From Metabacillus indicus LMG 22858 (GTDB taxonomy: Bacteria > Bacillota > Bacilli > Bacillales > Bacillaceae), in the NCBI RefSeq assembly GCF_000708755.2, contig NZ_JGVU02000002.1, forward strand, positions 1,550,001 to 1,614,000: a stretch of 64,000 nucleotides of DNA. The letters are read 5' to 3'. Shown here in pieces: positions 1 to 64,000 of the stretch; the stretch's first letter is position 1; each line of letters starts with the position of its first letter. The notes under the pieces were generated by a model. It made no database searches. It was not told the origin of the DNA and saw only the letters and a list, made by a program, of their open reading frames with translations. Position numbers and translations under genes: made by a program.

Positions 1-147
1 CTTAACAGGAAAGGTGCAGCGTCCATCCTCTGCGGCATTGCGTTTTATTGGATCATCCCGGAATCTCTGTCCCCCGGGTTTGTTTCTTTCATTTTTACAT
101 TGGTGCTTTACACCGCTTTGCTGAAAGGACAAAAAAAGTCATCCTGA
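1..147 (+). CDS. C-terminal end of a membrane protein (partial)
   Basis: An open frame runs in from the left edge and stops with TGA at 145-147, giving 48 residues. Two hydrophobic stretches, around residues 10-20 and 27-42, suggest the end of an integral membrane protein; the tail LKGQKKSS is basic and probably cytoplasmic. A strong terminator overlaps its last codons and follows it. The family cannot be identified from so short a piece. Confidence 0.55.
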   Translation, partial: LNRKGAASILCGIAFYWIIPESLSPGFVSFIFTLVLYTALLKGQKKSS

Positions 148-160
148 GATGACTTTTTTT
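131..160. terminator. Bidirectional rho-independent terminator
   Basis: AAAAAAAGTCAT (131-142) pairs with ATGACTTTTTTT (149-160) around a short loop. The A/T runs on both sides let it serve the plus-strand membrane gene and the minus-strand small gene that converges on it. Confidence 0.85.
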
Positions 161-162
161 GT

Positions 163-330
163 TTACTCTGATTCTTCTCTCGGCTGCAGATTTTCCTGCA
201 GGAAGTTTTGCTCATATTGCTGCTCAACGACTCCGCTTGAATACGCTTCAGTGATTAATTGAGACGTTTCATTTTCACCTTCGTAATCGAAGTAGGCAGA
301 ATGGTTTTTAGGATCCTTTTCTTTTCCCAT
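163..330 (-). CDS. Small acidic hypothetical protein (55 aa)
   Basis: ATG at 330 and TAA at 163-165 enclose a 55-residue acidic, hydrophilic protein beginning MGKEKDPKNHSAYFDY and ending QPREESE. It lies just downstream of argH on the same strand and ends at the shared terminator. A purine-rich stretch (GGGGG then GAAAGAAG) precedes the start, but the spacing is long. It has no membrane segment or known motif. It resembles in character the short conserved proteins of Bacillus (for example the DUF4025 type), but that assignment is only a guess. Confidence 0.5.
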   Translation of the reverse strand: MGKEKDPKNHSAYFDYEGENETSQLITEAYSSGVVEQQYEQNFLQENLQPREESE

Positions 331-412
331 CTTCTTTCAGCCCCCTGTCACCTGATTGTGTTCCCTGTTATCGTTTGTGAAATGGGGAGGAAATACGATG
401 GTAATATCTTCT

Positions 413-1786
413 TTATGACAGAGCGTCTTCAGCTTTCAGCAGCGCTTCCTTTACTTTTGAAAAACCGGTGCCGCCATCACTGATTCTCTTTGCAACGGCG
501 GTGTAAGGATCAATTGCTTCAAACAGATCTTCTGAAAATAAATCAGATGCTTCTTTGTATTCGGCAAGCGGGAGATCTTTTAAGTAGATTCCTTTTTGGA
601 TGCACGTATACACAAGCTTTCCGACCACTTCGTGCGCTTCACGGAAAGGCATGCCTTTTTTAGCAAGATAATCGGCAAGCTCGGTCGCATTTGAAAAATC
701 CTCAGTGGTCGCTTTCTTCATTTTTTCCTCTTTGACCTTGAGTGTGCCGATCATTCCTGTGAAGATCTGCAGACTGCCTTCAACCGTGCGGACCGCATCA
801 AACATGCCCTCTTTGTCTTCCTGCATATCTTTGTTGTATGCAAGCGGAAGACCCTTTAACGTTGTGAGCAAAGCAAACAGATTGCCGTAGACCCGTCCCG
901 TTTTTCCGCGGATCAGTTCGGCCATATCCGGATTTTTCTTCTGAGGCATCATGGAGCTGCCGGTTGCATAGGTGTCATCAAGCTCGACAAACTGAAATTC
1001 CTGGCTGCACCAGAGAATCAATTCTTCGCAAAGACGGGACAGATGCATCATCATGATTGAGCTGTTGCTTAAAAACTCAACAATGAAATCCCGGTCGCTT
1101 ACGCCGTCAAGACTGTTTTCATAAATGCCGTCGAACTCCAGAAGCTCAGCAGTCAGCTTGCGGTCGATCGGAAAAGTGGTGCCTGCGAGAGCACCGCATC
1201 CAAGCGGGGAAAGGCTGATCCGCTTCAAGGATTCCGAGAAACGCTGTTTGTCCCGCTCAAGCATCCAAAAATAGGCAAGAAGGTGATGAGCAAAGGAAAT
1301 AGGCTGTGCTCTTTGAAGATGTGTATACCCCGGAAGAATGGTCTCAACATTTTCTTTTGCCTGCTTGAGAAGCGTTTCCTGAAACGCAGAGATCAGTCCG
1401 ACAATTTCGTTCACATGGTTTTTCAGATACAAGTGCATGTCCGTTGCCACTTGGTCATTTCTGCTTCTCCCTGTGTGAAGCTTGCCTCCGACTGGACCAA
1501 TCTCATCGATCAGCAGTTTCTCAAGATTCAGATGGATATCTTCATAATCCACTGAAAAAGAAAGCTCTCCTTTTTCAGCTTTTTCTTTCAGAAGAAGCAG
1601 ACCGGTTTTAATCTGCTCTGCTTCTTCAAGTGAAAGAATCCCGCATTCGCCAAGCATATGAACATGTGCGAGGCTGCCCTGAATGTCTTCAAAGACAAGC
1701 TCTTGATCAAATGAAATAGATGCGCCAAACTCATCTACCCATTTCTCGGGTGTTTTTTGAAAACGGCCTCCCCACAGCTTTTTCAT
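413..1786 (-). CDS. argH: Argininosuccinate lyase
   Basis: ArgH splits argininosuccinate into arginine and fumarate, the last step of cytosolic arginine synthesis. The 457-aa protein has the usual family length, the N-terminal KLWGGRF found in ArgH, the substrate-binding [12 protein letters not shown] segment near residue 107, and the fumarase/aspartase-superfamily signature [12 protein letters not shown] near residue 278, whose serine is on the catalytic loop. Its ATG overlaps the argG stop by four bases (ATGA), so the two are translationally coupled. Regulation is expected through the shared argG promoter. Confidence 0.97.
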
Positions 1787-2994
1787 ACATTCACCTTCTT
1801 TTTCCCCTGCACCATGCTGCTTACTTTTGTCGGAAGTCCATACAGCGAGATAAATCCGACTGCAGCCGCGTGGTCAAAGGAATCTTCGGTTGTGTAAGTT
1901 GCAAGCTTTTCATCGTAAAGGGAATACTCCGACTTTCTTCCTTCTACAATGCTATGCCCTTTAAACAGTTTGACACGGACTGTTCCTGTCACATATTCCT
2001 GCGTTTCTTTCAGGAATCCCATCAGCGCATCTTTAAGCGGCGAGAACCAAAGACCGTTGTAAATCAGTTCTGTCAGCTTCATTTCAATGACCGGTTTAAA
2101 GTGTGCCACTTCTTTCACAAGCGTCAGATCCTCAAGCTCTTTATGAGCTTTGATCAGCGTCATGGCTGCAGGGCATTCATACACTTCACGGGATTTGATT
2201 CCCACAAGGCGGTTTTCAACATGGTCAATCCGTCCGACTCCATGATTGCCTGCTACTGTGTTTAAATGAAGAATCAATTCTGAAAGCGGATAGGAAACGC
2301 CATTCAACGTAACAGGAACCCCTTTTTCAAATCCAATTTCAATGATTTCAGGCGTGTCAGGTGTATGTTCCAGCGCGTTCGTCAGATCATAGGCTCCTTC
2401 CGGCGGAGCTGCCCACGGATCCTCTAAAACGCCGCATTCATTGCTTCTTCCCCATAAGTTCTGGTCAATTGAGTACGGGCTGTCAAGATTGACCGGGATC
2501 GGAATGTTGTTGTCCATGGCATATTGGATTTCCTCTTCCCGCGACCAGCTCCACTCACGAACCGGCGCAAGCACTTCAAGGTCAGGATTCAGTGCTTTGA
2601 TGGATACTTCAAACCGCACCTGGTCGTTTCCTTTTCCCGTGCAGCCGTGGGCTACAGCTACAGCCCCTTCCTGTTCAGCAACTTCTACAAGTTTTTTGGC
2701 AATGAGCGGACGGGACAGCGCGGATACAAGCGGATACTTCCCTTCGTACAGAGCATGTGCCTGCAAGGCAGCTAGTGCATATTCATCTGCAAATTCTTTT
2801 TTTGCATCGATCACATATGATTTTGAAGCGCCGACCTGAAGGGCTTTGCTTTGAACAAACGCCAGGTCTTTTCCTTCTCCAACGTCCAGGCAGCAGGCCA
2901 CAACTTCATATCCTTGATCCTGAAGCCATTTAACTGCAACTGACGTATCTAATCCGCCTGAATAGGCAAGAACTACTTTTTTATTTTCAACCAT
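1783..2994 (-). CDS. argG: Argininosuccinate synthase
   Basis: ArgG joins citrulline and aspartate with ATP hydrolysis to AMP and PPi, giving argininosuccinate. The 403-aa protein carries the N-type ATP pyrophosphatase P-loop [10 protein letters not shown] at residues 10-19 and the family segments [14 protein letters not shown] and [13 protein letters not shown]. The start at 2994 is preceded by GAGGGG about nine bases upstream. It is the first gene of an argG-argH operon, with a possible ArgR/AhrC box in its leader. Confidence 0.97.
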
Positions 2995-3029
2995 CTTTAA
3001 TTTCCCCTCTCGGATGTATAAATATTAAT

Positions 3030-3052
3030 TTAGATTTATATTAATTCATTTT
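3030..3052 (-). promoter_or_regulatory. Possible ArgR/AhrC box upstream of argG
   Basis: On the minus strand the AT-rich leader contains AATGAATTAATATAAATCTA. This resembles the ARG-box half-site pattern TGAAT-N4-ATTCA with a degenerate second half, and the arrangement fits AhrC repression of arginine genes. The match is imperfect and no clean promoter was pinned down around it. Confidence 0.35.
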
Positions 3053-3182
3053 AATAACTATCACTTTAACAAGTTATCAGCTGTTTTTCAATACATTTCT
3101 TAAAAGTTTTTACGATATTTTCGTGAATTGTATACAGCCCTCATGTAAAATGGAAGAAAATCATGCGTACGGGGGAATCAAG

Positions 3183-3494
3183 ATGAAGCACTTTGAATTC
3201 AGCAGCCGTCTGGGAATCTATATCCCAAGGATTGAAGTGGAGTGGGAGAAGCTTACGAAGCAGGAACAGGAATCCATTCTTATGCAGTGGGAAAATATCC
3301 GCGGCCATATACCCGATCAGATTGCAGCAATTGAAACGGTCATAAACAAGAAGCAGGCAGCACTCGATTCAGAGGATGACTTTACTGTTTCCTGCAGGCT
3401 GAATTCTGAAATCTCAGAACACGCATCTGTCATCAATGACCTCTGGCTGTGGTTCAGGCAGAATCAGCACGTGTCTGAGAGGATGCATACTTGA
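3183..3494 (+). CDS. Conserved-looking hypothetical protein (103 aa)
   Basis: The ATG at 3183 (MKHFEFSSRLGIYIPRIEVE) was chosen over the upstream in-frame ATG at 3123 because GGGGGA sits about seven bases before it. The protein is soluble, rich in Glu/Gln and predicted helical, with a Trp-rich tail (NDLWLWFRQNQ). It stands alone on the plus strand, divergent from argG, and ends at a bidirectional terminator. I do not recognise a family. An isolated small gene in this position is typical of Bacillus-specific y-genes. Confidence 0.65.
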   Translation: MKHFEFSSRLGIYIPRIEVEWEKLTKQEQESILMQWENIRGHIPDQIAAIETVINKKQAALDSEDDFTVSCRLNSEISEHASVINDLWLWFRQNQHVSERMHT

Positions 3495-3518
3495 GAAACA
3501 GTTTTAAATAAACATACA

Positions 3519-3552
3519 AAAAAACCATCTGCCTAAAAGGCGATGGTTTTTT
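3519..3552. terminator. Bidirectional terminator between the 103-aa gene and moaB
   Basis: AAAAAACCATC pairs with GATGGTTTTTT, with an inner GCC/GGC pair, so a stable hairpin with U-tracts on both strands separates two convergent genes. Confidence 0.85.
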
Positions 3553-3553
3553 A

Positions 3554-4066
3554 TCAAAGATCTTTCTTTAATTCTTTCACAATATGCCCAAGCTCCGGCA
3601 AAATGAGCTTCTCCATCGCAAGTTTGACTGCGCCGGTTGAGCCGGGCATGGAGAAAATAATTGTATTGTCGGCGGTTCCTGCGGCCGCCCTGCTCAAGAT
3701 GGCGGCTGAACCGATGTCTTCCTGATAGCTGAGCATGCGGAAGATCTCGCCGAATCCCGGAAGTTCTTTTTGAATGATGCTTAAAACAGCTTCGATTGTG
3801 ACATCTCTCTTTGCAATGCCTGTTCCGCCGCTGATTAAGACAGCATCTATGCCGGGAGCTTTACAGCCGCTGACCGCTGCACTCTTTATGAGCATTTCTT
3901 CATCAGGCACAATTTCGTACTCCGTTATGTGATGGCCCGCTTCCTGTAAAAGAGAATGCATAAGCTGTCCGCTCTTGTCGGTATCAGTTGTTCTCGTATC
4001 GCTGACCGTGATCACTTTACAGGAGATTGGAGCGAAATCCTTCTTTTTATGTTCAATCAAACTCAT
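3554..4066 (-). CDS. moaB: Molybdenum cofactor biosynthesis protein MoaB
   Basis: MoaB/MogA-family proteins adenylylate molybdopterin during Moco synthesis. The 170-aa protein shows the family's KVITVSDTRT start of the fold, the SGGTGIAKRDVT loop and the PGSTGAVKLAM pterin-binding loop. The start at 4066 (MSLIEHKKKDF) has AGAAGGA eight bases upstream; an upstream in-frame extension lies inside the neighbouring gene. It overlaps the end of the EcsC-family gene by 14 bases, which suggests coupled translation. No other Moco genes are visible in the window. Confidence 0.92.
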   Translation of the reverse strand: MSLIEHKKKDFAPISCKVITVSDTRTTDTDKSGQLMHSLLQEAGHHITEYEIVPDEEMLIKSAAVSGCKAPGIDAVLISGGTGIAKRDVTIEAVLSIIQKELPGFGEIFRMLSYQEDIGSAAILSRAAAGTADNTIIFSMPGSTGAVKLAMEKLILPELGHIVKELKKDL

Positions 4067-4907
4067 GATCTGAATCCTTCTTTTCAAGCAGGAGCCTGTA
4101 TCTGTAATACTGATGGGCAAACTCCGTGATCTGGCGTGTCATCTGGTAGTTCACTCCGGCCCCGATCGCCATTCCGATCAATGGGATGCCGCCAATCATT
4201 TTTTTTCTCAGCATTGATATCGCTGATACTTTGACAAGCTGCTTCACAAGATGATCAAGTGTCGCCTGATTGGCAAACACGTCTTCCCCTTCATAAAAGA
4301 ACGGATGGCTCTCGCTGTCCTGCAATTCTTCCTTAAGGGAAGTCCATTGCTCATACCTCAGGTGCTTCGGCAAAATGGCAGCATGATAAACTTTTAAGGA
4401 AGTCATCATTTCATAAGGGGTGTTCACTTCATATCCATAGCTGAGTGCCGTCATTTGAACGGCCCGCAGGTTAAGCAGCATTTGGGCGGGGAGATCAATG
4501 CCCATCAGCAAAAGTCCGCCAGTACCAGCGAGGCCTCCCTGAACGAACGAATAAAGCCTGTGCTTTGACAGCTGCAGTTCGGATAAATAATGCAGCTGAT
4601 CTACAGACAGTTTCTTTAAATCCTCTATCTGATCGATTTCTTCATGAAACGTCTTTGCCGTCATTAGTAGCTGCTGGCGGGCATCCTGCTGCACATGAGA
4701 ATTTTGGATAAACGCATGCAGATGAAACAAAATATCATCCAGTTTGCCGAAAAATTTCTCTTTCAGCGGCCCCGGCAGCTGATTCAGTTTCCGGTTCAGC
4801 CACTTGTCGTATGTCCGTCCAAAATCTGAGCGAAGATCCTCCCGCATGGAATCTTCCCATCTTTTGATTTCTAAAAGCAAGGCGGTTTCACGTTTAGTTA
4901 GCGCCAT
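4053..4907 (-). CDS. EcsC family protein
   Basis: This 284-aa protein matches the EcsC family: an N-terminal helical region, then glycine-rich amphipathic segments (GGLAGTGGLLLMGIDLPAQ and GGIPLIGMAIGAGVNYQMT) that are a family hallmark and may associate with the membrane. B. subtilis EcsC is encoded with the EcsAB ABC transporter, but this is a stand-alone paralogue and its role is not known. ATG 4907 is chosen for the perfect AGGAGG six bases upstream. moaB overlaps its 3' end, so the two genes are probably one transcript. Confidence 0.8.
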   Translation of the reverse strand: MALTKRETALLLEIKRWEDSMREDLRSDFGRTYDKWLNRKLNQLPGPLKEKFFGKLDDILFHLHAFIQNSHVQQDARQQLLMTAKTFHEEIDQIEDLKKLSVDQLHYLSELQLSKHRLYSFVQGGLAGTGGLLLMGIDLPAQMLLNLRAVQMTALSYGYEVNTPYEMMTSLKVYHAAILPKHLRYEQWTSLKEELQDSESHPFFYEGEDVFANQATLDHLVKQLVKVSAISMLRKKMIGGIPLIGMAIGAGVNYQMTRQITEFAHQYYRYRLLLEKKDSDHEFD

Positions 4908-4941
4908 GTTCAGCCTCCTGTAAATCTCCATTGTTTTCCTT

Positions 4942-4950
4942 ATTATATCA
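4942..4950 (-). promoter_or_regulatory. Extended -10 promoter for the ecsC-like/moaB operon
   Basis: Minus-strand TGATATAAT lies about 35 bp upstream of the EcsC-family start. It is a perfect TATAAT with a TGn extension. No good -35 is seen, which is common for extended -10 promoters. Confidence 0.45.
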
Positions 4951-4978
4951 CAGGGAACGCTCCGTGCATGAGGATCTG

Positions 4979-6388
4979 TTATTTAAGAAAGAAACCCGCA
5001 CATGCATACATGACCGCAGCTGCAGCGCATCCGACTGCGGTAAATTTCAATTTATACCTTGCGTAGGATACAACCGGCATTTCCAAAATGGATGCCGTAG
5101 TAATCGTGGTATCACCAAGCGGAGATGTCATCGCCCCAAACGCCCCGCTTGCAAAAACCGCCCCGACTGTCAAAGGCAGTGATGCTCCTGAAGCAGCTGC
5201 GAGAGTCATTCCAAGAGGCATAAACAACCCCCACGTCCCCCAGGATGATCCGATGAAATATCCTACTGCTGAACCAAGCAAAAAAATGATGGCCGGGACG
5301 AATGCAGCCGGCAGGACATCTCCAAGCGTTGAACTGATAAAATCTGAAAACCCGATATCTTCTGCAGAAAGAGACAATGCCCACACAAGGATCAAAAGAA
5401 TGATTGCCTGCATCAGCTGGTTGCCTCCGTCGTAAAAGTGATAGAGCGTTTCTTTCAGCGGCACGCGTCTTATGCTGTAAAACACAAATGTCAGAACGAG
5501 TGTTAAAAACACAGCAAGCAGCATGACAAATGTGGCATCCGCTTTTGCAAATGCCTGAAAAAGGGACTTTGCCCCTTTTTCCGTCCCGTCCTGCCACAGC
5601 AGAAACATCGACAGACCCAGCAGGAAGAATAAAGGCACAATCAAGTGCCAAGGCTGAGCCTCTACTTGTTCAAGCTCTTTCTTAAGCCCGACGCCATGAT
5701 AGGGATGTTCCTCCGCTGCTTCTTTCTTTTCATCCTGCTTCTTTTTCGGCTTTTTAAACGTGCCGACAAGACCAAGGACCAGCATCGCGATGGCAAAAAA
5801 GTTAAACGGAATACTCTGGAGATAGATTTGATACGGCGGAAGATCGAGCTGATTCCGCTCAATTCCCCCTTCTACGAGTGACAGCATGAATCCCGTAAAG
5901 GCTGTTCCCGCCGGCAGGAGAACAATGGTTGATGCTGTTGAAACGTCCATTGTAAATCCTACTTTTTGTCTTGAAAGCTCGCTTTTTTCCATCAGCGATT
6001 TAATGACCGGACCGATCATCATGATCCTGAACATCGGCATCATAAACGTAAAAGGCAAAGACAGCCAGATCATGCTTAAAAGACCTCTTTCTGATTTGAC
6101 TCTTTTGCCTACCCATTCTGAAAAACCTTTGATGCCTCCGGAGATTTTCATCATGCCGACAAGTCCCCCGAACAAATAGAGAAATCCGATAATCTGAATG
6201 TTTGAATCATCTTCAAGTGTTTTCAATACATACTTCAAGACCTGTTCAAGCCCTCCAAGCAGTTCAGGCTTTACAAGATAAGAGCCGACAATAAGACCCG
6301 CTACAAGTCCGGGCAGGATTTCCTTCAGCCAAATGGAAAAGGCAATAACGATGAGAAACGGTACAAGTGAAAGCCAGGCATACTCCAT
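4979..6388 (-). CDS. NhaC-family Na+/H+ antiporter
   Basis: A 469-aa polytopic membrane protein with about eleven hydrophobic segments. It has the NhaC/ArsB-like architecture: a duplicated transporter fold, a charged cytoplasmic loop (KKPKKKQDEKKEAAEEH) in the middle, and the motif GSSWGTWGLFMPLGM in the second half. Such carriers exchange Na+ for protons, and relatives such as MleN or TetB-like carriers may exchange organic acids. The start at 6388 has AAAAGGAGA upstream, while the earlier in-frame ATG lacks one. It lies between ackA and the ecsC-like gene on the same strand, with terminators on the ackA side. The exact substrate is unknown. Confidence 0.85.
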   Translation of the reverse strand: MEYAWLSLVPFLIVIAFSIWLKEILPGLVAGLIVGSYLVKPELLGGLEQVLKYVLKTLEDDSNIQIIGFLYLFGGLVGMMKISGGIKGFSEWVGKRVKSERGLLSMIWLSLPFTFMMPMFRIMMIGPVIKSLMEKSELSRQKVGFTMDVSTASTIVLLPAGTAFTGFMLSLVEGGIERNQLDLPPYQIYLQSIPFNFFAIAMLVLGLVGTFKKPKKKQDEKKEAAEEHPYHGVGLKKELEQVEAQPWHLIVPLFFLLGLSMFLLWQDGTEKGAKSLFQAFAKADATFVMLLAVFLTLVLTFVFYSIRRVPLKETLYHFYDGGNQLMQAIILLILVWALSLSAEDIGFSDFISSTLGDVLPAAFVPAIIFLLGSAVGYFIGSSWGTWGLFMPLGMTLAAASGASLPLTVGAVFASGAFGAMTSPLGDTTITTASILEMPVVSYARYKLKFTAVGCAAAAVMYACAGFFLK

Positions 6389-6452
6389 GATTGGCGCTCT
6401 CCTTTTGCATGACATTTCTGCTTAGTATTGCCTATAATGGCCATTAATTGCG

Positions 6453-6485
6453 CAAAAAAAGACAGCCGTTTATGCCGGCTGCCTT
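6453..6485 (-). terminator. Terminator of ackA
   Basis: Minus-strand GGCAGCCG / CGGCTGTC forms a hairpin followed by a run of seven T. It lies just after the ackA stop and upstream of the antiporter gene. Confidence 0.85.
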
Positions 6486-6495
6486 TTGCGTTTCA

Positions 6496-7683
6496 TTATT
6501 TTGCAATGCGCTCTACGTCGCGTGCAATCATCACTTCTTCATTTGTAGGAATGATCATGACTTTAACCGGCGAGTGAGGGTAGCTGATAAACGCCTCTTC
6601 ACCGCGCACCTGGTTCAGCGAAGGATCCCAGTAAACACCCATGAATTCAAGGCCGCGAAGAACGCGCTCACGAATATCAATGCTGTTTTCCCCGATTCCT
6701 GCCGTAAAGATGATCGCATCTACACCGGACATGCGCGCTGCATAAGAACCGATGTATTTATGAATTCTGCTTGCAAACACTTCAAGGGACGTTCTTGCAC
6801 GGTCGTTTCCTTCTTCAGCAGCCTTTGTAATGTCGCGAAGGTCTGAAGAAAGTCCGGAAATACCTAGCAGTCCGCTCTTTTTGTTCAAGATATCAAGCAC
6901 TTCGATAGCTGAGTGTCCTGTTTTTTCCATGATGAACGGGATAAGGGCAGGGTCAATGTTCCCTGAACGCGTACCCATCGCAACACCTGCAAGAGGTGTG
7001 AAGCCCATAGAAGTATCAATAGACTTTCCGCCCTCAATAGCAGCGATGCTTGCGCCGTTTCCTAAGTGGCATGAAATCAGGCGAAGCTGCTCAATCGGAC
7101 GGCCAAGAAGCTCAGCCGCTCTTTCTGATACATATTTATGCGACGTGCCATGGAATCCGTATTTGCGGATGCCGAACTTTTCATAGTACTCGTATGGAAG
7201 ACTGTAAAGGAAAGACTGGTCAGGCATTGTCTGATGAAAAGCAGTGTCAAAAACGGCTACAGCCGGCACATTTGGAAGCACTTCTTTAAATGCTTTGATT
7301 CCGACAACGTTTGCCGGATTGTGAAGAGGAGCAAGCTCTGAAAGCTCTTCAATTTGTGCAAGTGTTTCCGGTGTAATCAGGACAGAATCATCAAACTTTT
7401 CGCCTCCGTGCACAACACGGTGTCCGATTCCTTCAATTTCATCTAGCGATTGAATGATGCCAAGGTCTGTCAGCTTAGAGAGAAGAATTTTAACAGCCAC
7501 CGCGTGATCTGGAATCTCCGTTGTTTCTGTTTGCTTTTCTCCATTCACAGAAATGGTGAATACAGCATTATCTAGCCCGATGCGTTCTACAAGACCTGCT
7601 GTCAGCACTGTCTCTGCAGGCATTTCAAACAACTGGAACTTCAATGAAGAGCTCCCTGCATTAATTGCAATTACTTTTGCCAT
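6496..7683 (-). CDS. ackA: Acetate kinase
   Basis: AckA converts acetyl phosphate and ADP to acetate and ATP in overflow metabolism. The 395-aa protein has all family blocks: [12 protein letters not shown] at residues 8-19, RVVHGGEKF with the catalytic arginine region, [19 protein letters not shown] and [19 protein letters not shown] ribosome site lies eight bases before ATG 7683. It is monocistronic, with a terminator on each side. A CcpA-type cre site upstream indicates activation by glucose, as in B. subtilis. Confidence 0.98.
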
Positions 7684-7795
7684 AATGATTACCGCTCCTT
7701 TTTATATAAAAACACGATTGTGTATTAAAAAAATAAAGAAAATCAACTCTTCTTTATTCTTTACAAATGAACCCGAATATTATCTGCCTTTCTCA

Positions 7796-7851
7796 TTTAA
7801 ACATTGCATGTCAGACATTTCAAGTGCAATTCACACCTGCAATCGTTTACA
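7796..7851 (-). promoter_or_regulatory. ackA promoter with upstream cre (CcpA) site
   Basis: On the minus strand TTGAAA (7818-7823) and TTTAAA (7796-7801) are separated by 16 bp and make a plausible -35/-10 pair. Upstream, TGTAAACGATTGCA (7838-7851) matches the catabolite-response consensus TGWNANCGNTNWCA at all but one position. Its centre lies about 56 bp upstream of the predicted start, the spacing reported for CcpA-activated ackA in B. subtilis. Confidence 0.7.
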
Positions 7852-7892
7852 GTTCATATTCATTTAATTCTGACTTTTCGTGTTGTCAGACA

Positions 7893-7920
7893 TAAAAAAG
7901 AACCGCGCTGGAGCGGTTCC
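7893..7920 (-). terminator. Terminator of ytxK
   Basis: Minus-strand GAACCGC and GCGGTTC pair around a six-base loop and run into TTTTTT, just after the ytxK stop. Confidence 0.85.
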
Positions 7921-7926
7921 TGAATG

Positions 7927-8916
7927 TTATTTATTTTCTTTAAACCAGCCGTCAAGCTGCTTCATAATGGACTGCATTCCTGCTTTATCGGAGAAGCTTG
8001 GCAGCTCGGCAAGCATGGCGTGCTTCGGTGCAGAAACACCTTCGCCTTTCTTTTGAAGAATAAACAGGCTTTTCTCATGCTGCTTGTCTTTAAAGAGGGT
8101 TTGCGGCAGTTTCAAAAGCCCCTGAACAATAGCGTGATCCTTTAAGTATGCTTTCAGTTTCGGCGCTTCTGCAGACTCAAAAAGATGATTCGGCACAATA
8201 AAGAAAAGATAGCCGCCCGGTTTTGTATAGTTCAGACTCTGCTCAATAAACAGGTGATGGGAATAGGAATGCCCGCTGTCTGCTTTTAATTTGAATTTGT
8301 CTGCGCCGACATCATTTGGATAATACCCTACAGGCAAATCGCAGATGACGTAATTTACCGGATCTACATAGAGCGGCTCAAGTGAATCCTGGTTATAAAA
8401 CTGAACAGTATGCTCTCCAAGATTGGCATTCAAATAGGCAAGCTTAATCAGGAGATCATCCACTTCCACTCCGTAGCTCAGCACATCCTCCCCGCCAATA
8501 TGGTTAAGAACGGCTGTGAGAAGGTTGCCTGTCCCTACAGCAGGATCAAGAATCGAAATGTTCTTTTCCCCGGCTGCAAACTTGTTTACCAAATAGCCTG
8601 TAAACAGCCCGACTGTATCCGGAGTCATCTGGTGATTGGCATGGGCGCCATCTTTAAGGCCCTTTAAAATAACAAGCTGAAAGGCTTTGCGGATCTCTTC
8701 CTTTTGGAAGGAAGAGATGTTTGCCTGTTCATATTTTTTTGCAAGGTTCTTTTTCGTGACCTCGCTCATCTCATCTTGCAGGACTTCATTCTGGAAAAGA
8801 TTTTCGCCGGTTTCCGCTACGGCTTCAATATATGTAAGGTTGCATTCTTTTGAAATAATCTCGGCTGATTCATTCATCATCGTGAACAGCTTTTCAACAT
8901 TCGAAACGGCTTGCAT
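7927..8916 (-). CDS. ytxK: Class I SAM-dependent methyltransferase YtxK
   Basis: This 329-aa protein has the fold of N6-adenine DNA methylases (HsdM-like core): SAM-binding motif I DPAVGTGNLLTAV near residue 115 and a motif IV-like CDLPVGYYPNDVG in place of the classic NPPY/DPPF. No target-recognition domain is present. Its place between tpx and ackA matches B. subtilis ytxK, whose substrate is uncertain. ATG 8916 is taken because GGAGG lies eight bases upstream; the earlier ATG at 8934 overlaps that site. The altered catalytic tetrad (DLPV) makes DNA adenine methylation doubtful. Confidence 0.88.
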   Translation of the reverse strand: MQAVSNVEKLFTMMNESAEIISKECNLTYIEAVAETGENLFQNEVLQDEMSEVTKKNLAKKYEQANISSFQKEEIRKAFQLVILKGLKDGAHANHQMTPDTVGLFTGYLVNKFAAGEKNISILDPAVGTGNLLTAVLNHIGGEDVLSYGVEVDDLLIKLAYLNANLGEHTVQFYNQDSLEPLYVDPVNYVICDLPVGYYPNDVGADKFKLKADSGHSYSHHLFIEQSLNYTKPGGYLFFIVPNHLFESAEAPKLKAYLKDHAIVQGLLKLPQTLFKDKQHEKSLFILQKKGEGVSAPKHAMLAELPSFSDKAGMQSIMKQLDGWFKENK

Positions 8917-8998
8917 GGTCGTTTCCTCCTTCATGGTTCGTATCCCTCATTCTACTCATCAGGAGGTGATAATTCAAGCAGGATTGCCTGGGCTTCAT

Positions 8999-9034
8999 AA
9001 AAAAGAACCTCGCTGCCGAAAGGGCAAGAGGTTC
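8999..9034 (-). terminator. Terminator of tpx
   Basis: Minus-strand GAACCTC ... GAGGTTC with an inner TTGCCC/GGCAG hairpin is followed by TTTTTT, directly after the tpx stop codon. Confidence 0.8.
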
Positions 9035-9047
9035 TCAAGAACACTAA

Positions 9048-9548
9048 TCAGTTAGCAGCTTTAGCCGCTTCGATTGCAGCATCATAGTCAGGGTGGTTCG
9101 TTGCTTCGCTCACGTATTCTACATACGTTACTTTGTCATTGCTGTCGACAACGAATACTGCTCTCGCAAGAAGTCTTAGCTCTTGGATGTGTACGCCGTA
9201 TGCTTCGCCAAATGAAAGGTCGCGGTGGTCTGATACGGTTTGGACATTTTCAATGCCGTTAGCTGCGCACCAGCGCTTTTGCGCAAATGGAAGGTCGACG
9301 CTGACAGTCAGCACTTTCAGGTTGTCAATTTTTGAAGCTTCTTCATTAAAACGGCGTGTCTGTGCATCACAAACACCTGTGTCGATAGAAGGAACGACAG
9401 AAAGAATGCGTACTTGTCCTTTTGAATCGGACAGTGAAACTTCTGATAGATCATTGGCAAGCACTGTGAAATTTGGAGCTGTATCTCCGGCTTTTACCTC
9501 GTTTCCGATAAGTGTTACCGGATTTTGCTTGAATGTAATAGACGCCAT
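9048..9548 (-). CDS. tpx: Thiol peroxidase (atypical 2-Cys peroxiredoxin)
   Basis: Tpx reduces hydrogen peroxide and alkyl hydroperoxides using thioredoxin. The 166-aa protein has the usual length, the peroxidatic Cys60 in [15 protein letters not shown] and the resolving Cys94 in KRWCAANG, placed as in other Tpx proteins. A GGAGGA site lies seven bases before the ATG. It sits upstream of ytxK on the same strand, with its own terminator between them. Confidence 0.97.
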
Positions 9549-9642
9549 TTACTATTCCTCCTCCGAAAATATGTACAGTGTAAATATAGCCTGAATCAGG
9601 CGCTATTTGCAACGGAAAAGGGCATCTTTTCCCAAATTACAG

Positions 9643-9675
9643 CAAAAAAAACGCCTGTCATCCTATGACGGGCGT
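9643..9675 (-). terminator. Terminator of the ytfI-ytfJ operon
   Basis: Minus-strand ACGCCCGTCAT and ATGACAGGCGT pair around AGG and are followed by eight T, immediately downstream of ytfJ. Confidence 0.88.
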
Positions 9676-9681
9676 CCGGGC

Positions 9682-10149
9682 TTAAATATCAAAATCATCT
9701 TTTTGCTGCTGATGGCCAGTGTGGCTGTGATCATTTTTGTTCTTTTTGAAGATTCCCTGAATTTTTTCCACTGCCTGTGGAGCCGTATCAAGAATGCGTT
9801 CGTACAGGTGTGTGCTTTCATCTAAATGAAGCATTTTGATTCCATTGTGGCCGACAATGAGAAAGGCAATCGGCGTGATGGAAACTCCGCCACCGCTTCC
9901 GCCGCCAAATGGATGTTTATGGTGGTCGTGCTGACCGCCTGCTGTTCCGCCGGTATTCTTTTCTTCAATACCCGTTCCATTAAACTCACTGCCCCCTGCT
10001 GCAAAACCGAAACCAACCTTCGAGACGGTCAAAATGACGCTTCCGTCAGGTGTTTCGACAGGGTCGCCTATGATTGTATTTACATCAATCATCTGCTTAA
10101 GATTTTCCATAGCCGTCTTCATCAGGCCCTGAATTGGATGATCACTCAT
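9682..10149 (-). CDS. ytfJ: GerW-family sporulation protein YtfJ
   Basis: A 155-aa protein of the GerW/YtfJ family, which acts late in sporulation and affects germination. It shows the family core VNTIIGDPVETPDGSVILTV, the glycine-rich FGFAAGGSEF and FGGGSGGGVSITPIAFLIV segments, and a His-rich tail (HSHTGHQQQ). AAGGAGGA lies upstream of ATG 10149. It follows ytfI after only 15 bases, so the two are cotranscribed; in B. subtilis ytfI-ytfJ is a forespore (sigma F) operon. Confidence 0.92.
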   Translation of the reverse strand: MSDHPIQGLMKTAMENLKQMIDVNTIIGDPVETPDGSVILTVSKVGFGFAAGGSEFNGTGIEEKNTGGTAGGQHDHHKHPFGGGSGGGVSITPIAFLIVGHNGIKMLHLDESTHLYERILDTAPQAVEKIQGIFKKNKNDHSHTGHQQQKDDFDI

Positions 10150-10164
10150 AAAAAGGTTCCTCCT

Positions 10165-10866
10165 TTAAGCTGGTGTGTTCTTTTTCTTGGACAAAAAAGA
10201 AAACTGCTGATCCCGTAAAGTTGGACGTCCGCCTCTCCAGTATTTGAGCAGGCGCAGTCCCGCCAACATAGCATGCCCTGTTCGAAAGTGGAGCATACAT
10301 GAAAGCATCGTTTTTGAGCTCTTTTGATAAAAATTCGGCTCAATTGAAAGAATGGGCCGATTCTTCAGTTTCATATAGTGGCTGATGATGCCGAGAGCCG
10401 CTCCTTTTAACGTCCACCCGGGCCCAATAAGGAAACCTGTTTCAGCGGCGTCACCTGTACCTATCTCAGACCGCCACTCAAACTTCGTGATGGAAATATT
10501 GGCGAGAAACCGTTTCACGATCGCATGCAGATGCACAATATGCTCGGTCAGTTCCTTCAGATCCTTTATGCTCGTCAGCATATCATCAGGAGAAACTTTT
10601 TCGTCACTGTTCTTAGGCTTCTTGTTTTCGCCAACTGCTTTTTCTTTTTTCAGCAGCAGGTTCGGCCCATCAGGATCTACTTTAATTAAAGGAATTTTAT
10701 AGGTGTATTTCAGCAGTCCGAAAAAAGCCCTGAATTTCAGGCTTATCTCATCATCATGCCCTACGTGCCTGATATCAGCGATAATCGTTATTTTCATAAA
10801 TAAGATAAGCGTAAATAAAAGAATAAGTGCAATAGCGCAAATCCAGATCCAGGCCACCCCTGTCAC
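10165..10866 (-). CDS. ytfI: DUF2953 membrane protein YtfI
   Basis: A 233-aa protein with one N-terminal transmembrane helix (residues 5-25) and a soluble remainder matching the DUF2953 family: KITIIADIRHVGHDDE after the helix and FEWRSEIGTGDAAETGFLIGP in the middle. The start is GTG at 10866; the ATG two bases earlier is in another frame and stops at once. Function is unknown, but it is paired with the sporulation gene ytfJ. Confidence 0.88.
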   Translation of the reverse strand: MTGVAWIWICAIALILLFTLILFMKITIIADIRHVGHDDEISLKFRAFFGLLKYTYKIPLIKVDPDGPNLLLKKEKAVGENKKPKNSDEKVSPDDMLTSIKDLKELTEHIVHLHAIVKRFLANISITKFEWRSEIGTGDAAETGFLIGPGWTLKGAALGIISHYMKLKNRPILSIEPNFYQKSSKTMLSCMLHFRTGHAMLAGLRLLKYWRGGRPTLRDQQFSFLSKKKNTPA

Positions 10867-10897
10867 ATCCTTTCAATCCTCCAGTATCGTCCTCGGC

Positions 10898-10934
10898 AAA
10901 AAAAAATAAACCTGCGGCGGATGCAGGTTTATCT
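10898..10934 (-). terminator. Terminator downstream of yteJ
   Basis: Minus-strand AAACCTGC and GCAGGTTT pair around ATCCGCC and are followed by more than eight T, between yteJ and ytfI. Confidence 0.85.
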
Positions 10935-10944
10935 CGGTCAAAAC

Positions 10945-11466
10945 TTATTCTGTCCCTGCCGGAGCAAGGATTCTTTCGCTTTTTCTCAAATATTCAGTTA
11001 CAACGGCTGTATCTGCAAACAAATCGTGCACTCCCTGTTTCTTTGGAGTGAATGCTGCGACAGCGTAGCCGATCCACGTAAACTTTGAAATAAATCGCCC
11101 GATAAACTCTCTAAACAGAACAGTGCTCCATGTCAGTTCTTCCTGTTTGACGGAAATCACTTTCAGCCCAAGCACCATTTTACCGAGAGTTTGCCCGAGA
11201 AATTTCGTCATCAGGACAAAATACGCGTAAAAGACAGCGGCGGAACAAATCGCAATCGGAGAAAAAATGAACGTTTTCGATACTGGTATATCCAGCCATG
11301 TAAAAAGCGGATGAAAGACAATCCGGTTGATGCTCCAAATGACAATAATATCGATCAAATAAGCCCAGAATCTAAGCCAGAAGCCGGCATAGTGGACGTC
11401 CATTTCTTCTTGGCGGTAAAGAGGCTGCTCCCGGGTTTGGCTGTTTTCTTCAAACGTAGCATCCAT
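10945..11466 (-). CDS. yteJ: RDD family membrane protein YteJ
   Basis: A 173-aa RDD-domain protein with three or four membrane helices. The domain starts at YAGFWLRFWAYLIDIIV, with the Arg and Asp residues that name the family, and continues with GQTLGKMVLGLKV. The start is ATG 11466, seven bases after GGAGGG; a TTG two codons earlier overlaps that site. It follows sppA with a 15-base gap. In B. subtilis SppA and YteJ form an operon important for resistance to lantibiotics, with YteJ modulating SppA. Confidence 0.9.
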   Translation of the reverse strand: MDATFEENSQTREQPLYRQEEMDVHYAGFWLRFWAYLIDIIVIWSINRIVFHPLFTWLDIPVSKTFIFSPIAICSAAVFYAYFVLMTKFLGQTLGKMVLGLKVISVKQEELTWSTVLFREFIGRFISKFTWIGYAVAAFTPKKQGVHDLFADTAVVTEYLRKSERILAPAGTE

Positions 11467-11481
11467 CTGCAAACCCTCCTT

Positions 11482-12486
11482 TTATTCTGAGTACAAATAC
11501 ATCATTCTCGGTGAATTCGACTGCGAGAAGAAACGGTATAAGCCCATCAGCTCAAATTCCTCGCTGAACACTTTTGTTGCGCCAAGTGAAAGCAGTGAAT
11601 CAAGTCCGGCATTCGTTTCATACTCGACTACGTGTGCACCGTCGATCTTCAAATCTTTTTTCATGCCTTTTAACGCATCATCAGAGTATCCGAGTTCATC
11701 AATCAAGTTCAGCTCTTTTGCCTGGCGTCCGTCATAAATGCGGCCGTCTGCAATTTTTCTTACTTCTGCATCTGACATCCCGCGCCCGCCGGCAATAACG
11801 TCGACAAATCCGCTGTACGCATTATCAACCATTGTCTGAAGGATTTTGCGGTCTTCTGCTGTCATTTCCCGGGAAGGGGACATGATATCTTTGAACTCCC
11901 CGCTCTTGATCGTTTCGAACTTCACGCCATATTTCTCAGCAAGGCCGCTGTAATTCACTCCCTGCATGATGACGCCGAGCGAACCGGTTAAAGTATCCGG
12001 GGCTGCGTAGATTTTATCTGCCGGGGCAGAGATATAATAGCCTCCAGAGGCAGCTGTTGTTCCCATTGACACATAGATCTTTTTGTCATGCTTTTCTTTT
12101 GCATCCATTAAATGTTTATGTATTTCCGCACTCTCCACAACTCCTCCTCCCGGAGAATTCACTTTGAGCATAATGCCGCGGACATTGTTGTCTTCTGCTG
12201 CAGCATCGATCATTTTCAGGAACTGCTGATGATTGTAGCCTGCCGTCTCAAAAAAAGACGTCACATTTTCACCTGTGTCCTGAATCACGCCGTTCACTTC
12301 AAGGACGACGATTTTGTCTGATTCATTTCCTGCTTCAAGCACCGTTTCTGCAAATTCTTCGTTTGCTGAAAGTGCATCTGTAAAGGCATTGCTGTTGGCC
12401 AAAGCCATACTTGTCAAGCTGATCACAACGGATACCCCGAAAAGAACAGCTGCGGTGACAAGTGCCCCCCATCGTTTCCCATTCAT
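11482..12486 (-). CDS. sppA: Signal peptide peptidase SppA
   Basis: A membrane-anchored serine protease that degrades cleaved signal peptides and helps protect against lantibiotics. The 334-aa protein has an N-terminal helix (residues 8-29), then the ClpP-like SppA core. The catalytic dyad is visible: Ser147 in TTAASGGYY and Lys199 in SGEFKD, the same numbers as in B. subtilis SppA. An AGGAGGA site lies six bases before the ATG. It heads the sppA-yteJ operon. Confidence 0.96.
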
Positions 12487-12647
12487 GCTGATTCCTCCTA
12501 AAACAGTTTCTGCTGGCCGAAAAACATTAGCCCGGCACGTGCAATTATTTTAATATTCAAGCCGAAAATGGTAAACTAAACACCATAAAGTATTGTAACA
12601 CCATTTTCTAGGATTGTGTAACTTTTCCAACATTAAGGAGGATCACC

Positions 12648-13451
12648 ATGACAGATAATCGGCGCAATGTTTACTTTTTCTACAAAAAACAGGATGATTT
12701 AGTACATAAAGTGGAAGGGCTTACTTCCCTCGCTTCCGAAAATGGATTTACAGTCGTGCAGGATGCAAAACAGGCTAACATCATTGTCAGCATCGGCGGG
12801 GACGGCACATTCCTTCAGGCTGTCAGAAAAACCGGATTCAGAGAGGACTGCCTGTATGCAGGAATTTCCGTAAAAGGAACTGTAAGCCTTTACTGTGACT
12901 TTAAAATCGAAGAAACAGATAAGATGATTGACGCCATGAGGGAAGCTCAAGTGGAGGTAAGACGTTATCCACTCTTAAATGTAACCGTTGACGGACACAC
13001 ATCCTTCCAGTGCCTAAACGAATGCTCCATCCGCTCCGGCATCATTAAAACGTTTGTTATCGACGTCTTTATTGATGACCTTCACTTTGAAACGTTCAGA
13101 GGGGACGGCATGATCATCTCTACGCCTACAGGCAGCACAGCCTATAACAAATCCGTTCAGGGAGCAGTGGTTGACCCGCTTCTGCCATGTCTGCAAGTAA
13201 GCGAGCTTGCCTCTTTGAACAACAATAAATACAGAACACTCGGTTCCCCGTTTATCTTGAGCGGAGACAGAAAGCTTACGCTGAAAATCGTCCAGGACGG
13301 CAATGACCACCCTGTCATCGGCATGGACAACGATGCCCTGAGCATCCGCCACGTCGAGAACGTCGAGCTTTCCTTAAGCCCATCCATGATTAAAACCGTT
13401 AAACTCAAAGACAATTCCTTCTGGGAAAAAGTGAAGCGGACGTTTTTATAA
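12648..13451 (+). CDS. ppnKB: NAD kinase (second Bacillus-type paralogue)
   Basis: Phosphorylates NAD to NADP. The 267-aa cytosolic protein has the GGDGT motif (VSIGGDGTFLQAV, residues 46-58), the NECSIRSG segment and the TPTGSTAYNKSVQGAVVDP nucleotide-binding loop of NAD kinases. AGGAGGA lies before ATG 12648. It is transcribed divergently from sppA, at the position of B. subtilis ytdI (ppnKB). Confidence 0.95.
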   Translation: MTDNRRNVYFFYKKQDDLVHKVEGLTSLASENGFTVVQDAKQANIIVSIGGDGTFLQAVRKTGFREDCLYAGISVKGTVSLYCDFKIEETDKMIDAMREAQVEVRRYPLLNVTVDGHTSFQCLNECSIRSGIIKTFVIDVFIDDLHFETFRGDGMIISTPTGSTAYNKSVQGAVVDPLLPCLQVSELASLNNNKYRTLGSPFILSGDRKLTLKIVQDGNDHPVIGMDNDALSIRHVENVELSLSPSMIKTVKLKDNSFWEKVKRTFL

Positions 13452-13453
13452 AG

Positions 13454-13620
13454 AAAAGCGGAATCAGCCGTTTAGCTCCGGGAGTCAGATAAGGAAACGG
13501 CGGTAAAGGCGCTTTTTGCCTTTGCCGACGGTTCCGTTCTGACAGAGGAGTTGGCTGATGGAGCTGGACACCACGAAAAGCGGAATCGCCTCATGCTGGC
13601 CGAGGAGCACTTACAGCTGA
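13454..13620 (+). ncRNA. Structured intergenic element resembling the Bacillaceae-1 RNA motif
   Basis: A nested structure is visible: the outer stem ATCAGCC (13463-13469) pairs with GGCTGAT (13553-13559). Inside it GTCAG (13484-13488) pairs with CTGAC (13539-13543), and GGTAAAGGC pairs with GCCTTTGCC around a GCTTTTT loop. The flanks AAAAGCGGAA and GGAGCTGGACAC are the kind of sequence I recall in the repeated Bacillaceae-1 structured RNA. A second partial copy starts at about 13575 (AAAAGCGGAATCGCCT ... GAGGAGCAC). The family assignment is from memory, and the strand could be either. Confidence 0.5.
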
Positions 13621-13668
13621 TACTCTGTATTTTGCTCCTGAAGATTGACAGATTGACCTTATGTTTTT

Positions 13669-13709
13669 ATTACCCTGTATTTCGTGATTGATGAAATACG
13701 GGGTATTAT
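13669..13709. repeat. Inverted repeat preceding the 52-bp tandem array
   Basis: TACCCTGTATTTC and GAAATACGGGGTA pair around a nine-base loop. The hairpin has the same shape as the units of the array that follows (a CCC-TAT stem), so it may be a diverged outlying copy. Confidence 0.55.
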
Positions 13710-13965
13710 TTTGTTTTTTCGCTGCCCTATATTCTGCTCCTGCTCATTTATGTGACAGCATTTTGGCTCTTTGCTGTCCTATAATCTGCTCTTACTAATT
13801 TATAGGGCAGCATTTCCGCTTTTTGCTTCCCTATATTCTGATACTGCTGAATTATAAGGCTGCATTTTCGCTTTTTACTGCCCTATATTTTACTCCTGCT
13901 AATTTATAGGACGGCACTTCTGCTTTTTGCATCCCTATATTTTGATCCTGTTAATTTATAGGGCA
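13706..13965. repeat. Five tandem 52-bp hairpin-forming repeats
   Basis: Five units of exactly 52 bp lie head to tail: 13706-13757, 13758-13809, 13810-13861, 13862-13913 and 13914-13965. A typical unit begins GCATTTTCGCTTTTTGCTG. Each then has a CCCTATA arm and a TATAGGG arm about 20 bases apart, so each unit can fold into a hairpin. The copies have diverged but length is strictly kept. No reading frame spans the array. Confidence 0.8.
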
Positions 13966-14008
13966 CTATTTTGGCTTCCTGCCATTCCAAATAAACCACT
14001 ACAGGAAG

Positions 14009-14347
14009 GTGAACGGAATTTTAAAATTCATTTTGCACGCTGTTTCCAATTTCCTCTTCGGTTACGTCTTTCAATACATGTTTGTTTTATTTGTTATACT
14101 TTTCCTGTATATCAGTGAAGCTCTGGGCTATCCATTAGATCCAACATTAGAAAAAGGATTATTGGTTCCTTTTCTATTCATTACCGCTGCGGCAGGTTTG
14201 GTTTACTTTCCAACAGTCATATTGACAAACATGTATTGCCGGAAGAAGATTGAATGGAAATGGACCCCTTTTTTACTGCTCACTTTTCTCTTTTTTTCAT
14301 CAGGTGTCTTTTCAAACGGAGAGAGAATAGCAACCTTTTTCAATTAA
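14009..14347 (+). CDS. Small membrane protein of unknown function (112 aa)
   Basis: A 112-aa protein with three likely transmembrane helices (around residues 17-37, 50-70 and 84-102). The start is uncertain: GTG 14009 directly abuts AGGAAG, too close for a normal ribosome site, and ATG 14076 has no clear site. It lies just after the 52-bp repeats and before a terminator. No family is recognised; the composition supports a real membrane protein rather than a chance frame. Confidence 0.5.
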   Translation: MNGILKFILHAVSNFLFGYVFQYMFVLFVILFLYISEALGYPLDPTLEKGLLVPFLFITAAAGLVYFPTVILTNMYCRKKIEWKWTPFLLLTFLFFSSGVFSNGERIATFFN

Positions 14348-14376
14348 TAAAGCGATTGAACTGCAAAGCATCAATG

Positions 14377-14405
14377 AAAAAACGCCCGGGAAGCCAGGCG
14401 TTTTT
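14377..14405. terminator. Bidirectional terminator after the small membrane gene and ytcJ
   Basis: AAAAAACGCC (14377-14386) pairs with GGCGTTTTT (14397-14405). It separates two convergent genes. Confidence 0.85.
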
Positions 14406-14409
14406 CTTG

Positions 14410-16008
14410 TTATATGATCTTGCAATCGTTCATTGACTTCTTCTCATACACTACCCTATCATCAACAACCGTCATAACAACTTCGGTCTCAAGCAGGGCA
14501 TCTTCTTCAAAGATATCCCTGCTCAGGACGGTGAAGTCTGCGGTGTATCCTTTTGCGATGCAGCCGTATTCATGTTCATGATGCACGGCATATGCGCTCC
14601 CTTTTGTGTATAACTCTACCGCTTCATATACCGACAACCTCTCTTCCGGAAGATAGACCTGCCCGTCGTAAATGCTCTCTCTTTTTACAGCCGAGTAGAT
14701 GCCAAGGAGGGGAGCAATCGGTTCAATCGGCGCATCTGATCCGCCTGCACAATTCACGCCTTCATTTATTAGTGTTTTCCAGGCGTAGCAGTACTTTATT
14801 TTATCCCGTCCGATGCGGTCCATCACCCATGGAAAGTCACTTGATGAAAATCTCGGCTGAATGTCGAGAATAACCGGGAGTTTTTTTACACGTTCAATCA
14901 GTTCCGCGTTCAGAATCTGAGCGTGAATCAGCCGGTCGTGCTGATGCTTTTGAAGGGGCGGATTCGCCTCAATGGCATCCAGTGCTTTTTCAAATGCAAG
15001 GTCGCCAATCGTGTGAATGGCAACCTCCATGCCATATCCTCTGGCTTTTTGAATCAGGCTGTTAAGCCCTTCTTCTGAATGGATGCTGACGCCATTTGTT
15101 CCGGGATCATCTTCATAAGGTTCGCTTAAGAGAGCCGTTCTTCCCCCAAGTGCACCATCGGCGAACAGCTTCATTGCGCCAAATTCGATAAACGGCCCCA
15201 AATCCCGCTCTTTTTGCTGAAATTCATCTGTTATATGATGATGAACAAGAAGATGCGCTCTAAACGTTTTCTTTTCTCCATTAATCACGGAGTCAAATGC
15301 GCCAAGAACATTTTCTAGGCTGCCGTAATATGACAGATCTTCGGTATGTCCTCCAACAAGACCTTTTTTATGGCAGTCTTCAATCGATTTCAGCAATGCT
15401 TTATGTAAATACTCCTTTGAAACCTGCGGTTGTGCCTGAAAAACAAGCTCCTGGGCCCCATCATGCATATAGCCTGTCGGATCGCTATTTTCATCCCGGA
15501 CAATCAAGCCGCCTTCCGGGTCAGGAGTTTCTGAAGAAATACCTGCCAGCTCCATAGCTTTTGTATTCACAATAACAGCATGATGGCAAATACGTTTAAT
15601 TAAGATGGGATGAACATTCGAAATGTCATCAAGCTCTCTCCTGTGGAGAATTTTGCGGTCAGGAAATTGGTTTTCATTAAACCCTTCTCCGATAATCCAC
15701 TCACCGTGCTGGATCGTCTTTGCACGCTCACGCAAGCTTTCGAGCACTTCCTCTGAAGAAGCCATTTCTGAAAAATCAAGGTGCATCAGCTTTTCGCCAT
15801 GGCCAATCACATGCATATGACTGTCTGTAAATCCCGGCAGCATCGTATGTCCGCCTAAATTCATTTCTTTGGCCCCGGGATACAAAGACCGGAGTTTTTC
15901 CAGATCCCCCGTATCTTTAATGTAGCCTTTTTCGGTATAGACCGCTTCAACTGTATCTCTTTCTTCTATTAAAGTATAAATTTTTCCGCCGAACCAAAGC
16001 GTGCCCAC
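14410..16008 (-). CDS. ytcJ: Amidohydrolase-family metal-dependent hydrolase YtcJ
   Basis: A 532-aa YtcJ-type amidohydrolase, probably cytosolic. The metal-binding signature DSHMHVIGHG is near residue 63, with further metal ligands in EVAIHTIGD and DRLIHAQIL and an Asp in GGSDAPIEPI. Proteins of this type hydrolyse C-N bonds (for example N-substituted formamides), but the substrate of YtcJ is unknown. The start is GTG 16008 with GGAGGA eight bases upstream. It follows the acyl-CoA synthetase gene, as in B. subtilis. Confidence 0.9.
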   Translation of the reverse strand: MGTLWFGGKIYTLIEERDTVEAVYTEKGYIKDTGDLEKLRSLYPGAKEMNLGGHTMLPGFTDSHMHVIGHGEKLMHLDFSEMASSEEVLESLRERAKTIQHGEWIIGEGFNENQFPDRKILHRRELDDISNVHPILIKRICHHAVIVNTKAMELAGISSETPDPEGGLIVRDENSDPTGYMHDGAQELVFQAQPQVSKEYLHKALLKSIEDCHKKGLVGGHTEDLSYYGSLENVLGAFDSVINGEKKTFRAHLLVHHHITDEFQQKERDLGPFIEFGAMKLFADGALGGRTALLSEPYEDDPGTNGVSIHSEEGLNSLIQKARGYGMEVAIHTIGDLAFEKALDAIEANPPLQKHQHDRLIHAQILNAELIERVKKLPVILDIQPRFSSSDFPWVMDRIGRDKIKYCYAWKTLINEGVNCAGGSDAPIEPIAPLLGIYSAVKRESIYDGQVYLPEERLSVYEAVELYTKGSAYAVHHEHEYGCIAKGYTADFTVLSRDIFEEDALLETEVVMTVVDDRVVYEKKSMNDCKII

Positions 16009-16062
16009 GTTCTCATTCCTCCAGCTCTTTCATTTGAATCTATGGTATCATTCAGAGCATGG

Positions 16063-16094
16063 AAAAACCAGACAGAGAGCTCCTGTCTGGTTTT
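16063..16094 (-). terminator. Terminator of the acyl-CoA synthetase gene
   Basis: Minus-strand AAAACCAGACA pairs with TGTCTGGTTTT, followed by T, between ytcI and ytcJ. Confidence 0.8.
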
Positions 16095-16102
16095 CATAAA
16101 TT

Positions 16103-17680
16103 TTAAGCTTCTGCAAGCTCTCGCTGTCTGAGCTCAATCCGTCTGATTTTGCCTGACGTCGTTTTTGGCAGTTCCTCGACAAATTCAATCTTCCTCGGAT
16201 ATTTATAAGGTGCAGTCAGTTCTTTTACGTGATCCTGAAGAGCAGGAATCAGATCCGGTGAGGAAGCATCCACTTCCTCCTGAAGCACGACAAATGCTTT
16301 TACGATGCTTCCGCGAAGCTCATCCGGACTTGCGACAACCGCGCATTCCTTGACGAAAGGATGCTTGACGAGCGCATCTTCGACTTCAAACGGTCCGATT
16401 GTATAGCCGGAGCTGATGATGATATCGTCTCTTCTGCCTTCAAACCAGAAGTAGCCGTCTTCATCTTTTCTGGCGCGGTCACCTGTAATATAGTAGTCCC
16501 CTCTAAACTGCATGGCAGTCCGCTCGGCATCTTTGTAGTATTCTTTGAAAAGAGCGGGAGTATCGACATGCACGGCGATGTCGCCGACTTCTCCGGCCGC
16601 ACAGATGTCTCCGTCCTCATTGATGATTTCCACTTTGTTGCCTGGCGTCGGCATGCCCATAGAGCCGGGTTTCAGCTGCATTCCCTTCATGACGCCGACA
16701 AGAAGTGTGTTTTCTGTCTGGCCATATCCGTCTCTGACTTCTATGCCGAAGTAGTTTCTGAACGTATCAATCACTTCCCGGTTGAGCGGTTCTCCTGCTG
16801 AAACGGCGCTGTGGAGCTCAGGAAGTGAATAATCCTTCAGATTGTCCACTTTGGCCATCAGGCGGTACTCTGTAGGTGTACAGCAAAGTACGTTTACTTT
16901 ATAATCCTGAAGCAGCTGAAGGTACTTCTTAGGTTCAAAGCGTCCGTTGTACACAAGTCCCGTTGCCCCCGATCCAAGAACCGATAAGAACGGGCTCCAG
17001 ATCCATTTTTGCCAGCCAGGCCCCGCCGTTGCCCAGACAACATCATTCTCTTCAATACTCAGCCAGTTGCTTGCAGCGGTTTTAAGATGGGCAAATGCCC
17101 AGCCGTGCGTATGAACGACGCCTTTTGGATTGCCCGTTGTTCCCGATGTGTAGGACAAGAAAGCGTGGCTGTCCCTCTTTGTTTCTGCCACCTTGAGATC
17201 GCCTGATTGCCCGGCAGCCTCTTCTTCAAGGCTGTACCAGCCTTCTGCTTTTCCGCCGGCTGCAAACTTGTGCAGGCCGTCATATTCCTTAATCCCGCTG
17301 CATTCTGCAGTAAAATCTATGTAGGAAATGATGGCTTTCACATCTCCGTGGGTCACTCGGTATTGAAGATCCTTGGTACGCAGCATTTCTGAGCTTGGTA
17401 TGACAACAAAGCCTGCTTTAAGGGCTCCCAAGTAAACCGCATATGCTTCCGGAAACCTCGGAATAATGACAAGGATTTTATCTCCCTGTGTAAGACCCTT
17501 ACTAAGTAAAGCGCTTCCAATTCTGTTCGCTCTATCAAGAAGCTGTCCATATGTAAGTTCCTGTTTTTCTCCCTGCTCATTTTCCCATTTAAGGGCTACC
17601 CGGTTTGCATCTTTTGCGTGTTTTTCAACTTCTTCTACCAAATTGTAGATTTCTGGCGCAATTAGTTCATCTCTCAGCAT
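16103..17680 (-). CDS. ytcI: AMP-forming acyl-CoA synthetase (YtcI)
   Basis: A 525-aa ANL-superfamily enzyme that activates a carboxylic acid as acyl-AMP and transfers it to CoA. The ATP-binding motif YTSGTTGNPKGVVHTHGW lies near residue 180, GYGQTENTL near 337, the hinge GRRDDIIISSGYTIGP near 415, and the catalytic lysine in PKTTSGKIRR near the C-terminus. Length and position match B. subtilis YtcI, likely acting on short or medium-chain acids; the true substrate is not visible. No clear operon partner is seen. Confidence 0.92.
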   Translation of the reverse strand: MLRDELIAPEIYNLVEEVEKHAKDANRVALKWENEQGEKQELTYGQLLDRANRIGSALLSKGLTQGDKILVIIPRFPEAYAVYLGALKAGFVVIPSSEMLRTKDLQYRVTHGDVKAIISYIDFTAECSGIKEYDGLHKFAAGGKAEGWYSLEEEAAGQSGDLKVAETKRDSHAFLSYTSGTTGNPKGVVHTHGWAFAHLKTAASNWLSIEENDVVWATAGPGWQKWIWSPFLSVLGSGATGLVYNGRFEPKKYLQLLQDYKVNVLCCTPTEYRLMAKVDNLKDYSLPELHSAVSAGEPLNREVIDTFRNYFGIEVRDGYGQTENTLLVGVMKGMQLKPGSMGMPTPGNKVEIINEDGDICAAGEVGDIAVHVDTPALFKEYYKDAERTAMQFRGDYYITGDRARKDEDGYFWFEGRRDDIIISSGYTIGPFEVEDALVKHPFVKECAVVASPDELRGSIVKAFVVLQEEVDASSPDLIPALQDHVKELTAPYKYPRKIEFVEELPKTTSGKIRRIELRQRELAEA

Positions 17681-17775
17681 AAGTGACCCCTCCTTGTACT
17701 TTCTATTCGATTATACATAATAATTTAACATTTTTGAATATTATTACAAAATAACTTTGTCTTCTTAATAAAATG

Positions 17776-17802
17776 AAAAAAGACACGGATGGAATCCGTG
17801 TC
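17776..17802 (-). terminator. Terminator of the 43-aa gene
   Basis: Minus-strand GACACGGAT and ATCCGTGTC pair around a three-base loop and are followed by TTTTTT. Confidence 0.85.
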
Positions 17803-17807
17803 CTGTC

Positions 17808-17939
17808 TTAGCTCTGTTCATTCGATTCTACTGCATTTTTTGGTTCGTTTCTTCGTTTTCTGCCTTGCTTTCTTGACTTTTGAAGCTTTTGATCCTGTTC
17901 CGGTCCCTCAGAAAACTCAGTGCGGTTGTTTTTTGTCAT
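17808..17939 (-). CDS. Small highly charged protein (43 aa)
   Basis: ATG 17939 is preceded by AGAGGAGG at good spacing, and the frame ends at TAA 17808-17810, followed at once by a terminator. The 43-aa product is Lys/Arg/Gln/Asn-rich (core QKLQKSRKQGRKRRNEPKN) with no hydrophobic segment. It sits just downstream of the SASP gene and has the composition of small spore or nucleic-acid-binding proteins, but no family is recognised. Confidence 0.65.
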   Translation of the reverse strand: MTKNNRTEFSEGPEQDQKLQKSRKQGRKRRNEPKNAVESNEQS

Positions 17940-17984
17940 GATTAGCAGCCTCCTCTATATGAATTGCTCATTGAGCAAAAAAGG

Positions 17985-18020
17985 GCAAAGAAAAGAGCGG
18001 GGTATGATCCCCACCCTTCG
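17985..18020 (-). terminator. Probable terminator of the SASP gene
   Basis: Minus-strand GTGGGG and CCCCGC pair around ATCATA and are followed by T-rich CTCTTTTCTTTG. The stem is short and the T-tract interrupted, so confidence is moderate. Confidence 0.5.
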
Positions 18021-18043
18021 TAGCCATATCTATTTAGTTCAGG

Positions 18044-18244
18044 TTATTTTGAAAATCCACCCATGTTTTGTTGAGCGTAAGATACTAGACGTTTAGTGAT
18101 CTCACCGCCAACAGAACCGTTAGCACGAGCAGTTGTTTCAGGTCCTAAGTTCACTCCGAACTCAGAAGCGATTTCGTATTTCATTTGGTCGATCGCTTGT
18201 TGTGCGCCTGGTACTACTAGTTGGTTTGAGCTGTTGTTTGCCAT
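18044..18244 (-). CDS. sspA: Alpha/beta-type small acid-soluble spore protein
   Basis: A 66-aa SASP that coats forespore DNA and protects it from UV and heat. It shows the GPR-protease site YEIASEFGV (cleaved before IA) and the second family block [25 protein letters not shown] precedes the ATG. The location next to thiI matches B. subtilis sspA. Expression is expected in the forespore from a sigma-G promoter. Confidence 0.96.
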
Positions 18245-18267
18245 GTGTTTTCACCTCCTTGTGAGTA

Positions 18268-18297
18268 TAGATTGTGTAAAAACACATGGCTTCATAC
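18268..18297 (-). promoter_or_regulatory. Candidate sigma-G promoter of sspA
   Basis: Minus-strand GTATGA (18292-18297) and CAATCTA (18268-18274) are 17 bp apart. They resemble the sigma-G -35 (GNATR) and -10 (CATNNTA) elements and lie about 25 bp upstream of the SASP start. Confidence 0.4.
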
Positions 18298-18326
18298 AAA
18301 CTTAATTTGGTAATTGTTCACAGTTT

Positions 18327-19526
18327 TTAAAAGAGATCATCGAATTCCTCTTCAGAAGCAGCAGACAATTCCACTAACTCAGTTCGTTCAACAGCTTTTA
18401 AAATCATCGGCTCAAAATCAAGAAAGCTTTCAAAACGCTGCGCTTTCTCAAGCTTTGGCTGCGTTGCCGGTGATGGAGGCGTAAAAATGGTGCAGCAGTC
18501 CTCATACGGCAAAATGGATGTATCATGCGTGCCGATCTGCTTTGCAAGAGAGATGATATCTTTTTTGTCAGAGGCAATCAGCGGTCTGATGATAGGCGTG
18601 CTCGTCACGTCGTTAATGGCAAACATGCTTTCAAGCGTCTGGCTTGCGACCTGCCCGAGACTCTCTCCTGTCACAATCGCAAGCGCGTCATGCTTCTCAC
18701 GTATCTTATCGGCTATTTGAAGCATCATCCTGCGCGTGGATGTCATGACATAGCTTTCAGGAACCTGCTTTTGAATCGCTTCCTGTATCTCGGTAAATGG
18801 AACGATATGCAGTCTGATCCTGCCCCCGAAAACAGTCAGTCTGCGGGCAAGTTCAATCACCTTTTGCTTTGCCCGCTCACTTGTGTACGGCGGGCTGAAA
18901 AAGTGGACAGCTTCAAGCTCTATTCCTCTTTTCATCGCAAAATAGCCGGCTACAGGACTGTCAATTCCTCCTGAAAGCATCAAAACGGCTTTACCGCTCG
19001 CACCTGCCGGCAATCCCCCGACGCCTTCGTAATCTCTTGAAGACAGATATGCCGCTTCTTCGCGAACCTCAACCCTTACATCAATATCCGGACTGTGCAC
19101 ATCTACAGTCAGTCCGTCAGTATTCTTCAAAATATGGCTGCCCACTTCATAATTTATTTCATTTGTCAGCAAAGGGAATGTTTTATCCGCTCTTTTTGCG
19201 GAGACTTTAAAGCTGTCTCCTGACTTATATTGACCTTCTATTAAAGCGAGAGCACCATTTTTGATTTCTTCCAGTTCTCTTTTCGTCTTCAATACAAGAC
19301 TGAAGGAGTGAATGCCGAATACGAGCGGGAGCTTCTCGAGAATCTCCTCGTGATTCTCCCCGTTCAAGTTGATATAAAGCCGGTCGCGGTTGCCCCAGTA
19401 CCCCAATGCAGGATAATCAGACAGCACCGATTTGAGGTTTTGCTTCAGACAGTTTACGAACCATCTTCTGTTTTTTCCTTTAGTGGTAATTTCCCCGTAC
19501 CTTACCATAATGTGCTCATACTTCAT
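18327..19526 (-). CDS. thiI: tRNA 4-thiouridine synthetase ThiI
   Basis: ThiI adenylates U8 of tRNA and inserts sulfur delivered by its partner cysteine desulfurase. The 399-aa protein has an N-terminal ferredoxin-like/THUMP region and the PP-loop MLSGGIDSPVAGYFAMKRG near residue 184. It lacks the C-terminal rhodanese domain of the E. coli enzyme, as in other Bacillus ThiI. ATG 19526 lies four bases after the nifZ stop with GAGGT before it, so it is coupled to nifZ. Confidence 0.95.
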   Translation of the reverse strand: MKYEHIMVRYGEITTKGKNRRWFVNCLKQNLKSVLSDYPALGYWGNRDRLYINLNGENHEEILEKLPLVFGIHSFSLVLKTKRELEEIKNGALALIEGQYKSGDSFKVSAKRADKTFPLLTNEINYEVGSHILKNTDGLTVDVHSPDIDVRVEVREEAAYLSSRDYEGVGGLPAGASGKAVLMLSGGIDSPVAGYFAMKRGIELEAVHFFSPPYTSERAKQKVIELARRLTVFGGRIRLHIVPFTEIQEAIQKQVPESYVMTSTRRMMLQIADKIREKHDALAIVTGESLGQVASQTLESMFAINDVTSTPIIRPLIASDKKDIISLAKQIGTHDTSILPYEDCCTIFTPPSPATQPKLEKAQRFESFLDFEPMILKAVERTELVELSAASEEEFDDLF

Positions 19527-19530
19527 AAAA

Positions 19531-20670
19531 CTACCTCGCAAGTTTCACTAGTTTTTTTACAGATGCTTCTAAAACGGCTAAAAACCGCTCCAGGTCCTTA
19601 TCTTCTGTGTCGTACGAAAGGCTGACCCTGATGGAGCTTGAAGCAACTGACCCGCTTTTTCCCATCGCAAGCAGCACTGTGCTGCTGCGCTTTCGTTTTG
19701 AAGAGCAGGCAGAGGTGGTAGAGACATAAATCTCTTCCTGTTCAAGCATCCGCAATAGAACTTCCGCCTCTGTACCCGGCACGGAAAAGTTGATGATATG
19801 GCCGGCCGACTGCCCTGCAGGCGTGTTGATCTGAACTGTATCCATATTTGCCAGCCCGTTTAATAAGAAGTGTTTTTGCCTGTTCATCTTTTCCCGGTTC
19901 GATTTGTACCGTTCAGTCGACATTCTTAGTGCTTTTGCCATCGAAGCCGCAAGAGCAGCACTTTCCGTTCCGGAGCGTGCCTGCATTTCCTGTTCGCCTC
20001 CAGAGAGCATCGGCAGCAGTTTAACCCCTTTTTTCATATAAAGGGCACCGCATCCTTTCAAACCATGGAATTTATGGCCTGAAATCGTGCACAAATCAAT
20101 ATGCTTAAGCGGCAATGGAACTTTTCCTGCTCCCTGGACAGCATCCACATGAAATGCGATTTTTGGATATGACGCAAGCATTTCCCCTATTTGTTCTATA
20201 GGCTGGATGGTCCCAACCTCATTGTTTATATGCATGATTGACACCAGGATCGTGTCAGGTCTAATGGCTTCTTCTACTTTTTCTATTGTGATCATCCCGT
20301 ATTCATCCGGCTGCAGGTATGTAACGTCAAAGTCAAAGTGTTCCTTAAGCTGCTTGATGCTTTCAAGGACCGAGGGATGCTCGATCTTGCTTGTGATGAT
20401 ATGTTTTCCGTGATGTCTTCGCGCAAGAGCTGACCCTTTAACTGCCAGATTGTTCCCTTCCGTGCCGCCGGAAGTAAAAATGACTTCGCTTTCTTCGGCA
20501 CCTAAAAGCGCGGCTGTCTGCCTTCTTGCCTGAGTGAGGACCTTTTCCGCTTCAGCTCCGAGGCTGTGCAGGGAGGAAGGATTGGCAAAAAACCGGGTTG
20601 CAACTTGTGAGAAAGCGTGCAATACTTCATCGTATGGTTTTGTTGTAGCGCTATTGTCCAGGTAAATCAT
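19531..20670 (-). CDS. nifZ: Cysteine desulfurase dedicated to ThiI
   Basis: A PLP-dependent NifS/IscS-type enzyme that takes sulfur from cysteine. In B. subtilis the thiI-linked copy supplies ThiI for 4-thiouridine. The 379-aa protein starts MIYLDNSATTKPYDEV (ATG 20670 after AGGAGGAG), binds PLP through the lysine in TISGHKFHGLKGCG, and carries the active cysteine in STTSACSSKRKR. It is followed within four bases by thiI. Confidence 0.94.
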   Translation of the reverse strand: MIYLDNSATTKPYDEVLHAFSQVATRFFANPSSLHSLGAEAEKVLTQARRQTAALLGAEESEVIFTSGGTEGNNLAVKGSALARRHHGKHIITSKIEHPSVLESIKQLKEHFDFDVTYLQPDEYGMITIEKVEEAIRPDTILVSIMHINNEVGTIQPIEQIGEMLASYPKIAFHVDAVQGAGKVPLPLKHIDLCTISGHKFHGLKGCGALYMKKGVKLLPMLSGGEQEMQARSGTESAALAASMAKALRMSTERYKSNREKMNRQKHFLLNGLANMDTVQINTPAGQSAGHIINFSVPGTEAEVLLRMLEQEEIYVSTTSACSSKRKRSSTVLLAMGKSGSVASSSIRVSLSYDTEDKDLERFLAVLEASVKKLVKLAR

Positions 20671-20784
20671 TTCCTGCTCCTCCTGTGTACAAACGAGGAT
20701 GATTTCCTCAATCTTTATAGTTTGCACGAAACAAACAATCATAATAACACAGTTTGATGAAATAAGAAATCTTTGAAAGAACAT

Positions 20785-20812
20785 TTGACAGATTTAATTT
20801 TTAGAATATAAT
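20785..20812 (+). promoter_or_regulatory. braB promoter overlapped by a CodY-like box
   Basis: TTGACA (20785-20790) and TATAAT (20807-20812) are 16 bp apart, a near-consensus sigma-A promoter. AATTTTTAGAATATA (20796-20810) covers the spacer and -10 and differs from the CodY box AATTTTCWGAAAATT at three positions. Repression when branched-chain amino acids and GTP are high is expected, as known for B. subtilis braB. Confidence 0.65.
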
Positions 20813-20912
20813 AAAAATTGATTTAGTCACATTTTTCGACAAATTTTTTGGCGGATGTGATAGGATGTAAACGGATACATTGTTAGTACGTATATCTCAG
20901 GGGGATTTTTTG

Positions 20913-22262
20913 ATGTCGAATAAATCGTTAACCATAAAAGAAACATTTGTTATAGGACTGATGCTGTTTGCATTGTTTTTTGGCGCAGGGAACCTTATTT
21001 TCCCTCCGGCACTGGGGCAGCTCTCAGGAGATCACATGTGGACGGCGATTATCGGCTTCCTTATTACAGGCGTTGGACTTCCGCTTCTTGGAGTCATTGC
21101 CATCGGGCTGTCCGGAAGTGATATTCAGTCCCTTGCAGGCAGAGTCCATCCTCTGTTTGGATTCTTCTTTCCTTTTGTACTCTATCTTGCGATCGGCCCG
21201 ATTTTTGCGATTCCGAGAACGGCAACGGTCACATTTGAAATTGGGGTGATTCCATATTTGCCGGAGTCATCAAGCGGCGATGGCTGGATCCTGTTCCTTT
21301 TCACGCTGGTCTTTTTCGCTGTGACGTACTGGCTGTCTTTGAACCCTACAAAGCTTGTTGATACAATCGGCAAGCTGCTTACGCCGGTCCTGCTTATAGT
21401 ACTTGCCCTGATCACAGTGAAAATGCTGGTTACTCCGCTTGGAACGTTTGAGAGTCCAACGAAAGAGTACGAGAACGGCGCGTTTTTCAAAGGGTTTCTT
21501 GAAGGCTACTTGACGATGGACACACTTGCGGCACTGGTCTTTGGAATTGTCGTCATCAATGCGGTTAAAGATAAAGGAGTTACAGACAGATCTCAAATAG
21601 CAAAAATCTGCTTAAATTCAGGCCTGATTGCTGCCGGCGGACTCGTGCTTGTATATGTATCATTGGCCTATCTCGGCGCTACAAGCGTCTCGAAGATTGG
21701 TTATCTTGATAACGGCGGAGCTATTTTATCTGAATCTGTCCATTACTTATTCGGCACGTTTGGAAATGCAGTGCTTGGAACCGCCATCCTGTTTGCATGC
21801 CTGACAACAAGTATCGGACTCGTATCTTCCTGCGGCAATTATTTTTCGAAAATTTTCCCAAGTCTGTCTTATAAAACGATTACCTTCATCATTTGTCTGT
21901 TCAGTATGACAGTGGCAAACGCCGGATTAACAAAGCTGATTTCGTTTTCTGTACCTGTTCTTGTGGCGTTATATCCTCTTGCCATTGTGCTGATTGCTTT
22001 ATCTTTCTTCCACTCCTATTTCAAAGGAGCAAACGAAGTTTATCTTGGAAGCCTGCTGTTTACATTTGTGATAAGCGTTGCTGACGGCCTGAAAGCGGGA
22101 GGGCTTCTTCCTGCAGGACTGGACGCCTGGATGAAAGGAAATGTTCCACTGTTTGAATATGGAATTGGCTTTATCGTCCCTGCTGCTGTCGGCGGCCTTC
22201 TGGGATACATCTATTCCTCATTCAGAACGGCATCTGCTTCACCAGACAGCCAGAGAAAATAG
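20913..22262 (+). CDS. braB: Branched-chain amino acid carrier (BrnQ/BraB family)
   Basis: A 449-aa sodium- or proton-coupled importer of Ile, Val and Leu. About twelve hydrophobic helices are visible, with the family N-terminus FGAGNLIFPPALGQLSG after the first helix. The start at 20913 (MSNKSLTIKE) has AGGGGG eight bases upstream; the earlier in-frame ATG does not. It is divergent from nifZ-thiI, convergent with ezrA, and has a CodY-like box in its promoter. Confidence 0.94.
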   Translation: MSNKSLTIKETFVIGLMLFALFFGAGNLIFPPALGQLSGDHMWTAIIGFLITGVGLPLLGVIAIGLSGSDIQSLAGRVHPLFGFFFPFVLYLAIGPIFAIPRTATVTFEIGVIPYLPESSSGDGWILFLFTLVFFAVTYWLSLNPTKLVDTIGKLLTPVLLIVLALITVKMLVTPLGTFESPTKEYENGAFFKGFLEGYLTMDTLAALVFGIVVINAVKDKGVTDRSQIAKICLNSGLIAAGGLVLVYVSLAYLGATSVSKIGYLDNGGAILSESVHYLFGTFGNAVLGTAILFACLTTSIGLVSSCGNYFSKIFPSLSYKTITFIICLFSMTVANAGLTKLISFSVPVLVALYPLAIVLIALSFFHSYFKGANEVYLGSLLFTFVISVADGLKAGGLLPAGLDAWMKGNVPLFEYGIGFIVPAAVGGLLGYIYSSFRTASASPDSQRK

Positions 22263-22275
22263 TTGAACAGACATC

Positions 22276-22311
22276 AAAAATCCCGCACCGTTGAAGGTGC
22301 GGGATTTTTTA
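22276..22311. terminator. Bidirectional terminator between braB and ezrA
   Basis: AAAAATCCCGCACC pairs with GGTGCGGGATTTTTT; it slightly overlaps the end of ezrA. Confidence 0.9.
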
Positions 22312-24006
22312 TTTGGACGTCTGCTCTTCCAGCATGCTTTGAAGCTTTGAGAGCGAGCCCGGCTCAACCTGTTCCAAGGCTGCAGCTGCTTTATCAAGCG
22401 ATTTTGTATATTCATAATTGCGGAAGTGATCTTCCGCTTCTTTCAGCTGTTCAGCGAGCGTACCATTTCTTCTCCGGTACTTGTTGCCGTACTGAATGAC
22501 TTTCTCTGTCAGGTAGACTTGTTCGATCATCTCGTCTGACTGTCTTGAAAAAATTTCAATATGGGCAGTCGCTTCTTCAAGAATTCGATTCACTTCAATC
22601 ATGTTAAGCGGGATTTCTTCAAGCTTTCGGCCAGCGTCTCCGAGCGAACGCTTCGCCTCTTTCAAAAGTTCTGCAAGATTCGGCGGCAGTCCCGGTACGT
22701 TGCTTTTTTGAATCTTCCGGCTTGCTTCATAAAGCTGTTTTCTTCCTTCAGCAAGAGCTGCCCTTGCTTCTCTTTCTTCTTTCCTTAATGCAAGGAGCAT
22801 TTCACTGAATTCCTGGTGCTCTGCACGCACTTCTTCAATTTGACTTTGGAGCTGCTCGAGCTCCTCCTTCAAAATGGAATGGGCCAGCTGTTCGGACTGA
22901 AGCTTGTTCTGGATAAGAGAAAACTGTTTGCACAGCGCTGAAATCTGTTTTTCAATTTTTCGGCGGCGGTCAAGGTCAACTTCTGAAATCTGGTAGCTTT
23001 CTTTGACAAGTTCCGCTTCTTCTTCTGTTTCCTGGCGCTTTTTAAGAAGATCTGCCAGCTGCTCATCTATTTTTACAGCAGCCGTCTGGACGAAATGATG
23101 GGCGAGTACTTCTTTTTCAAGCAAGTCGTAAAAAGTATCAATCGCTTCCTGCATCTCTTCTATATTTTCTTTTACTTCCAGTGTCTCGCCTTGAGCAAGA
23201 AGGGCCATATACGCCTCTAGCTGTTTGTTCATTTTTTCAAGCTCTGTCTCAAGCTGGATATGTTTCAGGTGGAATCCGTTCTCAAGCATTTCCTGATAGC
23301 CGTCTGACAGCTCTGAAAGCTGATTCGGAATGACAGTCTGACATTCTGCGAGCAGCTTTGGAATTTCATCAATTTTCTCAAGCAGAATATGGATCTCGTC
23401 CTTTTGCCCCAGAAGGATTTCACGGGCTGCAAGGTAATTCCCTTCTTCTGTTTCCGCTTCAAACTGCTTAAGCGCCTCAGTGATCTCTGCAAGCTTGATC
23501 TCAAGCGCTGCATGCGACTTTCCGAAGGTATGGCTGTGAGCCAGAAGCGTCTTCTTCGCTTTTTTGACTTGTGTTCTTACCTCTTCGATTTCTGTGCTGT
23601 TTTTCTCTTCACTCGTAATCAGTTCATTGATCTCAGAGATGATGATTTCAATTGATTCATCCACAAGCTTAAGCGTTTTCTCGATATGTTCAAGCACTTT
23701 TTTCGATTTAGTAAAGCGGTACTTGTCCGCGTAATCCTCTGCATCAAACAGGAGCTCCTCTACTTCCGGAAGCTGGGCTGTCAGGATTTCGTCCCACTCT
23801 TTTCTCCACCGCTCAAATAATTCTTCCGCCTGTCCTGTCATCTTTAGATCTTTGACCTTCGAAAGCTCATCTGCAATCGACCGGTTCATGATCTCGATTT
23901 TCAAGGCTTCCAGCCGGTCTACTTCTTTGTAGATATTTCTTCTGATTGCGTAGCCGACTCCAAATAAAACCAGCAAAATGACAATAAGTCCAATAACGAC
24001 TTCCAT
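22309..24006 (-). CDS. ezrA: Septation ring formation regulator EzrA
   Basis: EzrA is a membrane-anchored negative regulator of FtsZ ring assembly that keeps the Z ring to mid-cell. The 565-aa protein has one N-terminal transmembrane helix (MEVVIGLIVILLVLFGVGYA) followed by long coiled coils to the C-terminus, with the typical spectrin-like Glu/Leu/Lys-rich composition. ATG 24006 lies six bases after GGGGG; the upstream in-frame ATG would put residues before the anchor. It has its own promoter in the gap before hisJ. Confidence 0.95.
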   Translation of the reverse strand: MEVVIGLIVILLVLFGVGYAIRRNIYKEVDRLEALKIEIMNRSIADELSKVKDLKMTGQAEELFERWRKEWDEILTAQLPEVEELLFDAEDYADKYRFTKSKKVLEHIEKTLKLVDESIEIIISEINELITSEEKNSTEIEEVRTQVKKAKKTLLAHSHTFGKSHAALEIKLAEITEALKQFEAETEEGNYLAAREILLGQKDEIHILLEKIDEIPKLLAECQTVIPNQLSELSDGYQEMLENGFHLKHIQLETELEKMNKQLEAYMALLAQGETLEVKENIEEMQEAIDTFYDLLEKEVLAHHFVQTAAVKIDEQLADLLKKRQETEEEAELVKESYQISEVDLDRRRKIEKQISALCKQFSLIQNKLQSEQLAHSILKEELEQLQSQIEEVRAEHQEFSEMLLALRKEEREARAALAEGRKQLYEASRKIQKSNVPGLPPNLAELLKEAKRSLGDAGRKLEEIPLNMIEVNRILEEATAHIEIFSRQSDEMIEQVYLTEKVIQYGNKYRRRNGTLAEQLKEAEDHFRNYEYTKSLDKAAAALEQVEPGSLSKLQSMLEEQTSK

Positions 24007-24058
24007 AGTGAGCCCCCTCGTTGTGTTCCAGCAAATCGTCATAACAAGGTATAATATA

Positions 24059-24087
24059 TTTATATGAATGTAAGTAACGATTGTCGA
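24059..24087 (-). promoter_or_regulatory. Probable sigma-A promoter of ezrA
   Basis: Minus-strand TCGACA (24082-24087) and TATAAA (24059-24064) are 17 bp apart, each one mismatch from consensus, about 50 bp upstream of ezrA. Confidence 0.55.
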
Positions 24088-24236
24088 ATTTTCATATGTA
24101 ATCTGATCATTGTACGGTTAAATGTTTTTTCATTGTATTTATGATACCATGTAAACGACAATTTTTGACCGGTATTTTAAATTTTTTTGCACAATTTATC
24201 GCCATATTTCGCGGTACTTGAGAGGGGATTTTCTGC

Positions 24237-25040
24237 ATGAGAAAAAAAGACGGACATGTACATACGCCATTTTGCCCGCACGGCTCTGATGACAGCCTTG
24301 AAATGTATGTTGAAAGGGCTTTGAGTGAAGGGTTTGAGGAACTGACTTTTACAGAGCATGCCCCTCTTCCGGAAGGGTTTGCAGATCCTGTTCCGGGGAG
24401 CGACAGTGCTATGAGCCATTCTGAATTGGAGGATTACATTACCCGGGTCACTTCTGTAAAAAAGACCTATTCCGGACATATAAAAATCAACCTCGGCTTT
24501 GAAGTGGATTACATCCGCGGGTATGAAAAGGGGACAGAAAGTTTTCTAAACGACTATGGCCCGTTCATGGATGACGGGATTTTGTCTGTTCATTTTCTGA
24601 AGCCCGGCAGCGAATATCAATGCCTTGATTTTGACAGTGATACCTTTTTAAAAATGGCCGAATCGGCCGGCGGCGTAAAGAAGCTGCATGAACTTTACTA
24701 CGAGACCCTGATTGCTGCAGTTAAATCAGAGCTTGGTCCTTATAAGCCGGGCAGGCTGGGACATCTGACGCTTATAAAAAAATTCCATAAAGCATTTCCT
24801 GCTGAGTTTGACCTAAAAGACATGCAGCTGTCCCTTCTTTCTGCTGTTAAAAAGAACGAGATGGAGCTCGATTTTAATACAGCAGGACTCAGAAAAGAAC
24901 TTTGCGGCGGGATCTATCTTGACGGATGGATGATCAAGGAGGCAAAAAAACAAAACATCCCTCTCATATACGGGTCTGATGCCCATAGTGCAAAGGATGT
25001 TGGAGCACACTATTTTCATTATGAGGAGGCCCTGGTCTGA
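24237..25040 (+). CDS. hisJ: Histidinol-phosphatase, PHP family
   Basis: HisJ dephosphorylates L-histidinol phosphate in histidine synthesis, using a trinuclear metal site. The 267-aa protein has the PHP motifs: DGHVHTPFCPHG at residues 5-16, TFTEHAPLPEG, SVHFL, GHLTLIKKF, and the C-terminal GSDAHSAKDVG. It is unlinked to other his genes, as in B. subtilis. It converges on refZ with only 13 bases between the stop codons and no terminator visible. Confidence 0.93.
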   Translation: MRKKDGHVHTPFCPHGSDDSLEMYVERALSEGFEELTFTEHAPLPEGFADPVPGSDSAMSHSELEDYITRVTSVKKTYSGHIKINLGFEVDYIRGYEKGTESFLNDYGPFMDDGILSVHFLKPGSEYQCLDFDSDTFLKMAESAGGVKKLHELYYETLIAAVKSELGPYKPGRLGHLTLIKKFHKAFPAEFDLKDMQLSLLSAVKKNEMELDFNTAGLRKELCGGIYLDGWMIKEAKKQNIPLIYGSDAHSAKDVGAHYFHYEEALV

Positions 25041-25053
25041 TTGGCCGGAATCC

Positions 25054-25698
25054 TTACACGATTGCTTCCTTCTTTGAAGGATCGCATAAAAGATGGTCAA
25101 TCCAGATTTCAATTTCGTGAAAATACTGTTTCACAAAATAGGATTCATGGGTTTGAATATAGAGCACTTCGCTCATATATTGCGGCTGAAGGTACGGCAT
25201 GTTCAGAAGGCTCTTCAGCTGCACAAGAATGTGGGCCATCGGTGCTTTCCGGAACTGTCCGGAGCGGATGCCCTCTTCAAGAATGGCTTTAAAAAAGTAC
25301 TTTTCTTTTGTGAGATACGTTGTCATCACTTCTCTGATCAACATTGAATCGAGGGTTACTTCTCTCAGAACAAATCGTGCAAGTTGACGGTTTTCATGCT
25401 GATAGTTTAGAATATCCCCAATCAAGAGAAGCAGGCAGTTTTTTGGTGTTTCTCGGCTCAGGCGGAGATAGCCTGTTTCAATGACTGAAAGGTATCCTTC
25501 ATAATACTTTGAAACCAAGTATTCCAGAAGGCCGCCCTTTCCATTAAAGTAATAGGAGATGTGAGCAACATTGACATTCGCTTTTTTGGCAATTTCCCTT
25601 ACGGATGTGCCGTTAAAGCCCTGTGTGTTGAACAGTGCTACAGCTGCATCTATGATCTTTTCTTTCGTTTGATTGGAGGCGTTCGGCTGCACTGGCAT
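25054..25698 (-). CDS. refZ: RefZ, TetR-family regulator of FtsZ (YttP)
   Basis: RefZ binds specific DNA motifs around the chromosome and, at the onset of sporulation, helps position the polar septum by acting on FtsZ. The 214-aa protein has the TetR helix-turn-helix GTSVREIAKKANVNVAHISYYF (given here only as its extent, residues 31-52) and a helical ligand/dimer domain. ATG 25698 follows AGGGGTG. It lies by ezrA and hisJ as in B. subtilis. Confidence 0.9.
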   Translation of the reverse strand: MPVQPNASNQTKEKIIDAAVALFNTQGFNGTSVREIAKKANVNVAHISYYFNGKGGLLEYLVSKYYEGYLSVIETGYLRLSRETPKNCLLLLIGDILNYQHENRQLARFVLREVTLDSMLIREVMTTYLTKEKYFFKAILEEGIRSGQFRKAPMAHILVQLKSLLNMPYLQPQYMSEVLYIQTHESYFVKQYFHEIEIWIDHLLCDPSKKEAIV

Positions 25699-25827
25699 AA
25701 ATCTCACCCCTTTCATCATTACTTTGTACATTCAAGAAAATAGGAAGATATCCTCTATTCTTTTATCGACAAAGTTTGTCCGCGCGCTCTAATACGCGTG
25801 AAAAATACACAAAGGTGGGGAAATATC

Positions 25828-26307
25828 GTGTTTCATGTCGAAAAATACAGCGGGAAACAAGAAGAAAATTACGAAATGCTCATTAAGCAGCTGAAGGCTT
25901 TGCTCGATGGAGAAAAAGATGCGATCGCCAATCTGGCCAATGCGTCGGCTCTTTTAAACCAGTTTCTTACGGAAATCAATTGGGTCGGTTTTTACCTTTA
26001 CAAAGACAGCGAGCTTGTTCTCGGCCCGTTTCAGGGACTGCCGGCATGTGTAAGAATACCTGTCGGAAGAGGCGTGTGCGGTACCGCTGCACAAAACCGC
26101 AAAACAGAGAGAGTGGCGGATGTCCACGCTTTTCCGGGACACATTGCCTGTGATGCCGCATCTCAGTCTGAAATCGTCGTCCCGATGGTGAAGGACGGGG
26201 AGTTAATCGGCGTCCTTGATATTGACAGTCCGATTAAAGACAGATTCAGCGAGCTTGACCAAAAGTATCTGGAGAAGTTCACGGAAACGCTTGTTGATTT
26301 TCTGTAA
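25828..26307 (+). CDS. ytsP: GAF-domain free methionine-R-sulfoxide reductase (YtsP)
   Basis: A 159-aa single GAF-domain protein of the fRMsr family, which reduces free Met-R-sulfoxide with cysteines in its active site. The family segments NWVGFYLY, LVLGPFQGLPACVRIPVG, RGVCGTAA and GHIACDAASQSEIVVP hold the three conserved cysteines. The start is taken as GTG 25828 because GGTGGGG lies seven bases before it; a GTG ten codons earlier has no site. Confidence 0.88.
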   Translation: MFHVEKYSGKQEENYEMLIKQLKALLDGEKDAIANLANASALLNQFLTEINWVGFYLYKDSELVLGPFQGLPACVRIPVGRGVCGTAAQNRKTERVADVHAFPGHIACDAASQSEIVVPMVKDGELIGVLDIDSPIKDRFSELDQKYLEKFTETLVDFL

Positions 26308-26329
26308 GTTTTCAACTTAAATGACGACA

Positions 26330-26364
26330 AAATGCCCGAGAGCTTCATAGCCTCTCGGGCATTT
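26330..26364. terminator. Bidirectional terminator between ytsP and the lyase gene
   Basis: TGCCCGAGAG (26333-26342) pairs with CTCTCGGGCA (26352-26361), flanked by A and T runs. Confidence 0.85.
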
Positions 26365-26369
26365 CAACT

Positions 26370-27554
26370 TTATAAAGCATCCAAAGCCTGGTTCAGATCA
26401 TTCCAGATGTCTTCCACACTTTCAAGGCCGACAGACAGTCTCACAAGATTGTCGCTGATGCCCATCTCATGCCTTTCTGTTTCCGGTATAACCGAATGGG
26501 TCATAGTGGCAGGGTGCTGAATCAGACTCTCCGCATCACCCAGACTAACAGCAATTTTAATAAGATTCAGCGCGTTCATAAATCGCTGGGCCTCCAATTT
26601 GCTCTCTTCTTTTAACGTGAACGAAATCAATCCGCCGCCTTTTTTCATTTGCTTCCTGGCAATGCGCGTTTCCTCAGCGTCACCGATAAATGGATACACA
26701 ACCTGCCCGACTGCAGGATGAATCAGCAGTCTACCGGCAATTTCAGCAGCGCTCTCACAGTGCCGGTCCATTCTGACTGGGAGAGTTTTCAGCCCTCTAA
26801 GCAAAAGCCATGCATCAAACGGAGACATGATGGCCCCGATGTCTTTCCTTTCTGTCATGGCAAGCTTTTCAATATATTCTCTATCCCCTGCAGCAAAACC
26901 GCCGATAACATCTCCATGCCCGCTGATGTATTTCGTGGCGCTGTGAAGAACGATATCACAGCCGTGAGAAAGCGGCTGCTGAAGGTACGGCGAGCAGAAC
27001 GTATTGTCCACCACGACGCGAAGCCCATGAGCTTTAGCAGCTTCTGAAACGGTTTGAAGACTGATGATCTGCATCGTCGGATTAATTGGCGTTTCAATAT
27101 AAATAAAGGCAGTTTCCGGTCTGATCTCTTTTTCAATCTCTTCTTTAGAAGAAAGCTCGGAAAACGAATAAGTCACACCAAATTTTTCTTTTAGCATGTT
27201 CAAAAGGCCAAACGTACAGCCGTAGATCCCTTTTGAGCAAAGAATGTGAGAACCTGTTCTCACCATTGACATCATGACGGCAGAGACCGCCCCCATGCCT
27301 GATCCAAAAGCAAGTGCTGCTTCTGCCCCTTCAAGCGATGCAATCTTTTGTTCAGCCAGCTGAACCGTCGGATTGCCGAGTCTTGAATAGATGTGTCCTT
27401 CTTCCTCTCCCAAAAACCTCCGCTCCCCGCTTTCCGCCTTGTCAAAGACAAAAGTGGCCGTTTGATAAAGTGGCGGAGCCAGACTGTTATATGGATCTTT
27501 CATCTTTTCATGACTGTGAATCACCTTTGTTTCAAATTGATATTCCTTCCCCAT
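26370..27554 (-). CDS. megL: Methionine gamma-lyase-like PLP enzyme (Cys/Met metabolism family)
   Basis: A 394-aa enzyme of the Cys/Met metabolism PLP family. PLP is bound by the lysine in LHSATKYISGHGDVIGG. The segment KGIYGCTFGLL carries the cysteine that in methionine gamma-lyases lies near the active site, where cystathionine lyases have another residue. It would split methionine to methanethiol, 2-oxobutyrate and ammonia. Cystathionine gamma-lyase or homocysteine lyase remain alternatives. GGGGG lies seven bases before ATG 27554. It interrupts the ytsP-ytrP order known from B. subtilis. Confidence 0.75.
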   Translation of the reverse strand: MGKEYQFETKVIHSHEKMKDPYNSLAPPLYQTATFVFDKAESGERRFLGEEEGHIYSRLGNPTVQLAEQKIASLEGAEAALAFGSGMGAVSAVMMSMVRTGSHILCSKGIYGCTFGLLNMLKEKFGVTYSFSELSSKEEIEKEIRPETAFIYIETPINPTMQIISLQTVSEAAKAHGLRVVVDNTFCSPYLQQPLSHGCDIVLHSATKYISGHGDVIGGFAAGDREYIEKLAMTERKDIGAIMSPFDAWLLLRGLKTLPVRMDRHCESAAEIAGRLLIHPAVGQVVYPFIGDAEETRIARKQMKKGGGLISFTLKEESKLEAQRFMNALNLIKIAVSLGDAESLIQHPATMTHSVIPETERHEMGISDNLVRLSVGLESVEDIWNDLNQALDAL

Positions 27555-27645
27555 GTCTTTTCCCCCTTAAGCTGCTGCCTTCCATATCATATGACAAATC
27601 AACTAAATTTGAAAGCGCTTTCTTAGTTTCGTAAAAAAAGAAGAG

Positions 27646-29439
27646 TCAGGAGGTCTCGTGCATGACCTCTGATTCTTCATAAAAGACTGCGCAGTTTTTT
27701 CCGTTTTCTTTTGCTTTGTAAAGCGCCTGATCTGCTCTTCTTATCATTCTTTTCAGAGATTCAGGCTCCTCTGCCGTCCAGTGGGCAACGCCGCACGAAA
27801 TCGTAACAGATGGAAAAGTCTCATTCTGTACAGAATCAACTATGCGGTTCGCAAGTTCGATACCATAACGCGGGTCAGCCTGCGGCAAGTAAACGGCAAG
27901 CTCCTCACCGCCCCATCTGGCTCCAACGTCACTTTCTGTGATGCTGTTCATAATGATGCCTGCCACCTGAATCAAAATGTCATCCCCTGTCTGATGCCCG
28001 TGCGTATCATTAACGGTTTTAAAATCATCAATATCCATCAAGATAAATACTCCCTGGCTGTCCGTTTTAAGAGAGTGCTGCACCGAATCATCCAGATAAT
28101 TGCGGGAATACAGTTTTGTAAGATGGTCTGTAATGACCAGCAGTTCAAGTTCTTCTCTCAGCATGGAATTCATTAAAGCAAGCGTTGAATGGTGAATAAG
28201 GGACTGCATCAATTTAAACATTTCAAACGTGAAAGCATACGGATTCCTATGCAGAATAACAGCGAAACCCTTCAATTCATCCCTTTGAACCATCGGAATG
28301 GCAATCAAGGAAGAAAAAGCGGCATCTTTCACCTTTAAGTCACCGATGAATACTCCTTCAAGCTCCTGCCTTACTCTGCGCTCTGCAATTTCCAGATAAA
28401 AAGAAGCTTCTGCCGTATGAAAAAACGACGTACTGCCTGGAAGCATCCTCGTCCCTTCGCTGCTTGTATAGAAAAAGCCCGTCTCATCAGCAGAAAAAGA
28501 ACGGATCATCCGGTCAGACATAAAGGTCATCGTATCAATGAGCCTTAAATTTTTGTTGAGTTTATGCGATGTCTCATTGATGAGCTGCAAATCGGAAACA
28601 AGTTTTTTCGACTGTTCGTAAAGCTTGGCATTTTCAAGAGCATGACCGGCAGCTTCAGCAAGTGAAGCGGTCATCACCGTTTCATCCTCGTCAATTTCAG
28701 ACCGGTTCTGCTGAGTAACCTCGACTACACCGTAAATGCCCTGGTTCCCTTTAAGCGGCGCATACAAAATAACCTGGTTTGAAGACTCAGAGGCATCCCA
28801 TTTAATCTCTCCCGTTAAATAGGCTTCCATCGCGCTCTCGCTGCCTGTCCCTTCGTAATCAAACTCTTTCACGGGCAGCTGATGGCTGCTGTCACTGTCG
28901 TGTGATAAAAATAAATAAAACAGATAGTCAGGAAACATTTTCTGAAGAGATAAAATCAATTGATTTAACACTTCATCCTTATTCATAGTCGCATGAAGCC
29001 TTTTAGTAAGCGCATAGAGCTCCTGATAGTTTTTTTCCATATCCGTTTTCTTCTGAAGGCGCTGAAAGTGTGCAAGAAAAAGACTGCACTCTTTAGTTAG
29101 AAGTCTATAAAAATCTTCATCAAAGACATGTTCCTTCTCCGTTACGGAAAGCAGAAATCCCTCAGAAAGCATGAGGTCGACCCTTGACTCTGTCCGCTCG
29201 ATCAACGAGCGCTTCTGTCTGAAGGGCACCGTGTGGTAGGAATGCGAACTTGCAGCAATCAACAGGTACTGATCCTCTTTGCGCTTAAAAAAAGAAACAT
29301 ACTCTGCACTTAAATATGATTGGAGGCAGCTGACAGCATATTCCGCTGCATGTCTGCTGTACGGACGTGCCTGACTGCTGATATAATCAAAAAAAGAACT
29401 TTTAATGGATAGTAGTATGTATTCAGAATGACTTGTCAC
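27646..29439 (-). CDS. dgcP: Diguanylate cyclase with N-terminal GAF-like domains (YtrP/DgcP)
   Basis: The C-terminal 165 residues are a GGDEF domain with the active-site loop ARWGGEELAVYLP (a GGEEL variant) and upstream DIDDFKTVNDTHGHQTGD, so c-di-GMP synthesis is likely. The rest holds two GAF-like regions (AEAAGHALENAKLYEQS closes one) and is cytosolic. The position beside rpsD matches B. subtilis ytrP, renamed dgcP, one of its active cyclases. The start is placed at GTG 29439, six bases after GGGGG; the open frame extends 21 codons further but only to a TTG without a site. Confidence 0.88.
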   Translation of the reverse strand: MTSHSEYILLSIKSSFFDYISSQARPYSRHAAEYAVSCLQSYLSAEYVSFFKRKEDQYLLIAASSHSYHTVPFRQKRSLIERTESRVDLMLSEGFLLSVTEKEHVFDEDFYRLLTKECSLFLAHFQRLQKKTDMEKNYQELYALTKRLHATMNKDEVLNQLILSLQKMFPDYLFYLFLSHDSDSSHQLPVKEFDYEGTGSESAMEAYLTGEIKWDASESSNQVILYAPLKGNQGIYGVVEVTQQNRSEIDEDETVMTASLAEAAGHALENAKLYEQSKKLVSDLQLINETSHKLNKNLRLIDTMTFMSDRMIRSFSADETGFFYTSSEGTRMLPGSTSFFHTAEASFYLEIAERRVRQELEGVFIGDLKVKDAAFSSLIAIPMVQRDELKGFAVILHRNPYAFTFEMFKLMQSLIHHSTLALMNSMLREELELLVITDHLTKLYSRNYLDDSVQHSLKTDSQGVFILMDIDDFKTVNDTHGHQTGDDILIQVAGIIMNSITESDVGARWGGEELAVYLPQADPRYGIELANRIVDSVQNETFPSVTISCGVAHWTAEEPESLKRMIRRADQALYKAKENGKNCAVFYEESEVMHETS

Positions 29440-29560
29440 AAAAATCCCCCGTATGTCCGAATCAGCTTTCGTTCCTTCATTGTAACATATATTTTTTTCC
29501 AATTTATTAACCGAATGTGTTTTTTCCTCTATTTGTATTATCGTCTTTCCTGATAGATTG

Positions 29561-29589
29561 TTGACTTTCCAATATCAAAATTATATAAT
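29561..29589 (+). promoter_or_regulatory. rpsD promoter
   Basis: TTGACT (29561-29566) and TATAAT (29584-29589) are 17 bp apart, a strong sigma-A promoter about 190 bp upstream of rpsD, leaving a long leader. Confidence 0.8.
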
Positions 29590-29595
29590 GGTCGT

Positions 29596-29783
29596 TGTGT
29601 AAAATAAATATTCGCAGCCTATTGATACCACTGCTGTGATTTCATTTTGTTCCTCTGTGACGAGGTGTATCGTGTAACTCTCTGCTGCTGGAGCGAGGAT
29701 ATATGAAAACAAAATGTGCACTCAGTCAGGGTCAGTCTGTTTTTATTTTATGCCAAATAAAAACATGTAAGGAGGAGACATCT
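29596..29783 (+). promoter_or_regulatory. rpsD mRNA leader, likely S4 autoregulatory site
   Basis: About 185 bases of untranslated leader lie between the promoter and rpsD. B. subtilis S4 represses rpsD by binding its structured leader, and the same long-leader arrangement is seen here, with several GC-rich segments such as TGTGACGAGGTGTATCG and CTGCTGCTGGAGCGAGG that could form stems. The specific pseudoknot was not verified. Confidence 0.5.
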
Positions 29784-30386
29784 ATGTCTCGTTATACAGG
29801 TCCAAGTTGGAAACTTTCCCGCCGTCTGGGAATTTCATTAAGCGGAACAGGTAAAGAATTAGAAAAGCGTCCATTCGCACCAGGTCAGCACGGCCCGACT
29901 CAGCGTAAAAAACTTTCTGAGTACGGCTTACAGCTTCAAGAAAAACAAAAGCTTCGCCACATGTTCGGTGTGAACGAGCGTCAATTCCGCAACACATTTG
30001 ACAAAGCTGCTAAAATGACTGGTAAACACGGTGAAAACTTCATGATTCTTCTTGAATCACGTCTTGACAACGTTGTTTATCGTTTAGGCCTAGCTCGCAC
30101 TCGCCGCCAGGCACGCCAAGTTGTTAACCATGGCCACATCATGGTTGATGGAAGCCGCGTAGACATTCCATCATTCCAAGTGAAGCCAGGTCAAACAATC
30201 ACACTTCGCGAAAAATCTCGCAACCTTGACATCGTTAAAGAATCAATCGAAGTAAACAACTTCGTTCCTGATTTCCTAACTTTCGATGCTGACAAATTAG
30301 AAGGTACTTTCACTCGTCTTCCAGAGCGTTCTGAAATGCCTGCTGAAATTAACGAAGCTCTTATCGTTGAGTTCTACTCTCGTTAA
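29784..30386 (+). CDS. rpsD: Ribosomal protein S4
   Basis: S4 is a primary 16S rRNA-binding protein of the small subunit. The 200-aa protein begins [16 protein letters not shown] and has the S4 RNA-binding domain at [21 protein letters not shown] 29784 lies nine bases after GGAGGAG; the frame extends upstream only through the leader. The Ala/Arg/Lys-rich composition and codon use fit a highly expressed gene. The prophage begins immediately after its terminator. Confidence 0.98.
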
Positions 30387-30413
30387 GTAAAGTGGTTCTT
30401 AAATAGCCTTTAT

Positions 30414-30458
30414 AAAACCCTAGAAACGTTGATAAAACGGCTTTTCTAGGGTTTTTTT
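30414..30458 (+). terminator. rpsD terminator, left boundary of foreign DNA
   Basis: AAACCCTAGAAA pairs with TTCTAGGGTTT around a 16-base loop and ends in a seven-T tract. Everything to the right lacks the B. subtilis-like gene order, so this is the last clearly host element. Confidence 0.8.
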
Positions 30459-30649
30459 ATTTGTTTTGGTTCTTAGAATAACACATTATAACGTATTGAT
30501 TTGGGGGAGATTGGGGGAGGTTTTGGGGTAATAAAACAAGTGGACAGATCACCTCTCACCTCTTACACCAAATTAATAAAAATTGATTATCAGATTTTCG
30601 CCCTCAATTCTGGTTAATGCTCAGCAAAATGGACCTTTAATACACAAAG
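30459..30649. other. Gene-free left edge of the prophage (candidate attL region)
   Basis: No coding frame is supported. The stretch holds a G-rich near-repeat, TTGGGGGAGATTGGGGGAGG followed by TTTTGGGG (about 30499-30528). The attachment core should lie between the rpsD terminator and the first cargo gene, but it cannot be defined because the other end of the prophage is outside the window. Confidence 0.35.
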
Positions 30650-30680
30650 AAAATGGCAACCTAATATAGGTTGCCATTTT
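30650..30680. terminator. Terminator hairpin at the end of the cargo array
   Basis: AAAATGGCAACCT pairs perfectly with AGGTTGCCATTTT around a five-base loop. It follows the DUF2716-like gene on the minus strand and abuts half of a cassette repeat. Confidence 0.8.
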
Positions 30681-30688
30681 CCGTTAAA

Positions 30689-30710
30689 GCCCCCGATTGC
30701 TGAATAAAAG
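30689..30710. repeat. Cassette repeat, half copy 1
   Basis: GCCCCCGATTGCTGAATAAAAG is the right half of the palindromic repeat that separates the cargo genes. The left half is replaced by the terminator hairpin. Confidence 0.75.
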
Positions 30711-30722
30711 TATACACACCGG

Positions 30723-31217
30723 CTACCCTTTTCTTAATACTTTCCAAAACAAAGATGGACTAACATTTTTAAATGCTTGTAGCAGGTCTGGGCCAAAGAT
30801 AGTTATAGATTTTTCCCAGGGATGACCTAGAATTCCCCAATCTAAATTTTCTTGCAGAAAGAAGTAGTAATCCCCATCAGGAAATACAGGCACTAACCAC
30901 TCATTACATTCAGTCTTCGGAAAATCTAAATGTGGATTTACCCAATAACTAGCGTGGTTCCAATCAAATCCATAAATGAATTCATCTTTTTTTGTTACTT
31001 CTTTGAGATTATGAAGTGTTTTATTTTTAAGATCACTATTCAAAGATTCAAATTGGCTCATATCTACAAGACAATGCGATATATCATAGCTGATGAATGG
31101 GCTCGGAACCACAAAAGAAGGAAACTCAACCGTACTGGGTTTGAATTTAAGTTTTTTGTATATCTTTTTATATAATTCTTTGTCTTCCTTACTTGATAAC
31201 TCGATCCAGTTACTCAT
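30723..31217 (-). CDS. DUF2716-like protein
   Basis: A 164-aa soluble protein of the kind annotated DUF2716 in Bacillus. The C-terminal half is aromatic-rich (WNHASYWVNPHLDF, VPVFPDGDYYFFLQENLDWGILGHPW), which is typical of that family. Function is unknown. AAGGAG lies seven bases before ATG 31217. It is the last gene of a same-strand cargo array and is bounded by repeat copies on both sides. Base composition is AT-rich compared with host genes. Confidence 0.65.
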   Translation of the reverse strand: MSNWIELSSKEDKELYKKIYKKLKFKPSTVEFPSFVVPSPFISYDISHCLVDMSQFESLNSDLKNKTLHNLKEVTKKDEFIYGFDWNHASYWVNPHLDFPKTECNEWLVPVFPDGDYYFFLQENLDWGILGHPWEKSITIFGPDLLQAFKNVSPSLFWKVLRKG

Positions 31218-31276
31218 ATTAGTTCTCCTTGCTCTGTATTTCCTCTAAGTTCCAACTTAAAAATAGAAAGCAATTT

Positions 31277-31304
31277 TCTGCAATCGCCCCCGATTGCTGA
31301 AGAG
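31277..31304. repeat. Cassette repeat, full copy 2
   Basis: GCAATCG-CCCC-CGATTGC is a perfect seven-base-pair hairpin lying between the DUF2716-like and HIT genes. Its right side continues TGAAGAG like the other copies. Confidence 0.8.
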
Positions 31305-31420
31305 CGTTAATAGTAAATCATCACCTAAAATCAAAATGGGGACTTCGATTAAAGCTCTTTTTAGCTTAATAAGTTTTTTTAATCTTTTAAGATAACTACG
31401 TCATTAGTTAAATGATTAAC

Positions 31421-31906
31421 TTATTTATTTAATTCTTTTGTCAAAATGTCAATCGCACCCATTACTTCTTGAATATTTTGTTTGCTATTCATTTCATTTC
31501 GAGCGTGAAGTAGAACAGGTCTAACAGACTCAACAGAGCGACCGAGTTCATACATCCATTCATATCTTGGAACCATCCAAGTATGAAAATGATGAGTTGT
31601 ATCTTCATTGTAAAAATAATAAACGTATTCAATTCCTAATACATCTCTTTGAGCCTTCCTTATTTTTGACAAAACCTTAATATAATCTATCTTTTCTTCT
31701 TCTGTTAATTCATCAAAACATTTGATATGGCGTTTAGAAGCTAATATTATTAGTCCCCTTATTGGATAAGCAACATCTTGATGAGCGTGAAAATACTCCG
31801 TTTCAAGTACCACACCGCCATCAGGTTCAATCATTCCACTTGTTAATGCACAACTTAAACACTCTACTTCTACTGTATTTCCGTTTGATAAAGTTATCTT
31901 TCTCAC
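31421..31906 (-). CDS. HIT-family nucleotide hydrolase/transferase
   Basis: A 161-aa HIT-type protein. The histidine motif appears as THHFHTWMVPRY near residue 95, close to the family HxHxHxx pattern with aromatic substitutions. The N-terminal CLSC and the strand IEYVYYFYNED also fit. HIT proteins hydrolyse nucleoside phosphoramidates or dinucleoside polyphosphates. The start is placed at GTG 31906 with GGGGGG seven bases upstream; the open frame runs upstream to a TTG that lies inside a repeat copy. Confidence 0.7.
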   Translation of the reverse strand: MRKITLSNGNTVEVECLSCALTSGMIEPDGGVVLETEYFHAHQDVAYPIRGLIILASKRHIKCFDELTEEEKIDYIKVLSKIRKAQRDVLGIEYVYYFYNEDTTHHFHTWMVPRYEWMYELGRSVESVRPVLLHARNEMNSKQNIQEVMGAIDILTKELNK

Positions 31907-31947
31907 TGACTTGCCCCCCATATGTCTATGTTCCAAATGGAAACTCA

Positions 31948-31970
31948 TATTCCACAATCCTGCCCAATTC
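31948..31970. repeat. Cassette repeat, variant half copy 3a
   Basis: TATTCCACAATCCTGCCC matches the copy at 34061 and corresponds to the left arm (TTATTCCACAATC) of the palindromic consensus. It lies directly upstream of the HIT gene. Confidence 0.7.
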
Positions 31971-31996
31971 TTAGCTAAAGGGGTGGATTACTATAT

Positions 31997-32026
31997 GCAG
32001 CAATCGCCCCGATTGTTTAATAAGAG
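31997..32026. repeat. Cassette repeat, full copy 3b
   Basis: CAATCG-CCC-CGATTG forms the hairpin core (it reads CAATCGCCCCGATTG), followed by TTTAATAAGAG. It lies between the HIT and Nudix genes, 26 bases from copy 3a. Confidence 0.8.
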
Positions 32027-32045
32027 TTGTCTCTATTAATTTCTG

Positions 32046-32531
32046 TTAGTTAAAAACCTCACTGCACTCGTATCTTGTCAGTCTCTTTTTATGTAACACA
32101 CATTTATGATCCAAACACAATGGATTATTTAGTATGTGGGGTAAGAAGTGTGGAATCATCTCACCCACCCCAAAATTATGATCATCCAATAACCAGGATA
32201 TCTTTTTCCAATCTAAGATGCCTTCAGCTACTCTCCTAGGTGTTTGAAAGACAAAAGTATTAGGGATTTCAACAAGAAATACATACATTCCTCCAATATA
32301 TTTATCATCTACTTCCCAAGAAACAGTACCTTTGTAGTTGATAGAAGTTGAAGAAATATCAATACTTGTTTCTTCCTTGACTTCTCTTATAACACATTCC
32401 AAAGGAGTTTCATTCTCTTCCATCTTTCCACCTACACCATTCCAAAGGCCCTGGGTGGGTGCAAAGTCTCTATTTAGCATTAGGATCTTATCATCGTTTC
32501 TAATAAAACATATCGTTTGTTTGTACACCAT
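32046..32531 (-). CDS. Nudix hydrolase
   Basis: A 161-aa Nudix protein. The Nudix box GX5EX7REUXEE is present as GKMEENETPLECVIREVKEE near residue 37, with Ser instead of Gly in the final position (TSI). The sequence GLWNGVGGK before it is typical of MutT-like pyrophosphatases acting on oxidised or other nucleotides; the substrate is unknown. ATG 32531 (MVYKQTICF) has GGAGG five bases upstream; the 16-codon upstream extension has no such site. It is a stand-alone cargo gene bounded by repeats. Confidence 0.82.
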   Translation of the reverse strand: MVYKQTICFIRNDDKILMLNRDFAPTQGLWNGVGGKMEENETPLECVIREVKEETSIDISSTSINYKGTVSWEVDDKYIGGMYVFLVEIPNTFVFQTPRRVAEGILDWKKISWLLDDHNFGVGEMIPHFLPHILNNPLCLDHKCVLHKKRLTRYECSEVFN

Positions 32532-32630
32532 AGATACCTCCTTCGCATAAAGCTTGTTCCATTTATCTAGAAGAATCACTTAATACCAATTATTTCAAAT
32601 TAAGTCGAGATTAACAATATATATTCCCAT

Positions 32631-32659
32631 AAAAAGAAGACTTATCTTTTCCAGATAAG
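32631..32659 (-). terminator. Terminator after the Nudix-distal cargo gene
   Basis: Minus-strand CTTATCT and AGATAAG pair around GGAAA and lead into TCTTCTTTTT. It abuts half repeat copy 4, the same arrangement as at 30650-30710. Confidence 0.65.
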
Positions 32660-32680
32660 CCCCCGATTGCTTAATAAAAT
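32659..32680. repeat. Cassette repeat, half copy 4
   Basis: GCCCCCGATTGCTTAATAAAAT is nearly identical to half copy 1. It lies between the Nudix gene and the 122-aa gene. Confidence 0.75.
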
Positions 32681-32685
32681 TCTAT

Positions 32686-33054
32686 TTAAAAATGTTCTTT
32701 GAAGATCAGTTTGAAATATGGCTTAAAGTCAATTTCTATCATTTGTTGGGAATCCTCATTTAGAACTGTTAACAAGACACTTGAGTGTTCTTTTTGGTCT
32801 GCTGTAATTTCAAACTTAGATACACGTTTGAGTTCCAATAACGATAAGAATCTTCTTGATTCTCGGTAAGTCACCTGAATTTTTACTTCTCCATACGATG
32901 GAGAAATAGTAACAATAAAGTCTTCTTCACCGTTCGAAAACTGGTATTTCGCTGTATTGTAATAAAATTGCATATCATTTGAGTTATTATCAAATAACGT
33001 AGGTTCACATTCAAATAAAGAAAGTAACTCGCTTTCATCTGGAAATATAGCCAT
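32686..33054 (-). CDS. Hypothetical protein (122 aa) in the cargo array
   Basis: A soluble 122-aa protein with alternating strands (FIVTISPSYGEVKIQVTY, VLLTVLNEDSQQMIEIDF), possibly a small beta-rich domain. ATG 33054 (MAIFPDESELL) follows AAAGGTG by about nine bases; a GTG four codons upstream overlaps that site. No family is recognised. It is bounded by repeat copies 4 and 5. Confidence 0.6.
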   Translation of the reverse strand: MAIFPDESELLSLFECEPTLFDNNSNDMQFYYNTAKYQFSNGEEDFIVTISPSYGEVKIQVTYRESRRFLSLLELKRVSKFEITADQKEHSSVLLTVLNEDSQQMIEIDFKPYFKLIFKEHF

Positions 33055-33127
33055 TTTCTTAAGCACCTTTCAAATTTCTTATTCATCAACCCTACCCAAG
33101 TCTTCAATATAAAAATGATCACACTTT

Positions 33128-33150
33128 GCTGCAATCGCACCCGAAAGATC
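33128..33150. repeat. Cassette repeat, half copy 5
   Basis: GCTGCAATCGCACCCG is the left half of the repeat; the right half has decayed to AAAGATC. It lies between the 122-aa and 111-aa genes. Confidence 0.65.
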
Positions 33151-33189
33151 AATAGAAGTAACAAGAAGATGTTCGTTTATTGTGGAAAG

Positions 33190-33525
33190 TTAACTTGATA
33201 AAAGAGTTTTCACCTTTTCATTATTAAAGTTTTCTTCTAGCAACTTGTAAATTTCGTCCTCAATTTCTTCTCTACGTTCAGCTTCATTTTCATCTTCAGT
33301 TAAAATATATTCATCATCAATTCGTGCTCTGGCTTGTGCGACTTTTATAATTTTTTCAGAGAATTCTTTCACCTGCATTTTCTGTTTTTCATCGTTACTA
33401 TCAATTCTTTCAAGAACAGCTGTATTCACATCATCCAGTAAAGTTATGCCTTTAAAAAGAAGATACATTGCGACAAAAAGTTTTCGCTCTTCTAATTCGT
33501 TAAATTTAATTGCCAGATTACTCAC
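33190..33525 (-). CDS. Hypothetical helical protein (111 aa) in the cargo array
   Basis: A soluble, highly charged, helical 111-aa protein (Glu/Lys-rich C-terminal half). The start is unclear: GTG 33525 overlaps its own GAGGTG stretch, and no other ATG or GTG is close, so initiation may occur slightly downstream at a non-ATG codon. It is followed at short distance by the 155-aa gene upstream of it on the same strand, with no repeat between, so the two may form one unit. Confidence 0.5.
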   Translation of the reverse strand: MSNLAIKFNELEERKLFVAMYLLFKGITLLDDVNTAVLERIDSNDEKQKMQVKEFSEKIIKVAQARARIDDEYILTEDENEAERREEIEDEIYKLLEENFNNEKVKTLLSS

Positions 33526-33564
33526 CTCATAGTTTTTTTGTGAAAAATGGGGTTTATATAAGGA

Positions 33565-34032
33565 CTATTTAAAAGTAATACCTTTATCTTTATACTGCAC
33601 TATGTAGTTGCCGTCAGAGCTCCGTTTATAATACCCTAGATTAAATTCTTCCTTGTTAATTAAGCCTTTTAAATAAACAGGAATAGGAGGGTCTAATATT
33701 AAGTCTGCGATTTCCAGTGGAAAGTTATCTTCATTGGGATTTGGAGTGTGAATATAGACTGCATCTAAAGAAGCGTCGTTTTGATTAAACTCAATCCAAG
33801 ATTGGTATGGTTTTTCAAAAGTGTCCATTTCTTTTACTAAATCCTTATATAAAGCTAAATGTGCATTTGCGTGCTGTTTTCTGTACTTTGGTCTATTTCC
33901 TATTCCAATAAAATCAAGGTGAGTATGCCACAAGTCAAACCACCCATCGTTACTAAAATCTAAGTTGTATTGATCTCCGGACGATCTAATGTCTAATTCG
34001 CGAAAATAACGTTTTTTTCCTCGAAACTTCAC
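33565..34032 (-). CDS. Hypothetical protein (155 aa) in the cargo array
   Basis: A soluble 155-aa protein with an aromatic central region (DGWFDLWHTHLDFIG) and a His/Asn-rich stretch (KYRKQHANAHLALYKDL). The start is placed at GTG 34032, eight bases after GGAG; the open frame extends to a TTG that lies inside the repeat at 34061, exactly as for the HIT gene. No family is recognised. It is the first gene of the array as transcribed. Confidence 0.55.
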   Translation of the reverse strand: MKFRGKKRYFRELDIRSSGDQYNLDFSNDGWFDLWHTHLDFIGIGNRPKYRKQHANAHLALYKDLVKEMDTFEKPYQSWIEFNQNDASLDAVYIHTPNPNEDNFPLEIADLILDPPIPVYLKGLINKEEFNLGYYKRSSDGNYIVQYKDKGITFK

Positions 34033-34060
34033 AATTCTCACTCCAATTTTAACTGAACCC

Positions 34061-34092
34061 TTATTCCACAATCCTGCCCTTTAATGGAATAA
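34061..34092. repeat. Cassette repeat, variant copy 6
   Basis: TTATTCCA (34061-34068) pairs with TGGAATAA (34085-34092) around ACAATCCTGCCCTTTA. The left side is the same as in copy 3a. It marks the right limit of the cargo array, next to the lysis genes. Confidence 0.75.
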
Positions 34093-34216
34093 CCATTATT
34101 TGTAATGATACCATGTAATTCCCTTACAATCATTGAAAAATCATCAAATTATTTTGCTCGCCCATTTAATATTACAGAAGAACGAAGCCTCTCTAATATG
34201 TAGAAAGGCCTCCAAA

Positions 34217-34993
34217 TTATTTTACAATCTCGTAGTGCCATCCTAAGTTTTTTAACCATTTTTCATATTCAGATCTCATTGAAGGACTAAGACCACCTGA
34301 TAACATTCTTGGATTACCTGGCTGCTCAAACTGGAGACGTCCCCACCAGTTTTTTTCAATGAAGTATTCAGATACAATTTTGCACGATTCTGCACTTAAC
34401 CCTCCCGTAAGGATTTGCACTGATTTGTTTTCTGTTTTTGCGGCATCCGGCTTTATATGCCAATTATCATAATAGTTCTTAACGTCTTTAATAAACTGTG
34501 CCCAAGTAACCCCATTAGGTTTCAGCCAGCTTTCAGGATCTGACCGGCGACGAGGATCAAGCTTGCTGTGGGGAACAATCTTTTTCAGTGGATCCAAACC
34601 GTATGTGCGGCAAAGGTATGCATGATACCAAACATAACGGTCATAGGCTTCTTTGAAGTTTCCAGTACGGCATAACTCAACACCGGCAGCTGTATCATTG
34701 GCATCTTCACCAAATAACTCATTGTCTTCAGGGTTTCCGAAAAGGTTATGCCAGGCTTTTTCATTCAGAGGGATGATTTCTAAAATCTTTTGGCTGTCAA
34801 TGAACGTGTGGGCAGAGGCGTTTGGCTGCTGATTGTTGAAGTAATTAAAATGATCATCTGCATCAGCTGAATTATTGGCCGTTTCGTGAGACACAATAAA
34901 TTCAGGTTTACCTTTGACAAGTTTCTGGCCAGAACGGGCCTTGCCTTTGTTAATATATTTGCGTTCAATAGTATACTTTTTTGAAATGGACAT
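34217..34993 (-). CDS. Endolysin: N-acetylmuramoyl-L-alanine amidase
   Basis: A 258-aa Amidase_2 enzyme that cuts the bond between MurNAc and L-Ala to lyse the host. Zinc-ligand regions are EFIVSHETANNSADADDH near residue 35, ASAHTFIDSQKILEIIP, and PHSKLDPRRRSDPESW near 140. The C-terminal 60 residues (VQILTGGLSAESCKIVSEYF...GWHYEIVK) form a SPOR-like wall-binding domain. ATG 34993 has GGAGGG seven bases upstream. It is the last gene of the lysis cassette xhlA-holin-amidase. Confidence 0.92.
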   Translation of the reverse strand: MSISKKYTIERKYINKGKARSGQKLVKGKPEFIVSHETANNSADADDHFNYFNNQQPNASAHTFIDSQKILEIIPLNEKAWHNLFGNPEDNELFGEDANDTAAGVELCRTGNFKEAYDRYVWYHAYLCRTYGLDPLKKIVPHSKLDPRRRSDPESWLKPNGVTWAQFIKDVKNYYDNWHIKPDAAKTENKSVQILTGGLSAESCKIVSEYFIEKNWWGRLQFEQPGNPRMLSGGLSPSMRSEYEKWLKNLGWHYEIVK

Positions 34994-35035
34994 GTGTATT
35001 CCCTCCAAATAAAACAGCCGCCATTATGGCAGCTG

Positions 35036-35278
35036 TTATTTTTTTAATAAGTTTTGAGCTTGAAGTGCTTTCTTCTGAATTTGACCTTGCTTGCTAATAA
35101 ACGTGTTTTTCCAGATGGCGTAGAGATTGATAACCAATGCGGCAAAGGCGGCAGCTGCGAATACAAACGCATTAATGCTTTCTTCTGTGAACCAGTCAAA
35201 TGTGATGCCAATTGTGCCAAAAAAGAAAAGAAGGGCCGTTAGAAACCCTCCAAGTAAAGTGAATGTATCTTTCATCAT
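35036..35278 (-). CDS. Phage holin
   Basis: An 80-aa protein with two membrane helices (residues 8-25 and 35-55) and a short basic C-terminal tail (KKALQAQNLLKK), the layout of SPP1/phi-LC3-type holins. It makes membrane lesions that release or activate the amidase. GAGGAGG lies eight bases before the ATG. It sits between xhlA-like and amidase genes. Confidence 0.88.
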   Translation of the reverse strand: MMKDTFTLLGGFLTALLFFFGTIGITFDWFTEESINAFVFAAAAFAALVINLYAIWKNTFISKQGQIQKKALQAQNLLKK

Positions 35279-35279
35279 G

Positions 35280-35537
35280 TTAAATTCCTCCTCTTATTGC
35301 TGTAAATACAATGGCGATTACGCCAGTTATGGATGCTACAATAATGGCATTTGTGATGGATCGTCTAAGCCATTTTGTATCTTCTTTAATTTCTTTCAAG
35401 GTGTCTTTGATGTCTTTAATGTCACGTTCATGGAAGGCTGTCACCTTTTTCAATTCGTCGATTTCCTCTTTGTGTTTGCCTTGTTGAGATTTTAAATCAT
35501 CAATTTCTTTCTGGATGGCTTGTTGCCAAAGATCCAC
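35280..35537 (-). CDS. xhlA: XhlA-type lysis protein
   Basis: An 85-aa haemolysin XhlA-family protein: an N-terminal coiled coil (WQQAIQKEIDDLKSQQG) then one C-terminal membrane helix (AIIVASITGVIAIVFTAI). In PBSX, XhlA works with the holin to cause lysis. The start is GTG 35537 with GGAGGGG six bases upstream; the longer open frame runs into a terminator hairpin. The TAA is next to the holin start. Confidence 0.88.
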   Translation of the reverse strand: MDLWQQAIQKEIDDLKSQQGKHKEEIDELKKVTAFHERDIKDIKDTLKEIKEDTKWLRRSITNAIIVASITGVIAIVFTAIRGGI

Positions 35538-35572
35538 GGTAATCCCCTCCAATTTGGGCGCCCCCCCTAAAA

Positions 35573-35602
35573 GCCAAAACTCCAAGCGCTTGGAGTTTTG
35601 GC
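35573..35602. terminator. Perfect 30-bp palindrome, probable terminator
   Basis: GCCAAAACTCCAAGC and GCTTGGAGTTTTGGC form a 15-bp perfect inverted repeat without a loop. It separates the tail genes from the lysis cassette; T/A-rich flanks lie on both sides. Confidence 0.65.
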
Positions 35603-35617
35603 AATAAAAAAAGCCTG

Positions 35618-35851
35618 TTAGGCTTCGTTTTCTTTGTTTATTTGTTTTCTTAGCAAGGCGACTTCAGAAACTAGTTCATTCTCTCGTTTTGCTGATTCTT
35701 CTGCCTGCTTGATCAGAAAATCATTTTCTTCTTGCAGCTGGGTGTTTTTTTCTTCTTGTTCTTTACCGAGCGCGAAAAATAGCGCTCGTTCGTCAGTCAA
35801 CCGAACAATTTGATTTTTTAAGTCTTCAATTATAAATCCCCGTTTATCCAT
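35618..35851 (-). CDS. Coiled-coil phage protein (77 aa)
   Basis: A Glu/Gln/Lys-rich 77-aa protein predicted to be one coiled coil from residue 5 to 74. GGAGA lies before ATG 35851, and the ATG overlaps the end of the preceding small gene. It lies between tail fibre genes and lysis genes, a usual place for small tail-associated proteins. Function is unknown. Confidence 0.7.
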   Translation of the reverse strand: MDKRGFIIEDLKNQIVRLTDERALFFALGKEQEEKNTQLQEENDFLIKQAEESAKRENELVSEVALLRKQINKENEA

Positions 35852-35996
35852 TGAAAGGTTCTCCAGTCAGGTGGCCAAGCCCCTCATCGACTAAAATTTC
35901 TTTTACCTGGGGTTTCAATAGGTCTGGCACTTCTGAGTACGACCATTTCCCCTTCATGATATAGGTGGCAAACAACATCGCTAACACATCACTCAA
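35844..35996 (-). CDS. XkdX / CD1375-like short phage protein
   Basis: A 50-aa protein starting at TTG 35996, eight bases after GGAGGA and overlapping the stop of the upstream gene. The core YIMKGKWSYSEVPDLLKPQV has the pattern of XkdX/CD1375-like proteins found after tail fibre genes in Bacillus and Clostridium phages (a short helix, then a V-P-x-x-L-K turn). It overlaps the next gene by eight bases. Function is unknown. Confidence 0.7.
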   Translation of the reverse strand: MSDVLAMLFATYIMKGKWSYSEVPDLLKPQVKEILVDEGLGHLTGEPFNG

Positions 35997-36282
35997 CTCC
36001 CATTCCTCCGAAAATCATGTTTGTTAATTCTAATATGGCCATAGAGTTCATTTCTTCAGGTCCCGGATCTCTCTGAGAAGCGAGGTTCTCGTTTCTTTTT
36101 CTCTCGACTTCATCAGATACCAATCCTTCAATCCAATCACCCCTTTCAAAGTCCCATTTTGGCTCAAAAAAACCCCGGTCTCCCCAGGGTTTCACGTGAT
36201 TTTCTGGAACTGGTTCATAGTCTTGCAAAAGCACAGAATCAATGATTTTTCCGTCTGAATCAACAATAATGTATTCCAGCAT
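35989..36282 (-). CDS. XkdW-like tail protein
   Basis: A 97-aa protein with the layout of XkdW-like proteins: an N-terminal strand pair (MLEYIIVDSDGKIIDSVLL), a Pro/Trp-rich middle (FEPKWDFERGDWIEG) and a C-terminal helix. It follows the tail fibre gene and is probably a fibre-associated or chaperone-like protein. GAGGTG precedes the ATG. Confidence 0.65.
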   Translation of the reverse strand: MLEYIIVDSDGKIIDSVLLQDYEPVPENHVKPWGDRGFFEPKWDFERGDWIEGLVSDEVERKRNENLASQRDPGPEEMNSMAILELTNMIFGGMGVE

Positions 36283-36291
36283 GTCTCACCT

Positions 36292-39983
<3,692 letters not shown>

Positions 39984-39993
<10 letters not shown>

Positions 39994-41438
39994 TTATCCC
40001 TCCATATAGCTTCCACAGTTGCCGCGCTTGGTGGATTTACAGCCAGCTGCGTTTCACCTACACCGAAGGGGAAGAAGCTGCCACCAAATTCTTTTATGTC
40101 GTTTCGGGATTCACCATTCACCCGAATTTCTTTTTCCTTGTGATCAATTTCAATAACGTCCCCCGCGTCTGCAATATAAGGAATTTGGACATCGGTAGGT
40201 TGATTGATACGAAAGGCTTTTATGTCATAAATTGAAGCAGCTGCGGCCTTTCGAGTTCCAAGCTGCCCAACATGAACGGCAATTTGAGACACTTGCTTGT
40301 TGAAAATGGAATCTTCGTCTAAAAACGTCACGGTTCTTCTTGTATGATGTTTGCCGGTTTTTGAATCAATTTTCGCGATATAGGCTGTCCATTTCTTGCC
40401 TATCCGGGATATGCGAAGCATGCCGTAAAAGTTATTCCAACTTTCTCGGGCATCCCCATATTCACTTAGAAGAAAGTGATTGATGGTATTGTCACCTATC
40501 CTCATCTCTCCTGCGACTGCCGAAATTGAACTTGATGTATCTTTTAGAGCCATTTTTGCTATGGCCTTATTGGCATCATCCAAGAGATAGACCTCAACTC
40601 TCCCCACAAGGTCACCCTTGCCATTTTGCAGGCCGACCAATGCATCTACCTTGAAATCGACAAGAGGGCCGTTCGGGACACTTGTCTTGATGGCCGGACC
40701 ATGCCAGGCGCTTCCAGTGCCATATCCGGAAGCCTGAAACTTGGTTGAATCCGAAACCATGGTCCCGGCGACTACTCCTCCGTCCACAAAGCTAGCCGTG
40801 CTCCATCCGGTTAAATTGTTGCATTGATGCCATAGAAGGCGCTCTTCTTTCACAAAGGGGACTTCCTTTTCTAAATCTACTGGCTCCCCAAGGCGGATGT
40901 AAGCATCTGGTGAGATGATGTCTAATAGAGTGATAGGTTCCAAGATGGTCGCACGAAAAAGAGGATAGCTGTCTGCAGTACCATGATTGACGATAATATC
41001 GTTCACAATAGAACCAATGGGATCGTTAATAATTTGCGTATTTTCCTGTCCATGACTATGAGAATCAGGAATTAAGATGGCGAAAGAGCCCTTTCCGAAA
41101 CGAAAGAGCCTTTCGAGGTCTGCAGCACCGTCTGGCACTCCATAATACATATGAACAGGATCCTCATCAAAAATGAGGGGAACAGCTTCTTTTCTCGGCC
41201 TTAGCCAATACGCAATCTGTCTCTTTAAGTCGTGTAGGTGAATAGGAGAATCTGCTTTAATCCCGATTTCAATGGCAAATGCCAGTACATCAAGATTCGC
41301 CCCTTCCAGGTATGCACCGTCTCTGTTCGGAATGGTGATAAAACGATTAATGACAGGGGCCCTGAGTGGTTTAACTGATTTAACCATGACATGGAAAGTT
41401 GAACTATGAATCCCGTCAAAAATTAATCCTCCGCTCAT
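39984..41438 (-). CDS. Distal tail protein (Dit) with an inserted domain
   Basis: A 484-aa siphovirus tail protein. The N-terminal 190 residues match the Dit/sipho_tail family (GIHSSTFHVMVKSVKPL, IPNRDGAYLEGANLD, then the galectin-like part). Residues about 200-420 are an insert with a lectin/laminin-G-like beta composition, and the last 60 residues return to the Dit ending (KEIRVNGESRND). Dit joins the tail tube to the tip; such inserts usually bind host carbohydrates. It overlaps the tape measure gene by four bases. Confidence 0.82.
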
Positions 41439-44400
41439 GTTATCAGCCCCTTGAAGTCTAATCCGAATTTGTCTTGAAGGTTCATTTCGTCCCTTATAGG
41501 CTTGGCAAGAACCTTGGCAATTGGCGTCTTTTCAATATCAATGTGCACAAGAACGTACTCAGGGTGCCCTCCGGCTGCGGCAACATCTGCCGTGCCTCTT
41601 GATCTGGAAGGGCTGTACGTTTCGTCCGAATCTCCAATATTTGCTCTCATTGGCACCTGGACAGCTGTCATTCCTGCCATGGAATTTGAAACTCTGGAGG
41701 CCAGGGAAGACATGGCCCTTTCAAGAGGGTGTCTCGCGTTCTCGATGGAGTCTCCAATCGGTCCAGCAAAGTCCATTCTATGAATGTCACTCAATGGTCC
41801 TCTTTTCGCCGGAGAAAACGGCCAGAAATCCCGGACAGCTCCGACGATGTCTTCCACTTTTCGAAGAATTTTCCCTTTCATTGCAGAAAGCCCGTCGATC
41901 GCACTTTGAATAATGGCCTTCCCACTGGCGTATAGGTCAATGTTAAAGGCACTCTTGATATTGCTCATGGCGCTTCTCACGGTGTCCCATGCCTGGTTCA
42001 TTTTAGAGCGAATGGTATTGACAGTCTCAGAGAATTTGCCTGAAACAGAGGACACGATGCCTGATGCCGCATTCGTGATCGTTGAGCGAATGGAGCTCCA
42101 GATGGATGTAACCGAAGACTTTACATTGTTCATTGCTTGCTGAATGCTGTTTCTCACCGCATCAAACTTCTGATAGGCTCCTGTTTTAATAGAGTCCCAA
42201 ACGGAGAATATAGAGGTTCGTATTCCGTTCCATATTTCTTGGGTTTTTGTTCGTGCATTTGTCCAGGTATTCGTGAAAAAGGTTAACACACTGTTCAAAA
42301 AGGATTTTGTCGAAGTAATCATGTTTGTCCACGTCTGGGAAAACCATTTTGCGATATTGATGAGAAAGGTTGTGGTACTGGTCAGCATGTTCGTCCATGT
42401 CTGAGAAAGCCAAGTGGCTAAACTGGTGAGAAAGGCTGTTGTACTGGTTATTACACTAGTCCACGCCTGTGAGAACCACGTGATCATACTGGTGAGAAAG
42501 GTTGTGATACCGGTGAGCATGCTAGTCCACATCTGTGAGAACCATGATGAAAAGGCTGTCCAGGCAGCAATCGCCGTGGTCACTATGTTTTCCCACGTCA
42601 TTGAGAAGTACGTTTTTACAGCTTCCCATATGAGAATGGCTTTTTCCTTGACTGTATCCCAGTTTTGATAGAGCCATACTCCTGCGGCCACTAACGCCCC
42701 AATCGCCACCACAACGCCGGCAACAATGCCCACAAGAGCGCCGACACTAATCCCAAGCAGACCGGCTGCTGTTGTGATACCAGCAAAAATTGGCGCAAGA
42801 GCCAATAAACCTGCGGCTAAAACTCCGACTGCGGTGGTCACGGCGACGATGGCAGCTGCGAGCTCTGGATTCTTCGAGATCCACTCAGCCACTTTCGAAA
42901 TCATACTGGCCACAACAGCCAAAACCGGGGCCAGGGCGAGCATCAGATCAGAGACAGCTGTTTTCATTTGTACCATTGGATCCGCATCTAACGTATCCAT
43001 TTGTTCTTGAAGACCACGGGTATTTTGAGCTGTTTTGTCAGCTGCAGTCGCGACTCCCTGAAAAACAGAAATCATATTCGCTCCCTGATCTTCCCACTTC
43101 GTACCGAAAACCTTTGTTGCCAGTTCATTCTTTAATTCTTTATTGTCAATGCCCTCTAACCATGTTGAAACCTCACTCATGGCTTTGGAACCTTCTTTTC
43201 CGCCTGCCGCGACTGCTTTGCCCCAATCTTGAAATTTCTTTGCGGAGATTCCGGCATCTTCAATTAATGGCTTTAAAGCCTTCGGCACTTCAAGGCCGAA
43301 ACCTGACATCGTCAGCCGGGCTTCTTTTACACCATCGTTCAAGTTATCGATGTTCCACGTTTTCGTATCGATTCCGGCTTCAAAAATGGCTTGTATTTCT
43401 TTCGCGTCGAAGCCAGCAAGCTGCATTTGAGTTCCATATTCGGAAATCGTATCAAGCTGCTCGGGTGGGAATCCTGCTTTCAAAAGGGAATTTGTCAGCG
43501 CAATCGCATCTTCATTGGTGATTTTCAGAGAGGCCGCAATCTCATTGGTTTCCTGGATCAGCTCGTTAAAGTCCACCCCGGCATAGGAGGCCGCAACGGT
43601 TCCGGCCATTTTTACAAGGGAAGCATTCTGTTCGTCGGTTGCATTCTTATTGAGTGCCCACTGCCGTCTGATTCCTTCAAGGGCTGCCTCCCCGTCTATT
43701 CCATACGCTTCAATCTGCTTAATGGCTTCTTTCACTGAGCCAATCGATTCAGGGGGTATTTCCATGGAGAGCTTTATTTTGGTATCAAGCGAAGAGGTAT
43801 CAAGCGCTTGTTCAACGGCGCCGGCCAGACCGCCACCGACCACTAATGCCCCGGCCACATTTTCCAGGCCAATGCCGACACCTTCTACGGCCTCCTCTGT
43901 ATCCTGCAGGTCCATCTGCAGACGCTGAATATCCCATCGAATGTTATTGATGGAATTTCCGGAATCAATAGAGGCCAACGTGGTTCGAAGCTGTTCAATA
44001 TCACCGTTCGCTCCAATAGCCTGACGTCCTATCCGTTGAAAAGCATATTCCAGATCCCGGGACGTAGCCGAGCCATTTTGGATGGCTGTCACTAACCGGT
44101 TGCCAATCACGTTTGCGTAGTCCTGAACAGAGGTTCCCGTTGCTTCAAAAAAGGCACCCAATTGACGGGTGCCTTGTCCAACTTTCTCTTGTTCTCTTGC
44201 CATATCCGTCATTGCTTGCTGATAGGTTTGCAGCTGCTGCTCGGTTTGCTGTAATTCACGGCGGAAGCCGCGGTATTGTTCCTCACCAATCGTTCCGGCT
44301 TCAAATTGTGCCTGCACCTGGGCTTCAGCTGCTCGTAATTGTTCGAGCTTTTGCGTTGTAGAGCCTATACTTTGAGTTAAAAGTTCCTGCCTTTGAGCCA

Positions 44401-44557
44401 GTAATTCAGTATTGTTCGGGTCGAATTTAAGAAGTCGCTCCACGTCTTTCAGTTCCTTTGCCAAGTCTTTGCTTCGCTGATTGACGTCTCTCAAAGCGCC
44501 CTCCAAGCCAACCGTATCATGACCAATTTCAATCGTAATCCCTTTAATTCTGCTCAC
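41435..44557 (-). CDS. Tail tape measure protein
   Basis: A 1040-aa protein that sets tail length. It starts GTG 44557 after AGGAGGTG. The N-terminal 250 residues are coiled coil, the middle has hydrophobic helices (AIVAVTTAVGVLAAGLLALAP), and then 22-residue tandem repeats (pattern WFSQxWTxMxTSTTxFLxxx) follow, before a helical C-terminus. It lies between chaperone and Dit as in all siphoviruses. No lytic domain is visible. Confidence 0.92.
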   Translation of the reverse strand: MSRIKGITIEIGHDTVGLEGALRDVNQRSKDLAKELKDVERLLKFDPNNTELLAQRQELLTQSIGSTTQKLEQLRAAEAQVQAQFEAGTIGEEQYRGFRRELQQTEQQLQTYQQAMTDMAREQEKVGQGTRQLGAFFEATGTSVQDYANVIGNRLVTAIQNGSATSRDLEYAFQRIGRQAIGANGDIEQLRTTLASIDSGNSINNIRWDIQRLQMDLQDTEEAVEGVGIGLENVAGALVVGGGLAGAVEQALDTSSLDTKIKLSMEIPPESIGSVKEAIKQIEAYGIDGEAALEGIRRQWALNKNATDEQNASLVKMAGTVAASYAGVDFNELIQETNEIAASLKITNEDAIALTNSLLKAGFPPEQLDTISEYGTQMQLAGFDAKEIQAIFEAGIDTKTWNIDNLNDGVKEARLTMSGFGLEVPKALKPLIEDAGISAKKFQDWGKAVAAGGKEGSKAMSEVSTWLEGIDNKELKNELATKVFGTKWEDQGANMISVFQGVATAADKTAQNTRGLQEQMDTLDADPMVQMKTAVSDLMLALAPVLAVVASMISKVAEWISKNPELAAAIVAVTTAVGVLAAGLLALAPIFAGITTAAGLLGISVGALVGIVAGVVVAIGALVAAGVWLYQNWDTVKEKAILIWEAVKTYFSMTWENIVTTAIAAWTAFSSWFSQMWTSMLTGITTFLTSMITWFSQAWTSVITSTTAFLTSLATWLSQTWTNMLTSTTTFLINIAKWFSQTWTNMITSTKSFLNSVLTFFTNTWTNARTKTQEIWNGIRTSIFSVWDSIKTGAYQKFDAVRNSIQQAMNNVKSSVTSIWSSIRSTITNAASGIVSSVSGKFSETVNTIRSKMNQAWDTVRSAMSNIKSAFNIDLYASGKAIIQSAIDGLSAMKGKILRKVEDIVGAVRDFWPFSPAKRGPLSDIHRMDFAGPIGDSIENARHPLERAMSSLASRVSNSMAGMTAVQVPMRANIGDSDETYSPSRSRGTADVAAAGGHPEYVLVHIDIEKTPIAKVLAKPIRDEMNLQDKFGLDFKGLIT
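42281..42544. repeat. 66-bp tandem repeats in the tape measure gene
   Basis: Four in-frame units of 66 bp have conserved Trp codons at 42346, 42412, 42478 and 42544. They encode 22-residue repeats. Unit number may vary between related phages and alter tail length. Confidence 0.8.
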
Positions 44558-44571
44558 TGTCTCACCTCCTG

Positions 44572-44969
44572 TTAAAACGCGTCAAAGTCATTCTGATTGG
44601 CCTTGCGTATTTGCTTCTTCGGCTTTTGCATGTTTAGGTATTCGTCAATATAATCCAGGCACATGCCCACCGTCATGTCTTCGAGATCGTCTTTGGCAAG
44701 ACCGACTTTTTTACATAAAAGAAGGAACATGTCTGTGGAAACGCCTTCCCCATCCGATGTTCCTTCGTTGTCTTTTATTTTTTTTTTCCTTGAATGCTAT
44801 GAGTGAGCAGGTCCTGGGTCTCAGAGATTACATCGACCAGAGGGAACTGTTCAAACTGATCCAGCCATGTGATCGGATCCGGAATGGATTTATCTGCCGT
44901 CTTGGCCAGCACCCATGTAAAGTTATAGAAAAGATCAAAATCAATGGACTCAATAGACGCGATGTCCAC
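44572..44969 (-). CDS. Tail assembly chaperone fusion (gpG-gpT type) by -1 frameshift
   Basis: The gpG-like frame reaches GGA AAA AAA AAA TAA. Its A10 run (44778-44787) is an A-AAA-AAA slippery site. A -1 slip continues with ATA AAA GAC and stays open to TAA 44572-44574. The extra segment (MFLLLCKKVGLAKDDLED ... RKANQNDFDAF) has the ending typical of gpT-like chaperone extensions just upstream of the tape measure. No other start or ribosome site serves this frame, so frameshift fusion is the natural expression route. The N-terminus of the protein appears truncated. Confidence 0.75.
44775..44969 (-). CDS. Tail assembly chaperone, short form, apparently N-terminally truncated
   Basis: A 64-aa product from GTG 44969, six bases after GGAGAGG. 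The part FDLFYNFTWVLAKTADKSIPDP and LVDVISETQDLLTHSIQGKKK matches the second half of gpG-like chaperones, which normally have about 100-130 residues with an N-terminal beta region. That region is missing. The gene starts inside the truncated tail tube gene. The chaperone binds the tape measure before tail assembly. Confidence 0.65.
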   Translation of the reverse strand: MDIASIESIDFDLFYNFTWVLAKTADKSIPDPITWLDQFEQFPLVDVISETQDLLTHSIQGKKK

Positions 44970-45234
44970 TGATTTCCTCTCCAAGTGCATCAATTGCGAA
45001 TTGTTCCGGGATATTCGCAATGTTGAGAGTTCCGTCATACCCTTGATTGCTGTTCGTCACATAGTACAGAAGGTTGTCCGCATAAAATTCACTTAGTTCT
45101 CCACGCGGATCCAGTGTAATTTCAACCCCACCGCGAATCCGGATTGGCGTTTCATACGTGATGGTACCTGCAGTCTCTGTATATGGCGCATAATGGACGT
45201 TCTCTAAACCAAAGGTCACTTTGTTTTCGTTCAT
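44950..45234 (-). pseudogene. Major tail tube protein, truncated at the C-terminus
   Basis: The 94 residues (MNENKVTFGLENVHYAPYT to LGEEI) match the first half of phi13-type major tail proteins, which are usually about 190-200 aa. After residue 88 the frame ends in SGHRVY and a stop, where the family would continue into the second half of the beta-sandwich. The missing 3' part and the missing 5' part of the next gene meet at about 44,970, which points to one deletion. The tail tube is probably not functional. Confidence 0.75.
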
Positions 45235-45236
45235 TG

Positions 45237-45566
45237 TTAAATCAACCTCACATCATAAATTTTTTGAAAGAGCTGTTCAGAAGGGATGAACACTTCATCC
45301 GGAATATAAGGAATGGAATGCTGATCGAGAACCTCTTCAAGCATGGCTTCAATAGCCAAGTCCTTTTTGTTCGTATAAAGTTCAATGGAAACGTCATCTA
45401 TCTTCTTGAAGACCTTGTTATCTGCCATGAAATGAGGAGATGCATTCACCATGTAACAAATATAAGGAGGTTCAGGGACGGGGCTGTTTTCAGATGCCGT
45501 AAAATGCGAATAAGCCACCGGCAAACCGGTCGCTTCCAGGATGGCTTTCAACTCAATGATCGTCAT
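45237..45566 (-). CDS. Tail completion / tail terminator protein
   Basis: A 109-aa protein in the position of the tail terminator (gpU-like). It has a mixed alpha/beta pattern, with VPEPPYICYMVNASPHFMAD, a central helix with acidic residues, and IYDVRLI at the end; this PYICY segment is common in such minor tail proteins. It overlaps the HK97 gp10-like gene by four bases. Terminator proteins cap the tail before head joining. Confidence 0.7.
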   Translation of the reverse strand: MTIIELKAILEATGLPVAYSHFTASENSPVPEPPYICYMVNASPHFMADNKVFKKIDDVSIELYTNKKDLAIEAMLEEVLDQHSIPYIPDEVFIPSEQLFQKIYDVRLI

Positions 45567-45919
45567 TCACGGATCGCCCTTTCCACATCGTCAATAAATT
45601 CCCTGAATACCTTTTCCTCCACTGGCTGAATATGAACTTTCGCCGGGGTCCTGCCGCCGTTTCTGTTGGCATGTCCTTTTTCAAGCAAATGGGTCAGCTG
45701 ATAATCGGTTTTATTATGAACGATTCTCTTCTTGCCGACCTTTTTCACACGCCACCCTTTTCGGTAACTCCCCGTAAGCTTTGGACTTGTGGTCTTCAGT
45801 TCTGAAACAGCATCCTTTGATACTCTTTCTTTTATCACTTCAATTTCTTGCTCAACTTCGTTCGTATAGTCACGCAAAACCTGCGTAATCTGATTGGCAA
45901 TTTGGTCAATACTAACCAC
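45563..45919 (-). CDS. HK97 gp10-family neck/tail protein
   Basis: A 118-aa protein of the HK97 gp10 family: an N-terminal helix, the segment TTSPKLTGSYRKGWRVKK, LLEKGHANRNGGRTPAKVHIQP and a C-terminal helix. It joins head and tail. The start overlaps the head closure gene by eight bases. Confidence 0.88.
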   Translation of the reverse strand: MVSIDQIANQITQVLRDYTNEVEQEIEVIKERVSKDAVSELKTTSPKLTGSYRKGWRVKKVGKKRIVHNKTDYQLTHLLEKGHANRNGGRTPAKVHIQPVEEKVFREFIDDVERAIRE

Positions 45920-46253
45920 CTGCCCTCACCTCGCAATACACCTCTGTATATCCATCTGTTCGCTGAAAATGCCGGTATGCAGTATACGTTGCGTCCTCAA
46001 ATTTGAGTTTCTTTTCATAATCGTACTCATCAGAATCAATCAACAAAACGATTTGAGGTTTATGGTTCAGCTGGCCAGCTACTGAAAACTCTGCCCGGCT
46101 GATGCTAATCTTGGAACAAAAGACTTGTCGTTCAATCGGTGTAGAAACGTTCTGGTTTAATTCATCCTTGACCGTATGCATTGAAAGCAACGAACAAACC
46201 TCGTCCAAGGAAACATAAGGGCTGCTTCCAAGACTGCTTTTAAGTGATGGCAT
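45912..46253 (-). CDS. Phage head closure protein
   Basis: A 113-aa protein matching head closure (head-tail joining) proteins: REVFCxKxSISxxEF-like ERQVFCSKISISRAEFSVAG, YEKKLKFEDATYTAYRHFQR and TDGYTEVYCEV at the end. It plugs the connector after DNA packaging. The start ATG 46253 has GGAAG five bases upstream and overlaps the connector gene by 14 bases. Confidence 0.85.
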   Translation of the reverse strand: MPSLKSSLGSSPYVSLDEVCSLLSMHTVKDELNQNVSTPIERQVFCSKISISRAEFSVAGQLNHKPQIVLLIDSDEYDYEKKLKFEDATYTAYRHFQRTDGYTEVYCEVRAGG

Positions 46254-46533
46254 CTGGTCTTCCTGCCTTCTGTATCAATCTATTGTTTATACGCAGCTTA
46301 AGATTTTTAGATAAAGGAACGTCTTCTTGGCGTTTGCGATAACTCCAGGCGGCGTAATCCACGGTAAGCATTTGATCCCCCACATTCACGAAATCCAGGA
46401 CAATCCCGGTCCGTTCAATTTCTTGCTGCGCCGACTGAATGAGGGTAAGAAAATAGGCATCCCTCAACGTGTGAGTGATGCCTAGATCAAGCTTCAGCAA
46501 AGCCAATAAATTCTCTGTGATTTGTTCGTTCAT
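46240..46533 (-). CDS. Head-tail connector (gp6-like adaptor)
   Basis: A 97-aa helical protein like HK97 gp6 (DNA packaging adaptor): an N-terminal helical segment, VDYAAWSYRKRQEDVPLSKN, and a C-terminal NRLIQKAGRPDA. It forms the ring below the portal. Confidence 0.85.
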   Translation of the reverse strand: MNEQITENLLALLKLDLGITHTLRDAYFLTLIQSAQQEIERTGIVLDFVNVGDQMLTVDYAAWSYRKRQEDVPLSKNLKLRINNRLIQKAGRPDAIT

Positions 46534-46544
46534 GGAGCACCGCC

Positions 46545-46784
46545 TTATTCTTTAGGCTTTTTCTTTCTGGCCGGCGCTTTCGGTTTAGGATCCGGCTGCT
46601 CACTTTGTTCAGTGGCTTCGGTTTCTGGAACATTTGTATTTCCAGAATTGTCTGCATCCGCAATAAAGCCGCGTTGCTCCAGATAGGCAATGCGTTTATC
46701 ATCAGCTGTTTCATAGAAAGAGCCCGCATTGTAACGGGCCCTTGTTTCTGCATCAATAAATGGCTTGATTACTTTGTTTTTCAT
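46545..46784 (-). CDS. Small head-associated protein (79 aa)
   Basis: A 79-aa protein with an ordered N-terminal half (IKPFIDAETRARYNAGSFYE, RIAYLEQRGFI) and a low-complexity Glu/Pro/Lys-rich tail (DPKPKAPARKKKPKE). It lies between capsid and connector genes, where many phages carry such a protein. GGGAGGA is upstream of the ATG. Role unknown. Confidence 0.75.
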   Translation of the reverse strand: MKNKVIKPFIDAETRARYNAGSFYETADDKRIAYLEQRGFIADADNSGNTNVPETEATEQSEQPDPKPKAPARKKKPKE

Positions 46785-46797
46785 CCTTTATCCTCCC

Positions 46798-48063
46798 TTA
46801 TACGACAGGAACGTCTACGATGGTAACCAGAACAAACGCTTCAGGCTTTACTGGTTTCCCGTCGAATCGTCCTTTGCCGCGGAATGCGGTTTGATCTTCC
46901 ACAAATTTCACGTGTTCAGAATTATCAATTGTGATGGCTTCACGTTCAACAAGCGTATACTTTGAGTATTCTCCGAAAAGGACTTTATCTGCATCCAGGT
47001 TGTTATTGAAAACAACGCGCAGGCCAAGAAGATCAGGACGGCCAAGGTTTGGAAGCTTGCCCACCACGTTACCCTCAGAATCCACCTGAATGCTATACTC
47101 TGCAAGTCGGCCGTAATACGTTCTGCGGCTCATGACAGCAACGATTTCTCCGACACTATCAACGCCCGTGTCAATGAGTCCAAGGTGCTTCACTAGGTTT
47201 TTCAAAAGGTTAGCATCCGCATCGACTGAGACAATGTTTTCAGCTGGCAGGGCAGGAATGATTCCTTCCGGCTGTTTTTGTGCAGCTCCTTGACCTTTTA
47301 CAATGGCAATATCAAGTGCAAGAGCGATAGCTCGAGCGATTTTCTTTGTCACATATTCATCTAGGTTAATGATAGAATCCTGCAGCAGGTAATTGTCAAC
47401 AAACGTAACCTTACCTACCTTGAACCCGTCAAAGTCAATGTTTGCAATTGTTCCAACGTCTCCAGTAGGAATCGGGGCTTTTTGTTCAACCCAAGAGGCC
47501 GGCGTTGTATCTGTATCAACCAGGATACGAGTTGTACCTTTCACACGAATCTTTTCAACCAATGGATAAAGTGTTGTGAAATCCCCCATGATGTCCATGA
47601 TCCGGTTAATGACCACTTCCGGAATAGTCAGCTCGGAACCTGAGATGGCGCGGATGTTACGGAACTTATTGTAAAAATCCACAACTTCGCTGTGCTTGTA
47701 GTATTCACCAGTTCTCAATAGCTCTCTTACCTGTTGTCTGTTCATGCCTTCCATTTCCCCCTTTTCATTTGAACGCTGCTGCTGTGCTGGCTCGTTGCTG
47801 TTTAGCTTTTCGAGTTCGCTTTCAAGGTCAGCAATTTCTGTTTCGAGCTTGGTCTTACTTTTTTCAAGCTGTGCCTCGTCGTCTTCAAGCTTTGTCATGC
47901 TCTCCTCAACGGCTTCAATTTCGTCTTCCGTTTTGGCCTCATTGATCGCTGCCTCTAACTCTTGGGACCTTGTTGCAAACCCTTCCTGCTGAATCAATAA
48001 ATCAGCCAGGCTTGATTGTCTTTGTTCAATTTTCTTTAAAAGCATAATTTGTCTTAGTGCCAT
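46798..48063 (-). CDS. Major capsid protein, HK97 fold
   Basis: A 421-aa HK97-type capsid protein. Residues 1-105 form a coiled-coil delta (scaffold) domain that the prohead protease removes; the body starts near MNRQQVRELLRTGEYYKH and has capsid blocks such as WVEQKAPIPTGDVGTIANI and LDEYVTKKIARAIALALD. The start overlaps the protease gene by ten bases. Confidence 0.93.
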   Translation of the reverse strand: MALRQIMLLKKIEQRQSSLADLLIQQEGFATRSQELEAAINEAKTEDEIEAVEESMTKLEDDEAQLEKSKTKLETEIADLESELEKLNSNEPAQQQRSNEKGEMEGMNRQQVRELLRTGEYYKHSEVVDFYNKFRNIRAISGSELTIPEVVINRIMDIMGDFTTLYPLVEKIRVKGTTRILVDTDTTPASWVEQKAPIPTGDVGTIANIDFDGFKVGKVTFVDNYLLQDSIINLDEYVTKKIARAIALALDIAIVKGQGAAQKQPEGIIPALPAENIVSVDADANLLKNLVKHLGLIDTGVDSVGEIVAVMSRRTYYGRLAEYSIQVDSEGNVVGKLPNLGRPDLLGLRVVFNNNLDADKVLFGEYSKYTLVEREAITIDNSEHVKFVEDQTAFRGKGRFDGKPVKPEAFVLVTIVDVPVV

Positions 48064-48635
48064 TGTTTCAATCGCTCCTTTAATTGGTGTTTACGCTGAT
48101 CGAGCTGACGCTTTTGGTGTTGCTCTATTTCCGACTTCCGAGCCTGGACGCCCGTTTCTTCATATGCCGGAAACGTACAGACAGAAACTTCATGAAGGTC
48201 CACTTTTCGGATGGTCCACTTGACCGAACCATCTTCACGAAAATCTGTGTCTTCTTTCAGGATGTTGAATCCGAAACTGCACTGGTCCACATCCCCTCGC
48301 TTTACCCGTTCATAGATGTTAACTGCGTCAGAGTCATTGGGGTTAATGCGAATCTTCCCCCATAGACCATGGCTGTCAGCCTTCAATTCAAGGGTTCCGG
48401 ATTTGTTCCGGCCAAGGACAAGGGTTGTATCGTGATTGATTAGACCGCGAATATCATTTCCAAGCGTTTCATTGAACGCTTCAGGACTCAGCTCCTCATA
48501 GGCGCCTGTCCACAATTCAGTGGCGCGATTGAACACAGCAAAATATCCCTCTATCACCATTTCCTCTCCATCGACAGCCCGGGTCTTTAATTCTGTTGAG
48601 ACGCTCCTGGTTTGACGGCCCTTAACTCTACTCAT
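48054..48635 (-). CDS. Prohead protease, HK97 family
   Basis: A 193-aa U35/S78-type serine protease that matures the capsid. Catalytic-region blocks are [22 protein letters not shown] with the His, and [10 protein letters not shown] with the Ser. ATG 48635 has GGAGG eight bases upstream, while an upstream GTG lies inside that site. It overlaps the portal gene by eight bases. Confidence 0.92.
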
Positions 48636-49824
48636 CGTTTTCACCTCCTTGGTTCAACTTCTTTTGATCGCCAATCATGCCAGCTGGGATATAGTTCTCT
48701 AGCATGACAAGTTCATTAAGTCCCTCTTTCGGGGAAAGGCCAATCCAATCGCGCACCTCGTTCCCTTCCATGATGCCGCGCGTATACATGTTCATGCCGA
48801 CCTCTGACAATTCCTTAATGTCATACGCGTAAAGGGAACGAGGATTAAATTTGAAATAAAGATCAGAAGCATATAAGAGCTTTCTTGTCAGCTCTTGCTC
48901 CATGCCTTTTGCAATAGGAAGCAAGGAAGAATTGATAAAATTGTTGAACTCATCTTTTTTAAATTCGCCCACGCCAACAAAAAAAGGCGGCACTCCTAAG
49001 ATGCCGGCCACCGTTCTCTTATCTATTTGTACAGCGTCATTAATTGCTAAATCGTTTAATGACAAGGGTTTAACCTGTTCAATTTTGACAAAGTCGGCAG
49101 GGACAATCCAGGGCTTGCCGCCTCCGGTTTCATTGATGTACTTGCTTAAGATTTGATCGCGGCCCTCTTCGCTGGCCAACTCTTCAGACATCGCATCAAC
49201 TGAAATAATGACGGAGGGTTTCCACTTGTCGGTCATAAAGCTATTCTTGGTTTTGGTGGCCTGCCGTAAATTATCGACAATCTCTTTTAAGACCACTTGA
49301 AAGCCCTGGCCAATGTACGGTCGTTCCGGATCAGGGTTTAAAACAAAGTGAAGGATCTCGTCATAGTTGTACGATTTTCCTTGATAGTTCACCTTATAGG
49401 CAAATTCAGTGTCGACAAAATGAACGCCAGATGGCCGTAAAGGAATAAGGTCTTGTATTAGTCCCTTTTCAAACCTGGGATAAACCACGCTGTTCCCACT
49501 TCCATCAAGAAGCAAGGTGTAAACGATGTTATACACCCAGGCTTTCCGAGTCATTAAACTATAAGGACTTATATCAAGCTTACGGGCCAGTGCGTTTCTA
49601 ACCCTCACATCACCATTGTCTGTATTTTGCATTAAGTGAATGGTCATGGAGCTGATTAAGTCTGCAATTCTGTGAACTGCCATTCGCACTTCCGGATTAT
49701 CAGACATCTTTGTATATCCTGAAACAAGAAGTGACTTGTCTTCTCCGGCCATAAAGAGCCCGATGGTTGTTAACGGTTCAGACCGGACCTGACTTTTCTT
49801 TTTACTGCGGTTTCGCTTGGCCAT
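48628..49824 (-). CDS. Portal protein, HK97 family
   Basis: A 398-aa portal protein, the twelve-fold DNA gate of the capsid. Family blocks include [39 protein letters not shown], and [15 protein letters not shown]. It has the usual length and sits between the terminase and protease genes. Confidence 0.95.
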
Positions 49825-49827
49825 GCA

Positions 49828-51555
49828 TCATCCTCCTTTCAGCCAAGAGCTTGCGTCAGTTGACTTCTCAATGTTTTCAAGCATACGAATAGCACCAAAA
49901 ACAGCCGCGTCGAATACATCAATGCGGAGGTTTGGCATCACTTTTTCGTATTGGATCATGTCATCTGTTTTTTCAATCGCAGCCACATTTTGAACGCAAT
50001 ATTCAAAAGCTTGTGAATGCAGATAATAGAACATTTCATCTTTTGCTTTTTTCTCAATCCGCCGGAAACCTTCTGATTTCTTATAAAAGTATTGCGGCTG
50101 ATCAATCATTTTGAAGCCTTTCTTTTTCATATCGACAAAAAACTCACGGGAGAACTTGCGGTCAAATCCTACCTGCTTCACCTTGAATCCCATCTTCTTC
50201 ATATTCGCAAACCAATTGACTATGTCCGAGTGATTGACGGTGGCAGTATTACACATATTCAGCCACCCATCATCCCTCCATCCAAACAGAGGAATATTAT
50301 CCTCCTCTGCCTTTTGGGTTGCGGCCACTATCGGGAACCAGGCATGCGTAACAGCAATATCAACGCCTTTATAATTTCCATAAAGGGCAGCTGCTGTTAA
50401 ATCGTGCATTTTCGAAAGGTCGGCGCCGCCATACCAGTCTATATTCAGCTTAATCAGATCCTTGATTGTCCACTTGTACTTCCTATCAGAGACTTTAAAC
50501 TCGTCAATATTAAAATAGGCCCTCATCGCTGACGTGTAGATGTTCAGTGACTTGGCCAGAAAGTCTTTGCGCTGCTGGGGATCGTTTTGAGCCTGCAGGG
50601 CGTCGTTCAAAATATCATCCGGCCGAATAGAAACGCCATAAGCCGGGTTTGCTTTTTGATGTTCAATAGGATTTGTATAGTCTACATTCCCTTTTTCATC
50701 CTCGTCAGCTTTTGCAATAAAGACAAAATAGGCTTCGTCCTTAATCGTCCCGTCTAAAATCTTTTTACAATACTGCAGGCGCTGATAGCAGAAGCTCGTC
50801 ATATCATCGCCGGCTGTCGTAATGCCAATCATCAGCTTGTTTGTATAAGCTTTCATGGCTTCCTTGATGATGTTGTATTGCTTCGGTGTTTTATAGGCGT
50901 GCAGCTCATCAGCAATGGAGATGTTACAGTTTAGTGAGTCCTGTTTATCCGGATTGGCCGCAAGTGCCTGGATGTAAAGCGAACCGTCCCCTAAATCACC
51001 GGAGATTGAGTGTTCCTGGTTGTTGTCGATTACACGGAAATTTTCTTTCTCCCCCATTTGTCCCAAGTTAAAATTGATAAAGTTGAAACTTTCCAATGAC
51101 TGCTTCAACGCGGCAGCAACGATGTACACTTTACTTCCACTCTTCCGGTTCAATAGCCCCAACGCCCAAGCGAGGCCAGCCGCAAAACTTGTCTTGATGT
51201 TTTTTCGAGGGATATAAATAAATGCCTCTTTGAACCGGCGGATCTTCGTCCCCTTTTTATAAAAGCCAAGCAAATTGTAAACCTGGAATTTGTGAAAAGG
51301 CTCTAATAAAAAGGGTGTGCCCCTCAAAGGAGTTCCGTCCAGCATTTCTCCCTGGGCATGAACAAAGGTTTTTTCGATGATTCCTATGACGAACTCTGCA
51401 TCCTTTGGATCAAACTCATAATCCGGATTCTTTAAGTCGCGCAAAAAGCGCTCGCATCCTTGAATTTGTTCCCGGTTTACAAGCTTCCTGCGTTCTATAA
51501 TGCTGTTGGCATACTCCATTACCACGTCATAGTTCTCGTATTTTTTCTTTTTCAT
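49828..51555 (-). CDS. Terminase large subunit
   Basis: A 575-aa packaging motor ATPase and nuclease (HK97-like group). Walker A is the non-classical [16 protein letters not shown] near residue 113, Walker B is [13 protein letters not shown] near 212, and the nuclease domain follows with conserved Asp in [15 protein letters not shown]. It overlaps TerS by four bases. Confidence 0.95.
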
Positions 51556-51899
51556 TTCAGGCTGCTCAAAACACTAGCCAGCGATGAGGTTTTTTTCTTT
51601 TCAATGGGGGAATCGCTGGATTTCGGATTAAGGCAGAGACGATCGGAGTATGCCAAAATGTCCTTCCGAAGTGATTCCAGGGATGCAACAATCGGGGATT
51701 TTTTTGCACCTCCTGCAGCAGTATATGACTCGTATTCATATCCCTCATCTTTGAATTGCTCATTCAACCGGTTGTATTGAAAAACAAGTTCGGCATAGAT
51801 GTCAATCAAGCGATTATACTGGGGTTTATGCACTCCGAGCTCTTTCATATCCGAGATCGTTTTTCGTTTAATCGTTTCTTTGGACGGCAGCTTCGTCAA
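51552..51899 (-). CDS. Terminase small subunit, P27 family
   Basis: A 115-aa P27-type small terminase subunit that recognises the packaging site. It has the family core [20 protein letters not shown], then [20 protein letters not shown] and a flexible tail. It lies directly upstream of TerL, with a likely packaging region upstream of it. Confidence 0.88.
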
Positions 51900-51910
51900 C
51901 GCCTTCTCAC

Positions 51911-52046
51911 CTCCGAAAAAAAATTTTTGGAAAATCGCTCTATTGGAAAAAGTTCCCCCCCTCGGTCCCCAGAAAAAAATATTTTTTTAAAAAAGTTAGG
52001 GGGGGTTAAACAAAGAATAAAATTTAGGTTTTTTTTTGAGATTTTT
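51911..52046. other. Non-coding gap between HNH and TerS, candidate cos/pac region
   Basis: A 136-bp gap with long A and T runs and two homopolymer C/G blocks (CCCCCCC near 51954 and GGGGGGG near 52000). It is the only gap in the packaging module. In HNH-carrying cos phages the cohesive-end site usually lies here, between the HNH gene and TerS. The exact nick sites are not visible. Confidence 0.4.
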
Positions 52047-52358
52047 CTAAATGATTTTTTCATAATCTCTCATTCTTTCAGCGCGTTCTACCCACCACTC
52101 ACCCAAGGTAGTCAGACGATCAGTTGTCCGGTCGTGCATCTTATCATGACACCTATTGCATAAGCTCAACAGATTCCATGTAGCAAGTCGAAGCTCTGGC
52201 TTGTCCAATAAAGGATTGATGTGATGAACCGTGGATGCTGCTGTCTTCTTTCCATAACGTTTGCATTCTCTACACTCATATAAGTCACGCTTCAAGATTC
52301 TTATACGTTTGCACTCCCAAGTTGAAGACTTATAGAATTTATTAGCGTATGATTTCAT
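52047..52358 (-). CDS. HNH endonuclease (packaging-associated)
   Basis: A 103-aa HNH nuclease with two zinc CxxC pairs (YECRECKRYG and SLCNRCHDKMHD) and the catalytic block STVHHINPLLDKPELRL. Such proteins next to terminase genes are needed for cos cleavage by the terminase in HK97-like phages. Confidence 0.92.
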   Translation of the reverse strand: MKSYANKFYKSSTWECKRIRILKRDLYECRECKRYGKKTAASTVHHINPLLDKPELRLATWNLLSLCNRCHDKMHDRTTDRLTTLGEWWVERAERMRDYEKII

Positions 52359-52384
52359 TGTTTCACCTCAAATAAAAAGACACC

Positions 52385-52936
52385 CTATTCCTCGGCGCCT
52401 AAACTTACTAATACTTTACTCAATAATTCCAAGAGTTTATCGTGATCTTTTATGAAACTATCATTCACCATGAAATGTGGTTCACCATCTTTATAATATA
52501 AAATTCTAAAAGCCTTGTAAGACATAATAGCATCACGAATGGCTTGGGTTTCTTCTTCAGTAAAGTAAGTCCCTAAATCCTGATTAGTGATAAATATTTT
52601 TTCTGGAAACATCTTCATTTTTGCAGCAGAATAATTTGATTTGTTTGCCTCCAGGTATAAACACAAGAAAGTCACTTGATCAATAACATCTCGTTTTAGG
52701 TGATTTCTAATTTGTTTCTTTTGTTCGGTCTGTAAATCCATCATCGCCTTTGCAATCTTTACACTTTCTACTGATGCTTTAGTGGCTTCTTCAGCTGCTC
52801 TCGCGGATTGAACTGCTGCTTCTGCAGATTTCTTATTTGCACTAAAAATTAAGAAACTAAAAAAACCCGTCACTATTACGCTTAACCCAGAAATACTTAA
52901 GCTTAAAATCTCTACTGTGTCCAACACTTTCTCCAC
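52385..52936 (-). CDS. Single-pass membrane protein of unknown function (183 aa)
   Basis: One N-terminal membrane helix (residues 12-32) is followed by an Ala/Glu-rich coiled coil (SAEAAVQSARAAEEATKAS) and a soluble C-terminal domain. It stands between the HNH gene and a plus-strand pair, outside normal structural genes, and its DNA is AT-rich. It may be a lysogenic-conversion or superinfection-exclusion gene, but that is inferred from position only. Confidence 0.6.
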   Translation of the reverse strand: MEKVLDTVEILSLSISGLSVIVTGFFSFLIFSANKKSAEAAVQSARAAEEATKASVESVKIAKAMMDLQTEQKKQIRNHLKRDVIDQVTFLCLYLEANKSNYSAAKMKMFPEKIFITNQDLGTYFTEEETQAIRDAIMSYKAFRILYYKDGEPHFMVNDSFIKDHDKLLELLSKVLVSLGAEE

Positions 52937-53012
52937 CTTTCAATTTACAATTCCACAACTAAGAGGATTTACCTCTTATAATGACGAATAATGTAAAAAA
53001 AGAGGTGAGAAC

Positions 53013-53246
53013 ATGTCATATGCATGGTTGCATAACAGTAAAATAGATATATCTATTGTCACTATTAATGAAAAAGATTATATTGTATATTTGACAAAAG
53101 TTGGTTCTATACAACCAAAATTGGTCGAAGAGATTGAAACTGGGAAAAGAATAAGACTTAATGATGTTCGAGATGAAATAACTTCTATAAATCCTAATGC
53201 CGAAGTTGATGAAATGATAATTTTTATGATAAATAAATTGCAATAA
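53013..53246 (+). CDS. Small hypothetical protein (77 aa)
   Basis: A soluble 77-aa protein (strand-rich N-terminus, IDISIVTINEKDYIVYLTKV). GAGGTG lies seven bases before ATG 53013. It lies on the plus strand, opposite to the late genes, 87 bases before the DUF4145-type gene, so the two may be one transcript expressed from the prophage. No family is recognised. Confidence 0.55.
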   Translation: MSYAWLHNSKIDISIVTINEKDYIVYLTKVGSIQPKLVEEIETGKRIRLNDVRDEITSINPNAEVDEMIIFMINKLQ

Positions 53247-53333
53247 TATACTTCTTATATCCGCTATGAGTTTCTGACATATTCTAATGTAATATTTTGA
53301 GAACTTGCAAAAAAAATTAAGGAGCATTTTTCT

Positions 53334-54023
53334 ATGGATAATTTAAAAGAAGTTATAGTTTCAAAGCCAAACACACCCTATTTCTCAAACTTAAAAATTA
53401 AGATACCAAGATTTTGTCCCCATTGTAATCAAGCAATTTCAGCAATAACAGTTGAATATTATCGTTTGAGTTATATAGGAAATGAAGAAGCACTAAATGT
53501 CTTACTTCATAAATGCCCTGATTGTGAAAAATTCTTTGTTACTTTACATAAGAGATACAAGGAAAATAATCAAGAGTTAGAGTACATATCCGTCTATCCG
53601 AACCAAAAAAAAGTTCAGTTCCATGATTTAATTGAAAAAATTTCTCCCAGGTTTATAGACGTCTACAACCAGGCTTATACGGCGGAACAACAAAATCACT
53701 TAGACGTGGCTGGCGCTGGTTACCGTCTAGCATTAGAAATTCTTATTAAGGATTTTGCAATTAATGCCTTGCATGAAGATCCAAAAGTAGTAAAAAGAAA
53801 ATCATTAAGTAATGCTCTAAAAGATTATTTAGATGAGCAGGAAGCCTTGACTTCAGCAGATGTTGTCCGCATACTCGGGAATGATTACGTTCATTACGAG
53901 CAAAAACATGAGGGAGTGGAGTTTACAGAACTCAAATGGTACTTAGAAATGTTCATTAAGAGGCTTGAAGCTAAGCTACTTTTCCTCAATCCCCCAGTCC
54001 CTACTCGAATGATTGATGCTTAA
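53334..54023 (+). CDS. DUF4145-type zinc-finger protein
   Basis: A 229-aa protein with an N-terminal zinc pair (RFCPHCNQ at residues 24-31 and KCPDCEKF near 62) and a C-terminal helical domain of the DUF4145 type (AGAGYRLALEILIKDFA, then VVRILGNDYVHYEQKHEG). DUF4145 belongs to the HEPN-like helical group often seen in defence systems and restriction enzymes; the GNDYVH motif here fits. AAGGAG lies nine bases before the ATG. Function unknown. Confidence 0.7.
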   Translation: MDNLKEVIVSKPNTPYFSNLKIKIPRFCPHCNQAISAITVEYYRLSYIGNEEALNVLLHKCPDCEKFFVTLHKRYKENNQELEYISVYPNQKKVQFHDLIEKISPRFIDVYNQAYTAEQQNHLDVAGAGYRLALEILIKDFAINALHEDPKVVKRKSLSNALKDYLDEQEALTSADVVRILGNDYVHYEQKHEGVEFTELKWYLEMFIKRLEAKLLFLNPPVPTRMIDA

Positions 54024-54174
54024 ATTGTATTGAGATTTCAGAATTGGCTAATTCGTTTTTTAAAGAGTTAGCCTCTTTTAATAATTCATTAAGTTTGTTT
54101 AACTTCTCTAATGTTTCATCAATACCAATCGCTTTAACATCTAATCTCAGACCACCCATATTGATTTCACTCAT
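54001..54174 (-). CDS. Short helical phage protein (57 aa)
   Basis: ATG 54174, eight bases after AAAGGATG, encodes 57 residues of the common small phage type with a conserved-looking core GIDETLEKLNKLNELLKEAN. Related short proteins occur throughout Firmicute prophages. It overlaps the last 23 bases of the DUF4145-type gene on the opposite strand. Function unknown. Confidence 0.6.
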   Translation of the reverse strand: MSEINMGGLRLDVKAIGIDETLEKLNKLNELLKEANSLKNELANSEISIQFKHQSFE

Positions 54175-54253
54175 AAAGAGAACATCCTTTCTAAATTAAG
54201 TTACCAGTTAACAGGCCTATTGCCTGAAATATAAAAAGCACCATATAGGTGCT

Positions 54254-54703
54254 TTAAATCGTTATTTTGTTTAATATACTCTGATTCAAGTCTTCTTCTA
54301 AAAATTTAATAAGTGAATCCCAATATTCTTCTTTTGTAAAAATAAATTCCTTTGGTTGATCATTAGTAACAATAACTTCAAATTTTATACAGTCATGATC
54401 TAAATAGACAATGATATCTCCATATGATATGAATTCCTCTGATAAGAACTTGATTTGATCACTTAATTGTACAAACTCTTTACTATATTTAGCATCAATA
54501 TTTGGATCCTTTAATATCTCATCAATTCTAAGACCAATTTTACTTATTTCTTTTTGATTATTTTTAAGTGATTTCACCTGGAATTTCTTAAGAAAAGGTG
54601 AACTTTCCACTTGCTCTATAATATAAATGACTTTATGTGTAGCGTTTAAACCTTTAAAAACCATTTCAACTTTGTCAAATTTGGCTTGCAAACTAACCGA
54701 CAT
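54254..54703 (-). CDS. Hypothetical protein (149 aa)
   Basis: A soluble alpha/beta protein with charged helices and a strand pair (GDIIVYLDHDCIKFEVIVT). GGAGGTG precedes ATG 54703. It lies in the AT-rich accessory block. No family is recognised. Confidence 0.6.
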   Translation of the reverse strand: MSVSLQAKFDKVEMVFKGLNATHKVIYIIEQVESSPFLKKFQVKSLKNNQKEISKIGLRIDEILKDPNIDAKYSKEFVQLSDQIKFLSEEFISYGDIIVYLDHDCIKFEVIVTNDQPKEFIFTKEEYWDSLIKFLEEDLNQSILNKITI

Positions 54704-54927
54704 ATACTCACCTCCCTATTGTCATCAGTTTCGACAACATAAGATGAAATCCTGCATTAAACAGGAATATTCCTCCTTTAATTTATCTGTAGAGCCTTAT
54801 CAAATCCATTTAACACTGTCTCTTCATGTAGTCCAGTGCATCTTCTTATACAATTCAAAGTATTTTTGTTCTGCTAAGGTGACAATTCCTAACTATCTTA
54901 CCTAATCTCATTCTTCTTTTAAGGCAT
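54704..54927. other. Non-coding stretch in the accessory block
   Basis: About 220 bases of AT-rich sequence with no supported gene on either strand. It probably holds the promoter of the 149-aa gene, but no convincing -35/-10 pair was chosen. Confidence 0.4.
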
Positions 54928-54963
54928 AGAAAAAGCGCCCTCCCGATTGGAAAAACGCTTTTG
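54928..54963 (-). terminator. Terminator of the 482-aa gene
   Basis: Minus-strand AAAAGCG pairs with CGCTTTT around an 18-base loop and runs into T. It is 98 bases downstream of the stop of the HEPN-like gene. Confidence 0.55.
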
Positions 54964-55060
54964 AGTTATTTTGTTAATATCATATTATCAGGTATAGTGG
55001 TTAATGCTCTGCCGTACTTCTGCCATTTTTCTGCTTATCGTCTGCAATAATATTTTCTTT

Positions 55061-56509
55061 TTACAAGTTTAACGTTAGGCGTTTATATTCAGTATCATTT
55101 TTTAGATTTTGAAGGTTATTATTAGGTGTTTTAAATAAATATGTTAAAACCTGTTGAAGTTTCACATCTGCAACTCTAGGTAAAAACTGTTCTATAAGAT
55201 TATTAAACCTTGTAGAACATCGAGAAAATTGCAACCTTGATTTAACATCACTATCATTAATAAGCTTTACAAACTCTCTTATTTGAGGTTCGGTAAATCG
55301 ATTGATAAGATCATCATAATAGATTGATGCAGAATCAGAGACCCCATAACCATTTCCAATGTAACACATAGTTAGTACTTTCACATATTTATCAATAACT
55401 ATTAACGGTATCTCACCTGTCTGCGGAACATATGCAGATAGTAGTCTTGCATGAGGTGGCTCATTGTGGAAATTATTAAACCCATTATGGGCCGAAAACA
55501 AGTTATCTAATGCCATATCCATATCGACTGCAATTTGTTCTTCTGGCAAATATGATAATCCTTGTACAAATTGCAAAAACTCATGAGCTAAGCCCTTTCT
55601 AAATAAATCTGCATTTGCTGAATAAACTGCATACTTTAACCCTAGACTTCTCTTAGATTCTACAGAACAGTTTTCCCATAAAGAAGGTGCTACTAGTTTT
55701 AAATTATTTTTTATTTTGACATCTAATTGAGGGTCCGTATACATTCCAAAAACTGCTCTGATCGTAGAATCTACTAAATCCACTGGTAACATTTCAATAT
55801 TAGAGTTAATAGGTGGTAAATCGATGGTTGAGAGTATATTGGTTCTCAAATTATTTAATAACCTTTTCACTTCCAAAACAGGTCCTTCCGGTTCTTTTGC
55901 TAAGACTTCCTTAATGCAAGTTTGTAACCAGCTTGTTAGCTGTAAACCGTCTAAGTCGTTATGGTTTGGATGGGCCGCACTAGCGTGATTCCTCATATCA
56001 CGAATGTAATCAAGATGCTTATAACCAATATCCGTTATTATTCCAGTATCCTTACAGCCTTTAATTAATTCCCATTCATCTAGTTTCTTTAAATCTTCTT
56101 CTGTTTTGAAAGTAGCTCGACGTTTAGTGTCGGTTACAATACTGTTTAAAAAATAATCCATATCAAACCTAATAACTTTTTTACGTAAATTGATTACCGT
56201 TTCGTTCCAAAGAAAATTTAATGCAGCATCGAATAAACCAGCCCCACATGCTGCTATAAATTTAGAAATGTACATAGAACTACTTTTTAATTCTGGAGTC
56301 AACCGGTTAACTACCCTAGGTAGATTGTCCAAGACGTCCATTCTCTCGTCTGGAGTGACTAAAATATTCTGAGAAGGTAAATCAAGATTTTCTAAGTATT
56401 GTTGAAGCCCTTTTGAAAAAGCATCAACAGATGGTCCTACTTCATAAGCATCAACAGATTGCGCTACTTCATTACTAGTATTAATGGTAATTATCTCGTT
56501 TTTATCCAT
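55061..56509 (-). CDS. Unknown 482-aa protein with a HEPN-like RN-X6-H motif
   Basis: A large soluble protein that I do not recognise. Residues 163-182 (GYKHLDYIRDMRNHASAAHP) are helical and contain R173-N174-X5-H180, resembling the Rx4-6H catalytic motif of HEPN ribonucleases, followed by Pro-Asn. The remaining 300 residues are helical, without membrane segments, ATPase motifs or known domains. The start ATG 56509 has AGGGGA six bases upstream. It is a single gene with its own terminator, AT-rich, divergent from the 649-aa gene. Position and motif suggest a prophage-borne defence or toxin gene; this is inference. Confidence 0.6.
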   Translation of the reverse strand: MDKNEIITINTSNEVAQSVDAYEVGPSVDAFSKGLQQYLENLDLPSQNILVTPDERMDVLDNLPRVVNRLTPELKSSSMYISKFIAACGAGLFDAALNFLWNETVINLRKKVIRFDMDYFLNSIVTDTKRRATFKTEEDLKKLDEWELIKGCKDTGIITDIGYKHLDYIRDMRNHASAAHPNHNDLDGLQLTSWLQTCIKEVLAKEPEGPVLEVKRLLNNLRTNILSTIDLPPINSNIEMLPVDLVDSTIRAVFGMYTDPQLDVKIKNNLKLVAPSLWENCSVESKRSLGLKYAVYSANADLFRKGLAHEFLQFVQGLSYLPEEQIAVDMDMALDNLFSAHNGFNNFHNEPPHARLLSAYVPQTGEIPLIVIDKYVKVLTMCYIGNGYGVSDSASIYYDDLINRFTEPQIREFVKLINDSDVKSRLQFSRCSTRFNNLIEQFLPRVADVKLQQVLTYLFKTPNNNLQNLKNDTEYKRLTLNL

Positions 56510-56809
56510 GTCTAATCCCCTATCTTTAGTATAAAAATTTGAGTTTTGTTAGTTATATTTCACAAAAAATTATTCTTTTATATTAATTAGACATATTATC
56601 CTTTTTTCCCTCTAATTACCCATATCTTATATTGTGTTGAATTGATAAATGTACTACGAAGGTTGTCCTGTATGTATTCAAGGCCCATTTAAAAAATGAG
56701 TAACACAAATATATAATGAGGAGTATTGTAGTTTAAACCTACACTTGTAATTTATGGTAGTATTTAATGAAAGCAATAAAAAATTCATTCTGATAATAAG
56801 AGGTAACTT
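56510..56809. other. Divergent intergenic region between the two large accessory genes
   Basis: 300 bases, very AT-rich, with no coding frame. It must hold the promoters of both divergent genes. Candidate -10 elements exist (such as TAGTAT near 56757), but none is well supported, so nothing more is claimed. Confidence 0.4.
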
Positions 56810-58759
56810 ATGAATAGAGTTAAGTTTTCCCCTAAAGCAACTATAATAGTGCGCGGATATTTGGATAGGATTGAAAAAATTTTTAATGAAAAACCATATT
56901 CCAAAAAAACTGTAAACATTAACGAAGTGATTGAATTGTATAACATTATTAAGTTTTATGATGAAGGAAACTTAAATGAGTATTTTATTGATAAAAAACA
57001 CATAACTTTAAAAACTGAAATAAATCTAATAAAAGGTTTTATAGGACAGTTTTTACACAAAGAAAATGCAACTAATTTAATAGCAATATTCAAAGATGTG
57101 GAGTTTAAATATTTAGATGATTACTGGAGTCTAATTAATCACTTTAAAGCATTCCATCATATTTCTAAAAGCGATTTTTTAGAAATATTATTTAGAGATG
57201 ATATTTTCCTACCACCAATACTAAAAAATAAAAAAATAGTTAATTTTTTTAGTAATGAAATTATTCAATATATGTTTGCGGATATCAAAAGTGCAGAATA
57301 TATACTTGATGTATATGAAATTATCCATATGACTGAAAAAGAAGAAATGTTTTTTCCATCAGCATTAACAGTTGAAAATAAGGAACAGTTAATTAAAAAT
57401 TATATTAATTCTGCAGATCCTAATATAAATTATTTAAGAGTCATAAAAAACATTCAAAATTCAACCGAACTTAGGATATCAGACAAAACCAGACTCGAGG
57501 CCTCCAAAAGACTTAATTTAGAGGAAGAAAAGATATTTAAAACTAATAGAGGATTGGAGTATTCCACTTCTGTAATTTTTAAATCAGATCAAGAAGAAGC
57601 TGTTATATACAATTTTTCAGGATTAAACTGGGAATGTATAGTGGGAATGAAGTGGTTAGAAGAAAATTCAGATTTTAATACACTACTTAATAATTTCATT
57701 TATATTTTTGAGTATGTGGATAGTACAATGTTGCTAAATGATGTAAGCAAAATGAATGAACAAGGTACATTAGAGCAGTTTTTTTTGACTCGTACTAAAA
57801 AATCATATAATGTGGGTAGTATTTTTCACCATAAGAATTTTTTTTCCACACTAAAAATGCAGGGGTATTATCATCAACTTCTTAAATTTAATGTTAGACT
57901 TGAAGAGGTATTCGAGTGGTTCTTCACAAAATATTTAAGTGAAGAATTTGGAATAGTTAATTTTAGAATTAAGTTACCTTCAAAGGGTTCATCTTACTTA
58001 GAAAAATGCAGAGCAATTCTTCCCGAAATGGAAAGTGCCCTTAAGCAGTATGGATATTTTATAGAGGATGGATATATTGATAATGAGTTATTACATTTTT
58101 CTTCGAATCATTTACTCTATAAAGAGTGTTCGAGCATTCTACATCAAAAATACATTTATCCAAGTGGGGAAGAATATTTAAAAGCTACTTATCTGTTATT
58201 TTCCAAACAATGTATGTTAAGTTACACCCCAAGATTGAAAAGAGAAACATCTGATTTTTTTAGTTTATTACTTAGTGAAAAAATAAAAAGTGATGAATAT
58301 GATGAGTACCTAGTAATTGAATTGAAATGGCTTCAAGAAAGAGATTATATTGAGATAGATTCACAGGGTTTTTTAAAATTAAAGGATAAAATAAAAGTGA
58401 TGGTTTTACATAAATTATATAACGACGAAGTAATCAATTATTGGAGAGTTCCTAAAGAATATAAAACTAAAATTGACAAGTTATTAGAAGAAGGCCTTCT
58501 GATAGCAGAAAATAAATTCTTTAATAAGCTTGAACATGAGTATTTTGATTATCATTTAAATAAAGCTACTTTTAGCAACTCTTTAGACTTAAGAAATATG
58601 TATCTCCATGGGACGCAGCCAAATGATCCTAGTAATGAGAAAATTCATGAAACCAACTATATGACTTTCATGAAATTGTTTGCGTTCCTAATAATAAAAA
58701 TTAATGATGAATTATGTGTTTGGAAGCATAATAATTCATCTAGACAGAATGATATATAA
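56810..58759 (+). CDS. Unknown 649-aa protein with a C-terminal HEPN-like motif
   Basis: A large, AT-rich, single gene with AGAGGT five bases before ATG 56810. The protein is soluble and almost all helical in prediction from its pattern, with no nucleotide-binding motif. Near the C-terminus SLDLRNMYLHGTQPND holds R595-N596-X3-H600, a good Rx4H motif of HEPN ribonucleases, followed by a last helix (MKLFAFLIIKINDEL); the same layout is seen in abortive-infection proteins whose catalytic domain is C-terminal. It stands alone on the plus strand between late and early genes, ending at a strong terminator. A defence function is inferred, not shown. Confidence 0.65.
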   Translation: MNRVKFSPKATIIVRGYLDRIEKIFNEKPYSKKTVNINEVIELYNIIKFYDEGNLNEYFIDKKHITLKTEINLIKGFIGQFLHKENATNLIAIFKDVEFKYLDDYWSLINHFKAFHHISKSDFLEILFRDDIFLPPILKNKKIVNFFSNEIIQYMFADIKSAEYILDVYEIIHMTEKEEMFFPSALTVENKEQLIKNYINSADPNINYLRVIKNIQNSTELRISDKTRLEASKRLNLEEEKIFKTNRGLEYSTSVIFKSDQEEAVIYNFSGLNWECIVGMKWLEENSDFNTLLNNFIYIFEYVDSTMLLNDVSKMNEQGTLEQFFLTRTKKSYNVGSIFHHKNFFSTLKMQGYYHQLLKFNVRLEEVFEWFFTKYLSEEFGIVNFRIKLPSKGSSYLEKCRAILPEMESALKQYGYFIEDGYIDNELLHFSSNHLLYKECSSILHQKYIYPSGEEYLKATYLLFSKQCMLSYTPRLKRETSDFFSLLLSEKIKSDEYDEYLVIELKWLQERDYIEIDSQGFLKLKDKIKVMVLHKLYNDEVINYWRVPKEYKTKIDKLLEEGLLIAENKFFNKLEHEYFDYHLNKATFSNSLDLRNMYLHGTQPNDPSNEKIHETNYMTFMKLFAFLIIKINDELCVWKHNNSSRQNDI

Positions 58760-58780
58760 TAAATTTAAAAGGTATTCTAA

Positions 58781-58810
58781 AACCCCAATTTTTAAATTGG
58801 GGTTTTAGTA
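58781..58810. terminator. Bidirectional terminator between accessory and replication modules
   Basis: CTAAAACCCCAATTT pairs with AAATTGGGGTTTTAG with almost no loop; convergent genes end on both sides. Confidence 0.9.
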
Positions 58811-58827
58811 ATTGATTAATTCCTTCC

Positions 58828-59370
58828 TTATATTCTAAATGTTCTTAAAGCTTTGTTCATTGCATCCTGATCAATTCCAATATACCTTAGGGTAAATGCT
58901 GGATCAGAGTGATTAAGTATTTTCTGTAGTAAAGCTACATCACCAGTCTGTTTATACAAATGGTATCCAAACGTCTTCCTTAAAGTATGTGTCCCGATGT
59001 CATCGAGTCCTACATATTCAGCAGCCTTTCTAAGAATTTTATATGCTTGACTCCGCCCTATTGGTTTGTTTAGACCCTCTCTGCTCTTAAAAAGGTAAAC
59101 ATGATCCTCTTTACCTTCAATATACTTTTTGAATTCTCTTTGGAGCTGCGGAGTCATATCTATGCGCTTTTTCTTGTTTGTTTTAATTTCTGTGATATTG
59201 AAATAAGATTTCTTTGCATCTATCACTTTTAGAGGCAAAATATCAGATATTCTCAATCCAGAGTTAATACCTGTAACAAATAACATATAATTTCTTTCAT
59301 TCTGTTCCTTGAGATAACGTTTAATGAAAAAGATCATTTCAGGATCTCTTATTGGTTGGACAAAATTCAC
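58828..59370 (-). CDS. Catalytic-domain-only tyrosine recombinase
   Basis: A 180-aa protein consisting of the integrase catalytic domain alone: R40 in SGLRISDIL, Lys in EIKTNKKKR, H128-x-x-R131 in THTLRKTFGYH, H154 in LNHSDP and the nucleophile Tyr163 in LRYIGID. The N-terminal core-binding domain of normal integrases is absent. Its GTG start overlaps the ArpU stop by one base, so it belongs to the end of the early operon and is probably not the prophage integrase, which should lie near the right attachment site beyond the window. It may resolve replication products. Confidence 0.85.
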   Translation of the reverse strand: MNFVQPIRDPEMIFFIKRYLKEQNERNYMLFVTGINSGLRISDILPLKVIDAKKSYFNITEIKTNKKKRIDMTPQLQREFKKYIEGKEDHVYLFKSREGLNKPIGRSQAYKILRKAAEYVGLDDIGTHTLRKTFGYHLYKQTGDVALLQKILNHSDPAFTLRYIGIDQDAMNKALRTFRI

Positions 59371-59825
59371 TAATTCATCACACTCTCACGCTCAGCATAT
59401 ACCTCGATATTAAGTATTAAGGCTAACTTATAAAAAGCCCTTGTCTTAACTCGGTAATATTTTCTTTCACTCATACCGATTTGATTATAGATTTCATAAT
59501 CGTAGGCTTCTTCCTGGCTCATATACCTATTTATTATTATCGATCTTTCCTGTTGCGATAGACGATTTACAGCCTTGTGAATTTGAGCGAGAAATTGTTT
59601 TCTGTGTCGATCATAATCTGCTTTTTTAACGGCTATATTCTCCGTGTTTGAAAAGTTAACATTTGACTTTGAAGGTGGCAGAAAAGAGTAGTTTGCTGTA
59701 AGTTTAGGCAATTCCTCTTCAAATGTCTGTAGTAATAAAATTCTATATTTTTCAAGTGCTTCTTCGACTCTCTTTTTGGTTTCTTCTCGGTTTATTTCTG
59801 GTAATGTAAATGATAATTGTGACAT
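59370..59825 (-). CDS. ArpU-family late gene regulator
   Basis: A 151-aa protein of the ArpU/RinA-like sigma-factor-like group that turns on phage late genes. The C-terminal half has VNRLSQQERSIIINRYM and YEIYNQIGMSERKYYRVK, the sigma-region-4-like helix-turn-helix. ATG 59825 has GGGGGG five bases upstream; a further 21 codons upstream lack a site. It is the expected last early gene before the late module. Confidence 0.85.
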   Translation of the reverse strand: MSQLSFTLPEINREETKKRVEEALEKYRILLLQTFEEELPKLTANYSFLPPSKSNVNFSNTENIAVKKADYDRHRKQFLAQIHKAVNRLSQQERSIIINRYMSQEEAYDYEIYNQIGMSERKYYRVKTRAFYKLALILNIEVYAERESVMN

Positions 59826-59865
59826 TTTATCCCCCCAGCATGAATTTAAATCTCCTTGTTCTACA

Positions 59866-60045
59866 TTATCTTTCTTGCAGCTGAACACTTTTATCTAAAC
59901 TTGCCATTGCTTCATCCAGCCTTTTTTTAATAAATTTATACCTTCTCTCTTCATCTTCTTTAATTATTGGACATTTACATGGGATAAAAATATATGTCCC
60001 TAAATTTTCTTTTACTGCAGCTTGTCCACAACAATTACACTTCAT
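59866..60045 (-). CDS. Small zinc-binding protein (59 aa)
   Basis: A 59-aa protein with an N-terminal MKCNCCGQ and IPCKCPII, two Cys pairs that can bind zinc, then a basic helix (DEERRYKFIKKRLDEAM). GGGGA precedes ATG 60045. It lies between the DnaC-like and ArpU genes. Function unknown. Confidence 0.65.
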   Translation of the reverse strand: MKCNCCGQAAVKENLGTYIFIPCKCPIIKEDEERRYKFIKKRLDEAMASLDKSVQLQER

Positions 60046-60048
60046 TAG

Positions 60049-60825
60049 TTATCCCCCTAAGCCTTCGAATCTATAATTCTTACCACTTATTTTAATGGGT
60101 GTAGTATTTTGCACCATTCGACTGAAATCCCTTTCTCCATACATTTGAATAAGTTCTTTGGATCCATAATTTGTTGTTATTACATTGGATTTTCCTAGTC
60201 TACTATCCAGTACTTCAAATGTTTTACCACGTGCCCAAGAAGAACCTTTGTCATCTTTTGCCCTATCAGCTCCAATATCATCTAATATAAGAAGGTCTGT
60301 TTTTTGCATGGCTCGTAAGATATCTTTCTCTGATACTTCGCTGTTTTTGTTGTATGAATTCTTAAGTTCTGTAAGTAATCGAGGTAAGGAAATGAAAATA
60401 CACGACACCTTTCTTTTGGTTAGTGACTTTGCAATGGATGCTGCTAAGTGACTTTTGCCGCGCCCAGGTTCTCCAAGAAAGAACAATCCATCAACTCCAT
60501 TAAAGCTCTCAACGTATTCTTGAGATTTAAGCAAAGCCTCTTTCTGTGACTCATTTTTGGGTATAAATGTGTCAAATGCAGCTAGCTCTAGATCACGATT
60601 TATTAAACTGTGATATTTAAAAACATCTAGTATTTCATCCATTTCTCTGTTTTTAATCCATTCTGATGCTTCTTTACCGAGTTGTTTATCTACTAAAGCA
60701 ACCTCTGTACAATGAAAACAATATTCCAATCCATCTTTCAAAAGATATTTCTTTGAACAACTAGGACATCTGAACTCAGAAACCGAGATCGTATTCTTTA
60801 AGAAGTTCTGCTGTATCTTTTGCAT
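60049..60825 (-). CDS. DnaC/DnaI-like helicase loader
   Basis: A 258-aa AAA+ ATPase that loads the replicative helicase on phage DNA. An N-terminal zinc finger (FRCPSCSKKY, YCFHC) precedes Walker A LGEPGRGKSH and Walker B LLILDDIGAD. ATG 60825 follows AGGAGAG at six bases. The gene starts inside the end of the DnaD-like gene (50-base overlap). Confidence 0.92.
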   Translation of the reverse strand: MQKIQQNFLKNTISVSEFRCPSCSKKYLLKDGLEYCFHCTEVALVDKQLGKEASEWIKNREMDEILDVFKYHSLINRDLELAAFDTFIPKNESQKEALLKSQEYVESFNGVDGLFFLGEPGRGKSHLAASIAKSLTKRKVSCIFISLPRLLTELKNSYNKNSEVSEKDILRAMQKTDLLILDDIGADRAKDDKGSSWARGKTFEVLDSRLGKSNVITTNYGSKELIQMYGERDFSRMVQNTTPIKISGKNYRFEGLGG

Positions 60826-61540
60826 TTTCTTCTCTCTCCTCATAACCATCAATGAATGAATCGTTATTTAAAAAAGTTGCTGGATGCTTAATGTATTGTT
60901 TAGCAGTATTTAGTACTTGTTTAGCGTACATATCAGTCCCAATTAGAATCTTTTTAAGTGAATGGGTTTTCATGGCTGACTTAAAAGATTTGGCAGCTTT
61001 TTTCTTATCAATTTTCCGAGGATATATTGACCAGAATTGCTCAAATTCATTTGAGTAAATACTATTCTTATTTTCTTTTTCTTCTTCTTTTTCTTCTTCT
61101 TTTTCTTCTTCTTTTTCTTCTTCTTCCCCATAGTGTATGGATAGGGTATCTATAGGGTATCCATACTGTTTAGATGTTGATATAAATGCATTCTTAAATG
61201 ATTTTGACTTTATTTGAGATACTTCTTTGTTTACGCATGCGATTACTTTTGGAGACGCAATGCGATTAAATTTTAACCAATTTATGATCATTACTTCTTT
61301 GGTTCCACTATCATAGTTAATCTTTCCGTAACTGATAAACCGTTTTATTAATTTGGTTACAGTTTCCCGGTTATAGCCTGTCTCAGTTTCAATTATTCTA
61401 AGAGGCAATTCGTATATGCCACACTGGCTGGTTTTACTATTAGTCATAAGATACAGATAAAAGTACTTTTCTTCCGGCGTAAGATCTAAAACAAATCCAT
61501 CCTGCCAAAACTCTACATGCACTTGGCGATATTTAGCCAT
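60776..61540 (-). CDS. DnaD-like replication initiation protein
   Basis: A 254-aa protein with the layout of phage replisome organisers: an N-terminal winged-helix domain (FVLDLTPEEKYFYLYLMTN, GYNRETVTKLIKRF) that binds the origin, a charged linker with an EEEK repeat (residues about 137-155), and a C-terminal domain (FEQFWSIYPRKIDKKKA) that contacts the helicase loader. The linker is encoded by TTCTTCTTTTTC-type 12-bp repeats at 61075-61125. The phage replication origin often lies within such genes. Confidence 0.88.
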   Translation of the reverse strand: MAKYRQVHVEFWQDGFVLDLTPEEKYFYLYLMTNSKTSQCGIYELPLRIIETETGYNRETVTKLIKRFISYGKINYDSGTKEVMIINWLKFNRIASPKVIACVNKEVSQIKSKSFKNAFISTSKQYGYPIDTLSIHYGEEEEKEEEKEEEKEEEKENKNSIYSNEFEQFWSIYPRKIDKKKAAKSFKSAMKTHSLKKILIGTDMYAKQVLNTAKQYIKHPATFLNNDSFIDGYEEREENAKDTAELLKEYDLGF

Positions 61541-61661
61541 ATTTACACCCTCTCATGCAATTTCCCCTATATTTATGTTACAATTGAAAAAAGTATTTTT
61601 TATAAGCGTCCATTGTTGGTAGCAATGGATTTTTTTATGCCTATAACTAAGGTCCTCGATA

Positions 61662-61781
61662 TCATTCTAAATCCTCTTTACAATTCATTATCATGCCGCA
61701 ATTAGGACACTTCTTTTTTGGTACTATTGCAAACTCATACTCTTCTACTTTGCAGTCTAGGCATGTATATTCCGTAATCAT
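61662..61781 (-). CDS. Zinc-ribbon mini-protein (39 aa)
   Basis: A 39-aa frame from ATG 61781 with YTCLDCKVEE and KKCPNCGMIM, a complete zinc ribbon. An AAGGAT stretch lies upstream. It is too short for most gene finders but coherent. Function unknown; such ribbons are common in phage early regions. Confidence 0.6.
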   Translation of the reverse strand: MITEYTCLDCKVEEYEFAIVPKKKCPNCGMIMNCKEDLE

Positions 61782-61806
61782 AGAAACAAATCCTTTCCAT
61801 TAATCC

Positions 61807-62517
61807 TCAAATCAACCGAGGTCTCCATGCTTGGACATATTTAATGGCCTCCTCAAAATCCTTTTCTCGAATGTTACAATAGCTATTTACAGCAAATGCA
61901 GCTTTTAAGTCTTTCCAGAGAGAAGAATACAATTTTCGGATTGATTTATGCACATCTTTATTCACGACATTTTCATCCCACAGTTTATGAACTCGCTTCT
62001 TTACTGCATTATTTATTGCCTGCTGCTGTCCATAATTAACTGTAATACGCTGTTCAAGATCTTTTTTAATCGTTGCAACATCTTGTTTAATTTCTTTAAG
62101 GTCTTCATCATGATAGAAAGCTAGTTTCATAACAGAATGCAACTTGTCTCTTTCGGTAATTTTATTTGCTCCTTGCAACGACATTTTAACATTGTAGTAA
62201 TCATCTACTAGTGACTCATATGCATTCCAAGCTTTAGGAGTGTTAAGCGATTTGGCATGCATCCATGCACCTTTCTCTGTCCATACATATAACATTGGAG
62301 CCCTTTTAGACTGTTCTGCAATTTGCGGATAAGTGACCTTGAAATATCTGAGTTCTTCTCCTTGTAAAAGAAGAAAGTGCTTACCCAATATATATCGTTC
62401 CTTATTACGAATGAAATTTTCTGAGATTCTTTTTTCATCTGTTCCATAAGCCTCTGCTAGATTGGCTGTAGTTAAAACACGCTGATTATTTGATTCTATT
62501 AGATGTAAGTGTTCCAT
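61807..62517 (-). CDS. ORF6N/ORF6C-domain antirepressor
   Basis: A 236-aa phage antirepressor. Residues 1-95 form an ORF6N domain (RVLTTANLAEAYGTDEKRIS, LYVWTEKGAWMHAKSLNT), and the C-terminal half an ORF6C domain (INNAVKKRVHKLWDE, VHKSIRKLYSSLWKDLK). Such proteins counter the CI repressor or control the lytic switch. It is an early gene, on the minus strand, two genes from the Cro-like protein. Confidence 0.88.
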   Translation of the reverse strand: MEHLHLIESNNQRVLTTANLAEAYGTDEKRISENFIRNKERYILGKHFLLLQGEELRYFKVTYPQIAEQSKRAPMLYVWTEKGAWMHAKSLNTPKAWNAYESLVDDYYNVKMSLQGANKITERDKLHSVMKLAFYHDEDLKEIKQDVATIKKDLEQRITVNYGQQQAINNAVKKRVHKLWDENVVNKDVHKSIRKLYSSLWKDLKAAFAVNSYCNIREKDFEEAIKYVQAWRPRLI

Positions 62518-62564
62518 TAACTATCCTCCAGTTTTACTTTAATAACGTCTGTCCACGCAGTAAC

Positions 62565-62837
62565 TTACCATTCGTCCATGATAGATTTCATTGCTTGCTT
62601 TGACTCTTCATAAAACCAAAACCTTTTGCCCTTTTCCTTCCTTCTTTCCAATAACTTCATTCGGGGATCATGAAGGAATTCATTCTCTAGAAATGATTTA
62701 CTCATGCATGTTCTTTTTGCCATTTGATCAATGTCCCACATAAATAGGAATTCACGCAGGGCTTGCTCTAACTGCATATTAATAAAATCTTTAATTTCTT
62801 TTTCATCTACATCCACATTTACTTTTGCTAGCGGCAA
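62565..62837 (-). CDS. DUF771-type phage protein
   Basis: A 90-aa protein with the DUF771 (excisionase-like HTH) pattern: [21 protein letters not shown] and a C-terminal block [18 protein letters not shown]. Start TTG 62837 after GGAGG at nine bases; no ATG serves the frame. Such proteins occur in early phage operons and probably bind DNA. Confidence 0.75.
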
Positions 62838-62857
62838 ATGTATTCACCTCCTTAAAA

Positions 62858-63070
62858 TTAAGCTGACTGGTTTTTTGTTGTTGCAAAAAGATAGTCAAGA
62901 TCCATTTCAGGACATATTTCTTGCCTTATTCGAAGAGCTTCTTCGAAATACAGACGATATTTTCCATTTAATTTGTCAATTAAAGTCGGATACCGCATAC
63001 CTAATCTCTTGGCAAGTGACAATTTAGTAATGCCTCTTCTAGCCATCTCAGCTTCTAGATTCCTAAACAT
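62858..63070 (-). CDS. Cro-like XRE regulator
   Basis: A 70-aa helix-turn-helix protein (LSLAKRLGMRYPTLIDKLNG) that opens the early lytic operon, the position of Cro. GAGGTGG lies five bases before ATG 63070. It faces the repressor gene across the operator region. Confidence 0.85.
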   Translation of the reverse strand: MFRNLEAEMARRGITKLSLAKRLGMRYPTLIDKLNGKYRLYFEEALRIRQEICPEMDLDYLFATTKNQSA

Positions 63071-63086
63071 AGTTCCACCTCACTTT

Positions 63087-63240
63087 TTACGATACATCGT
63101 AACCTAAGATCAATAATATACTACATATCGTAACTAATCAACTAATACAATGGATAAATTACAACCTGTCGTAACAATATGTTTACTTATGGAAATAACG
63201 ATGGTATATTTGATACATAAATAACGAATAATCGTATATT
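63087..63240. promoter_or_regulatory. Lysogeny switch operators and divergent promoters
   Basis: TTACGAT-AC-ATCGTAA (63087-63102) is a perfect palindrome with seven-base arms. The half-site recurs: ATATCGTAA near 63125, TGTCGTAA at 63167-63174, ATAACGATGG at 63196-63205, and ATAACGAATAATCGTAT at 63222-63238. For the plus strand, TTTACT (63182-63187) and TATATT (63205-63210) are 17 bp apart. These sites should bind the adjacent repressor. Confidence 0.75.
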
Positions 63241-63256
63241 AGTGAGGTGGAATGAG

Positions 63257-63715
63257 ATGAAAAGAGGAGAATACTTAGATCGCATGATAAAAGAGAAAGG
63301 TTTCACTATCATGTCATTATCTAAGGCCAGCGGAGTAGCCTATACAACATTAAGATCAATGATCGAAAGGGATTTAAAAAACGCTTCAATTGATAATGTA
63401 TTAAAAGTATGTAAGGTACTGGGAATAAAAGCTGATGATTTAGCTAAAGAAGAATATGATGAGCTTGAAATTAGTTCAACGAATACTTCGCTTCCAGAAC
63501 TTAACTCAAAAGATGAAAAAGATATTCAAAAGGAACTAAGCCGGATGATAGAGGGATTAGAGTCTAAAAATGGGTATGCTGCTTTTGATGGTCACAACAT
63601 CGAAGACATGGATGATGAGGATAGAGAATTGCTTATATCGTCCCTTGAAAACTCGTTGCGATTAGCAAAGCGATTAGCTAAACAAAAATTCACACCTAAA
63701 AAATACCGCAACTAG
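63257..63715 (+). CDS. Prophage repressor (ImmR/CI type)
   Basis: A 152-aa XRE-family repressor. The N-terminal HTH is LSKASGVAYTTLRSMIERD, and the C-terminal half is a helical oligomerisation region (DRELLISSLENSLRLAKRLA). There is no LexA-like protease domain, so induction probably needs the metalloprotease encoded next. ATG 63257 has AGGTGG six bases upstream. Its gene faces the operators above. Confidence 0.88.
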   Translation: MKRGEYLDRMIKEKGFTIMSLSKASGVAYTTLRSMIERDLKNASIDNVLKVCKVLGIKADDLAKEEYDELEISSTNTSLPELNSKDEKDIQKELSRMIEGLESKNGYAAFDGHNIEDMDDEDRELLISSLENSLRLAKRLAKQKFTPKKYRN

Positions 63716-63725
63716 GAGTGTAACC

Positions 63726-64000
63726 ATGGAGTCAATTACCAGAAAGGTCGAAAGGCTAGTAGAGAGAAATAAAACCAATTGCCCTTTTACGATTGCTCAA
63801 AGTCTGGGGATAGCGGTCGTCTTTGAAAACTTAGGCAATACATTAGGTTATTACAGTAAAAACTTTAGAATTAAAATCATACATATTAATGAAAACACTT
63901 CGGATAAACAAAGAGAATTTATCTGCTCCCACGAATTGGGTCATGCTATCCTTCATCCTAATGCCTATACTCCTTTTTTAAAAAAGAATACTCTTTTTTC
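63726..64000 (+). CDS. ImmA/IrrE-type metalloprotease (cut by the window)
   Basis: The first 91 residues, from ATG 63726 after GGAG, contain the zinc-protease motif HELGH at residues 69-73, followed by AILHP. In ICEBs1 and phi105, ImmA cleaves the ImmR repressor after DNA damage to trigger excision. It is ten bases after the repressor stop, so the pair is one operon. The C-terminus lies beyond the window. Confidence 0.9.
   Translation, partial: MESITRKVERLVERNKTNCPFTIAQSLGIAVVFENLGNTLGYYSKNFRIKIIHINENTSDKQREFICSHELGHAILHPNAYTPFLKKNTLF

Follow-up and report, generated by a model that had tools for sequence, protein, structure and literature searches.

Integrons consist of co-oriented arrays of mostly single-gene cassettes in which each gene is followed by a palindromic site. 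The cassettes are rearranged by the tyrosine recombinase IntI, which has an extra insertion in its catalytic domain and acts on folded single-stranded attC, whose arms therefore covary, with exchange between G and TT of the GTTRRRY box. attI is accompanied by a Pc promoter from which promoterless cassettes are expressed; integrase-less remnants are known as CALIN. In the dif modules (pdif) of Acinetobacter plasmids, genes are bounded by short 11-6-11-like Xer sites of alternating orientation and are shuffled as modules by host XerC/XerD. Short palindromic intergenic repeats also occur as REP elements and, in the B. cereus group, as bcr repeats. Integrons are reported to be very rare in Firmicutes, with a single complete integron and few CALIN (PMC9024848). 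No published description of a system such as that reported below was found among openly licensed PMC papers.

The locus considered here is an array of small genes in Metabacillus indicus LMG 22858, within a stretch of 64,000 nucleotides referred to as the window (Table 1). With a probability of about 0.83, we read this and related arrays as a site-specific, integron-like gene-cassette system with a dedicated, itself mobile Xer-like recombinase that most likely catalyzes the exchange.

Table 1. Sites, genes and prophage features of the window
Feature	Position	Strand	Details
Prophage attL core, 20 bp, 3' end of rpsD	30367..30386	+	Exact direct repeat adjoining 381-aa integrase gene
Prophage carrying the array, attL to window end	30387..64000	.	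Ends at 65497
Last half-site TTATTCAGCAATC-GGGGGC with 16-pair terminator-like hairpin	30648..30707	-	
Cassette gene, DUF2716	30723..31217	-	Pfam 150.8 bits
Half-site CTTCAGCAATC-GGGGGC-GATTGCAG with hairpin	31266..31304	-	
Cassette gene, HIT-like (below Pfam cut-off)	31421..31957	-	From ORF list
Compound site, unit 1 CAATC-GGGGC-GATTG, unit 2 GGGCAG-GATTGTGGAATAT	31946..32023	-	nhmmer E 2e-12; CM E 3.1e-8 (site in CM training set)
Cassette gene, Nudix hydrolase family	32046..32579	-	Pfam NUDIX 53.4 bits
Half-site TTATTAAGCAATC-GGGGGC leading into terminator-like hairpin	32636..32677	-	
Cassette gene, 126 aa	32686..33066	-	Pfam matches below cut-off only
Compound site, unit 1 core GGGTGC, unit 2 core GGGTAG	33078..33155	-	nhmmer E 5.2e-9; CM E 2.3e-8 (site in CM training set)
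First cassette interval, two ORFs	33190..34071	-	168 aa (33565-34071) and 111 aa (33190-33525)
Start-type (attI-like) simple site TTATTCCATTAAA-GGGCAG-GATTGTGGAATAA	34061..34092	-	Minus (coding) strand reads TTATTCCATTAAAGGGCAGGATTGTGGAATAA

All repeat positions listed in the initial annotation are present in the window; those at 31948 and 31997, given as separate copies, are the two halves of one compound site of about 78 bp, as is the length of the other compound site. The six genes described as parted by repeats occupy five intervals, since no site was seen between the 168-aa and 111-aa ORFs, both of which lack Pfam matches. The DUF2716-like and Nudix calls are firm in Pfam, whereas the HIT assignment falls under the cut-off (16.4 vs 21.5 bits). 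Half-copies joined to terminator-like hairpins were confirmed at all three half-sites; the array region contains five terminator-like sites (shuffled mean 1.7), and the GGGGGC core is the exact stem start of two of the hairpins. TTG start codons within the repeat, taken earlier as a sign of gene insertion, are a product of mechanical ORF listing and provide no evidence of insertion. The start-type site recurs at the beginning of other arrays with no mismatch (L040 and G048 C8), one (G048 C17), three (L039), five (L041) or nine mismatches (L038), mostly preceded there by an AT-rich leader, ATGGAAATA, which the window copy lacks. At L040, in a single case, a Tn554-like recombinase lies beside a lone start-type site. 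PADLOC, applied to 10 cassette proteins, returned three matches, to generic models only: the Nudix protein matched PDC-S07, and two kinases matched VakA.

In the window, the 16-bp core alone is weak (two matches with ≤3 mismatches; shuffled mean 0.46, equaled in 7 of 100 shuffles), and four sites scored profile E-values of 2e-12, 5.2e-9, 4.1e-8 and 3.5e-5 with a profile iterated on hits including these sites. Throughout the source genome, the core with ≤1 mismatch occurs nine times, invariably within three clusters, while a reversed-pattern control gave no hit; the genome contains further arrays of the same site, and an array in a related genome is about 31 kb long. A related site pattern was found in all seven genomes of the genus Metabacillus and in none of 73 other genomes of the family. 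Sites are co-oriented across arrays (190 vs 6 by strand, after arrays had been oriented with most of their sites on the plus strand, and with minus-strand hits ≤30 nt from a plus hit removed as palindrome mirrors), and the longest ORF between neighboring sites lies on the site strand in 94 of 105 intervals. For the order-wide survey, a model (R1) trained on 43 sites, mostly from Metabacillus and two of them from the window, was applied with 11 or 15 scored candidates per genome; its counts are therefore lower bounds. At least one match was present in at least 231 of 397 sampled Bacillales genomes. A known RNA element was rejected on Rfam searches, which gave no match for window positions 29000-35500 (E up to 1) and, for L038 and L078, two unrelated sub-threshold matches only, both in L038 outside its array. 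An even, REP-like spread of the repeats, which had been named beforehand as an observation contrary to gene capture, was tested; the copies are clustered and co-oriented instead. REP-like repeats without a tie to gene gain or loss were rejected because the copies mostly cluster, and cassettes turn over. Like REP and bcr elements, the sites are short, palindromic and intergenic, but unlike these they bound varying genes, with homology breaks gathering at a fixed core.

Homologous cassettes recur next to unrelated neighbors, and the ends of their homology fall at site cores more often than expected. Among 82 breakpoints, which are not independent because some cassettes recur, 15 lie ≤6 nt from a called core on both sequences (0.3 expected) and 17 on either sequence (1.9 expected); for the remaining 65, neither sequence has a called core at this distance. 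These counts are based on alignments of ≥180 bp and ≥82% identity, leaving out four non-array repeat alignments (L038 18741; L040 5366, twice; L040 5368) and ends with >55% outside identity or <40 outside columns. A weak count by GGG alone, made before the site-profile count, placed 8 of 82 breakpoints at the motif on both sequences (controls 1.4–3.1%). Turnover was compared between species. At one locus of the sister genomes G000 and G050, flanks are common to both, a start-type site is present in each, and homology resumes at the last site, with no cassette common to both in between (E 1e-15); the other contrary observation named at the outset, a conserved order of the six genes in all relatives, was tested as well, and cassette content differs at this common array place. 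A Nudix cassette (97.9% identity) sits in different arrays of the two genomes. At L039/L185, the ~200 bp directly upstream of the start site differ as well.

The recombinase sought in the initial annotation was found in other genomes, where a Xer-like tyrosine recombinase of a distinct type, ~280 aa long, is encoded among such sites. It occurs in 82 of the 397 Bacillales genomes and in 43 of 135 genera, and forms one clade (support 100/100) apart from two host Xer types. R138, K162, H229, H255 and Y264 are invariant in 27 aligned recombinases, and R232 is conserved in 26. Around 20 recombinase loci, hand-picked from the 82 genomes for spread over families, 144 half-sites were counted in 390.9 kb with palindrome mirrors kept, as compared to 14 in 260 kb of control (13 regions from 13 of the same genomes, one of them with five half-sites); full-profile hits numbered 85 vs 4. 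Few or no half-sites surround four of the 20 (L226, 2; L234, 2; L240, 0; L243, 1). Across the order, at least one site was detected in at least 66 of 82 genomes with and at least 165 of 315 without the recombinase. Three or more sites occur in 28 of 29 genomes of genera with the recombinase or fragments of it among the matches listed, vs 1 of 51 others. Two recombinase copies in G048 each lie between sites, the right end of their common block being at the core and the other end not. In three g16 genomes, the recombinase gene occupies its own 1.1-kb block (95.3% and 91.7% identity) without adjoining homology, which starts at C|GGGCG and ends within or just after GGG. The initial annotation noted no visible integrase; a search of the whole source genome gave seven tyrosine recombinase matches, and no intact copy of the ~280-aa protein was found there. 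Since an intact copy is present in only one of the seven Metabacillus genomes (G045 has fragments), the arrays of the source genome are probably remnants or mobilized in trans.

The attL core of the window is matched by an attR copy at 65478-65497, 1.5 kb past the window, which places the array within a prophage; no such insertion is present in the sister genome G050. In M. dongyingensis an array is located on a plasmid, and a search of plasmid records yielded one record with site matches, at 14 places. Viral contigs contained no exact match of one site pattern, and phage records gave no match to the 78-nt site.

The likeness to integrons noted at first inspection holds for the co-oriented, mostly single-gene arrays in which a palindromic site follows the gene, and further resemblances are a start-type site ahead of the first cassette, a tyrosine recombinase, integrase-less arrays and plasmid carriage. 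A true integron or CALIN in Bacillota would also account for the ~78-bp compound site, in which two simple sites are joined and the outer arms are inverted, for ATTCAAC/GTTGAAT in many outer arms, which fit the RYYYAAC/GTTRRRY boxes, and for an arm covariation slightly above that of shuffled sites (0.182 vs 0.157; 8 of 500 shuffles as high; 43 sites). Arm pairing, however, barely exceeds the shuffled level (74.2% vs 72.6%; 16 of 500 as high; 43 sites), and sharp breaks in homology fall at the GGG core of a dif-like site, about 5 bp off the GTT box. The linked recombinase scores 105 bits on the integron-integrase model (integrase_gron; cut-off 265), and in phmmer IntI4 (2a3v) aligned to it over residues 203-267 only; closest in sequence and fold are XerA (4a8e and 5hxy) and XerD (1a0p), with 218.3 against a cut-off of 220 for the NCBIfam XerA model. 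Neither its recombinase nor its point of exchange qualifies the Bacillales system as an integron, and the integron explanation is very unlikely. Further departures are several arrays in one genome, the location of an array in a prophage, hairpins resembling terminators at some sites, and a recombinase that may occupy its own core-bounded block.

Alternatively, short dispersed repeats might undergo ordinary homologous or illegitimate recombination, the recombinase being just cargo. This would be in keeping with the similar repeats flanking cassettes, with sites in many genomes lacking the recombinase, and with the many breakpoints off the core, including all four inspected at a second sister locus (L042/L187), none of which is on a site. 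The strong excess of breaks ≤6 nt from the core, inside short and diverged repeats, the linkage of the recombinase family to sites well above control, and its core-bounded block in three genomes argue against this explanation, which is highly improbable, if the least so of the three considered. The least probable is action of host XerC/XerD, or of some other recombinase, on the sites, as in the Acinetobacter modules. It would explain arrays without an intact 280-aa protein, and two host Xer types, labeled XerC and XerD by us, are encoded in all seven Metabacillus genomes; the site arms, however, are unlike the dif site of B. subtilis, and a dedicated recombinase is found between the sites as well as in the core-bounded block. 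The arrays share with dif modules genes bounded by short Xer-type sites and moved as modules, but their sites are direct repeats rather than oppositely oriented, and they are found on a plasmid and in a prophage as well as on chromosomes. From XerA and other simple Xer-type recombinases, its nearest relatives, the recombinase differs in its patchy occurrence, its separate clade and its location among cassette sites.

Clustering, turnover and the linked tyrosine recombinase thus support the recombination-based capture suggested in the initial annotation. In the cassette system proposed here, a cassette of one or a few genes spans the stretch between two successive GGG cores, with a right half-site before the gene, sometimes with a terminator-like hairpin starting at the core, and a left half-site (TTATTcAaCAATC) after it. 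The ~280-aa protein most likely recombines two dif-like sites (~13-6-13) at the core, whereby cassettes would be excised, inserted and shuffled; we infer the direction of insertion, circular intermediates and all aspects of expression. The recombinase gene may itself form a cassette with these sites at its ends, and hence could come and go, leaving recombinase-less arrays such as those of the source genome. Phages, as in the window, and plasmids, as in M. dongyingensis, may move arrays between cells.

We lean towards regarding these arrays as a third independent class of recombinase-driven cassette systems, one without a fixed platform, in which a recombinase-cassette carried by prophages and plasmids invades, shuffles and gets lost, leaving arrays across Bacillales and some other Bacilli. 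If the cassette-system reading is right, Bacillales would hold their own widespread counterpart of integrons, with sites in at least 231 and the recombinase in 82 of 397 genomes. It would explain the spread of numerous small orphan genes through these genomes and allow them to be annotated as cassettes. The system might also provide a recombination tool, and would serve as a natural test case for the evolution of gene-capture platforms with a mobile recombinase.

The array, which is read on the minus strand from 34092 to 30648, consists of six small genes, which occupy five intervals, and one attI-like first site (start-type site), besides two compound sites and three half-sites fused to terminator-like hairpins. 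A simple site is composed of the left arm TTATTcAaCAATC, a core of GGGGGC or GGGCAG, and the right arm GATTGttGAATAA; in compound sites (about 78 bp), a short hairpin is enclosed by two simple sites. The core is also the starting point of two terminator-like stems in the window. At seven array starts, TTATTCCATTAAAGGGCAGGATTGTGGAATAA was found with 0 to 9 mismatches, preceded at six of them by ATGGAAATA. Pfam searches with the cassette genes firmly supported the DUF2716 and Nudix families of the initial annotation and gave no family above cut-off for the three genes it had left unnamed; its HIT gene scores under the Pfam cut-off.

Coordinates of the array start and of prophage features
Feature	Position	Remarks
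Start-type site, 32 bp	34092 end of array	minus strand
Prophage, ~35 kb	window 30367-64000, on to 65497	integrated in 3' end of rpsD
Likely attL/attR shared sequence TTGAGTTCTACTCTCGTTAA	30367-30386 / 65478-65497	direct repeat
Second direct repeat, 19 bp	30510 and 65393	just inside both 20-bp copies
180-aa tyrosine recombinase-like ORF	window 58828-59370	inside prophage, besides full-length integrase at right end

The two copies of a 20-bp direct repeat, located at the end of rpsD and beyond a 381-aa integrase gene, are likely the prophage ends; the array lies just within the left one, beside an amidase gene. G050, the sister genome, retains rpsD and 173 bp of homologous sequence past it, perhaps a remnant, and shows no such prophage insertion at rpsD.

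Matches to the core (≤1 mismatch) in the own genome numbered nine, as compared to none for the reversed control. All were confined to three clusters, which rules out dispersed repeats; the even, REP-like spread that the initial annotation had set against its cassette reading was not seen. Longer half-site patterns (≤3 mismatches), which gave 7 matches vs. 0 and 21 vs. 2 in controls, bring in array starts and solitary copies elsewhere in this genome. One cluster (locus L038, 6981-14290) comprises ten plus-strand ORFs of ≥115 aa, with products including two P-loop kinases and YxiG-like, DUF4279, Nudix, AHSA1 and DUF6843 proteins. Among 80 family genomes, the pattern CAATCGGGGGCGATTGCWGCA (≤2 mismatches) occurred in 7/7 of Metabacillus and 0/73 of the others. 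Contig C17 of G048 ("Peribacillus frigoritolerans F-D2", genus taken as Metabacillus) has 38 profile matches within 70 to 101 kb, and arrays are also present on a 362-kb plasmid of M. dongyingensis (G045). In oriented Metabacillus arrays, with a median site spacing of 650 bp, 190 sites are on the array strand vs. 6 on the opposite one; for 94 of 105 intervals between neighbouring sites, the longest ORF is also on the array strand.

On the G045 plasmid NZ_OK052578.1 (272587-297413), genes identified by annotation only as metG and catA (type A chloramphenicol acetyltransferase) adjoin cassette sites. Contig C3 of G049, possibly a plasmid with an array, contains cassette sites at 14153, 15352 and 20929, with a match to tyrosine recombinases further along, at 31546. 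In locus L040, a lone start-type site (10016-10047) is followed by one small ORF; close downstream (6663-9252) are a 714-aa tyrosine recombinase gene, which we take to be Tn554-like, and a second, presumably TnpC-like ORF.

Array-versus-array alignment yielded 70 pairs of ≥200 bp, many of them single cassettes with unrelated neighbours; GTTAAA/GGGGGCTTATC vs. CAATC/GGGGGCTTATC exemplifies a break. A called core lay ≤6 nt away for 17 of the 82 alignment ends without homology outside when either sequence was counted (shifted positions predict 1.9) and for 15 when it was required on both (0.3 expected); the other 65 ends had no called core within 6 nt on either sequence. A cruder count of GGG only was weak (8/82 on both sequences; controls 1.4–3.1%). 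At one locus of the sister genomes G000 and G050 (L039/L185), flanks of 93–95% identity and a start-type site, alike over about 45 bp up to GGGCAG, are common to both, and homology resumes at the common last site. Between start and last site there are zero common cassettes at E 1e-15; the 100–250 bp directly before the start-type site also differ. A Nudix cassette is 97.9% identical in the two genomes, in different arrays. At a second locus (L042/L187), internal differences lie within shared flanks, and none of the four breaks inspected falls on a site.

Inside the G048 C17 array, a 280-aa recombinase was found among the tyrosine recombinases of seven Metabacillus genomes; a 95% copy is situated between sites in a second G048 region. 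Its best solved relatives are XerA and XerD, and it scored 218.3 with the NCBIfam XerA model (cut-off 220) and 105 with the integron integrase model (cut-off 265); by sequence, the protein is Xer-like. The AlphaFold2 model has a mean pLDDT of 85.1 and a pTM of 0.62. The 39 tree rows which we assigned to the family form one clade (100/100), separate from both host Xer types. R138, K162, H229, H255 and Y264 are invariant in 27 aligned members, and R232 is present in 26. Relatives (E ≤1e-60) occur in 82/397 genomes and 43/135 genera of the order Bacillales, where full-length ones mostly show 49–81% identity, and in 16/299 genomes of the class. Broken or split copies are found at G045:C2:212290-213084, G079:C38:32386-33049 and G057:C1:1534665-1535503; those of G045 and G079 are situated among cassette sites, consistent with repeated recombinase loss.

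The half-site profile had 144 matches in 390.9 kb around 20 recombinases vs. 14 in the control (13 regions, 260 kb). At least three matches were present at 16 of the 20 loci, and one control region had five; the full profile (E ≤2) gave 85 vs. 4. Most sites run parallel to the recombinase gene at ten loci (L225, L227-L233, L237, L241) and antiparallel at L235, L236, L238, L242 and L244, the latter thus resembling integrons, where sites run opposite to intI. The recombinase itself appears in cassette-like blocks: G247, G296 and G378, which belong to one genus, each have it within a block of about 1.1 kb without adjoining homology (95.3% and 91.7% identity to the G247 block). The left end of this block is C/GGGCG in 3/3, and its right end is in or just after GGG. 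The block common to the two G048 copies ends at a core on the right, not on the left. Homologous blocks of a second genus coincide at their left ends, where no core is clearly discernible, and have blurred right ends.

In a survey by genus (site model R1, E ≤0.01), at least three sites were found in 28/29 genomes of the three genera (g1, g3, g6) with the recombinase or fragments among the matches listed, and in 1/51 genomes of the remaining three genera. At least 231 of 397 order genomes have one or more site matches: 66/82 of those bearing the recombinase vs. 165/315 of those without it (Fisher P = 2.6e-6); recombinase-less sites are therefore common. In the class, at least 34/299 genomes have a match, and these include 7/11 recombinase-bearing genomes from its other orders.

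The cassette system differs from integrons in its recombinase and, where breaks are sharp, in its exchange point, both of which place it outside that group. As for recognition of the sites as folded single strands, the arms of 43 sites showed a small excess of covariation over shuffled ones. Judged from these comparisons of genomes, it is nevertheless integron-like in its working, with the 280-aa protein as the putative catalyst of cassette exchange.
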